Source of the DNA: Desulfobacterales bacterium
GTDB taxonomy: Bacteria; Desulfobacterota; Desulfobacteria; Desulfobacterales; JALSRD01
DNA: 39,029 bases
Direction: 5' to 3'
NCBI GenBank assembly: GCA_026984935.1
Contig: JALSRD010000087.1
Span: forward strand, 1 to 39,029
The number at the start of each line of letters is the position of its first letter. Position 1 is the stretch's first letter. Below, in pieces: positions 1-39,029 of this stretch. Both the position numbers and the translations under genes were made by a program. The notes under the pieces are model-generated. The model was not told the DNA's origin, did no database searches, and saw nothing but the letters and a program-made list of their open reading frames with translations.

Positions 1-592
1 TGGCCGAAAGCATCAGCAACGCCACGCGCGCGGGCAGGTAGATCATCACTTCCTCCCACACCACGCCGCGCTCGGCTTCGCCTAAAAAATGGGCCTCGTC
101 AAGCACCACCAGGTCCACTGCCAGCATGCGCCCGGCACCCATGGCGTCGTACAGCTGGTTGCGCAGAATCTCCGTGGTGCCCACGATGACCGGTGCATCC
201 GGATTTTCCTTGCGGTCGCCCGTCAGAATGCCGACCCGGGGGCGGCCGAAGGCGGCTGCAAACTCTTCGTACTTCGCATTGCTCAACGCCTTGAGCGGGG
301 TGGCGTACCAGGCGCTGCGGCCCTGTTCGAGAACCCGCAGGATCGCCTTTTCAGCGATCCAGGTTTTCCCGGACCCGGTGGGTGCCGTCACCAGGCAGTC
401 ATGGCGGGCAATGGTCTCCAAGGCTTCGCGCTGGAAAGGGTCGGCCCGAAAAGGCCTTTCCACCGGGGCCCCGATGCGTTCCAGAACCGCCTTGAGTCCG
501 GGGTCGGCTCCCGGCTTCAGCCGCCGGCGGGCACCTTGCGAGCGCCGTTTACGCCGACGCCCGTAAAAAGTCCTGTGGCGGCCGGTAGTCAT
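1..592 (-). CDS. DEAD/DEAH-box helicase (Ski2-like), N-terminal part, runs off the window
   Basis: The reading frame is open from an ATG at 592 to the window edge (197 codons). After a basic N-terminus (many Arg/Lys in the first 30 residues) it shows superfamily 2 helicase motifs in order: a Q-motif-like DPFQREAL, motif I TAPTGSGKT, motif Ia PLKALSNAKY, motif Ib-like GTTEILR, motif II DEAH and the start of motif III LLMLSA at the edge. The PLKALSN block followed by DEAH is typical of Ski2/Mtr4-like RNA helicases rather than RecQ or RecG. The ATG overlaps the cooC stop as TAATG, so it is probably translationally coupled to cooC. The C-terminal RecA-like domain lies outside the window. Helicase assignment is secure; the RNA target is not visible. 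Confidence 0.85.
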   Translation of the reverse strand, partial: MTTGRHRTFYGRRRKRRSQGARRRLKPGADPGLKAVLERIGAPVERPFRADPFQREALETIARHDCLVTAPTGSGKTWIAEKAILRVLEQGRSAWYATPLKALSNAKYEEFAAAFGRPRVGILTGDRKENPDAPVIVGTTEILRNQLYDAMGAGRMLAVDLVVLDEAHFLGEAERGVVWEEVMIYLPARVALLMLSA

Positions 593-1347
593 TAAAGTTC
601 GTTGATCATGCGGCAGACAGCGTCTTTGGCCGCCGTGCTGCGCTCATAAGGGGAGATGCCCTCCAGGTCCGCTTCGATCAGTGCGTCATCGTAGGGCATA
701 AAGCCGAGGAAATCGAAATCGGACAGATTCCGCTCAAGAAAATCCCGATCCCTTTCGCCGCGCACCTTGTTGCCCACCAGTTTGATCCGCGTCAGACCGA
801 TCTCGGCGGCCAGCTGCCGGATATGGCCGGCCGTCTCGATGCTGCGCCTTCCGGGTTCGACAACGACAATCAGCCTGTCCACGGACTTGGCGGTCCCCCG
901 GCCGAGGTGTTCGATGCCGGCTTCCATGTCCATGACCACGACTTCATCCCGCACCACCACCACGTGGCGCACCAACGCCTTTAAGAGGGTGCTCTCCGGG
1001 CAGAAGCAGCCGGCCCCGCCGCGCTCCACGCCGCCTAAGCGCATCATCTTGATGCGGTTCATTTTGGCTGAAAGCGCATCGGGCAGGTCGTCCACCTTGG
1101 GGTTGAGCCTGAAAAACTGGCCGATCCCGCCGGGCTGCGCGCCGGTGCGCTCGAAAATCAGCGACTTCATCTCGGAAATGGGCGTAATCGTCTCCGCACC
1201 GCGGATGCCGATGGCCGCCGCCAGGTTGGCGTCCGGGTCGGCATCGATGGCCAACACATGTTTGCCGTTCGCATCCAACGCCCGGATCATCAATGCGGAA
1301 AACGTGGTCTTGCCCACCCCCCCCTTACCACTGACTGCGATTTTCAT
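592..1347 (-). CDS. cooC: CooC-type nickel-insertion ATPase (CO dehydrogenase maturation)
   Basis: 251 residues. A MinD/NifH-like P-loop ATPase that in known systems helps insert nickel into the C-cluster of CO dehydrogenase. Visible are the deviant Walker A GKGGVGKTT at residues 8-16, a switch-like IDADPDANLA near 34-43, a CFC (C-x-C) motif at residues 114-116 that matches the metal-binding C-x-C of characterised CooC proteins, and DMEAG as Walker B. I start at the ATG at 1347, not the longer frame, because AAAGGA lies just upstream and the P-loop sits at the extreme N-terminus as in the family. A sigma-70-like promoter lies about 65 bp upstream. No CODH genes are in the window. Presence of CooC fits an organism using the Wood-Ljungdahl pathway. 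Confidence 0.85.
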   Translation of the reverse strand: MKIAVSGKGGVGKTTFSALMIRALDANGKHVLAIDADPDANLAAAIGIRGAETITPISEMKSLIFERTGAQPGGIGQFFRLNPKVDDLPDALSAKMNRIKMMRLGGVERGGAGCFCPESTLLKALVRHVVVVRDEVVVMDMEAGIEHLGRGTAKSVDRLIVVVEPGRRSIETAGHIRQLAAEIGLTRIKLVGNKVRGERDRDFLERNLSDFDFLGFMPYDDALIEADLEGISPYERSTAAKDAVCRMINEL

Positions 1348-1413
1348 AACCGTTCCTTTCGCTAGCCATCCATGAGTACCAACGGCCAGGTCCTCTCCGA
1401 CCCGCTGTTTCCT

Positions 1414-1441
1414 ATTATAAGACACTGTCCGTCGGGGGCAA
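1414..1441 (-). promoter_or_regulatory. Putative sigma-70 promoter of cooC
   Basis: On the minus strand a perfect TATAAT (1414-1419) is preceded, 16 bp away, by TTGCCC (1436-1441; 4 of 6 match to TTGACA). Transcription would start near 1407, leaving a leader of about 60 nt before the cooC ATG at 1347. This suggests cooC and the helicase gene form a unit of their own rather than only the tail of the aromatic operon. Confidence 0.5.
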
Positions 1442-1545
1442 GCATGGTTTGCGAATCGCGGCGGTAGGCATCAACTTTCTGCCGCACCAACCTTCGGCGA
1501 CCGCCATCCAATCCAGTCTGGACAAAGTTGGCTGCGGATTTCAGT

Positions 1546-1770
1546 TTACACCTTCGCCGGCGGCAGAGATTTTTTACGGGGCTGGGCTGCGGTAGTCAGG
1601 TCAATCAGGTCGTTGACGTTAAGTTCCAGCATCTTGGCCGACGCCAGAATGCGGTCGGCGTTACGCACCAAGGCGGGAAAATCCGGCTGCACGGTCTTGA
1701 GCCGGGCCGCGATTTCCCGCAACTGGCGTATATCCCGGTCGATCTGCTCGAGCTGCTTCCAATCCTGCAT
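1546..1770 (-). CDS. Small charged helical protein of unknown function
   Basis: 74 residues, starting MQDWKQLEQIDRD. I chose the ATG at 1770 because GGAGGATTC sits directly before it; the upstream frame extension has no such signal. The protein is predicted by eye to be mostly alpha-helical (alternating Leu/Ile with Asp, Arg, Glu) with a basic, proline-containing tail. No signal peptide, membrane segment or recognised domain is visible. It lies 113 bp after the CoA-ligase gene and about 200 bp before cooC on the same strand, so it could belong to either unit. I do not recognise the family. Confidence 0.6.
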   Translation of the reverse strand: MQDWKQLEQIDRDIRQLREIAARLKTVQPDFPALVRNADRILASAKMLELNVNDLIDLTTAAQPRKKSLPPAKV

Positions 1771-1883
1771 TGAATCCTCCGCATTGTCTTTTGTCCGTGG
1801 CCGGTAGTCCGTTTGGAAATCCTGGCATCCCACTGCAACGGACAACGGACCACTGGCAACCGACCAACCCGTCTGTGGCTGAT

Positions 1884-3221
1884 TTATCCGTGCCGCTTTC
1901 TCAGATCCTTGAACCGCCGGGCCTTGACCTCATAGCGCGGCAGGCGGCCGTACTCGTGAAATTCCAGCTGGTAGCCAAGGTTGGTCTTGAGCCGCAGCTG
2001 GTCCTTGAGCCGCGCCTCGATCTCACCGGCGCGGTCTTTGGCACCGGGCATCAGCTCGACCTTGAGGGTGATGCTGTCCATGTTGCCCGGGCGCTCCACG
2101 ACGACTTCGTACTCGTCTCCCAGGCCGTCGATGCCGCGCACCACCTCTTCGATGGCGGCCGGCGCCAGCAGCACGCCCTTGACCTTGGTGATGTCGTCGG
2201 CGCGGCCCACCACACCGCCTTTTATCAGGCGGAAGCTGCGCCCGCAGTCACAGGGATGTTCGTCCCACTCGATGACGTCCTTGGCGTCGAAGCGCACACA
2301 GGGCTGGGCAAAACGGTCCAGCGCCGTGATGATCATCTTTCCGCGGCGGCCGGGCTTTTCGATGACCTCGCCGGTCTGCAGATCCTCGATCTCCACCAGG
2401 AAGAAGGCCTCGTTGACGTGCATGCCGGCCGGCTTGTTCCGGCACTCGAAGGACCAGGCCCCGATCTCGGTGGCCCCGGCGTGGTCGTAGACGTCGGCAT
2501 TCCAGGCCGTTTCCATGCGCCGCTTGGTGGTGGGGATGCTGGCGCCCGGCTCTCCGGCGCAGGTGATCTTTTCGATGGTCAGGTCGGCCGGATCGATGCC
2601 CATTCTGCTTCTGGCCGTGTCGGCCATGCCCAGCACGTAGGTGGGGGTGGCCATCATGGCCGTGGCCCGCAGTTCCTGGATCTTGAGGATGCGCGCCTGG
2701 GTATCCAGCACCCCGCCGGGCACCACCTCGCAGCCCAGCTTCTCGGCGGCGTAGTGCCCGGCCCAGAAGGCCACGAAGATGTTGTAACCGAAGGGAATGA
2801 AGACCCGGTCACGGGGACGGTAGCCCTGGGCCCACAGGATATAGGCCCAGCACTCGGCCCACCACTCCCAGTCCTGCCAGGTGTCAGGCTGATAGACCGG
2901 CCGGCCGGTGGTGCCGCTGGTCTGACGGAAGGCGGAAACCTCCTCCAGGGGCACGCACAGAGCATCTCCGTATGGGAAGGGGTCTTTCCCCTGGATATCG
3001 CGCATCATGGATTTTTCTACCTTGGGCACCCGCCGGATGTCCTCGAAGGTGTGGATGTCCCCGGGCGTAATGCCGGCGTCGTCGTAGAGCGAACGGTGGA
3101 ACCGCGAGTGTTCGTAGGCCCATTGAAAAATGCGCTTGAACTTGGCCAACTGCAGCGCCTGCAGCCGCTCCCGCGGCAGGGTCTCCAGGTAAGGGTTCCA
3201 GTACGGGCTGTCTGCCATCAT
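1884..3221 (-). CDS. PaaK-type aryl-CoA ligase (AMP-forming)
   Basis: 445 residues, the usual size of phenylacetate-CoA ligase family enzymes. These activate an aromatic acid with ATP to an acyl-adenylate and then transfer it to CoA. The phosphate-binding loop TSGTTGRP is at residues 101-108; further family features are CAGEPG, the adenylate-binding stretch DHAGATEIG, and the hinge and C-terminal domain beginning near GRADDITKVKG. The C-terminal domain is of the short PaaK type. The gene starts at the ATG at 3221, which overlaps the ubiX stop as ATGA, with GGGAGG upstream; a second ATG follows immediately. As last gene of the pps/ubiD operon it is the natural candidate to make 4-hydroxybenzoyl-CoA (or 4-aminobenzoyl-CoA) from the carboxylation product. 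The substrate is inferred from context only. Confidence 0.85.
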   Translation of the reverse strand: MMADSPYWNPYLETLPRERLQALQLAKFKRIFQWAYEHSRFHRSLYDDAGITPGDIHTFEDIRRVPKVEKSMMRDIQGKDPFPYGDALCVPLEEVSAFRQTSGTTGRPVYQPDTWQDWEWWAECWAYILWAQGYRPRDRVFIPFGYNIFVAFWAGHYAAEKLGCEVVPGGVLDTQARILKIQELRATAMMATPTYVLGMADTARSRMGIDPADLTIEKITCAGEPGASIPTTKRRMETAWNADVYDHAGATEIGAWSFECRNKPAGMHVNEAFFLVEIEDLQTGEVIEKPGRRGKMIITALDRFAQPCVRFDAKDVIEWDEHPCDCGRSFRLIKGGVVGRADDITKVKGVLLAPAAIEEVVRGIDGLGDEYEVVVERPGNMDSITLKVELMPGAKDRAGEIEARLKDQLRLKTNLGYQLEFHEYGRLPRYEVKARRFKDLRKRHG

Positions 3222-3850
3222 GGGTCGCCTCCCGCGCGGCTCCCAGCCACGGCCATGCCGAAAGCGCCGCGCCGCTTGTCTTCCTCTTGCTCCTCGCCCC
3301 AGCGCCGGAAGAGCGAATGCCGGATGCCGAAGTAGTCGAAGATCTTGCCGATGGTCTGGTCCACGATATCGTCGATGGTCTTGGGCTGGTGATAAAAGGA
3401 GGGGATGGGCGGCAGGATGTGGGCCCCCATGTCGGCCGCCAGGCTCATCAGGCGCAGGTGGCCCTTGTGCAGCGGCGTCTCCCGTACCACCAGCACGAGC
3501 TTGCGCTTTTCCTTGAGGGTCACGTCGGCCGCCCGCACCAGCAGATTGGTGTTGTAGGAATTGGCGATTCCCGAGAGCGACTTGATGGTGCACGGCGCCA
3601 CGATCATGCCCGCGGTGAGAAAAGAGCCGGAAGATACCGCCGCCGCCATGTCCGTGTCGTCGTACACGCGGCCGGCCATGGCTGCCACCTGGTCGGCCGT
3701 GTAAGGCGTCTCGATCTCGATGTTCAGTTTGCCGGCTCCGGAGATGATCAGGTGGGTCTCGTACTGGCTCTCCTGAAGCAGGTTCAGAATACGCACCCCG
3801 TACGTCACGCCGCTGGCGCCGGAGATACCGATGACGATTCGTCTGGACAT
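3218..3850 (-). CDS. ubiX: UbiX-type flavin prenyltransferase
   Basis: 210 residues. UbiX joins dimethylallyl phosphate to FMN to give prenylated FMN, the cofactor of UbiD (de)carboxylases. Visible are the N-terminal flavodoxin-like GISGASG at residues 8-14, the SSGSF stretch with APCTIKSLSGIA, the conserved RETPLH segment and the C-terminal FYHQPKTIDDIVDQT helix. The ATG at 3850 has GGGGAGGCGAAAGG upstream. Its first 46 bp overlap the 3' end of the LpdD-like gene, and its stop overlaps the ligase start. The C-terminus carries about 25 extra residues rich in Arg, Glu and Gly beyond the usual core. Presence in the operon directly supports a prenyl-FMN-dependent carboxylase. Confidence 0.9.
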   Translation of the reverse strand: MSRRIVIGISGASGVTYGVRILNLLQESQYETHLIISGAGKLNIEIETPYTADQVAAMAGRVYDDTDMAAAVSSGSFLTAGMIVAPCTIKSLSGIANSYNTNLLVRAADVTLKEKRKLVLVVRETPLHKGHLRLMSLAADMGAHILPPIPSFYHQPKTIDDIVDQTIGKIFDYFGIRHSLFRRWGEEQEEDKRRGAFGMAVAGSRAGGDP

Positions 3851-4272
3851 GAATTACCTTTCGCCTCCCCATGGCAGCCGGAGCCATTTCCTACCGCCAC
3901 TTGTTCGAGTATCAGACCCGTCAGCACACGGCTGTTTTTGACCACCTGGGCGATACCGTTCTCGTCCAGATTGTCCCAGTGAATACCGGCGGTGACCACC
4001 ACCGCGCTGTTCACGCTGGATGCAACGGCCAGGGCGATCTCGCGGGCCAGCAGGTCTTCCTTGTGGCCCACGTAGCACAGCACCGATGCCGAGGCGCTCG
4101 GCTGCGCCGGGTCCTTCAGGCTGGGTCTTGGTTGGGCCGCGGCCACGGCTCCGATGTGCGGCCGTTGCCCGCCCCACACGGCCACCAGCAGATCCGGGCC
4201 GATGCGCCGTATGGCGGCCGTCAGGTCATAGCTGCCCGTGCGGGTGCGCACCGTAAACGCTTCCGGGTTCAC
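3805..4272 (-). CDS. LpdD-like protein (putative prenylated-flavin chaperone / small carboxylase partner)
   Basis: 155 residues. The central part (IGPDLLVAVWGG, PHIGAVAAAQPRPSLKDP, GHKEDLLA, VVVTAGIHWDNLDENGI) resembles my recollection of the family of LpdD, the small partner in the LpdBCD gallate decarboxylase system, described as a prenylated-flavin chaperone-like domain. No membrane segment or signal peptide is seen; the last 30 residues are Ser/Pro/Ala-rich and probably disordered. The start is GTG at 4272, overlapping the ppsC stop as GTGA, with no clear ribosome-binding site, so translation is probably coupled. An alternative is that it replaces the small PpcC subunit of the Thauera phenylphosphate carboxylase. 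The family call rests on memory of motifs, without a search. Confidence 0.65.
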   Translation of the reverse strand: MNPEAFTVRTRTGSYDLTAAIRRIGPDLLVAVWGGQRPHIGAVAAAQPRPSLKDPAQPSASASVLCYVGHKEDLLAREIALAVASSVNSAVVVTAGIHWDNLDENGIAQVVKNSRVLTGLILEQVAVGNGSGCHGEAKGNSCPDESSSVSPAPAA

Positions 4273-4919
4273 GGGGTGGCCACACGCTCGATGATCTGGT
4301 ATCTGCTCGCCTCGACCGCCTGGATCACGGCATCGGGATCCGGGGCTTTGAAGCGTACCACCAGCCGTTGCTTACCGGACTGCGGATCCTTCAGATTGAA
4401 GAGGCTGTGCAGAATACCGCCGGCAGCGGCAACCGCCTCCACCACCTCGACGGCCATGCGTTCGCCGCCCTGCCGGCCGCATTCCAGTGACACCCCGGCA
4501 ATTTCTTCTTCGATGCCCAGGATCTGGTAGAGGGAATCGAAGATGTCCAGGTAGGAAACCGTACCGGTGAGACGGTCGCCGTCCAAAATGGGGAAAAAGC
4601 TGCGGCCGAACTTTTTCCCCTTGGAAAGGGCGGTTTCCACGGTGTCGTTGGCCGACAGGGTTTCGGGCTTGCGCACCATCAGGTCCTTCACCTTCAGGCG
4701 GGTGTTGAAGTAATTGAGTTCGTGGATGCTCTCGGCGGCCGTCACGCAGGAGGCGGCCTCACGCAGGTCGCGGCGGGCCAGGATGCCGCGCAGCCGGCCG
4801 TCGTCGACCACGGGAATGAAAGGCAGCCCGCATTGTGCGAAGACACTCAAGGCCTCGCTGGCCAGCATGTCGCTGTGAATGGTAATGGGATCTTTGCGCA
4901 TCCAGTTTCTGATAATCAT
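4269..4919 (-). CDS. ppsC: Phenylphosphate synthase subunit C-like CBS-domain protein
   Basis: 216 residues, about 24 kDa, equal to the size of PpsC, the stimulating third protein of Thauera phenylphosphate synthase. Two CBS motifs occupy roughly residues 1-65 (MRKDPITIHSD, FIPVVDDGRLRGILARRDL) and 78-135 (VRKPETLSANDTV, FFPILDGDRLTGTVSYLDI). Residues 145-216 form an ACT-like beta-alpha domain. CBS pairs bind adenine nucleotides, which suits an activator of an ATP-splitting enzyme. Its ATG overlaps the upstream stop as ATGA and its stop overlaps the next gene as GTGA. It is separated from ppsAB by the ubiD and Tm-1-like genes. A CBS protein alone could be anything; the pps assignment comes from size and context. 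Confidence 0.75.
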   Translation of the reverse strand: MIIRNWMRKDPITIHSDMLASEALSVFAQCGLPFIPVVDDGRLRGILARRDLREAASCVTAAESIHELNYFNTRLKVKDLMVRKPETLSANDTVETALSKGKKFGRSFFPILDGDRLTGTVSYLDIFDSLYQILGIEEEIAGVSLECGRQGGERMAVEVVEAVAAAGGILHSLFNLKDPQSGKQRLVVRFKAPDPDAVIQAVEASRYQIIERVATP

Positions 4920-6163
4920 GACGACGATTCCTTCATTTGCATGTACAGGCGGTGGAACAGCGCCACGGCCGCTTGTCCGAATTCCGGCGTGTTCAGGTGC
5001 AGGTCGACCTCCTCTACGGGGATTTCAGCCTTCAGCTTTTTTTTAAGGGCCGTCACGAAGGCGCGGTCGGCTTCCGGGTCGAACAGAGGCCGGCCTTCCT
5101 TGTTCAGCGAACTCCAGCCTTTGAGGGGGATCAACACGGCACAGGGTGCCTGGCTGCGGTTCAGGCGCTCGGCCATGACCTTTGCCATTTTCTCCAGTTC
5201 CCCGCCACTGGTGCGCACCTCGATGCGCAGCCTGTCGATCACCGCCTGGGGGCGGTCGCGGTACCTTTCCAGCAGTTCCTGGTTCCCGCCCACGCTGAGC
5301 ATGTCCAGCCCCGAGGGTGACACCACCTGCGGAATGCCGCTTTCAGCCGCCGCCAGCAGACGGTCGTCACCGGCGGCACAGTTGCCCCCCAGCAGCGTCT
5401 CGCCGATACCACGGGAAACGATGTCGATAACCCCGGAAAACCACCCGTCGCGGATAAGTTCATCCATGGCGCGGTCGCCGCGGCCCTGAGCGTGGCAGGG
5501 CACAGGGGTGTAGCCCCGGTCCCGCAGATAGTGAATGGCCGGCTCCACGGCCCGCTCGGCAAAGCCGAAGGAAGTGATGGCCACCACGGGCCTGTCGAAA
5601 TCCACTTTCCAGCCCGGCGACATCTCCACCATGCCGCAGATGGCGCCCACGGCGTTGATCAGCTGGGTCTTCAAAATGGGGTTGAGTTCCACCACGTCCA
5701 CCACCGTGTTGAGCATGGTGATATCCTTGGTGCCCACGTATTTGCCCACGTATTTGGGGTGGCCCGCCATGGAGGAGGCCATCAGTTTGGGCATGCCAAA
5801 GGGCATGGACTGCATGATGCTGGTGGACACCAGCGAGGATGTCCCACCCCCCACGCCCAGCACGCCGTGCACCCTGCCGTCCTCGAACAGTTCGCGCACG
5901 ATTTTGCGGGCCCCGCGCACCTGGTTGTCGGTGGCTTTCTGGCGCTCTTGGCGGTACAGCCGGCGGACCTCGTCGATGGGCAGGCCACCGGCCTCGGCCA
6001 CCTGCTCACAGGTGATGTCACCCTCGAAAAAAGGGACCTGCTCCATGGAAAAATCCAGCAGGATAGCGTCGTGCCCCCGGGACTGGATGAGCTCCTTGAC
6101 CATCTCGAACTCGGCGCCGCGGGTGTCCAGGTTGGCGATGACCAGTACCGTCTTCTTATCCAT
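4916..6163 (-). CDS. Tm-1-like ATP-binding domain protein (UPF0261)
   Basis: 415 residues. The N-terminal sequence KTVLVIANLDTRGAEFEMVK followed by LGVGGGTSS and the SMAGHPKYVG and VVELN segments match the UPF0261/Tm-1-like family. Members include the N-terminal domain of the tomato resistance protein Tm-1 and many bacterial proteins of uncertain role; the family binds ATP. I start at the ATG at 6163, where the family N-terminus begins; a longer frame starts with TTG inside the end of ubiD. It lies between the carboxylase and ppsC genes and overlaps ppsC by ATGA, so it is expected in near-fixed ratio with the pathway enzymes. No role in phenol metabolism is known to me. Family assignment is good, function open. 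Confidence 0.8.
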   Translation of the reverse strand: MDKKTVLVIANLDTRGAEFEMVKELIQSRGHDAILLDFSMEQVPFFEGDITCEQVAEAGGLPIDEVRRLYRQERQKATDNQVRGARKIVRELFEDGRVHGVLGVGGGTSSLVSTSIMQSMPFGMPKLMASSMAGHPKYVGKYVGTKDITMLNTVVDVVELNPILKTQLINAVGAICGMVEMSPGWKVDFDRPVVAITSFGFAERAVEPAIHYLRDRGYTPVPCHAQGRGDRAMDELIRDGWFSGVIDIVSRGIGETLLGGNCAAGDDRLLAAAESGIPQVVSPSGLDMLSVGGNQELLERYRDRPQAVIDRLRIEVRTSGGELEKMAKVMAERLNRSQAPCAVLIPLKGWSSLNKEGRPLFDPEADRAFVTALKKKLKAEIPVEEVDLHLNTPEFGQAAVALFHRLYMQMKESSS

Positions 6164-6245
6164 ATTGTCTGCCGTCTCCCCGTTGCAAGATTCCCCCCCG
6201 TCCCCGGCATCAACCGTCGGCGGCGGGGTTGGGTTACCGGTGCGT

Positions 6246-7652
6246 CTACAACCCAAATTCGGACCAGCGCGCCTTGACGCGTTTCAGCACGTCGGGGTCC
6301 AGCTCGATGGGAATCGGCTTCTCCTTCCACTCGTAAGGAATGGTGGCATCCATCAACAGCCGCCCGGTGATCTCGCGCGCATCGATGGGTAAGGACGGAT
6401 CCAGCGGGGTGGACCGGCCGCGCTTGATGATCTGGCAGCGGTTGGGCTGAAAGCGGAAGCTCAGCGCGTACATGACGCGCGGGATATCCCACGGGTCGAT
6501 ATCGTCGTCAACCACGATGACGGTTTTCAGGCCGTAGGCACCCATCTCCGTGGAGATGGCGGCCGTCAGCACCTGGTCCGCATGACCGGGATACATCTGC
6601 TTCATGGAAATGATGGCCAGAAAGCGTCCGGAGCCCTCCGGCGGGCAGTAAACCCCCTTGAGGCCCGGGATCTTCATGGCCAGCAGCTGCTGCCAGAGGT
6701 TGGCCCCGTATGACAGCGCCATGGTCATGTGGGTGTCGGTCACGGCCCTGCCCACGGTGGTGCCCCAGAAAATGGGGTTGTCGCGGTAGGTCACGCATTT
6801 GGCGTCGATGAAGTTGCGGGGGTCGGTGCCCACTCCCGAGTAATAACCCGTGTACTCCCCGAAGGGGCCCTCGTCCATGAATTTCTCGGCATCCACCTCG
6901 CCTTCCACCACGATCTCGGCGTGGGCCGGGATGGGCAGATCCACGGTCTCGCCCCGCACCACCTCAATGGGTTCGCCGCGCAGGGCGCCGGCCACGTCGT
7001 ACTCGGAGACAAAGGCCGAAACCCGGGCAGCGCCCAGAATGAACAACAGCGGGTCACAGCCCACGATGGAAGCCACTGGCATGGGTTTTCCCAGGGCCTG
7101 GTATTTTTTCAGCATGATGTCGGCATGTTTGCCCTTGATGAACTGGGTGCCGATCTTGTCTTTTCCCAGCAGCTGCCCGCGGTAGGTGCCCAGGTTAACC
7201 CAGCCGCTGTCCGGATCCTTGGTAATGACAAAATGGGCCGTGCCGTAAAACCGGCCGCCGTCCAGGGGATAGAACTTGGGTACCGGAAACTTGAACAGGT
7301 CCACCTCGTCGCCCATCATCTTGTTCTGTTTGCAGGGGGCATCGGCAGGGTCGATCTCCTTGGGCGGCAGCAGGTTTTCCCCCAGTTTCGCCCAGGCCGC
7401 GTACAGATCGCCCAGGCTGGAGTTTTCGGGCTGGCCCATGATGACCGCCAACCTTTCGACGGTGGTGCACACACTGGTAATTACCGGTGTATCGTAGCCT
7501 TTGACGTTTTCAAACAGCAGGGCCGGACCGCTCTGCTCTTCGTTCAGTTTGGCGATGTGGGACAGTTCCAGGTCCCAGTCCACCTCGGCCTTGATGCGTT
7601 TCAGCAGTCCCCTTTCCTCACAGGCCGCCACAAAATCCCGCATGTCCTTCAT
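6246..7652 (-). CDS. UbiD-family carboxylase, probable phenylphosphate carboxylase catalytic subunit
   Basis: 468 residues, normal for the UbiD family of prenyl-FMN-dependent (de)carboxylases. The catalytic pattern is complete: Arg158 in NLGTYR, and Glu261 and Glu266 in EGPFGEY, with spacing close to the Arg173/Glu277/Glu282 triad of Aspergillus Fdc1. Metal/cofactor-site segments (for example WGTTVGRAVTD, VDDDIDPWD and the IKRGRSTPLDPS block) are also present. The ATG at 7652 has GAAAGGAG upstream. Following ppsA and ppsB, it would correspond to PpcA/PpcB of Thauera and carboxylate phenylphosphate to 4-hydroxybenzoate. Only one such subunit is here, whereas Thauera has two. A substrate other than phenylphosphate (for example phenylphosphoamidate from aniline) cannot be excluded. 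Confidence 0.85.
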   Translation of the reverse strand: MKDMRDFVAACEERGLLKRIKAEVDWDLELSHIAKLNEEQSGPALLFENVKGYDTPVITSVCTTVERLAVIMGQPENSSLGDLYAAWAKLGENLLPPKEIDPADAPCKQNKMMGDEVDLFKFPVPKFYPLDGGRFYGTAHFVITKDPDSGWVNLGTYRGQLLGKDKIGTQFIKGKHADIMLKKYQALGKPMPVASIVGCDPLLFILGAARVSAFVSEYDVAGALRGEPIEVVRGETVDLPIPAHAEIVVEGEVDAEKFMDEGPFGEYTGYYSGVGTDPRNFIDAKCVTYRDNPIFWGTTVGRAVTDTHMTMALSYGANLWQQLLAMKIPGLKGVYCPPEGSGRFLAIISMKQMYPGHADQVLTAAISTEMGAYGLKTVIVVDDDIDPWDIPRVMYALSFRFQPNRCQIIKRGRSTPLDPSLPIDAREITGRLLMDATIPYEWKEKPIPIELDPDVLKRVKARWSEFGL

Positions 7653-7685
7653 GTAATGACTCCTTTCATATTTTGAGCTCTCGGC

Positions 7686-7710
7686 TATCAGCTGACACCC
7701 GGTGCTGATA
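7686..7710. repeat. Inverted repeat between ppsB and the ubiD gene
   Basis: TATCAGC (7686-7692) and GCTGATA (7704-7710) form a perfect 7-bp inverted repeat with an 11-nt loop; CACC/GGTG inside gives an alternative fold. It lies in the only sizeable gap (67 bp) inside the first half of the operon. No T-run follows on the minus strand, so a processing or stabilising hairpin is more likely than a terminator. Confidence 0.35.
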
Positions 7711-7719
7711 TCTGAGGGC

Positions 7720-8805
7720 TTACTGCGTTATCTTCTTGCCCGCCACCAGGCCCGCCACGATATGTTCCAGGGCCGATTTCCGCGGCTGGCACACCGGTTC
7801 GGCTTTTTTGGTGCTCCACACCGTTTCCGGTCGGCTCTGGAGAATCATCACACGGCCGGCCGCCGGCAGATCCTTGTCGATGGCCCACTCGATGTCCATG
7901 GGTTTACAGTAGTGTTTTTCGATGAGTTTGCCGATGCGGGCCAGCTCCACGACGTCATCGCCAATGATGCACTGGTTGGTGCGCCGCTCTTCGGGAATCT
8001 CGTGGCGCTCCACGGCGTGGGTTGCGGGGTTGACGGTGTACAGGCACTCCTTGGCTGAAATGGTGCGCTTGATGATCTCCATGGTGACTTTATTGACAAC
8101 GAAGTTGTCCGGAGTGCACTCGCCGCTGACTACACTTTCGCCGAATCCCCAGTTGGCATCGATGACAATGGTGGAAGGGTCACCGGTGGCCGGATTCAGG
8201 GTGAACATAACCCCCGCGGTCCACGAGTTGACCATCTTCTGTATACCTACTGAAATGCCCACCTGATCATGCCGAAATCCCATTTTGGCGCGGTAAGCCA
8301 GGGCCCGGGGCGTAAACAGACTCGACCAACATCGGCGCACGTGGTTCAGGATGTCGTCCATACCCCGGATCCACAGAAAAGTATCCTGCTGGCCGGCAAA
8401 ACTGGCTCCCGGCAGGTCCTCGGCCGTGCCGCTGGAGCGCACCGCGGCCGGCACCGCCGGTACACGGCTGCGCCTGGACAGCCGGCGGTAAAATTCACCG
8501 ATATAATCCTCGATGTCCAGGCTGACCGGCGTGGACTCGATGATCTCGCGGATGCGTCGACTGGCGGCCTCGCCTGTGTCGGTGTCGTCGGGCCGCACTG
8601 TGCCGGCAACACGTACGATGTCCCCTCGTATACCGCCCTCGTCCAGGAAGCGCTGGTAGGTCTCGGTGGTCACCGCAAACCCCGGTGGAACCGGTATGCC
8701 GGCTTTGAGCAGTTCCCCCAGGCTGGCATTCTTGCCCCCCACCAGGGGCATGGATTCAAGATCGCACTCCTGAAACCAAAGCACATATTTTTCTCGATCT
8801 TTCAT
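7720..8805 (-). CDS. ppsB: Phenylphosphate synthase subunit B (PEP synthase N-terminal-like, ATP-binding)
   Basis: 361 residues, about 40 kDa, matching PpsB of Thauera. It is the stand-alone PEP/pyruvate-binding, ATP-grasp part of a PEP-synthase-like enzyme: LVGGKNASLGEL near residue 22, AVRSSGTAEDLPGASFAGQQDTFL near 122-144, GVMFTLNP and DANWGFGE in the middle, and MDIEWAIDKD and MILQSRPET near the end. In the known enzyme this subunit uses ATP to phosphorylate a histidine of PpsA. The ATG at 8805 lies 12 bp after the ppsA stop, with GGGGT upstream. The split of one PEP-synthase fold into two adjacent genes of these exact sizes is the diagnostic feature of phenylphosphate synthase. Confidence 0.85.
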   Translation of the reverse strand: MKDREKYVLWFQECDLESMPLVGGKNASLGELLKAGIPVPPGFAVTTETYQRFLDEGGIRGDIVRVAGTVRPDDTDTGEAASRRIREIIESTPVSLDIEDYIGEFYRRLSRRSRVPAVPAAVRSSGTAEDLPGASFAGQQDTFLWIRGMDDILNHVRRCWSSLFTPRALAYRAKMGFRHDQVGISVGIQKMVNSWTAGVMFTLNPATGDPSTIVIDANWGFGESVVSGECTPDNFVVNKVTMEIIKRTISAKECLYTVNPATHAVERHEIPEERRTNQCIIGDDVVELARIGKLIEKHYCKPMDIEWAIDKDLPAAGRVMILQSRPETVWSTKKAEPVCQPRKSALEHIVAGLVAGKKITQ

Positions 8806-8817
8806 GGTGCTACCCCG

Positions 8818-10662
8818 TTATACTCTGTCCAGCAGGGTGATTTTGCCGCTATCGCCGTCCACACGGATCTTCATGCCGGTCTCCAGGATGTGGGTGGACT
8901 GCCCGGTGCCCACCACGGCGGGCATGCCGTACTCGCGGCAGACGATGGCGGCGTGGCACATGATGCCCCCCACGTCGGTGACGCAGGCCTTGATCTTCTG
9001 GAAAGCCGGCGCCCAGGAGGGCGAGGTGGTGGGCGCCACCAGGATTTCACCGTCGGCCAGCTGATTAATGTCGTCCACCGAGCGGCAAACGCGCGCCACA
9101 CCCTCCACCACACCCGGCGAACCGGCGAAACCGGTCAGTTCGGTGACCTTGTCCGGATCACCGATCTCGCGCAGCCTGGCCCAGGCGGCCATGGACTCGT
9201 TGGTGATGCCCCACAGCACGATGGTGAACGGTTCGGCGATGGTCTCGGGCGGCGTGCCCACGGCCGGCGGCGGGGTCCACTGCTTGAATTTTTCGTAAAC
9301 GCCCTTGCGCCACGCGATCTCGGGCGGCCAGTGCAGCGGCCCGTACCCCTTGGTGCCGGTGGCCCAGTTGCTCACCAGGTCCCACAGGGCGTCCTTGATT
9401 TCGCTGCGGTTGAGAAACCAGATGTCTTCCACCTCCGCGATGAAACCGTGGTCCTTCATGATGCGCGCCACGTCGCGCATCTTGTTCCAGAAGATGGAGT
9501 GGAACCAGTGCTCCACGTAGAAGAGGTGGTTTTCCACGTAGGGGAAGACCAGTTTGGCGGTGCCCTGCAGCTGATCAAAGGTCTGGCGGTCCTCGTCGGT
9601 CTTGAGCAGCGCCCGGTACTCGCTGGTGATCTGTTCGCGTTCGGCCTGGATACGCTCCAGCGGACGGTCGACGGGCAGACCCTGCCGGAGCTTGTCGATG
9701 TAAATGCGCATGGAGTTCAGGGGCACGTTCAGATCGTCGTTCCAGCTCAGGTCGTGGTGGTACCAGCCGGTGCCGGTGGAAACCCAGAACCAGGGGTCCC
9801 TGGCTTTGTCCCAGGCCGCAAGCCACTTGCGCCCGTTTTCGCTCTCGCCCAGGCGGCGGGTCACTTCGTCGATGTCGGCGTCGGTGCCGATCCGGTCGTC
9901 CACTTCGAGCTCGATGGCCAGCTTGGCCAGTTTCTTGAGTTCCTCGTCGGGCTGGTACATGATGACATCGATGCCGCCCACCATCTGAGTAACGCGCTGC
10001 AGGGGGATGTCCGGGAAGGCCTTGGTGCAGAAATCCACGAAGGTGACGTAAGCCGCGTATCCCAGATTGAGGAACTCGAAGTGGTACTGCCAGCACAGGA
10101 TGCCCAGGTCAATGAGCCGGTCATAGTTTTTCAGCAGCTGGTACCCGCTGGAGGTGCCCACACCATCGGTGACCACCGCCATGTCTTCCATTTCCGGCAG
10201 CGGCTGGATCTTGATTTCCCTGAGTTCGGAGATGATCTTCTTCATCTTCTCTTCCCACTGGCCGGTCAGCCGATCCCAGTTCTGGTAGTAATAGCCGGCG
10301 CGCTCCATGAACAACGGGATGCGGTCCTCCACCTCCTTGGGGTCGGTCACCGGCACCGGCGTGATGTAGACGTTGCCGTTGATGATGCGGTGATCCACGC
10401 CCAGGGCCGGCGGCACCATGAAGATGCGTGTGTTGAACTGTGAAAGCGCCAAAAACCAGGCCTCGTCCCAGATGATGTCGAAGGGGTACATGGGTTCAGG
10501 GTAGTGCAGCGCGTCGTTGAACCAGAACATGTTCTGCTCGTATTCACGGCGCTGAGGGTTGTCGGTACTGAAACGGTAGTGGTAGGGGTACATGCGCTCC
10601 CAGCCTTCGGTGCCGGGAATGGTTTCGACTTCATGGGGGCTGAGGAACTTGTTGTCGGCCAT
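8818..10662 (-). CDS. ppsA: Phenylphosphate synthase subunit A (PEP synthase C-terminal-like, phospho-histidine)
   Basis: 614 residues, about 70 kDa, the size of Thauera PpsA. The C-terminal PEP-utilising mobile domain has GGIMCHAAIVCREYGMPAVV; the histidine is residue 570, practically the position (His569) reported as the phosphorylated residue in the Thauera protein. The upstream 480 residues form the large substrate-binding part, with no PEP-synthase ATP-grasp domain, which PpsB supplies. The enzyme would transfer phosphate from the histidine to phenol. The ATG at 10662 has AGGAGGAGG upstream, the best ribosome-binding site of the operon, fitting its place as first gene. Aniline activation to phenylphosphoamidate uses related synthases, so the substrate remains open. 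Confidence 0.85.
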   Translation of the reverse strand: MADNKFLSPHEVETIPGTEGWERMYPYHYRFSTDNPQRREYEQNMFWFNDALHYPEPMYPFDIIWDEAWFLALSQFNTRIFMVPPALGVDHRIINGNVYITPVPVTDPKEVEDRIPLFMERAGYYYQNWDRLTGQWEEKMKKIISELREIKIQPLPEMEDMAVVTDGVGTSSGYQLLKNYDRLIDLGILCWQYHFEFLNLGYAAYVTFVDFCTKAFPDIPLQRVTQMVGGIDVIMYQPDEELKKLAKLAIELEVDDRIGTDADIDEVTRRLGESENGRKWLAAWDKARDPWFWVSTGTGWYHHDLSWNDDLNVPLNSMRIYIDKLRQGLPVDRPLERIQAEREQITSEYRALLKTDEDRQTFDQLQGTAKLVFPYVENHLFYVEHWFHSIFWNKMRDVARIMKDHGFIAEVEDIWFLNRSEIKDALWDLVSNWATGTKGYGPLHWPPEIAWRKGVYEKFKQWTPPPAVGTPPETIAEPFTIVLWGITNESMAAWARLREIGDPDKVTELTGFAGSPGVVEGVARVCRSVDDINQLADGEILVAPTTSPSWAPAFQKIKACVTDVGGIMCHAAIVCREYGMPAVVGTGQSTHILETGMKIRVDGDSGKITLLDRV

Positions 10663-10702
10663 GGTCTACCTCCTCCTGTCGGTTGGCGGGGAAAATGGGG
10701 AA

Positions 10703-10716
10703 ATTCTGATGAGAAT
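10703..10716. repeat. Short palindrome in the ppsA leader
   Basis: ATTCT-GATG-AGAAT, a perfect 5-bp inverted repeat with a 4-nt loop. It lies about 40 bp upstream of the ppsA start and downstream of the presumed promoter, so it would be in the mRNA leader. It could be an operator half-site pair or chance. Confidence 0.25.
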
Positions 10717-10723
10717 CGTTTAT

Positions 10724-10755
10724 TTTGTATGGAATACCCAACTCGCCGGTGTCAA
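10724..10755 (-). promoter_or_regulatory. Promoter of the pps/ubiD operon
   Basis: On the minus strand a perfect -35 TTGACA occupies 10750-10755. The -10 is poor: CCATAC or CATACA at 17-18 bp spacing, or TACAAA at 20 bp. A strong -35 with a weak -10 and a LysR box upstream is typical of activator-dependent promoters. It would leave a leader of roughly 60 nt before the ppsA ATG. Confidence 0.5.
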
Positions 10756-10777
10756 TTTATTTAATTTTATGGTATGC

Positions 10778-10792
10778 ATCAGAAAAACTGAT
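10778..10792. promoter_or_regulatory. LysR-type operator (T-N11-A box)
   Basis: ATCAG-AAAAA-CTGAT is a perfect interrupted palindrome and contains T-N11-A (10779 and 10791). Its centre is about 33 bp upstream of the centre of the TTGACA at 10750-10755, i.e. near -65 of the pps promoter, the usual place of the recognition site of LysR regulators. It also lies about 75 bp upstream of the divergent lysR gene, so it could serve for autoregulation. Confidence 0.6.
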
Positions 10793-10865
10793 CATTGATT
10801 CGGATGTATAACCAAAAGTTAGGATAGAAAACCGCATCGGGTTTATCGATGTACGAAGGGGCGTC

Positions 10866-11825
10866 ATGCTGAACCTTAACCAGCTGAGGTCTTTTTACCA
10901 CGCTGCCAGACGTCTGAGTGTGACGCAAGCCGCCCAAGACTTGTGCATCACCCAGCCGGCCGTCACGGCACAGATTAAAGCATTTGAGGCCAGCACAGAA
11001 TTGAAGTTTTTCCGCAAACAGGGCCGCCGTATTCACCTGACCGGTGAGGGGCAGATGGTTTACGAGTACGCGGTCGAACTTTTCAAAATCGAAAAGAAAA
11101 TCGAAAACGCCATCGAGGAAATGCGCGAACTGAAACGGGGAATACTGCGAGTGGGGACCACCAAGACTTATGCCCGTTACTTCATGCCGTCACTGATCAG
11201 CAGCTTTCACCGGAGCTATCCAGATATCAGAATCCACTTGAACGAAGGCAGCTCACTGGACATGATCAAAAGTTTGCTGGAATTCGACAACGAGGTAGCC
11301 GTTGTTGCCCAGACGTCCGAAGACCCGCGCATCGAGTTCGTGCCCTTCAGCCAGGAGGAACTGGTGGTGATCCTGTCCCCCCGCCATCGCCTGGCAAACG
11401 AAAGGCACATCGATTTTCGGCGGCTATCCGAGGAGCCTTTCATCATGAAAGAAGTCGGGTCCGGAACCCGCAAGGTGGTCAACGAGCTTTTCCGCCGACG
11501 CGGATGCATACCCAACGTCCTGATGGAAACCGGCAACAACGAGTTTATCAAACAACTGGTGCATCGCGGTGAAGGAATCTCTATTCTGGTACGGGCATGT
11601 GTGGAAACAGAACTAAAGGCGGGATTTCTGGCCACCACAACCTTGCGCGGACAACACCTGTTTCTGGATGTGAGTCTCGCCTATCTGAAAAATCAGACCC
11701 TTTCCCCGACAGCCCGCGCATTCGACAACTTGTTGACCCAGCTTCATTCCACCGGCGCTCCGCCACAGGACATCGGCTCGCTCATGGCCCGCATTCTGGC
11801 TCGTCGGCGCCTTGACAAAACATAG
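10866..11825 (+). CDS. LysR-family transcriptional regulator, probable regulator of the pps operon
   Basis: 319 residues, typical length. The N-terminal winged helix-turn-helix covers about residues 1-60 (LNQLRSFYHAARRLSVTQAAQDL, ITQPAVTAQIKAFE), followed by the linker helix and a periplasmic-binding-protein-like effector domain from about residue 88 (RGILRVGTT) to 300. The ATG at 10866 has GAAGGGG upstream. The gene is divergent from ppsA with 203 bp between starts, and the spacer holds a T-N11-A box. LysR proteins are commonly encoded next to and opposite their target operon, so it most likely senses the aromatic substrate or a pathway intermediate. This would differ from the sigma-54/XylR-type control known for phenol genes in several other bacteria. 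Confidence 0.85.
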   Translation: MLNLNQLRSFYHAARRLSVTQAAQDLCITQPAVTAQIKAFEASTELKFFRKQGRRIHLTGEGQMVYEYAVELFKIEKKIENAIEEMRELKRGILRVGTTKTYARYFMPSLISSFHRSYPDIRIHLNEGSSLDMIKSLLEFDNEVAVVAQTSEDPRIEFVPFSQEELVVILSPRHRLANERHIDFRRLSEEPFIMKEVGSGTRKVVNELFRRRGCIPNVLMETGNNEFIKQLVHRGEGISILVRACVETELKAGFLATTTLRGQHLFLDVSLAYLKNQTLSPTARAFDNLLTQLHSTGAPPQDIGSLMARILARRRLDKT

Positions 11826-11836
11826 GCCAAAGGCCT
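11824..11836. repeat. Small hairpin at the lysR stop
   Basis: AGGCC-AAA-GGCCT, a perfect 5-bp stem with a 3-nt loop overlapping the last bases of the lysR stop codon. CCTTTT follows about 10 bp later. It could act as a weak terminator for lysR, but the T-run is short. Confidence 0.25.
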
Positions 11837-12164
11837 CAGGTCAGCCTTTTCAAAGTATTGCGCTTATTTACATTTAATTGTGCCCATCCACGCATCAATT
11901 TTGGGCACTAATGATTTGGGCACTAATGATCCCATCCAGGAATCGGAATTTTTGTGCAAGATCAGGAAAATCCGGGGATTCCGTGGAAACGTACTTTCGC
12001 ACGTCGCACAAGGAATCCCGCAAATGGTCGCCGAGATTGCATCAAAAGGTCAGTTATGGATGGAAAACAGTTGTACCACGGAATATAGCTCCGGACAGCA
12101 AAGGGCTTGACGGCAGGCATATTCGGCCATAACGTTGAACAACGTCTCTGTTACACCACCCCAA
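11826..12164. other. 339-bp non-coding stretch between lysR and the U32 gene
   Basis: No convincing gene: the short frames here lack ribosome-binding sites and recognisable sequence. It contains the 15-bp tandem repeat described separately, and TTGACG (12107-12112) with only a weak -10 (TAACGT) 17 bp on, possibly the promoter of the U32 gene. Base composition is more AT-rich than in the flanking genes. Confidence 0.5.
11880..11930. repeat. 15-bp tandem direct repeat with an inverted partner
   Basis: TTGGGCACTAATGAT occurs twice head to tail (11901-11915 and 11916-11930) without mismatch. Upstream, GTGCCCA (11880-11886) is the inverse of TGGGCAC present in each copy (11902-11908, 11917-11923), so either copy can form a 7-bp hairpin with it. 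It may be a binding-site array, a switching hairpin or a small duplication. Confidence 0.6.
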
Positions 12165-14183
12165 ATGCGAACCCACATGTCACAACTTGCAAATCTGCCT
12201 GGAGAACCTTTAAAAAAACAGCCCCCGCCGCGCCCGGCCATCCTGGCGCCGGCCGGCAGCCGCGACGCTTTTCTGGCAGCGCTGGCCGCCGGCGCCGACG
12301 GAATCTACTGCGGCCTGAAGACCTTTTCGGCGCGCATGGCGGCCGTCAATTTCAGCCTCGGCGAGCTTGCCGCACTGACGGCGCTGGCCCACCGCCACAA
12401 CACCCGGGTGTACGTGGCGTTAAACACCCTGCTCAAACCCGATGAGCTCGAAAGTGCCGCGGAAAGGATCGCCGGGCTTGCCGCCCAGGTCAACCCCGAC
12501 GGCCTCATTATCCAGGACCTGGGCCTGCTGGTCCTGGCCCGGCAGGCCGGTTTTACAGGCGAAATCCACCTGTCGACACTGGCCAATGTCAGTTTCCCGG
12601 CCGCCTTGAAAGTGATCCGCGGCGATCTGGGTGTCGATGCCGTCGTGCTGCCCCGCGAACTGGGCATCGACGAGATCAGGGCCATGGCGGCCGCCTGCCC
12701 GAAAGGCCTGCGGCTGGAGGTTTTCATCCACGGCGCGCTGTGCTTCTGCGTGTCGGGGCGCTGTTACTGGAGCAGCTACATGGGCGGCAAAAGCGGCCTG
12801 CGCGGACGCTGTGTGCAGCCCTGCCGACGGGTCTACCGCCAGGGCCGGCGAAGCGCCAGAGCCTTTGCCTGCCAGGACCTGAGCATCGACGTGCTGGTCA
12901 AGGTGCTGGCCGGCATTCCCCAGGTCCGCACCTGGAAAATCGAGGGGCGTAAAAAGGGGGCGCACTATGTATACACCACCGTGCGCGCCTACCGCATGCT
13001 GCGGGACCGGGCGGACGACCCGCAGGCCAAGAAGGCCGCTCTATCCCTCCTCTCCCAGTCCTTGGGGCGTTCCGGCACGCACTACAACTTTCTCCCGCAG
13101 CGGCCCCAGCACCCGGTGGACACGACGCGCCAGACGGCCTCCGGCCTGTTCGTGGGCAAGGTGCGCGGCACCCTGAAGCGGCCCTTTATCGAACCGCGCA
13201 CGGCGCTTCTGGCCGGCGACCTGCTGCGCATCGGGTACGAGGACACGGCCGGCCATCGGCTGCAGCGCCTCAAGCGCGCGCTGCCGCGCAAGGGCCGCCT
13301 GTACATGTCGATGACGCCGCCGCTGCGCGCCCCTTCCGGCACACCGGTGTTTCTCGTCGACCGGCGTGACCCCCGGCTGCAGCAGCACATCGATGGACTG
13401 GCCGCCCAGCTGGCACCGGCGAAGGCCCGCAGGCCGGCCGCGCGGCGGCCGCCGCCTTCCGGGACACCGGCGCGTCACCGCCGGCCGGCGCATCACCTGG
13501 AGGTGATCCGGCAGCCCGGACGCCGCAGGGCACGCACGCCCGTCGGCATCTGGCTGAGCGCCAGCGCCCTTAAAGCCGCCGGCCAACAGGGGCGTGCCGG
13601 TATCTGGTGGTGGCTGCCGCCGGTGATCTGGCCGCTTCAGGAGCAAACCCTCCATTCCCTGGCAAAACAGGCCCTGGCCGCCGGCGGCCGAACCTTCGTT
13701 CTCAATGCACCCTGGCAGATTGCACTTTTCAAACCGTCGGCGAAACTCAATCTGTGGGCCGGGCCCTTCTGCAACTGTGCCAACGCCACGGCCATCGGGG
13801 TCCTGCGCCGGATGGGGTTTAAAGGCGTCATCATCAGCCCGGAGCTGGACAAACACGCCATCCGCCGGCTGGGCGCTAAAAGCGTCCTGCCCCTGGGCAT
13901 TGTGCTATCCGGCAACTGGCCGCTGGGCATCTCCCGCATGGCGCCCGCCGACTTCGCGCCTCTCACGCGTTTCACCACCTCGCGCGGCGAAGGCGCCTGG
14001 TTTGCAGGCTACGACGGTCTGTTCTGGCTCTTTCCGGACTGGAAGCTGGACCTGACGGCCAAAAGGGACGCGCTGGAAAAAGCGGGCTTCGAACTCTTTG
14101 TCCACCTGAACGAACCCCTGCCGCCAAAACTGAAACTGAAAAAACGCCCCGGTACCTGGAACTGGCGCCTGGGCCTGAAGTAG
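12165..14183 (+). CDS. Peptidase U32 family protein (Fe-S, RNA/quinone-hydroxylation-type family)
   Basis: 672 residues from the ATG at 12165 (ATG at 12177 is equally possible; neither has a clear ribosome-binding site). The N-terminal half is the U32 barrel: ILAPAGSRDAFLAALAAGAD, IYCGL, LPRELG, then EVFIHGALCFCVSGRCYW and RGRCVQPCRR. The cysteines in these last two segments match the four-Cys cluster that binds [4Fe-4S] in characterised U32 proteins (UbiU/UbiV, TrhP, RlhA). A Pro/Arg-rich linker (about residues 420-455) leads to a C-terminal part with NLWAGPFCNCANATAI. Known relatives carry out O2-independent hydroxylation of tRNA, rRNA or ubiquinone precursors; which of these applies here cannot be told. 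It is not expected to be a true peptidase. Confidence 0.8.
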   Translation: MRTHMSQLANLPGEPLKKQPPPRPAILAPAGSRDAFLAALAAGADGIYCGLKTFSARMAAVNFSLGELAALTALAHRHNTRVYVALNTLLKPDELESAAERIAGLAAQVNPDGLIIQDLGLLVLARQAGFTGEIHLSTLANVSFPAALKVIRGDLGVDAVVLPRELGIDEIRAMAAACPKGLRLEVFIHGALCFCVSGRCYWSSYMGGKSGLRGRCVQPCRRVYRQGRRSARAFACQDLSIDVLVKVLAGIPQVRTWKIEGRKKGAHYVYTTVRAYRMLRDRADDPQAKKAALSLLSQSLGRSGTHYNFLPQRPQHPVDTTRQTASGLFVGKVRGTLKRPFIEPRTALLAGDLLRIGYEDTAGHRLQRLKRALPRKGRLYMSMTPPLRAPSGTPVFLVDRRDPRLQQHIDGLAAQLAPAKARRPAARRPPPSGTPARHRRPAHHLEVIRQPGRRRARTPVGIWLSASALKAAGQQGRAGIWWWLPPVIWPLQEQTLHSLAKQALAAGGRTFVLNAPWQIALFKPSAKLNLWAGPFCNCANATAIGVLRRMGFKGVIISPELDKHAIRRLGAKSVLPLGIVLSGNWPLGISRMAPADFAPLTRFTTSRGEGAWFAGYDGLFWLFPDWKLDLTAKRDALEKAGFELFVHLNEPLPPKLKLKKRPGTWNWRLGLK

Positions 14184-14195
14184 GAGAAAAAAACG

Positions 14196-14630
14196 ATGCC
14201 GGCTTTAAAGCTTCACTGCGAGACACTGCGCGTGGAAATGGAACGTGGACCCAGTATTGCGGATATCACCGCCGACCTCGAGCATGTCATCACCGCTGCG
14301 AAAATCACCTCCGGGAGCCTCGCCGCCTGCATGACCGGGTCCACGGGTGCGCTGACGACCATCGAATTCGAACCCGGTGTGGTGCAGGACCTGAAGCGGG
14401 CCATCAATCGCCTGGCCCCGCCGGAAGACGTCTACGAACATGAAAAAGCCTGGCACGACGGCAACGGGCACAGCCACGTGCAGGCCGCCCTGCTGGGGCC
14501 TTCCATCCACCTGCCGGTCAGGCGTGGACGCCTACGGCTGGGCACCTGGCAGCAGGCGGTGGCCATCAACCACGATGCCCGCGCCCGCAGCCGGCACATC
14601 GAAGTCACCGTCATTGGAAGTACGGCCTGA
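14196..14630 (+). CDS. YjbQ/UPF0047 family protein
   Basis: 144 residues, normal for the YjbQ family. The conserved GNGHSHVQAALLGPS block, with its metal-type histidines, and the closing beta strand (LGTWQQAVAINHDARARSRHIEVTV) are clear. Some members have a weak thiamin-phosphate-synthase activity, but the physiological role is not settled. The start at 14196 has GTAGGAG upstream and follows the U32 gene by 12 bp, so the two are probably co-transcribed. The gene ends convergently with the winged-helix gene, with no intergenic space. Confidence 0.85.
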   Translation: MPALKLHCETLRVEMERGPSIADITADLEHVITAAKITSGSLAACMTGSTGALTTIEFEPGVVQDLKRAINRLAPPEDVYEHEKAWHDGNGHSHVQAALLGPSIHLPVRRGRLRLGTWQQAVAINHDARARSRHIEVTVIGSTA

Positions 14631-15041
14631 TCAGGACTTTTTGGCCAACTCCTCCTTCAGGCGCTGCTGCAGATCGGCAAACATGTCTTTTTTCTTCTTC
14701 TCGCCGGCGGCTTTCAGCGCGGACACCTTTTGAGCCATCTTTTGCCTGGAGGCCTGGTACTTCTTCAGCTCCAGATCCAGCTGGGACTCACTTTCGTTTC
14801 TGGCGATATCCTCGAGTTTGCGGTGGTCCCGGATAAACAACCGGCCGCCCTGGGCAGTTTCCACCGCCTCCAGAACACCCCGCTGCTCGAGCCGGTGGCA
14901 GATAAAATTGACGCGCTCGGCGGAAAAAGAGAGGATTTTGCAGATCGCTTCGCGTGTGGCCGGTGTGCCTGCCTGATGGGTGGCGATCCGGATGGCGGCC
15001 ACGACGAGGTGGGCTGAATGGTAAAAATCATACTGCTGCAT
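14631..15041 (-). CDS. Winged-helix protein with a Lys-rich coiled-coil tail
   Basis: 136 residues. I start at the ATG at 15041 (AGGA six bases upstream) rather than at the upstream GTG, which has no ribosome-binding site. Residues 1-75 look like a MarR/Rrf2-like winged helix: AAIRIATHQAG, TREAICKILSFSAERVNFICHRLEQRG as the helix-turn-helix, and a wing AQGGRLFI. Residues 80-136 form a charged helix with many Lys and Glu. This suggests a small DNA-binding regulator. Its targets are unknown; a TTGACA-containing region shared with enolase lies upstream. The family is unnamed to me. Confidence 0.65.
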   Translation of the reverse strand: MQQYDFYHSAHLVVAAIRIATHQAGTPATREAICKILSFSAERVNFICHRLEQRGVLEAVETAQGGRLFIRDHRKLEDIARNESESQLDLELKKYQASRQKMAQKVSALKAAGEKKKKDMFADLQQRLKEELAKKS

Positions 15042-15125
15042 GGCGATCCTGTCTGCCGGGTGCACCCGGGCTTTTCTTGGCTTCCCCACGTGTGAAAGAG
15101 AATAACGTTTTCAGCGCTTCGCTTC

Positions 15126-15173
15126 TTGACACAACCACCCAAAAAGAGTAACCGTTTCATTTGATTTGTCAAG
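15126..15173. promoter_or_regulatory. Opposed TTGACA boxes between the winged-helix gene and enolase
   Basis: CTTGACA (15125-15131) reads toward eno and its inverse TGTCAAG (15167-15173) reads toward the winged-helix gene. Both are perfect -35 hexamers, with poor -10s that would overlap near 15145-15154 (TAACCG at 17 bp on the plus strand; TACTCT at 16 bp on the minus strand). They could be face-to-face promoters or an inverted-repeat operator. Confidence 0.35.
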
Positions 15174-15254
15174 AACGCAGCATCGTTGGATGCCGGCACC
15201 GAAAAACCTTCAGAAGGCCTTAAACAAACCCTTAGAGCAAAAGAGGAGACTGTC

Positions 15255-16523
15255 ATGACCGAAATTGTCGATGTCAAGGCCAGGGAAATTTTGGATTCGA
15301 GGGGAAATCCGACAGTGGAAGTTGATATTCTGCTCGCCTGCGGGGCCCTGGGACGCGCGGCCGTGCCGTCGGGCGCCTCAACCGGCAAGCGCGAGGCCCT
15401 CGAGCTGCGCAACAAACGCGCCAAGCGATACGGCGGCAAGGGTGTGGTTTCGGCGGTCAACAATGTGCATACGTCCATCGCTCCGGAAATCCGGGGCATG
15501 GATGCCGCCCGCCAGATTGAGCTGGACCGGTTTTTGATCAAGCTCGACGGTACGCCCAACAAATCAAAGCTGGGTGCCAACGCCATCCTGGGGGTTTCTA
15601 TGGCCGCTGCCAGGGCAGCCGCCATGGCCTACGACATGCCGTTGTACCAGTACCTCGGCGGCGTCAATGCGCGCTATCTGCCGCTGCCCCAGATGAACAT
15701 TGTCAACGGCGGCATGCACGCCGCCAACAACCTGGATATCCAGGAGTTCATGATCGTTCCCGTGGGTGCCAAATCCATCGCCCAGGCCATGCAGATGGGG
15801 TCAGAGACCTTCCACGCCCTGAAAAAAATCCTCAAGGCCAAGGGCATGAGCACCGCCGTTGGCGATGAGGGCGGGTTTGCGCCCGACTTCGACTCCCACG
15901 AAGCGGCCCTGAAAGTCATCGTGCAGGCCATCAAACAGGCCGGCTACAAACCCGGTGACGACATCGGCCTGGCACTGGATCCCGCCGCCAGCGAATTCTA
16001 TGAAAAGGGCAAGTACATCTTCCGCTCCGAAAAGCGCAAACTGTCCTCCAAACAACTGATCGACTACTACGAAAAGCTGATCGAGCAGTTTCCGATCCTG
16101 TCCATCGAGGATGGACTGGCCGAGCAGGACTGGGCCGGTTGGGAGGCCATGACTGACCGCCTGGAGGGATCCATTCAAATCGTGGGGGATGATATTTTTG
16201 TCACCAACCCCAAGATATTCACCAAGGGCATCGAGAGAGGCATCGCCAACGCCATCCTGATCAAGCTGAACCAGATCGGCACACTGACCGAAACCCTGGA
16301 TACCATCGAAATGGCCAAACAGGCCGGCTACATGACGGTCATCTCGCACCGCTCGGGAGAAACCGAGGACACCTTTATCGCCGATCTGGTCGTCGCCATC
16401 AACGGCGGCCAGATCAAAAGCGGCTCCCTCTCGCGAACGGATCGCGTGTCCAAGTACAACCAGCTGCTGCGCATCGAAGAGCAGCTCGGCGAAGCAGCCC
16501 TGTTTGCCACCAACGTACTTTAA
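15255..16523 (+). CDS. eno: Enolase (phosphopyruvate hydratase)
   Basis: 422 residues, the normal length. Converts 2-phosphoglycerate to phosphoenolpyruvate in the cytoplasm. Hallmarks are [11 protein letters not shown] near residue 12, [20 protein letters not shown], the metal-binding [22 protein letters not shown] with the catalytic lysine and [10 protein letters not shown] chose the ATG at 15255, preceded by AAGAGGAG, instead of the longer frame. Both neighbours downstream are on the same strand. With gap and tpiA further on, the window carries three lower-glycolysis/gluconeogenesis genes at two loci. Confidence 0.97.
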
Positions 16524-16545
16524 CCCGCAGCCGCAGGCATGATCA

Positions 16546-17184
16546 ATGGGCAGTATCTTTGCCATCGGTGATATTCACGGGTGCATCCACAAGCTGGATG
16601 CACTCCTGGGCAAGATCGTCATCGACTTTACGCGCGACACCCTGCTCTTTGTGGGCGATTACATCGACCGCGGCCGGCACGCTTTCGAAGTGGTCGAACG
16701 GCTGATCAGCCTGAAAAACCGGTATCCCGGCATCATCCTGCTGAAGGGCAACCACGAGGACATGCTGCAGCACTATCTCGCCGGCGAGGACAAACTGAGT
16801 TATCTTTCCAACGGCGGCCGCCAGACGCTGGAGAGCTACCTGCGGCACAAACGGTCGGGGGAGGGTTTCCCCATCCCGCAGACGCACCTCGATTTTTTCC
16901 ATTCCCTGGCCCTCTACCACCAGACGGAGCGCTACATCTTCGTACATGCGGGCCTGAAGCCCAAGGTTCCCCTGGAACGTCAGGTGCCCGAAGACCTGCT
17001 CTGGATCCGCGAGCGCTTCATCGGCTCGCATTACGATTTCGGCAAAACCGTGGTATTCGGCCACACGCCTTTTCCGGCGCCTTTCGTGGACACCAACAAA
17101 ATCGGCATCGACACCGGTGCCGTATACGGCCGCCAACTGACCTGCGTGCAGCTGCCCGAGCTGGTGTTTTATGCCGCCGGGTAG
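16546..17184 (+). CDS. PPP-family serine/threonine protein phosphatase (metallophosphoesterase)
   Basis: 212 residues. The complete metal-site signature of the PPP family is visible: GDIHG near residue 8, GDYIDRG near 37, GNHED near 67, a histidine in VHAGL and GHTPF near 175. It resembles bacterial PrpA/PrpE-type or ApaH-like phosphatases. It follows enolase by 22 bp on the same strand. The substrate (phosphoprotein or dinucleoside polyphosphate) cannot be read from the sequence. The ATG at 16546 is followed at once by the first motif, so the start is well constrained. Confidence 0.85.
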   Translation: MGSIFAIGDIHGCIHKLDALLGKIVIDFTRDTLLFVGDYIDRGRHAFEVVERLISLKNRYPGIILLKGNHEDMLQHYLAGEDKLSYLSNGGRQTLESYLRHKRSGEGFPIPQTHLDFFHSLALYHQTERYIFVHAGLKPKVPLERQVPEDLLWIRERFIGSHYDFGKTVVFGHTPFPAPFVDTNKIGIDTGAVYGRQLTCVQLPELVFYAAG

Positions 17185-17212
17185 ATGCACCGCGGGCGCT
17201 GAAACGAACGCC

Positions 17213-18067
17213 ATGAGATCCGCAAGCCTGCACAGACTGATCGGCGTGATCGCCGCCGTGGCCGTATTGTTGTCTTTTCATGATGCCGGCGCCTATGTTC
17301 TGCCGGGGCCGTACCTGGTTTCGCGCATGCTGCGCAGCATGGGCAGAACCACGGCGCTGCTGGTCGTGCAAAAGCAGATCATTTACGGCCTAGGCGAAAA
17401 CCAGCCGCCTCCTGAAATCCACGAGACCCTGCGCTTCCAGTTTCCCAATCGTTTTCGCGCCGACAGTTCGACCGACAGCACCAAGCGCATATACGTCCAG
17501 GCCGATGCACAGGTACTGACCCTTCTGGACGGCCGCGTGGCCACCGCCGACAGCCGTGCGGAACTTTACAAGGACCTGCTGTTGTACCGCGACCGCGACC
17601 TGCTGACCGCACGGCTCGCGCGTACCGGCGTCGACATTAACGTTTCGAGCCTGGGCCATGACGGCCCGCGGGTCTTTTTCGTGGTGGGTGCCGCTTTCCC
17701 GGACACCGCCACACCGCAGCTTTGGATCGACAAGCAGACCTTTTTGCCGCTGCGCTGGATCGTGGGTTCACAGGCACTATCCGAAGCCCAGCCGCGACTG
17801 GAGTTCCGCTACCTGAAGTGGACGCAGGTCGGAGAAGGCTTCTGGTATCCGTTGCGCATCGAATGTTACCGCAATGAGACGCTGATCCGCGAAATCCGGG
17901 TCGACAGCACCCGCTTGAACGTGACGTTTGGCCGCGACCTGTTCGACATTGCGGCACTGAAATCGGGCCTGGCCGAAACCTCCGAACCCGCAGTGCACGC
18001 CGCACCACGGCCGGAAATGGATGAGGTCCGCAAAACCATCGAAGAATTCAAGAAAATCTACCACTGA
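17213..18067 (+). CDS. Exported LolA-like protein of unknown function
   Basis: 284 residues from the ATG at 17213. An N-terminal Sec signal peptide is clear: basic RSASLHR, a hydrophobic stretch LIGVIAAVAVLL and a likely cleavage after AGA near residue 28. The mature part is beta-rich, with segments (ETLRFQFPNRFRAD, LWIDKQTFLPLRWI, WTQVGEGFWYPLRIE) that recall the LolA/outer-membrane-lipoprotein-sorting fold. It is expected in the periplasm. A longer frame from 17171 would overlap the phosphatase gene and spoil the signal peptide. No lipobox cysteine is present. The LolA-like assignment is by pattern only. Confidence 0.6.
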   Translation: MRSASLHRLIGVIAAVAVLLSFHDAGAYVLPGPYLVSRMLRSMGRTTALLVVQKQIIYGLGENQPPPEIHETLRFQFPNRFRADSSTDSTKRIYVQADAQVLTLLDGRVATADSRAELYKDLLLYRDRDLLTARLARTGVDINVSSLGHDGPRVFFVVGAAFPDTATPQLWIDKQTFLPLRWIVGSQALSEAQPRLEFRYLKWTQVGEGFWYPLRIECYRNETLIREIRVDSTRLNVTFGRDLFDIAALKSGLAETSEPAVHAAPRPEMDEVRKTIEEFKKIYH

Positions 18068-18078
18068 CAGGGCCTGCA

Positions 18079-18150
18079 ATGCCGGAAGGCGCCAAAATCG
18101 CTTTCCAAAAGGGCGACGGTATGCTACCTGTCGCAAGAGGATTCCGGCAT
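18079..18150. repeat. Structured intergenic palindrome
   Basis: ATGCCGGAA (18079-18087) and TTCCGGCAT (18142-18150) form a perfect 9-bp outer stem. Inside, GCGACGGTA (18113-18121) pairs with TACCTGTCGC (18125-18134), giving a 9-bp inner stem with one bulged T and the loop TGC. It begins 12 bp after the stop of the LolA-like gene; there is no T-run, so it is not a classical terminator. Confidence 0.5.
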
Positions 18151-18151
18151 A

Positions 18152-18157
18152 TATAAT
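18152..18157 (+). promoter_or_regulatory. Possible -10 box for pyrG
   Basis: A perfect TATAAT within an AT-rich run. No good -35 stands 16-18 bp upstream. If used, the pyrG leader would be about 240 nt and include the whole palindromic element at 18197-18388. Confidence 0.3.
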
Positions 18158-18196
18158 CTGCCAACGTGCTGCCAAACAATCTGATGTGATTTAACC

Positions 18197-20061
<1,865 letters not shown>

Positions 20062-20193
20062 CACCCGTTCAGCAGCCGCCATCGTATCCTCTCAAAAAAC
20101 CGCCGGTAACGGGTCGCCACACGGGGCATGCGTGTCTCGCGGAAGCGGCACTCTCCCGATGGCAAGGCCAAAAACGGTCCGCGGCCGGCACTT

Positions 20194-22824
20194 TCAGCTT
20201 TGCCGCCGCACAATCTCTTCGACTTTGTCCAGTGCCTGGTCGAGGTGCTGCGGCTGGCTGCCGCCGGCCTGGGCCATGTCGGGCCGCCCGCCGCCGCGGC
20301 CGCCCACCACCGCCGCCGCCTGGCTGATGATCCGGCCGGCATGATAGCGCCCCACAAGGTCCTTGGTCACCAGCGCGATCAGCAGCGCCTTGCCGCCCGC
20401 GCGGCTGCCCAGCACGATCACCCCGCTCTTGATTTTCTCCTTGAGCCGGTCCCCCATCTCGCGCAGTGCCGCCGGAGAATCCGCCGCCACCTTTTTCACC
20501 AGCAGGCGCGTGCCGTCGATCTGTCGCACACTGTCCAGCACATCGCCCATGGACTGCGCGGCGAGCTGCATGCGCAGCTGCTGCACTTCTTTTTCCAGGT
20601 GTTTCTGGGCGGCCATTATTTTCCCGATCCGCTGGACCACCGCTGCCGGCGCCTCGCGGGTCATGTGCGCGATGGCCTGCACCGCGGCATCGGTCTGCTG
20701 AATGTGCACCATGGCCGCTTCACCGGTCAGGGCCTCGATGCGGCGCACGCCGGAGGATACACTGGCTTCGGAAACAATCTTGAACACACCGATATCCCCG
20801 GTGCGTTGCGTATGCGTACCACCGCACAGTTCCCGGCTGAACTCGGCCAGGGAAATCACGCGCACCCGTTCGCCGTACTTTTCTTCGAACAGCGCCGTTG
20901 CGCCGGATGCAATGGCGCTGTCCATGTCCGTTTCACGGATATCCACCGCCACGTTTTGGCGGATGCGCCGGTTGACCAAAATTTCGATCTCTTCCAGCGC
21001 CGCGGTTTCCACCTGTGCAAAATGTGTAAAATCGAAGCGCAGGCGATCGGGCGCCACCAGCGAACCGGCCTGCTTGACGTGGTCTCCCAGCACCTTGCGC
21101 AGCGCCCAGTGCAGCAGGTGCGTGGCCGTGTGGTTGCAGGCCGTCGCCGCCCGCCGCCGGGCATCGACCTGCAGTGTCAGCCGGTCCCCCGGACGGACAC
21201 GGCCGGCGGTCACCCTGCAGCGGTGCACCACCAGTCCGGCGGGATCTCTGACGGTATCTTCAATGCGCAGCTCCCCGTTTTCGCCCACCGCCTTACCGCG
21301 GTCCCCCACCTGGCCGCCGGCTTCGGCGTAAAAGGGCGTGACGTCGCAGACCATCTCGACCATATCCCCGGCCTGCGCCGCATCCAGCTCGCGCCCGTCG
21401 TGCACCAGGGCGAGCACCGTGGCCGGCGCAGACAGCTGCTCATAGCCGCAGAACTCCGTGAAGCGGCCGGCGGCCGTCAATTTTTTAAAGGCTTCGACGG
21501 TCGCGGCAAAGGTGCTCACCTGACGCGAGCGCTCGCGCTGATGCTGCATGTTGCGTTCGAAGCCGTCCATGTCCAGCTGCATGTCTTCGTCGCGCACCAC
21601 ATCGCGCACGATGTCCACCGGAAAGCCGTAGGTGTCGTAAAGCTTGAAAATCAGACCGCCGGGCACCACTTTCCGTCCATCGGCCTTGAGTTCCGCCAGC
21701 GCATCGTTGAGCACGCGCAGGCCGTGGTCCAGGGTTTCGAAAAAGCGCACTTCCTCGTTTTTAATCACACTGCTGACAAAAGCCCTGGCGTCGGCAAGCT
21801 CGGGATAGGCGGACTGCATGATGTCGAAGACCACACCGGCGGTGCGGTGCAGAAAGGGCTCCGTCAGGCCGATGTTGCGGCCGTAGCGGATGGCCCGGCG
21901 CATGATGCGCCGCAGCACGTATCCGCGGCCCTCGTTGGCGGGCAGGATGCCGTCGGCGATCAGAAAAACGGCGGCCCGGCTGTGATCGGCGATGACTTTC
22001 ATGGCCACGTCGGCCTGCTTAGACTCCTTTCGGCCGACACCGGCCAGCATTTCGGCCTGTTGCATGACCGGCCGGATCAGGTCCGTGTCAAAGTTTGTGG
22101 GGACCTTCTGCACGATGGACGCCATCCGTTCCAGTCCCAGGCCGGTGTCGATGCTCGGCTTGGGCAGCGGCGTCATGTTCCCGTCGGCATCGCGATTGAA
22201 CTGCATGAAGACCAGATTCCAGATCTCCAGAAAACGGTCGCATTCGCAGCCCAGCGCACAGTCCGGTTTGCCGCAGCCGTGTTCGGCGCCACGGTCGATG
22301 TGAATTTCGGAACAGGGCCCGCAGGGACCGGTATCCCCCATGGACCAGAAGTTGTCGGCTTCGCCGAAACGCACGATACGTTCGGCCGGCACCCCGATCT
22401 GTTTCTGCCAGATGTCGAAAGCTTCATCGTCATCCAGGTAAATGGATACCCACAGCTTGTCGGCCGGCAGACCGTACCCGTTGGTCAAAAGGTCCCAGGC
22501 GAACTCTGTGGCTTTTTCCTTGAAGTAATCGCCGAAGGAAAAATTCCCCAGCATTTCAAAGAAAGTATGATGCCGCGCCGTGTAGCCGACATTTTCCAGA
22601 TCGTTGTGCTTGCCGCCGGCGCGCACGCACTTCTGCGAACTGGTGGCCCGCACATAGGACCTTTTTTCCTCCCCCAGAAAGGTGCGCTTGAACTGCACCA
22701 TACCGGCATTTACAAAAAGCAGCGTCGGGTCATCCTGGGGCACCAAAGAGGAGCTCCTGACAATCTGATGTCCATGCTTTTTAAAATAGTCCAGAAACTT
22801 GCTGCGAACCTCGTTACCTGTCAT
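20194..22824 (-). CDS. alaS: Alanyl-tRNA synthetase
   Basis: 876 residues, the usual length. It charges tRNA-Ala. The class II catalytic core (residues 1-250) shows DDPTLLFVNAGMVQFK, TGPCGPCSEIH and GLGLERM; the editing domain carries the zinc motifs HTATHLLH and CGGTH; the C-terminal part is the helical C-Ala region (EKEVQQLRMQLA, then a GRGGGRPDMAQAGG segment close to the end). The ATG at 22824 has GGAG upstream. It follows recA by 40 bp on the same strand, an arrangement found in many bacteria. A large opposite-strand frame over this gene is only its shadow. Confidence 0.97.
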   Translation of the reverse strand: MTGNEVRSKFLDYFKKHGHQIVRSSSLVPQDDPTLLFVNAGMVQFKRTFLGEEKRSYVRATSSQKCVRAGGKHNDLENVGYTARHHTFFEMLGNFSFGDYFKEKATEFAWDLLTNGYGLPADKLWVSIYLDDDEAFDIWQKQIGVPAERIVRFGEADNFWSMGDTGPCGPCSEIHIDRGAEHGCGKPDCALGCECDRFLEIWNLVFMQFNRDADGNMTPLPKPSIDTGLGLERMASIVQKVPTNFDTDLIRPVMQQAEMLAGVGRKESKQADVAMKVIADHSRAAVFLIADGILPANEGRGYVLRRIMRRAIRYGRNIGLTEPFLHRTAGVVFDIMQSAYPELADARAFVSSVIKNEEVRFFETLDHGLRVLNDALAELKADGRKVVPGGLIFKLYDTYGFPVDIVRDVVRDEDMQLDMDGFERNMQHQRERSRQVSTFAATVEAFKKLTAAGRFTEFCGYEQLSAPATVLALVHDGRELDAAQAGDMVEMVCDVTPFYAEAGGQVGDRGKAVGENGELRIEDTVRDPAGLVVHRCRVTAGRVRPGDRLTLQVDARRRAATACNHTATHLLHWALRKVLGDHVKQAGSLVAPDRLRFDFTHFAQVETAALEEIEILVNRRIRQNVAVDIRETDMDSAIASGATALFEEKYGERVRVISLAEFSRELCGGTHTQRTGDIGVFKIVSEASVSSGVRRIEALTGEAAMVHIQQTDAAVQAIAHMTREAPAAVVQRIGKIMAAQKHLEKEVQQLRMQLAAQSMGDVLDSVRQIDGTRLLVKKVAADSPAALREMGDRLKEKIKSGVIVLGSRAGGKALLIALVTKDLVGRYHAGRIISQAAAVVGGRGGGRPDMAQAGGSQPQHLDQALDKVEEIVRRQS

Positions 22825-22864
22825 CGCGCTCTCCAACACCCCCTGCTCACTTTGTTTTCCCGGT

Positions 22865-23905
22865 TTACGCCTCTTGGGATGGTGCTTCGGCCGCCGCGGG
22901 TTCCGTTTCACGCACCAGCCCCAGGGCAGTGCGCACCTCGCCGTAAACGGCACTGAAAATGTCCGGATTGTCCCGCAGAAAATTCTTGACGTTCTGGCGC
23001 CCCTGGCCGATGCGTTCGCCCTTGTAGGCATACCACGAACCGCTTTTCTCAATGCTGCCGGTGGCCACACCCATGTCGATCAGATCGCCGGCCAGTGAAA
23101 TGCCCTCACCGTACATGATATCGAATTCGGCGTCTTTGAACGGCGGCGCCAGCTTGTTCTTGACCACCCGCACCCGCGTACGGTTGCCGATGACTTCCTG
23201 ACCGTCCTTGATGGCGCCGATGCGTCGGATGTCCAGGCGCACCGAGGAATAAAATTTCAGCGCATTGCCGCCGGTGGTGGTTTCCGGATTTCCGAAAACC
23301 ACGCCGATTTTCATGCGGATCTGGTTGATGAATATCACCGACGTCATGGTCTTGCCGATGGTGCCGGTCAGTTTCCGCAACGCCTGGGACATCAGCCGGG
23401 CCTGCAGACCCATGTGCGAATCCCCCATTTCGCCTTCGATTTCGGCACGCGGCACCAGCGCCGCCACCGAATCGATGACCACGATGTCGATGGCGCCGCT
23501 GCGCACCAGCATATCGGTGATTTCAAGGGCCTGCTCACCGGTGTCGGGCTGCGACACCAGCAGTTCGTCGCAGTTGACGCCCAGTTTGCGGGCATAGGCC
23601 GTATCCAAGGCATGCTCGGCGTCGATGAACGCGGCGATCCCCCCTTGTTTCTGGACTTCAGCCACGGCGTGCAGCGCCAGCGTGGTTTTGCCCGAGGATT
23701 CGGGCCCGAAAATCTCGGTGACACGCCCCTTGGGCAGGCCGCCGATACCCAGGGCCTTGTCCAGCGAGACCGAGCCTGTCGAAATCACCGGTACGTCGGC
23801 GACGGCGCGGCTGCCCAGCTTCATGATGGCACCTTTGCCGAACTGGCGTTCAATCTGTCCCATGGCGGTTGCCACCGCCTTTTCCCGATCCGCAGAAATA
23901 CTCAC
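22865..23905 (-). CDS. recA: Recombinase RecA
   Basis: 346 residues. It catalyses strand exchange and activates LexA cleavage in the SOS response. Walker A is GPESSGKTT, Walker B VIDSVAAL, followed by the L1/L2 loop regions ([17 protein letters not shown] and [15 protein letters not shown]). The C-terminus is acidic/Ala-rich. I chose the GTG at 23905, since AGGAGG sits six bases before it and the resulting N-terminus ([18 protein letters not shown]) fits the family; the longer frame overlaps thpR. No classical LexA box is visible just upstream, so SOS control, if any, would act from further up the operon or with a different motif. Confidence 0.96.
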
Positions 23906-23945
23906 GGCATCCTCCTGTGTTGAAAAACTAATATCCGCCGCTGTC

Positions 23946-24578
23946 TCACGCACCACCCGCCGGCACCCGCGGCAGCCTGTAGGTGCCACGGGGTGTGTAC
24001 CGCGCTCCGGCCGGTGTCAGCCGGCTTTCGTACAGTACCAGTGTGTCGGCGCAAAAAGCAAGCGGTGCAAAACCGGAGACCCGTGTCACGGCGTTGACGA
24101 CCGTCCGTGGATCCGGCCGCGACTTGATCCGCGCCAATGTCAGGTGCCCCTTAAACGCCCGCCGTTCTGCGGGAAAACTTACAGGATCCAGCGCCATCAG
24201 TTCTCGATCCAGGCGTTTTTTAAACGCGGCCAGCCCACTGATCGCACCGCCCAATCCGGCCCAGACCACTCGTGCACGCCCAAGCGTCGGAAACGCACCC
24301 ATACCCTGCAGCACCAGATCAAAAGCCGGTACCCCAAGGGCGCTTTCCCCGACCAGCGCCGCCACCTGCGGCAGCATGCCGGACGGAATCTCCCCCAGAA
24401 AACGCAAGGTCAAATGGACGTTTCCCACCGGCACCCAGCGCGCCCGGAGGTGCTGCTGGCGCAGCTGTTGCTGGAGGTCCGCCAGGGTGCCCCGGACGTT
24501 CTCCGGCAGATCCAACGCGATAAAAGCCCTGATCTTTTCGGCCAAGCGCCCCGATCCTTTTTGTGCCACCCGCGGCAC
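23946..24578 (-). CDS. thpR: RNA 2',3'-cyclic phosphodiesterase (ThpR/LigT)
   Basis: 210 residues. The 2H phosphoesterase family hallmark, two H-x-T-x motifs, is present: HLTLRFLG near residue 55 and HLTLARIK near 145. These enzymes hydrolyse 2',3'-cyclic phosphate ends of RNA. The frame begins with GTG at 24578, just after the stop of the DUF39 gene; the family core starts at [10 protein letters not shown]. It lies between the DUF39 gene and recA on the same strand, 40 bp before recA, and is probably co-transcribed with both. Confidence 0.88.
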
Positions 24579-24584
24579 CGCAGT

Positions 24585-25751
24585 TCATTGCGGCAGCGTA
24601 AACTGCGGCGCACCCAGCAGAAACTGCCCCCCGGAGATCCTCTGCTTCAGTTCCTCGGCAATTTCGCGCGCCTTGACGACACTGGACAGCGGCACGCTGG
24701 GAATCTGCTTTCCTTTGAACTGGATGCTGCCGCTCTTGAGTTCGGCGTAGCTCACCATGCCGTGGCTGTGCGCGCGCCCCTTGGGATAGTCGTTGCCGTA
24801 ATCGACGATCTGGGTGAACAATTCTTCGTCCGCAACACCCGTAAAACGCGCCAGGTCTTCATTGAGAATGGGGATCGGCACCCCGACGCCGACGGCCAGC
24901 GAACATCCGTAGCCCTGGATGCTGACGCCCCTCAGCCATTGCGGCTGCATCTGCTTCAGGTCTCCCATGACCCACAGCGTACCGGCCGGCCGCACGGGCA
25001 CCCCACGTGCCGTGCGCTCCTGGCCCGGGTTGTGCTGGGTCCCATGCCATGTGACATACCCCTCGCCGCCGCCTAAAAAAATGTGCGTACCCATACCGAT
25101 GGTCTGGTAAAAGGGGTCGTTGAGCAGGGGGCTGAGCTGCCCGGCGCTGCAGTAATTGGCGTTGGCCGCCATGGGCTTCAGCGCCCCCATATAAGTGTAG
25201 ATGGTCTTGCGCGTCAGGTTGATGGCGCAATTGTAGTTCTGGTAGGCGTTGCGTGGATTGCACAGCGTGGCCTGCGGAAGGGTCGCGAGGTCGATCTCCT
25301 TTTCCAGTTCCTTGCGCGGATAGCAGTCCGTCCCGTAAGAGCGGGCCTTCAGGTGGATCTTTTCGCCGGCCAGCAGATCCTGGATCACGTGCCCGCCGCC
25401 GTAGCGGAATTCCCCCGGATAAACCTTGTTCAAAGGATCGTCGCTGCGCGGTTCGGTAGCCCCGATATAACAGTCTACGGCGGCAATACCGGCGTAGGCC
25501 GGCACGTCGTTCAGCCAGACCTGCGAAGCCTTGATGCCCGGCACGGCATGCCCGAAATTGATGAAGGCGCCCGATGAGCACATGGGCGAGAAAGTCCCGG
25601 TGGTGACCACATCCACCTGGCGGGCGGCCTCGGCGGCGCCGTTTTCCCTGACGATATCGATCATTTCTTCGGCGGTCACCACGATCACCTCGCCTTTCCG
25701 GATTTTGGCGTTGATCTGGGCGTAAGTTTTGCTGACCTTGCTCTTTTTCAT
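24585..25751 (-). CDS. DUF39 homocysteine biosynthesis protein (aspartate-semialdehyde sulfurtransferase type)
   Basis: 388 residues. It belongs to the DUF39/HcyBio family, implicated in methanogens and sulfate reducers in making homocysteine from aspartate semialdehyde and sulfide without acyl-homoserine. Conserved stretches include SPMCSSGAFINFGH with Cys58, TDCYPRKELEKE with Cys143, CNPRNAYQNYNCA and GVGVPIPILNE. Cys58 and Cys143 are the likely counterparts of the two essential cysteines of the archaeal enzyme. No CBS pair or ferredoxin domain is fused, so a separate ferredoxin-type partner is expected elsewhere. Its ATG overlaps the upstream peptidase stop as ATGA. Strong hint of a sulfidogenic anaerobe. 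Confidence 0.85.
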   Translation of the reverse strand: MKKSKVSKTYAQINAKIRKGEVIVVTAEEMIDIVRENGAAEAARQVDVVTTGTFSPMCSSGAFINFGHAVPGIKASQVWLNDVPAYAGIAAVDCYIGATEPRSDDPLNKVYPGEFRYGGGHVIQDLLAGEKIHLKARSYGTDCYPRKELEKEIDLATLPQATLCNPRNAYQNYNCAINLTRKTIYTYMGALKPMAANANYCSAGQLSPLLNDPFYQTIGMGTHIFLGGGEGYVTWHGTQHNPGQERTARGVPVRPAGTLWVMGDLKQMQPQWLRGVSIQGYGCSLAVGVGVPIPILNEDLARFTGVADEELFTQIVDYGNDYPKGRAHSHGMVSYAELKSGSIQFKGKQIPSVPLSSVVKAREIAEELKQRISGGQFLLGAPQFTLPQ

Positions 25752-27190
25752 TCCTTTTTGCTCTTTTCGGTCGGCGGCTTTTCGGGCGCCTTTGCCGCAG
25801 ACGCACCGCCTTTTGCACGCGGCTGGCCCACTTCAACCAGTTTGTCGGTAATATTGTTTTTAATCCAGGCCGCATCCCACCACTCGATGGGATTGACAAA
25901 GGTTTCATGAACCAGCATGGCGTAATGCAGGTGGTCACCGCCGGCCAGGCCGGTGGAGCCGGTCAGGCCCAGGATGTCCCCTTTTTTCAGCATCTGGCCG
26001 GCTTGCACGTCGATGCGGCTCAAGTGGGAATAGGAGCTGAACAAACCAAAGCCGTGGTCGATGACCACGGTGTTGCCGTAAATGCCGACGCGGCCCGTAA
26101 AGGCCACCCGGCCGGCATTGGCCGCCGGCACCTTGGCATTGGCCAGCGAAGCCAGGTCCGCCCCCAGGTGCACCTGGTGGTCGACGATCTTCCCTTTATA
26201 AAGGTACGCCCGGTGGTCGGCAAAGCCGGCCCGCGGCGCAGAATTGGGCAGACGCTCGAAAATCCCATGCCAGTACATGTGCGGGTCGCTCTTTTTGCCC
26301 AACGCCACCAGTTGATCGTAGTTGGCCTGGCGCAATTTGCCGTTGACGGCAAGAAACATGTCGATCAGCGGCTGTCCCGCCGGATGCGGCACGTACTCCT
26401 CGAACTCGGGCATCTTGCGCTGCAGAAAACTATCCGAAATCCGGATGGTGTCTTTGCGGAAGCGCTTTCTCTTGATGTGATAGTAGAACCCTGCCCGTGC
26501 CCGGTTGCCGGCGGTGTCGGTCGCCGTCACGAAAAGTTTGGTGCCGGAGCCCTGGCGGTAGTCCAGCGCAATAAAGGCCAGGTAGATTTGACGGTCTCGG
26601 TAGTACCCGCTGGCGCCGGGGAAAAAATTCTTCCCCACCTGTACGCCGCTGGCGGGACAGTCTTCGGAGAGCTTGTAGATCACCAGACCGGCGCCGCCCT
26701 GGGTAATGTTGTGGGCCCGGCTGAGCACCGCGATGCGCGGCGGCCGCGTATCGATGCGGATTTTCTTCTCCAGGCGGGCAAGATTCCCGTGCAGCCAGTT
26801 GCGCCATGCATAGTCGCGTACACTGACACGCAGCACGGCCGGCCCGTCGGAGATACCCAGCTTGCGTTTGTCGATCTTGAAGCGCTGGGTGACGGTATGC
26901 ACTTCACCGCCGCCGATAAAGCCGGCCGACGGGAAATGCCTGGCGATCAGTTCATGATCTTTGCCGTCCTTGGTCAGCACAACCGACAGGCTGCGGATAC
27001 CGCTTTTTTGATCGCCGGCCGTCAGCACGATTTCTTTCATCGCACCCACGGCCGCATCATCCGGCGACAGGGCCAGGGTCGGCTTCTCAGCTTCGAATTT
27101 GATCCACCAAAGCAGCGCCAGCGGGACCAGAATTATCACCGCCAGGATGAGCACCAATCGCGATTTGAAACTTTTTTTTCTGCCCAGCAA
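25748..27190 (-). CDS. Membrane-anchored M23 (LytM) zinc peptidase
   Basis: 480 residues. A basic N-terminus and one hydrophobic segment (about residues 11-29, LVLILAVIILVPLALLWWI) anchor it in the inner membrane with the rest in the periplasm. A beta-rich region (residues 35-300) precedes the C-terminal LytM domain, with the zinc ligands of HLGAD (H-x-G-x-D) and the HLH of GDHLHYAM, plus VVIDHGFGLFSSYSHL. All metal ligands are present, so it may be an active cell-wall endopeptidase. The tail is Lys/Pro-rich. The start is TTG at 27190 with AAGGAG about 11 bp upstream; no ATG is available in frame before the membrane helix. First gene of the block leading to alaS. Confidence 0.85.
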   Translation of the reverse strand: MLGRKKSFKSRLVLILAVIILVPLALLWWIKFEAEKPTLALSPDDAAVGAMKEIVLTAGDQKSGIRSLSVVLTKDGKDHELIARHFPSAGFIGGGEVHTVTQRFKIDKRKLGISDGPAVLRVSVRDYAWRNWLHGNLARLEKKIRIDTRPPRIAVLSRAHNITQGGAGLVIYKLSEDCPASGVQVGKNFFPGASGYYRDRQIYLAFIALDYRQGSGTKLFVTATDTAGNRARAGFYYHIKRKRFRKDTIRISDSFLQRKMPEFEEYVPHPAGQPLIDMFLAVNGKLRQANYDQLVALGKKSDPHMYWHGIFERLPNSAPRAGFADHRAYLYKGKIVDHQVHLGADLASLANAKVPAANAGRVAFTGRVGIYGNTVVIDHGFGLFSSYSHLSRIDVQAGQMLKKGDILGLTGSTGLAGGDHLHYAMLVHETFVNPIEWWDAAWIKNNITDKLVEVGQPRAKGGASAAKAPEKPPTEKSKKE

Positions 27191-27545
27191 TTTCCGTACC
27201 GCTCCTTTTTCGCCAGATTCATGGGAACGTGAACAATAACAGCAATAAATCCCCTGATCAAGGCCTGTTTTGGGCTTTTTCGTTTCTTGACTTTTGTCCT
27301 TTTGCAGGATAAATCAAAGAAAGAATCAAAGCTTTCGATGGGACCGAACCGGAGATTGCAAATAATTGCGTATCACGAATGGAATGTTATTTTTCCCCAA
27401 TATTATTTTCCGGTTAAGTACAGGATAAGCCCAGCAGTGATGAATTCAATTTTTTCAGGTTGCCTTGATGCGCAATCTCTAATTCGTAAATTCTAATGGT
27501 TTCAACTTACGGGCCGGGCATTTCCGAATTTGCACACGCGACACA
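27191..27545. other. 355-bp AT-rich divergent intergenic region
   Basis: It separates the M23 peptidase gene (minus) and kdsA (plus) and must hold promoters for both directions. A short frame over most of it starts with TTG, has no ribosome-binding site and no recognisable sequence, so I do not call it a gene. Clearly more AT-rich than the neighbouring genes. Confidence 0.5.
27287..27315 (+). promoter_or_regulatory. Possible promoter for the kdsA operon
   Basis: TTGACT (27287-27292) and TAAATC (27310-27315) with a 17-bp spacer, 5 of 6 and 4 of 6 matches to consensus. It is about 230 bp upstream of the kdsA start, so the leader would be long. Confidence 0.3.
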
Positions 27546-28430
27546 ATGACAAAGGGGAATGGCCCCGCCTATAGCACAGTTTTGGATAAAATGAACCCCG
27601 AGAAACGCGCTTTTGAAATCGACGGCATTCCCGTGGGACAGGGCCAGCCCCTGCTGCTGATCGCCGGCCCTTGTGTCATCGAGAGCTACGAAATGACACT
27701 GAAGATCGCAAAATATCTTCAGGGTGTCACCCGTAAACTGGGACTCGCCTTGATTTTCAAGGCATCCTTCGACAAGGCCAACCGCACGTCCATCGAATCT
27801 TTCCGGGGGCCGGGGATCGGCCGGGGCCTGGAGATCCTCATGCAGGTCAAAAGAGAACTCGATATCCGGGTATTGTCGGATGTGCACACGCCGGCGCAGA
27901 TCGAAGCCGCCGCCGAGGTTCTGGACGTCATCCAGATACCGGCGTTTCTGTGCCGCCAGACCGACCTTGTCCTGGCAGCCGCGCGCACGCAGAAACCGCT
28001 TAACATCAAAAAGGGACAGTTCCTGGCGCCCTGGGACATGGCCAACGTGGTGCAGAAAGCCGCTTCCACCGGCAACGCACGGATCCTGATCACCGAACGC
28101 GGCGCCATGTTCGGGTACAACAACCTGGTGGTCGATTTCCGCTCTATCCCGATCATGCAAAAGACGGGCTTTCCGGTCATTTTCGACGCCACCCACAGTA
28201 TTCAGCTGCCTGGCGGGGCCGGTACGCAGTCCGGCGGACAGCGCGAATTTGCGCCGCCGTTGGCACGTGCGGCCGTGGCGGCCGGTGCCGACGGCGTTTT
28301 CATGGAGGTACATCCCGATCCGGACCACGCGCTCTGCGATGGGCCGAACTCCCTGCGGCTCGAGGCGGTGGGCGACCTGCTTTCCCAGCTGATTGCGGTT
28401 AAAAATGTTTTGTCAAACCACCAACAGTGA
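27546..28430 (+). CDS. kdsA: 3-deoxy-8-phosphooctulonate synthase (Kdo-8-P synthase)
   Basis: 294 residues from the ATG at 27546; an ATG at 27591 would give a 279-residue protein closer to the family norm, and neither start has a strong ribosome-binding site. It condenses PEP with arabinose-5-phosphate for the Kdo of lipopolysaccharide. Family segments: LIAGPCVIES, FKASFDKANRTS, SDVHTP, QIPAFLCRQTDL, KKGQFLAPWDM, FDATHSIQLPGG and MEVHPDPDHALCDGPN. CDGPN rather than SDGPN and the cysteine in AGPCVIES suggest a metal-dependent (class II) enzyme. First gene of the Kdo/Lpt operon. Confidence 0.94.
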   Translation: MTKGNGPAYSTVLDKMNPEKRAFEIDGIPVGQGQPLLLIAGPCVIESYEMTLKIAKYLQGVTRKLGLALIFKASFDKANRTSIESFRGPGIGRGLEILMQVKRELDIRVLSDVHTPAQIEAAAEVLDVIQIPAFLCRQTDLVLAAARTQKPLNIKKGQFLAPWDMANVVQKAASTGNARILITERGAMFGYNNLVVDFRSIPIMQKTGFPVIFDATHSIQLPGGAGTQSGGQREFAPPLARAAVAAGADGVFMEVHPDPDHALCDGPNSLRLEAVGDLLSQLIAVKNVLSNHQQ

Positions 28431-28480
28431 TTATAGTCTGTTCATCAAAAATGGCAACCGGCCGGAAAGGCTGTAGCCGG

Positions 28481-29002
28481 ATGGATATCGCCGAAAGACT
28501 CGGACGCATTGAACTGCTGATTCTCGACGTGGACGGCGTGTTGACCACGGGTGAGGTCGTTTTCAACGGCCGGGGCGATGACATCAAGGCCTTCAATGTC
28601 AGAGACGGATTTGGCATGCGCCTGCTGCAGGCGGCGGGCATACAGATCGCAATTGCAACCGGCAGGAAGTCTGAAGCTCTGGCACGGCGATGCCGGGAGC
28701 TGGACATCGATCTGGTTTTCGACGGCTTGCGGGACAAGGCCGCGGTAATCGGGCCGCTTACCGCGCGTACCGCCGTCGACCCCGGACGTATGGCGTTTAT
28801 GGGCGATGACCTGCCGGATATTGCACTGATGAAGCGTGTGGGTCTGGCCATCGCGGTGGCCGATGCCCACCCGCTGGTACGGCAGGAGGCCCATGTGACC
28901 ACGCGTGCCAAGGGCGGCCGGGGGGCCGTGCGCGAGGTATGCGAACGCCTGCTTGAGGCCCGGGGAAAATGGCAGCAGGCAGTTGAAAGATTTGTCCGAT
29001 GA
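28481..29002 (+). CDS. kdsC: Kdo-8-phosphate phosphatase (HAD family)
   Basis: 173 residues. It removes the phosphate from Kdo-8-P, the next step after KdsA. HAD motif I is LDVDGVLTTG, motif II is the T of ATGRKSEALA, and motif III is GDDLPDIALM; no cap domain is present, as expected for tetrameric KdsC. I chose the ATG at 28481, preceded by GGAAAGG at ten bases, over longer options. The stop overlaps the lptC start as ATGA. Confidence 0.92.
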   Translation: MDIAERLGRIELLILDVDGVLTTGEVVFNGRGDDIKAFNVRDGFGMRLLQAAGIQIAIATGRKSEALARRCRELDIDLVFDGLRDKAAVIGPLTARTAVDPGRMAFMGDDLPDIALMKRVGLAIAVADAHPLVRQEAHVTTRAKGGRGAVREVCERLLEARGKWQQAVERFVR

Positions 29003-29580
29003 ATTATATCAGCACCTCCAAAAAACTCCGAATCGCCTTGATCGTGGTCATGGTGGCGATCCTGGGCGGTGTGGGAGCGGTATTTCTGAATTACCGTACG
29101 GACAGCCAGCCATCCCATGACCGGCCGGTGGTACGCCAGGAATCCAAGGCGGATGTTTCACTGGGCAAAATCCACCAGGTTTCCACGCGTGACGGCATCG
29201 TCCAGTGGAGCCTGGATGCCCAGTCGGCCCAGGTGCAGCAGAAAAAGAATATTGTCACCTTGAAAAAAATTGCCGTGACCTTTTTCCTGAAAAACGGCCA
29301 GCAGGCCCATCTGACCGCGGACGAGGGCGTGCTGCGGGCGGATTCCAGCGACATGGACGTGTATGGCAATGTCGTGCTGCACTACGACAATTTCGTTCTG
29401 GAAACGGACATGCTCAAGTACCGGCACAAAAAGCGCCTGGTATTCACCGACACACCGGTCTTGATTTCCGACAACCTGTCCCGGCTGATGGCGGATTCGG
29501 CCTCTTTCGACCTGAATTCCACCAAAAGCGATTTCAAGGGTAATGTCGAGGGATTTCTCAGTGGTCAATTCAAGCTGTAG
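28999..29580 (+). CDS. lptC: LPS export protein LptC
   Basis: 193 residues. A single N-terminal membrane helix (about residues 10-30, LRIALIVVMVAILGGVGAVFL) is followed by a periplasmic beta-jellyroll with the LptC/OstA-like pattern (LTADEGVLRADSSDMDVYGNVVLHY, LKYRHKKRLVFTD). It bridges the LptB2FG transporter and LptA. Its ATG overlaps the kdsC stop and its 3' end overlaps lptA by 38 bp. Confidence 0.88.
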   Translation: MNYISTSKKLRIALIVVMVAILGGVGAVFLNYRTDSQPSHDRPVVRQESKADVSLGKIHQVSTRDGIVQWSLDAQSAQVQQKKNIVTLKKIAVTFFLKNGQQAHLTADEGVLRADSSDMDVYGNVVLHYDNFVLETDMLKYRHKKRLVFTDTPVLISDNLSRLMADSASFDLNSTKSDFKGNVEGFLSGQFKL

Positions 29581-30160
29581 CCTTAAATGGGCGAAAATAG
29601 CAGTAGGCCTCGTCTTGGGTATGTTGCTGTTTCAGATTCCGCCGGCCGCCAGGGGCGACGAAAAGCCGCTGACACCGGACGGTCTGACCGGTGCCAACAA
29701 GATCCACATTACATCCGACCGGCTGGAATCTCTGCCAAACCAAAACGTTGCCGAATTTATCGGCAACGTGCGGGTGACCCAGGGGCAGACCATCATCACC
29801 TCGGACCGCTTGAAGATATACTACCGTGACAGCCTGGGCTCTAAAAAGAAAGTCAAGAGCGGCGAAAATGCCATCCGGAAAATTATCGCCCGCGGTCACG
29901 TGATCATCAAAATCGACGGCCGCATCGCCGTTGCCGATCAGGCCGAGTACCAGCCCGAGTCCGGCATCGTGATCCTGACGGGCAAGAATTCCAAAATCAG
30001 CCAGGGCGCCAATTTCGTGGCGGGCGAAAAAATTACCTATTACCGCAAGTCCAGCCGCATCACGGTTCAGCGCAGCGGCAACAAACGCGTCGAGGCCGTT
30101 TTCTTTTCGAACGGCCAGAACCCGGTGCTGCCGGCCAAGGGGACTCCAAAAAAGAAATAG
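29543..30160 (+). CDS. lptA: LPS export protein LptA
   Basis: 205 residues. A signal peptide ends near residue 38 (VGLVLGMLLFQIPPAARG). The mature OstA-like beta-jellyroll shows ITSDRLESLPNQNVAEFIGNV, ITSDRLKIYY and VADQAEYQPESGIVILTGKN, as in LptA, which forms the periplasmic bridge for LPS. The ATG at 29543 gives an overlap of 38 bp with lptC; a GTG at 29564 (GAGGG eight bases upstream) is a possible alternative. The tail is Lys-rich. Confidence 0.88.
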   Translation: MSRDFSVVNSSCSLKWAKIAVGLVLGMLLFQIPPAARGDEKPLTPDGLTGANKIHITSDRLESLPNQNVAEFIGNVRVTQGQTIITSDRLKIYYRDSLGSKKKVKSGENAIRKIIARGHVIIKIDGRIAVADQAEYQPESGIVILTGKNSKISQGANFVAGEKITYYRKSSRITVQRSGNKRVEAVFFSNGQNPVLPAKGTPKKK

Positions 30161-30196
30161 AAGATATGCCGGCAAAGATGCCGCCTGAAGGTGCAA

Positions 30197-30919
30197 GTGG
30201 CCAAACTGTCTCTGCAAAATATGGTGAAGATCTACGGTGGGCGGAAGGTCGTCAACGCCGTCAACCTGAACGTGGTCAGCGGCGGAATCGTGGGGCTGTT
30301 GGGCCCCAACGGTGCCGGCAAGACGACGACTTTCTACATGGCCATCGGCATGATTCATCCGGACGGTGGCAAAGTTTACCTGGATGGCCAGGAGATCACC
30401 GATTACCCCATGCATATCCGGGCGCGCCGGGGAATCGGGTACCTGCCCCAGGAAAACTCGGTATTCCGCAAACTGACGGTGCGGGAAAATCTCATCGCCA
30501 TTCTGGAGCAGATGCCGCTTTCCAAACTGGACATGATCGAACGCAGCGATGCACTGTTGGAAGAACTCGGCATCCGGCGCCTGGCCGACCAGAAGGCCAG
30601 TGTGCTTTCGGGCGGTGAACGCCGACGGCTTGAAATTTCACGTGCCCTGGCCACCAACCCGGTTTTCATGCTGCTGGACGAACCTTTTGCCGGCATCGAT
30701 CCACTGGCGGTAATCGACATCAAGGCGATCATCGAACAGCTGAAAAAAAAGAACATCGGGATCCTTATTTCGGATCACAACGTCCGGGAGACGCTCAAGG
30801 TCTGTGACGAGGCTTATATCCTGAACAACGGTGAGGTAATCGAATCCGGACCGCCGGAAAAAATTGCGGCCAGCGAAGTCGCCCGCCGCATCTACCTGGG
30901 AAACGAATTCTGTCTTTAG
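30197..30919 (+). CDS. lptB: LPS export ABC transporter ATPase LptB
   Basis: 240 residues. Energises LPS extraction from the inner membrane. Walker A GPNGAGKTTT (about residue 36), Q-loop YLPQENSVF, signature LSGGERRR, Walker B VFMLLDEPFAGIDP and switch His in SDHNVRE are all intact; NVRETLKVCDEAYIL is characteristic of LptB. GTG at 30197 is preceded by GAAGG at five bases; GTG at 30191 is a second possibility two codons upstream. The stop is one base before the rpoN start, suggesting coupling. The partner genes lptF/lptG are not in the window. Confidence 0.95.
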   Translation: MAKLSLQNMVKIYGGRKVVNAVNLNVVSGGIVGLLGPNGAGKTTTFYMAIGMIHPDGGKVYLDGQEITDYPMHIRARRGIGYLPQENSVFRKLTVRENLIAILEQMPLSKLDMIERSDALLEELGIRRLADQKASVLSGGERRRLEISRALATNPVFMLLDEPFAGIDPLAVIDIKAIIEQLKKKNIGILISDHNVRETLKVCDEAYILNNGEVIESGPPEKIAASEVARRIYLGNEFCL

Positions 30920-30920
30920 T

Positions 30921-32351
30921 ATGGCACTTGAACTTCGACAACAGCTCAAACTGACCCAACAGCTGATCATGACGCCGCAACTGCAGATGGCGATCAAGCT
31001 GCTGCAGCTGTCGCGTCTGGAGTTGGTCGATGCCATTCGCCAGGAGCTCGAAGAAAATCCGGTGCTGGAGGAGATGTCTGAAGCTTCGGCGGAGGAACCC
31101 GACGGCATCGACAATAAGAGCGCGGACAAATCCGATACGGTTGACGAAGTCAAAATCGAAGAGCGCATGCCCGACGATGTCGACTGGAGCAACTACATCG
31201 ACGAATACAACACGCCCGGGCGGATGAACCGCGAGACAGAGCGCCGCGATGCTCCCAGTTACGAGTCCTTTATCGCCCGCAAGGAATCCCTGCAGGACCA
31301 CCTGCTCTGGCAGCTGCTGATGGCCGCACCTTCGGAAGAAGAGGAGCGCATCGGCAGCCTGGTTATCGGCAACCTTAACGCCGACGGTTACCTGGACACA
31401 TCGGTGGAAGAAATCGCCAAGGCGGTCCCCTGTGACCCGCAGGATGTGGAAACCCTGCTCCGGCTGATGCAGACCTTCGATCCCGTCGGCATATGCGCCA
31501 GGGATTTAAAGGAGTGCCTCATGATCCAGGCACGCCACCTGGGCCTCGACAACACCCTGGTGACGGATATCGTCAAAAATCACCTCAACCTTCTTGAAAC
31601 CAGGAACCTCAAGGCCCTCAGCCGGGCTTTGAAGATCAACATACGGGACGTCGTTGCGGCCGTCGACATCATCAAGCAGCTGGAGCCAAAACCAGGCCGG
31701 CTTTTCAACGATGAAGAGGCCCAACATATCATCCCCGATATTTATGTCTACAAACTGGAGGACGAATTTGTCATCTGGCTCAACGATAACGGCATGCCGA
31801 GGCTGAGGGTGAACGCTTATTACAAGCGGGCTCTGAGCGGCAGTGACAAAATCTCCGAAAAAACGCGCGAATATGTGCAGGAAAAGATGCGCTCCGCCAC
31901 CTGGTTGATCCGCAGTATTCATCAGCGCCAGAAAACCATTTACCGGGTCATGGAGAGCATCCTGAAATTCCAGCGTGAATTTTTTGAAAAGGGGGTCTCG
32001 CACTTGAGGCCCATGGTACTGCGCCACGTGGCCGAAGACATCGGCATGCACGAATCAACGATCAGCCGCGTTACCACCAACAAGTACGTACACTGCCCAC
32101 AGGGCATTTTCGAACTGAAGTTCTTCTTCAACAGCTCCATCAGCAGGGTGCACGGCGGGTCCGTGGCATCGGTGAGCGTGCAGGACAAGATCCGCCAGAT
32201 CATCGAAAGCGAAGACAGCCGCAAACCGTACAGCGACAACCAGATTTCCGAAATCCTGAAAAAATACAACATCAATATCGCCCGTCGGACGGTGGCCAAG
32301 TACCGTGAAATGCTGAAGGTGCTGCCATCCAGCAAGCGCAGAAAGTACTGA
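30921..32351 (+). CDS. rpoN: RNA polymerase sigma-54 factor
   Basis: 476 residues. The N-terminal activator-interacting region is Gln/Leu-rich (LRQQLKLTQQLIMTPQLQMAI); an acidic linker follows (about residues 55-110); then come the core-binding region, the helix-turn-helix (HVAEDIGMHESTISRVTTNKYV) and the RpoN box ARRTVAKYRE at residues 454-463. The ATG at 30921 immediately follows the lptB stop; no separate ribosome-binding site is seen, so translation is probably coupled. lptB-rpoN-hpf-ptsN-rapZ is a common proteobacterial order. Confidence 0.96.
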   Translation: MALELRQQLKLTQQLIMTPQLQMAIKLLQLSRLELVDAIRQELEENPVLEEMSEASAEEPDGIDNKSADKSDTVDEVKIEERMPDDVDWSNYIDEYNTPGRMNRETERRDAPSYESFIARKESLQDHLLWQLLMAAPSEEEERIGSLVIGNLNADGYLDTSVEEIAKAVPCDPQDVETLLRLMQTFDPVGICARDLKECLMIQARHLGLDNTLVTDIVKNHLNLLETRNLKALSRALKINIRDVVAAVDIIKQLEPKPGRLFNDEEAQHIIPDIYVYKLEDEFVIWLNDNGMPRLRVNAYYKRALSGSDKISEKTREYVQEKMRSATWLIRSIHQRQKTIYRVMESILKFQREFFEKGVSHLRPMVLRHVAEDIGMHESTISRVTTNKYVHCPQGIFELKFFFNSSISRVHGGSVASVSVQDKIRQIIESEDSRKPYSDNQISEILKKYNINIARRTVAKYREMLKVLPSSKRRKY

Positions 32352-32429
32352 GTGCTGGTCATGACTTTTAATCTGCCGTGGGGTACGAACCTCTTTGCGA
32401 ATGTATTTTTGACAAAGGAGACCTGATTC

Positions 32430-32960
32430 ATGCAAACTTCGGTAACCTTTAAAAACGTCGATTCTTCAGAAACCCTCAAGGCATACGTCAGCAACAAGCT
32501 GGACCGCTTCGACAAATACCTGAACAATCCCGCCGAGGCCAACGTTGTGCTGTCCGTGGAAAAATTTCGGCATATCGCCGAAATCAATTTATCCGGCGAC
32601 CGCCTGAGTATCGTCGGCAAGGAAGAAACCAGCGACATGTACTCGGCCATCGACATGGCGCTGGACAAACTGGAAAAACAGATCAAAAAAAGCCGCGAAA
32701 AAGTCAGAAGCCGCAGGGCCGACATGCGCGGCAGGTTAAATGAAATTCCAGACCGGGAACCGTCTGCGGCCGAGGACCGCGAGCGCCACATCCAGGTGAA
32801 AAATATCGACTATAAACCCATGGACGTCGAAGAGGCGGCCATGCAGATGGACCTGATGGATGACAGCTTCATGGTTTTCACCAACGCGCGCACCGACCGG
32901 GTGAACGTCCTGTACCGCCGCAGGGACGGAAACTACGGCCTGATCCAGCCCAGGAAATAG
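32430..32960 (+). CDS. hpf: Long-form ribosome hibernation promoting factor
   Basis: 176 residues. The N-terminal HPF/RaiA domain (about 1-105: VTFKNVDSSETLKAYVSNKLDRFDKY, DMYSAIDMALDKLEKQIKK) binds the small subunit. The C-terminal domain (IQVKNIDYKPMDVEEAAMQMDL, FMVFTNARTDRVNVLYRRRDGNYGLIQP) is the dimerisation module of long HPF, which forms 100S ribosomes without RMF. AAAGGAG precedes the ATG. It follows rpoN by 78 bp. The long form beside rpoN is usual in deltaproteobacteria, whereas enterobacteria have the short form. Confidence 0.93.
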   Translation: MQTSVTFKNVDSSETLKAYVSNKLDRFDKYLNNPAEANVVLSVEKFRHIAEINLSGDRLSIVGKEETSDMYSAIDMALDKLEKQIKKSREKVRSRRADMRGRLNEIPDREPSAAEDRERHIQVKNIDYKPMDVEEAAMQMDLMDDSFMVFTNARTDRVNVLYRRRDGNYGLIQPRK

Positions 32961-33046
32961 GAACGCGGCCAAGCGCCGGTGCGCCTTCCACGACCAGACA
33001 GCCGGGCGGCGCAACAAAGAAGAACACCCTTGCACGGTGAACATGG

Positions 33047-33505
33047 ATGAAAATACTCGATGCCCTGAAAAAAGAGGCCATTCGGGTCGGCCTGCGCGCC
33101 GGCGACAAGCAGGGCGTGATCCGGGAGTTGGCCGAACCGCTGGCCGCCATCGCCGGCCTCGATGCATCTGAACTGGCGACCGTACTGCTTGAGCGCGAAC
33201 AACTGGGCAGCACGGGTATCGGCGGCGGTATCGGTATCCCGCACGGCAAACTGAAACACCTGGATTCCCTGCTGCTGGGATTCGGCGTCAGCCGTAAAGG
33301 GGTTGATTTCGATTCCATCGACGGCAAGCCGACACACATATTTTTTCTGCTGGTGACGCCGGAGAACTCGACCGGCCTGCACTTGAAGGTGCTTGCCAGG
33401 ATATCGAAAATCTTAAAGGACGAGCCCTTTAAAAACCGCCTGCTCAACGCCGCTGATCCGGATGCGGTGTATGCCATCATCCAGGAATATGACGAGGAGT
33501 TCTAG
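33047..33505 (+). CDS. ptsN: Nitrogen-regulatory PTS protein EIIA-Ntr
   Basis: 152 residues. The EIIA-fructose/mannitol fold is recognisable, with the phosphorylated histidine at residue 66 in GIGIPHGK; GSTGIGGGIGIPHGK and the LLVTPENSTGLHLKVLARISKIL segment are typical. The protein signals PTS phosphorylation state rather than importing sugar. An ATG four bases upstream is out of frame. Between hpf and rapZ, its common place. Confidence 0.92.
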   Translation: MKILDALKKEAIRVGLRAGDKQGVIRELAEPLAAIAGLDASELATVLLEREQLGSTGIGGGIGIPHGKLKHLDSLLLGFGVSRKGVDFDSIDGKPTHIFFLLVTPENSTGLHLKVLARISKILKDEPFKNRLLNAADPDAVYAIIQEYDEEF

Positions 33506-33550
33506 ACAACGCGGCAGCTGCGCGAATGCCGGCCTCTTGGCAAAAAAAAC

Positions 33551-34414
33551 GTGACCCTGAATAAACTTATGATCATCACCGGGTGTTCCGGTGCCGGCAA
33601 GCACACCGCCATGGCGGCTTTCGAGGACGCCGGGTATTACTGTATCGACAACATGCCGGTTGCCCTGCTGAGCGGATTTGTCGAGCTGCTGGCCAAAGAC
33701 GATTTCGGCGCCAGCGGTTTTGCCTTTGTCATGGATCTGCGGGAACCGGGCTTCCCCGAACGCTGCCGGCCTGTTTTTCAGGGCTTGAGGGATCGCGGTC
33801 TGGGTGTTGAAATTCTCTTTCTGGAGGCTGAAGATGACGTCCTGCTGCAGCGCTTCAGCCAGACCCGGCGCCCGCATCCGATTTCGCACAGCAGACGGCT
33901 GATTGAAAACATCAGCGCTGAAAAGGCGCTTTTGCAGCCCCTGAAGCGCGACGCGGATCGGGTTATCGACACATCCTGTTTCAGCGTGCACAACCTGCGG
34001 GCCGTTATCGGCGATCTTGCCGAAAAGCACCGGCACGGGGCGTACATGCGCGTCCAGGTGCTGTCTTTCGGCTTCAAGTACGGCATTCCCATCGATGCCG
34101 ACCTGATTGTCGATGTCCGTTTCCTCGACAACCCTTACTTCGTACCGGACCTCAGGGATTTGAACGGCCGCAGCGCGGATATCCGGGAATACCTGTTCGC
34201 ATTGCCGGAAACCAGCGCTTTTCTGGAGCGTTACCTTGGGCTGCTGGATTTCCTGATGCCGCTCTACCAAAAGGAGGGCAAGCGTTACCTGACGGTGGCC
34301 GTAGGGTGCACCGGCGGGCGGCACCGCTCCGTGGCGATCGCCGAGGCCATTTTCAGTCACCTGAAATCATCTAATGCGGGCATCGCCATCACTCATCGCG
34401 ATATCGACCGATAG
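33551..34414 (+). CDS. rapZ: RNase adapter protein RapZ (YvcJ family)
   Basis: 287 residues, family length. RapZ proteins bind nucleotides and in E. coli guide RNase E to GlmZ sRNA. The P-loop reads GCSGAGKHTA (about residues 11-20), where the residue after the lysine is His instead of Ser/Thr. Further family segments are GYYCIDNMP, RRPHP, LSFGFKYGIPIDADLIVDVRFLDNPYF and the C-terminal CTGGRHRSVAIAE. The start is GTG at 33551 with no clear ribosome-binding site. It lies between ptsN and the EIIA-Man gene, a usual arrangement. Confidence 0.92.
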   Translation: MTLNKLMIITGCSGAGKHTAMAAFEDAGYYCIDNMPVALLSGFVELLAKDDFGASGFAFVMDLREPGFPERCRPVFQGLRDRGLGVEILFLEAEDDVLLQRFSQTRRPHPISHSRRLIENISAEKALLQPLKRDADRVIDTSCFSVHNLRAVIGDLAEKHRHGAYMRVQVLSFGFKYGIPIDADLIVDVRFLDNPYFVPDLRDLNGRSADIREYLFALPETSAFLERYLGLLDFLMPLYQKEGKRYLTVAVGCTGGRHRSVAIAEAIFSHLKSSNAGIAITHRDIDR

Positions 34415-34476
34415 GACGATGGACACAGGCCTGCGGCTCAAGCCGCGGCAAAAACGAAAAAGAAACCGGGAAAATT

Positions 34477-34890
34477 ATGATCGGTCTGGTTGTCGTCACC
34501 CACAGAGATCTGGCCGCGGCGTTGCTCGATGCAGCAACGTCCATTCTCGGCCAGCGGCCCGAATTGGTTTGTGCGGTTTCCATCGACCTCAATGAAAGCG
34601 CGGAAAAACTGCGCCGCAGAATCCGCGACGGCATTAAAACGGTCAATCGCAACCGTGGCGTGCTGATTCTGACGGATATGTTCGGCGGAACGCCTTCCAA
34701 CCTGAGTTACTCCTTTCTGGAGGAGGGCAAAGTCGATGTGATCTGCGGCGTGAACCTGCCGCTGCTCATCAAGGCCGTCAGTACCCGGGAAAACCAGCCC
34801 ATGACCGAACTGGTGACCTTGCTCGAGGCTTTCGGAAAGGAGAGCATTTCAGTGGCCAGCAGGATTCTCAAGGGCAACAAACGCAACTGA
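34477..34890 (+). CDS. Mannose-family PTS EIIA component
   Basis: 137 residues. An EIIA-Man fold: MIGLVVVTH with the phosphorylated His9, and the conserved GVLILTDMFGGTPSN near residue 67. There is no EIIB, EIIC or EIID gene after it; glycolytic genes follow instead, so it is probably regulatory rather than part of a sugar permease here. It lies 62 bp after rapZ. Partner subunits might be elsewhere in the genome. Confidence 0.88.
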   Translation: MIGLVVVTHRDLAAALLDAATSILGQRPELVCAVSIDLNESAEKLRRRIRDGIKTVNRNRGVLILTDMFGGTPSNLSYSFLEEGKVDVICGVNLPLLIKAVSTRENQPMTELVTLLEAFGKESISVASRILKGNKRN

Positions 34891-34939
34891 AAGCGTTTCA
34901 ACAGCACATACATAACTAAAACGTTAAAGGAGATTGACG

Positions 34940-35944
34940 ATGGGTATAAAACTCGGCATCAACGGATTTGGCAGAATCGGCAGGATGGTGTTCCGGGCAG
35001 CGCTCGCGCGTCCCGAAATCGAGGTTGTGGCGGTGAACGACCTGACGGATGCCGCCACCATGGCGCATCTGCTGACCTATGACTCGGTACACGGCAAACT
35101 GACCGCTTCCGTCAGTGCCCGCGATGGGGCCATCGACGTCGACGGCCGCTCGGTCAGGATTACGTCCGTCAAAGACCCCGCCAGCATCGACTGGAGCAGC
35201 ATGGGTGTGGATATCGTGGCGGAATGCACCGGTCTTTTCCGGGATCGTGAAAACGCCGCCAAACACCTGACCGCGGGTGCGCGCAAGGTCATCATTTCAG
35301 CCCCGGCCAGCAACCCCGACATCACCATCGTCATGGGCGTCAACTCCAACCAGTACGACCCCCGCCAACACCACGTGCTCTCCAATGCGTCCTGCACAAC
35401 CAACTGCCTGGCACCGGTGGCCAAGGTCCTGCTGGAGAATTTCGGTCTGCGGCACGGGCTGATGACCACTATCCACTCCTATACCGGCGATCAGCGGCTG
35501 CTCGACTTTCCGCACAAAGACCTGCGCCGTGCCCGGGCGGCGGCCCTGTCGATGATCCCGACGACCACCGGCGCGGCCCGCGCCGTGGCGCTGGTCCTGC
35601 CGGAGCTGACCGGGAAGCTCAACGGCCTGGCCATCCGGGTCCCCACACCCAATGTTTCCATCGTCGACCTGGTGGTGTCTGTGGAAAAATCCGGGGTCAG
35701 CGCCACCGAAGTCAACGACGCCCTGAAAGAAGCCTCCCAGGGCGTTTTGGGTGGTATTCTGGGGTTCTCCGACATTCCGCTGGTTTCTACCGACTACAAC
35801 GGCTCACAGCTGTCTTCCATCGTCGACGGCCCCACCACGCATGTCATCGACGATATGGTCAAGGTGCTGTCCTGGTACGACAACGAAACCGGGTATTCCC
35901 ACCGCATGGTCGACTTGGCGGTTATGATCGGCGGGCAGCTGTAG
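34940..35944 (+). CDS. gap: Glyceraldehyde-3-phosphate dehydrogenase (type I)
   Basis: 334 residues. NAD-binding INGFGRIGR at the N-terminus, catalytic cysteine in SNASCTTNCLAP, catalytic histidine in TTIHSYTGDQ, and SWYDNETGYSHRMVDL near the end. AAAGGAGATTGACG precedes the ATG at 34940; a TTG two codons earlier is less likely. Followed by tpiA 85 bp downstream. Confidence 0.97.
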   Translation: MGIKLGINGFGRIGRMVFRAALARPEIEVVAVNDLTDAATMAHLLTYDSVHGKLTASVSARDGAIDVDGRSVRITSVKDPASIDWSSMGVDIVAECTGLFRDRENAAKHLTAGARKVIISAPASNPDITIVMGVNSNQYDPRQHHVLSNASCTTNCLAPVAKVLLENFGLRHGLMTTIHSYTGDQRLLDFPHKDLRRARAAALSMIPTTTGAARAVALVLPELTGKLNGLAIRVPTPNVSIVDLVVSVEKSGVSATEVNDALKEASQGVLGGILGFSDIPLVSTDYNGSQLSSIVDGPTTHVIDDMVKVLSWYDNETGYSHRMVDLAVMIGGQL

Positions 35945-36029
35945 GACCCGGGCCTTTCCGGTCAGGGCGCCTAACCGCACGGGGCCGCAACAAACCTATC
36001 GGCAAAAACGTCCAAGGAGGGATTCATCC

Positions 36030-36791
36030 ATGCAGCAGCGTACGCCACTGATCGCCGGTAACTGGAAAATGCACAAGACTGTTGACCAGGCGCGCGAAAC
36101 CGCCCGGCAACTGGCTGCCCTCGCGGCCGATGCCGATGGCGTGGAGGCCATGATCGCCCCGCCGTTCACCGCCCTTGCCCCGGTTGCCGAGGTGCTCGGT
36201 CAAGGGCCGGTCCGGCTGGGCGCCCAGAACCTTTTTCACGAAGACGAGGGTGCCTTTACCGGCGAGGTGTCGGCACCCATGCTGGTATCGGCCGGCTGCC
36301 GTTATGTCATCATCGGGCATTCCGAACGCCGCCAGTATTTCGGCGAAACGGACCGGACGGTCAACCTGAAAATTGCCGCCGCCCTGCGGGCCGGCCTCAG
36401 GCCGATCTTTTGTATCGGTGAATCGGAAACCGAGCGTGAGGCCCAAAAGACTTTTTCCGTGCTTGACAAACAAGTGCGGAAAGGGTTAGAAGGACTTTCC
36501 TTGGCGCAGCTTACTCCGCTGGTGATGGCCTACGAACCGGTCTGGGCCATCGGCACCGGCAAGGCGGCGAGCCCGCAACAGGCACAGGAAGTGCACGCTT
36601 TCGTGCGTTCGCTGCTGGCGGAAATGTACGATACCGCACTGGCGCAAAGCGTGCGCATTCTTTACGGCGGAAGCGTCAAACCGGCAAATGTACGCGAACT
36701 GATGGCACTGGCAGATGTGGACGGCGCACTGGTCGGCGGGGCCAGTCTGGATGCCGGCACGTTCAGCCAGCTCATCAACTATCGAAAGTAA
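36030..36791 (+). CDS. tpiA: Triosephosphate isomerase
   Basis: 253 residues. AGNWKMHKT with the catalytic lysine, [11 protein letters not shown] with the catalytic histidine, [15 protein letters not shown] with the catalytic glutamate, and the phosphate-binding YGGSVKPAN and [17 protein letters not shown] before the ATG. It interconverts dihydroxyacetone phosphate and glyceraldehyde-3-phosphate beside gap. Confidence 0.97.
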
Positions 36792-36838
36792 AAGCGCGGC
36801 CCGCCAGATCCCGTCGTTGGCCGCATTTAACAGAAACG

Positions 36839-37198
36839 ATGCTTACAATACTCACTATTATACATGTCATCGTCTGTATCGCACTGATTCTGATCGTCCT
36901 TTTGCAGAAAGGCAAGGGCGCCGACATGGGCGCCGCCTTCGGTGGGGGCGGTAGCCAGACGCTCTTCGGCAGCAGCGGTGCAGGAACCTTTTTAACCAAA
37001 GCGACCACGACGGTGGCTATCGTCTTTATGGTGACGTCGGTTTCCATTGCCTATATTTCCTCACACCGGCAGGGCAAGTCGATCATGGCAAAGGAGCCGG
37101 TCACCAAACAGTCAACCGCTGTTCCGGCCGGGGCCCAAAAACCGCTGCCAGCCAAATCCAATGGCAGTGGCCCCAAGCCGCCGGCAAAAACCAAATAG
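36839..37198 (+). CDS. secG: Preprotein translocase subunit SecG
   Basis: 119 residues. Two membrane helices (about residues 2-21, [20 protein letters not shown], and 52-70) flank the conserved loop [25 protein letters not shown]. The Lys/Pro-rich cytosolic tail is long but of a common kind. tpiA-secG-tRNA-Leu is a widely seen order in bacteria. Confidence 0.94.
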
Positions 37199-37207
37199 CC
37201 GTTTGTT

Positions 37208-37294
37208 GCCGAAGTGGTGGAACTTGGTAGACACGCTATCTTGAGGGGGTAGTGGGCCACGCCCGTGCCGGTTCAAGTCCGGCCTTCGGCACCA
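37208..37294 (+). tRNA. tRNA-Leu (anticodon GAG)
   Basis: 87 nt with a type II (long) variable arm. The acceptor stem GCCGAAG pairs with CTTCGGC; the D-arm contains GGTAGACACGC; the anticodon stem CTATC/GGTAG encloses TTGAGGG with anticodon GAG, reading CUC and CUU; the T-arm is GCCGGTTCAAGTCCGGC. Discriminator A and an encoded CCA (37292-37294) follow. It sits 10 bp after secG and at the start of an accessory-looking stretch, so its 3' end is a candidate integration site. Confidence 0.97.
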
Positions 37295-37307
37295 TTTTTA
37301 TATTATC

Positions 37308-37343
37308 ATTTAAGGGGCTTGCGAATTTCGCGGCCCCTTAAAT
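37308..37343 (+). terminator. Terminator-like hairpin after tRNA-Leu
   Basis: ATTTAAGGGGC (37308-37318) and GCCCCTTAAAT (37333-37343) form a perfect 11-bp stem around a 14-nt loop. No long T-run follows, but the stem itself is flanked by A/T. It probably ends the secG/tRNA transcript. Confidence 0.65.
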
Positions 37344-37507
37344 TGTTGGTCATGGGTTGGTCACTACTCTCACCAAAAATATAGGGAAGCCGGACTGAAA
37401 ATTTTTGGTTGCCGCCGATTTTTCCTTTTTGCATGTGCAGTTTGCAACCGCTTTTCCGCATTTTCGGCAGATTCTTCCCGTTTCAGTTGAATATACAAGA
37501 CGACTGT

Positions 37508-38731
37508 TCATTTAAAATGCTTCCCAAGAACATCTTTCACGAACATGCCAGGCGATCTATCCTGGTCAATAATCTTACTGATATCCCTTCGAACTTGCTC
37601 TTCCAACCCAAGTTCTTCAGCGGCTTTTATGGCAAAATCAAACGCTGAAAGAACATCGGAACCCGTGATTTCATAACCCCAGCCCTGCGACAGCCAGTGC
37701 AGGGAGGCCATGGCAACACCCAATGCAAATTCAGGCTCTTTTTCCAGGTAATCTCTGGCCGACCGGTTCAGGGTCTTTGGGTCGCAGGGGCTCTGGCGGG
37801 CGAGTTTCAGGGCCAGCGGCAACATGCCCAGCGACTTCGCTGTGGCAAACCATTTCCCCTCTTCGCCCGGTGTCGCTTGGATTAAATCCTCCAGGATCTG
37901 CGATTTTCCCTTCATCGGATACTTTTTGGCGATGTTCCGAAAAGTTGCCAGGTTCGTACCACCCCGGTTCACCGTCAGCCCGTATTGTTGATATGCTTCA
38001 TCGTAATGCCCGGACGAAAGCAGTATCTCTTCGCAGGTCCGATCGATCATTACAGGGCTGTCGTTCAACCCGCAGGAGGCTTTTGCATATTTGATCGCCT
38101 CCCCCTTTTTGCCCATCGCAACCAGGGCGCGTACGCCGTATCTGCGATTATACCAAGAAATATAGGGTGGCAATTCTATAAGGTCCAACAGCTCACGGTA
38201 CCGGCCGGCTGCCAGCAGGCAGGACAGGCAGGCATCGGTTCCACGGAAATACGAAAACGTCCCTTGCTTGGTTTCCTCCCAGGTTCTCTGGACAACCGGG
38301 AGCAGTTCATCAGCCCATTGGGATGCAACTTCGGGTGGCCCGCAGACATCTCCCCACCGTTCACCCAAAACGTCGAGAAAACCCACGCCGTCGTCGTTAA
38401 AGGCACCCCAGAGCCGATCCAGCCATTTCTTCCTGGTTTTCTCATCGGCAGGCGCTTCAACCACGACATCGACCAGCACGCCCATGGCATTGTACACGGC
38501 AGTGCCCAAAGCACCGGACGAAGAATCGACATGCTGCAGGGCCGGCCACAATTTTTCCATCAATTTGATGGCCCCTTCAGCGCCCAGCAGCGGATCTTTG
38601 CGGGCGATCTTTCGGATTTCTGAAACCGCTTCTTTGATCCGTTGACAGGCCAGTCGCGACCCTTTCCATCCGAACGCGTTCGTTCGGAATCTTGATGTGA
38701 AGGTCCATTTGTGGGGTTTTGTTTTTTTCAT
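37508..38731 (-). CDS. Protein of unknown function, helical repeat type
   Basis: 407 residues, no signal peptide or membrane segment. The N-terminus is basic (KWTFTSRFRTNAFGWKGSRLA), then comes a long helical array with TPR-like pairs (GRYRELLDLIEL, GKKGEAIKYAKAS, GHYDEAYQQYGL). I recall unnamed homologues in accessory regions of other bacteria but no function. AT content is higher than in the neighbouring housekeeping genes. It is encoded just downstream (48 bp) of a nuclease-gene remnant on the same strand, so the two were probably once one operon. The ATG at 38731 lacks a strong ribosome-binding site. Real gene likely; function not known. Confidence 0.75.
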   Translation of the reverse strand: MKKTKPHKWTFTSRFRTNAFGWKGSRLACQRIKEAVSEIRKIARKDPLLGAEGAIKLMEKLWPALQHVDSSSGALGTAVYNAMGVLVDVVVEAPADEKTRKKWLDRLWGAFNDDGVGFLDVLGERWGDVCGPPEVASQWADELLPVVQRTWEETKQGTFSYFRGTDACLSCLLAAGRYRELLDLIELPPYISWYNRRYGVRALVAMGKKGEAIKYAKASCGLNDSPVMIDRTCEEILLSSGHYDEAYQQYGLTVNRGGTNLATFRNIAKKYPMKGKSQILEDLIQATPGEEGKWFATAKSLGMLPLALKLARQSPCDPKTLNRSARDYLEKEPEFALGVAMASLHWLSQGWGYEITGSDVLSAFDFAIKAAEELGLEEQVRRDISKIIDQDRSPGMFVKDVLGKHFK

Positions 38732-38779
38732 TTGGATCTTTTACATTGTTGTGACCAGCGTTTTCCAACAGCATAATCA

Positions 38780-38935
38780 TCAATAATTGATGTTTACCAT
38801 TTCCCCCGATAATGGAATATGAATCCAGCTGTCAGCCGGTTTCCCCGTAGCGGCCTCCACAGCCTGTTTATAAGCCAAAAGCTGCCCTGAGTATTTCGCA
38901 ACAACCGTCTTTGGGTCGTCCCGTGTGGTCTTATC
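38780..38935 (-). pseudogene. 3' remnant of a RecB/AddA-type helicase-nuclease gene
   Basis: About 50 codons read DKTTRDDPKTVVAKYSGQ and LLAYKQAVEAATGK, ending SGEMVNINY. This resembles the end of the PD-(D/E)XK nuclease domain of UvrD/RecB/AddA-like proteins (an ...DYKT... motif, the QLxxYxxAv helix and a final beta hairpin), from the middle of the motif on. Upstream of the Asp codon the frame turns into unrelated AT-rich sequence (YKSSFIIYRF). The rest of the gene is absent, and the break coincides with the start of a probable insertion sequence. Confidence 0.6.
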
Positions 38936-39029
38936 CCTACAACGAAACCTATAAATAATAAAACTTGACTTGTAACACATGATCTGCTAGATTACGAAAC
39001 TAAAACCGAAAGGAGGCAGATCATGTTAC
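38936..39029 (+). mobile_element. Probable left end of an insertion sequence, with the start of its gene
   Basis: AT-rich sequence beginning where the nuclease frame breaks off. It contains a promoter-like pair and ends with GAAAGGAGG, then ATG at 39023, seven bases before the window end, so a plus-strand gene starts here. Promoter, short leader and gene start right after a disrupted gene are what the end of an IS looks like, but the transposase itself is out of sight. Confidence 0.4.
38965..38993 (+). promoter_or_regulatory. Sigma-70 promoter of the gene starting at 39023
   Basis: TTGACT (38965-38970) and TAGATT (38988-38993) with an ideal 17-bp spacer (5 of 6 matches in each box). The ribosome-binding site GAAAGGAGG lies before the ATG at 39023. 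Confidence 0.55.

Follow-up and report, generated by a model that had tools for sequence, protein, structure and literature searches.

Gene content and order

The window, meaning the whole 39,029-nucleotide stretch analysed, carries eight intact open reading frames on the minus strand, running from 10662 to 1884. The first encodes PpsA, the phosphotransfer subunit of phenylphosphate synthase (8818..10662; 614 aa with His570; PF00391 mobile domain, 1.9e-24), and is followed by genes for the ATP-binding subunit PpsB (7720..8805; 361 aa; PF01326 PPDK_N, 1.8e-115), a PpcB-like UbiD-type carboxylase (6246..7652; 468 aa) and a UPF0261/Tm-1-like protein (4916..6163; 415 aa; PF06792 and PF23189), which we propose as a partner of the carboxylase. 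Next come the CBS-pair subunit PpsC (4269..4919; 216 aa; PF00571 in two stretches, 6.4e-19), an LpdD-type protein of the prFMNH2-binding chaperone family (3805..4272; 155 aa; PF21758, 1.5e-34), the flavin prenyltransferase UbiX (3218..3850; 210 aa) and a PaaK-type acyl-CoA ligase (1884..3221; PF14535, 1.5e-16), a candidate hydroxybenzoate-CoA ligase. An earlier note had named eight minus-strand genes of these families in this order; the ORF list and family profiles confirm all of it, including the lengths of the three Pps proteins and the position of the histidine (TDVGGIMCH570AAI). Its description of many ATGA or GTGA overlaps holds for three of the seven junctions: Tm-1-like/PpsC and UbiX/PaaK (ATGA, the latter provided that the ligase starts at ATG 3221 and not at ATG 3218) and PpsC/LpdD (GTGA). 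At the others, LpdD and UbiX overlap by 46 bp, and short gaps of 12, 67 and 82 bp separate PpsA from PpsB, PpsB from UbiD, and UbiD from the Tm-1-like gene (ATG at 6163).

The identical eight-gene order is present at a congeneric locus (L044), and partial versions of it occur in many further genomes, so the arrangement is not due to chance. All eight genes are kept in the congener G001, with 78–96% identity per gene.

Two flanking genes were absent from the earlier list. A small minus-strand ORF (1546..1770; 74 aa; no Pfam family matched) follows the ligase gene, and its homologues adjoin PaaK homologues in L039, L043, L044, L063, L069, L240 and L261. On the plus strand, a divergent LysR-family gene (10866..11825; PF00126 and PF03466) lies beside PpsA, an arrangement that is frequent in Desulfobacterota loci; it likely encodes the regulator of the operon.

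The carboxylase genes compared with known systems

The single UbiD of the operon scores 495 bits against TIGR02724 phenyl_P_beta (cut-off 469), and the UbiD tree likewise marks it as PpcB-like. Motif position locates R158, E261 and E266, which we take to be the catalytic Arg, Glu and Glu. Genes for UbiX and LpdD partners accompany it. UbiX exceeds the cut-offs of both NF004685 (250 bits over 188) and TIGR00421 (231 bits over 109), and the LpdD-type protein finds solved LpdD (8pzh) in a weak pairwise match (phmmer 1.4e-6, 31.6 bits). It shares PF21758 with LpdD of Lactobacillus plantarum, and in this weak match two of the three metal-ligand positions are kept (H39 and H70), whereas the third, D63, aligns with E72; the ligands are given as H35-H61-D63 in the accessible part of PMC10865409. 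The PaaK-type ligase reaches 233 bits with TIGR02155, below the cut-off of 646.

The ppsABC-ppcBDAC clusters of Thauera/Aromatoleum, compared through the Aromatoleum loci examined, have PpsA, PpsB, PpsC, a PpcB-type UbiD, UbiX and a PaaK-type ligase in common with the window. In contrast to them, the window operon has no PpcA, PpcC, PpcD, Orf7, Orf9 or Orf10, and has UPF0261 and LpdD genes instead. No operon protein matches the PpcC family (PF09662), and our searches of the host genome found neither PpcA nor PpcD. Two candidates for hidden subunits were rejected. The second of the two UbiD genes in the genome, considered as PpcA, adjoins menaquinone-type genes and scores 77 bits against TIGR02723 (cut-off 565). 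The sole genome-wide match to PpcD, gene 28427-29002 (41%), sits between kdsA-type and lptC-type genes and is therefore taken as KdsC-like. The operon had previously been called complete, which is right only in part: PpcA, PpcC and PpcD are absent from it, UPF0261 is there instead, and no 4-hydroxybenzoyl-CoA reductase (HCR) was found in the assembly.

The sulfate reducer Desulfatiglans anilini also has PpsA, PpsB, a PpcB-type UbiD, UbiX and PaaK in one cluster (phe, 02049-02059), according to the available text of PMC6114531. That cluster differs in that CODH/HCR-type subunits and an AMP ligase are encoded in it as well, the homologue of pps-gamma has been assigned outside it, and Pps-alpha shares 42% identity with the Thauera protein. 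The same text assigns genes outside the cluster as ppc-alpha and ppc-delta, gives ppc-gamma as not found, and states that the carboxylase could not be measured in extracts. The gene assigned as ppc-alpha (03563) is a second UbiD and is induced on phenol, so D. anilini may not generally rely on one UbiD. Gene 02057 has no mention in the portions of PMC6114531 and PMC7500099 available to us.

Reciprocity of UPF0261 with PpcA, PpcC and PpcD

Among 86 distinct loci that have a PpcB-type UbiD and sufficient flanking sequence, UPF0261 occurs without PpcA in 64 and PpcA without UPF0261 in 20; none has both and two have neither. The first census contributed 64 informative loci out of 84, every one with a PpcB-type UbiD: 46 have UPF0261 and no PpcA/C/D, 16 lack UPF0261 and have all of PpcA, PpcC and PpcD, none combines the two and two have neither. 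Its exclusions include loci cut by contig or stretch ends (L034, L035, L041) and loci with PpsA and no UbiD, UPF0261 or PpcA in the stretch (L036, L043). The second set comprised 40 stretches (two repeats removed, one stretch extended), 20 of which were picked by UPF0261 score; UbiD with UPF0261 only was found in 15 of those chosen by UPF0261, which are positive for it by selection and so test only UbiD presence and PpcA absence, and in three chosen by PpsA. PpcA only was found in four, both in none, and no UbiD was seen in 16 of the 40. Duplicates were merged (L033 with L044, L063 with L238, L079 with L257), near-copies such as L122/L123 were retained where they came from different genomes, and genes in GC-rich loci were found by tblastn.

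On the PpsA tree (80 rows) the PpcACD trait changes six times, and six of six independent pairs are opposite for UPF0261 (p 0.031). This tree shows at least six exchanges between the two carboxylase modules, always as alternatives, on an unchanged kinase, which indicates that UPF0261 is linked to the carboxylase rather than to the kinase. Against a partner role, the UbiD tree gathers the PpcACD loci in a single clade, so each type of carboxylase may have had one origin and the six switches may reflect the transfer of modules.

Across 297 genomes of the phylum, UPF0261 is found in 42 of 48 PpsA-positive genomes versus 26 of 249 others. The six PpsA-positive genomes without it have PpcB-D-A (four) or contig-end cuts (two). 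One genome (G319) has the order UbiD-ligase-UPF0261-LpdD-UbiX and no PpsA at E <= 1e-60.

The AlphaFold model of the window UPF0261 protein (pLDDT 93.7) matches tomato Tm-1 (3wrw, Z 41.9) and Saro_1862 (9mpy, Z 33.5) over its whole length, at 28–31% identity. Although the fold is shared, the operon proteins form a clade of their own: in a tree of 68 rows, all 46 operon rows fall inside one Pps-linked clade of 51, with the window protein in a 100-starred subclade of 29. Residues specific to this clade include S39, M40, F122, P136, D230 and G252. Outside the 68-row tree, the UPF0261 genes of L261, L262 and L264, which are 37–40% identical, also adjoin UbiD. We also sought an enzyme class from the fold; apart from Tm-1 and Saro_1862, the top matches cover one domain only (UDP-GlcNAc 2-epimerases, Z about 12) and do not point to a function. 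Our literature search, with subscription papers outside its range, found no publication dealing with Saro_1862 or placing UPF0261 in phenol clusters, and no bench test of UPF0261 as a carboxylase partner.

Our main reading, to which we assign a probability of roughly two in three, is that the operon lets a sulfate reducer activate phenol or a close relative at the expense of ATP and carboxylate it in the para position, with UPF0261 taking part in the carboxylation step. PpsB would bind ATP, and His570 of PpsA would take the phosphoryl group and pass it on to yield phenylphosphate, presumably assisted by the CBS protein PpsC. UbiX would make prFMN and LpdD help to load it into UbiD; the single PpcB-like UbiD would then carboxylate the activated ring, this being the probable direction, to a 4-hydroxybenzoate-type acid, which the PaaK-type ligase would turn into its CoA thioester. 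We infer that UPF0261 may be a subunit that partners UbiD in a second type of phenylphosphate carboxylase, standing in for three subunits of the Thauera/Aromatoleum enzyme, PpcA, PpcC and the phosphatase PpcD; it would most likely bind phenol or phenylphosphate and couple phosphate release to UbiD. A gene-neighbourhood rule is no proof of a subunit. The proposal can be made more specific: one UbiD would pair with a UPF0261 protein that both binds phenylphosphate and drives the release of phosphate, and this enzyme would be the commoner kind in the loci examined. In that form it is tentative and stands at clearly less than even odds. The aniline system of D. anilini (Pas, with Ppc-beta and Ppc-beta2) follows the same logic of a kinase pair and UbiD carboxylation, but draws on two UbiDs from two clusters. 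According to the accessible part of PMC7500099 (Xie et al. 2020), aniline was converted to 4-aminobenzoate in vitro by two kinase and two UbiD subunits with no further protein named, which counts against a partner role for UPF0261.

It is also conceivable, if somewhat unlikely, that UPF0261 acts outside the carboxylase, as a sensor, a handler of substrate or a passenger in phenol clusters. Saro_1862, of the UPF0261 family, was crystallised with acetovanillone, a phenol (title of PDB 9mpy); this counts in favour of a carboxylase partner, but shows only that the family can bind a phenol. The gene lies upstream of ppsA and not after ubiD in L059, L069, L072 and L083, two single-UbiD loci (L060, L086) have no UPF0261 within 7–10 kb on each side, and the 26 UPF0261-positive genomes without PpsA fit such a role too. 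The six opposite pairs on an unchanged kinase speak against it, as does the presence of UPF0261 beside UbiD in G319, where no PpsA was found.

Substrate, onward route and significance

PpsA scores 1048 bits against NF006152 (cut-off 723) and is 65–67% identical to PpsA of Aromatoleum/Azoarcus. Its mobile domain is C-terminal (residues 536–606), and TDVGGIMCH570 fits the catalytic-histidine motif T/SxxGGxxxH given in the available part of PMC12167813. By tree and profiles it groups with phenol-type PpsA, the references being from Aromatoleum/Azoarcus with D. anilini, Thauera and G. metallireducens outside the tree; it stands apart from PEP synthases and is well separated from a distant PpsA-like group of about 25–30% identity, which is joined by long branches and unsure in placement. 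PpsB and a CBS-type PpsC are both present.

Homology thus lends good support to a route in which a phenol is activated with ATP, carboxylated in the para position and ligated to CoA, with phenol or a close phenol as the likeliest substrate. Aniline, offered as an option in the earlier note, is less likely: the histidine is residue 570 and not 512 as reported for PasA, and identity to Aromatoleum/Azoarcus PpsA is 65–67%, against the 28% to Thauera PpsA published for the D. anilini aniline kinase PasA (PMC7500099, as far as accessible), whose reported values stand in here for sequences absent from the loci examined and the trees. Sequence does not reveal the substrate, and that it is catechol, hydroquinone, cresol or aniline, not phenol itself, is an unlikely alternative that deserves weight. 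The related kinases HpeHI and CreHI use other phenols (PMC12167813, in part), and Pas accepts aniline and phenol in vitro according to the same portion of PMC7500099. Set against this, the close relatives of the window PpsA belong to ppsABC-ppcBDAC clusters, whereas HpeH, CreH and PpsA are only about 45% mutually identical in the PMC12167813 text.

The host assembly, a 112-contig draft of 99.45% completeness, contains dsrA as well as Had and Oah of the benzoyl-CoA pathway. It has no match to TIGR03194, PF02738 or PF01799, and no xanthine-dehydrogenase-family protein was found in it; hence no HCR, and the product has no known onward route in the assembly. The congener G001 does have five PF02738 matches and, at full length, an HCR-like protein that reaches 647 bits, short of the family cut-off (994.55). 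In view of the missing HCR, the operon could be a relic or serve a partial reaction in this host; we consider this improbable, given eight intact ORFs conserved in G001, the presence of Had and Oah, and the draft state of the assembly, in which the missing HCR may be a gap in the bin. That PpsA and PpsB are ordinary split PEP synthases can be dismissed: PpsB does score best with PEP synthase models, but at 392 bits against an equivalog cut-off of 598, and the PpsA match is confined to its last ~100–220 residues in a protein placed among phenol-type PpsA.

ATP-dependent phenol activation and carboxylation are themselves known from Thauera/Aromatoleum; the new point is the link to UPF0261. Its reciprocity with PpcA, PpcC and PpcD names one candidate protein for phenol carboxylation in strict anaerobes that lack the full Thauera subunit set, a question that a small number of recombinant proteins could now address. 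The operon also offers an enzyme set for fixing CO2 onto phenols. If the proposal is true, it would give a biochemical role to UPF0261, a family without an assigned function, to which Tm-1, a virus-resistance protein of plants, also belongs.

Gene content of the operon and its surroundings

The window spans the entire contig C87 (39,029 bases) of a 3.89-Mb genome that comprises 112 contigs and is 99.45% complete. ORF and family matches bore out the eight minus-strand genes that the earlier note had placed here (10662-1884), in the order and families proposed: PpsA, PpsB, UbiD, UPF0261/Tm-1-like, a CBS-type PpsC, LpdD-like, UbiX and a PaaK-type ligase. Genes overlap at four of the seven junctions, and a divergent LysR gene lies upstream. 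PaaK is followed by a small ORF (1546-1770, 74 aa) without a Pfam family, which repeatedly adjoins PaaK homologues in other genomes. Further downstream, on the same strand, a MinD/ArsA-like P-loop ATPase of 251 aa is encoded at 592-1347. The remainder of the contig includes an HcyBio homocysteine-biosynthesis sulfur-incorporation protein (PF01837; 24585-25751; the host genome bears dsrA) and an ordinary cluster of cell-envelope and sigma-54 genes at 27546-34890 (kdsA-type, kdsC-type, lptC, ABC ATPase, rpoN, hpf, rapZ, EIIA-man), after which genes of gapA and tpiA type extend to 36791.

The kinase and its likely substrate

PpsA has the mobile domain, with the motif TDVGGIMCH570, and passes four related 'hypothetical protein' models of NCBIfam at their cut-offs; its match to PEP synthases is confined to the C-terminal part. 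Among the best 80 of 557 relatives, the nearest named one is a Desulfobacteraceae MAG (congener locus L044, 93% identity). With the congener excluded, identity reaches 80% to Desulfobacterota proteins and is 65-67% to PpsA of Aromatoleum/Azoarcus. On a 108-row tree the protein belongs to an 18-row starred clade, labelled mostly Desulfobacterota with two Spirochaetota, and is remote from a PpsA-like group of ~25-30% identity. The aniline kinase of Desulfatiglans anilini is reported to be 28% identical to Thauera PpsA and to have its histidine at 512 (PMC7500099). Given this distance and the closeness of our PpsA to the Aromatoleum/Azoarcus enzymes, the sequence favours phenol or a close phenol as the substrate ahead of aniline, which narrows an earlier proposal that admitted both. 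Distant PpsAB-like pairs (PpsA 25-27%) occur in loci L050, L246 and L250, on stretches that also carry phenol-type PpsA or UPF0261; they are possibly kinases for aniline or other phenols.

A single UbiD carboxylase and the fate of its product

The operon UbiD scores 495 bits on the phenylphosphate carboxylase beta model (cut-off 469) and retains R158, E261 and E266, which we take to be the catalytic residues of UbiD. The sole other UbiD of the genome adjoins a UbiA/MqnP-type prenyltransferase and an MqnE-type protein; it scores best on the menaquinone decarboxylase model, yet under its cut-off, and by context was taken as a menaquinone enzyme. A PpcD query matched just one gene in the genome, which lies in the window (28427-29002) and is KdsC-like by its neighbours. 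Thus, by UbiD count and PpcD query, neither PpcA nor PpcD is at hand genome-wide, and the description of the operon as complete holds only in part. UbiX and the LpdD-type protein round out the prFMN supply genes. PMC10865409 reports LpdD as a prFMNH2-binding chaperone that aids UbiD activation, and includes a phosphatase subunit in the known phenylphosphate carboxylase. In Aromatoleum-type phenol operons a PF01982 protein (CTP-dependent riboflavin kinase domain), orf9, is encoded near ubiX (19558-19995 in locus L101); it is a possible source of FMN for prFMN.

In the proposed pathway, PpsABC would form phenylphosphate at the expense of ATP, the UbiD-prFMN enzyme would perform carboxylation, PaaK would make the CoA ester, and UPF0261 (4916-6163) would handle the phosphorylated phenol. 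Since the phosphatase subunit and PpcA are missing, we infer that UPF0261 is the most constant candidate for this last role. The pathway itself has already been published, and so have pared-down Pps-Ppc clusters of iron reducers, sulfate reducers and syntrophs, in which only PpsAB and PpcB are left (PMC6114531, PMC5946492, PMC7500099); a literature search turned up no mention of UPF0261 in such clusters. Two published reports do not fit easily. Xie et al. report that aniline was converted in vitro by a pair of kinase subunits plus a pair of UbiD subunits (PMC7500099), which is a point against UPF0261 being strictly required. A second UbiD of D. anilini (03563), outside the phe cluster, is reported to have been induced on phenol (PMC6114531), so that the single-UbiD reading may not be valid for every such operon.

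The host genome possesses dsrA, Had and Oah. Its draft gave no match to TIGR03194, PF02738 or PF01799 and apparently contains no member of the xanthine-dehydrogenase family, and therefore no 4-hydroxybenzoyl-CoA reductase (HCR). The congener genome G001 has five PF02738 matches and a full-length HCR-like protein (647 bits, under the family cut-off of 994.55). Either the draft assembly has missed the HCR gene, or the acid takes another route.

UPF0261 and the two carboxylase modules

Aromatoleum-type loci have the order ppsA, ppsB, ppsC, ppcB, ppcD, ppcA, ppcC, orf7, ubiX, orf9, orf10, while most others have ppsA, ppsB, ubiD, UPF0261 and additional genes. A first census covered 84 distinct PpsA loci, namely 80 named contigs (the best 80 of 557 relatives) plus four loci taken from relatives; as a copy of L044, L033 was dropped, and L034, L035, L036, L041 and L043 were left out. 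The 64 loci with at least 4.5 kb after PpsA were considered informative, and all carry a PpcB-type UbiD: 46 have UPF0261 without PpcA/C/D, 16 have PpcA, C and D without UPF0261, none has both, and two (L060, L086) have neither. The UPF0261 loci contain ppsC (38/46), ubiX (34/46), an AMP ligase (19/46) and lpdD (7/46). A further 40 stretches were examined as a second set, half of them selected on UPF0261 score and half on PpsA. With the repeats L238 and L257 dropped, 18 have UbiD with UPF0261 only (15 UPF0261-chosen, 3 PpsA-chosen), three PpcA only, and 17 no UbiD; one of the latter, in genome G266, showed PpcB-D-A-C once extended. The 86 decided loci of both sets, the window not counted, thus comprise 64 with UPF0261 only, 20 with PpcA only, none with both and two with neither. 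Locus L039 (G026:C41) has three UPF0261 genes around a single PpsA-PpsB-UbiD cluster.

A count across the phylum (297 genomes) finds UPF0261 at E <= 1e-30 in 42/48 PpsA-positive genomes vs 26/249 others; these are raw counts that ignore kinship, and G262, which has a weak distant match, is placed among the others. Four of the six exceptions (G116, G119, G266, G289) show PpcB-D-A, and two (G311, G331) end at contig edges. In genome G215, PpcACD is accompanied by a low-scoring UPF0261 located elsewhere. Among 58 nearer genomes the counts are 9/9 PpsA-positive (E <= 1e-100) vs 2/49 others. The 95%-complete genome G319 has ubiD, AMP ligase, UPF0261, lpdD and ubiX together on a short contig (L235) and no PpsA at E <= 1e-60.

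The predicted UPF0261 structure (pLDDT 93.7) matches Tm-1 (Z 41.9, 386 residues, 4.3 A) and, at Z 33.5 (395 residues, 8.2 A), Novosphingobium Saro_1862, whose structure is entitled 'with bound acetovanillone', a phenol; a literature search found no paper on it. On a 68-row quick tree with long branches outside, built without the later-found UbiD-adjoining genes of L261, L262 and L264, the 46 operon UPF0261s are united, without exception, in a single 99-starred clade, whose 51 rows also include four that lie near Pps genes and one, L160, of unknown context. Fifty clade rows share the conserved residues S39, M40, F122, P136, D230 and G252, which 17 other rows lack. The clade splits into two deep subclades; that of our protein holds the congener and one more relative and is otherwise mainly Proteobacteria and Spirochaetota. 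The window UbiD falls in the Desulfobacterota clade, and these differing positions mark the operon as a mosaic in which a UPF0261 gene was retained.

The UbiD tree gathers the 16 PpcACD loci, along with one undecided row, into a single starred clade; the carboxylase types are therefore old. In the 80-row PpsA tree (eight UPF0261 rows are from UPF0261-chosen stretches; two pairs of identical rows add no pairs) the PpcACD trait changes six times, and all six independent pairs are opposite for UPF0261 (sign test, p 0.031). Judging by these trees, the same kinase has been joined time and again to one or the other carboxylase module, UPF0261 belonging with the UbiD module.
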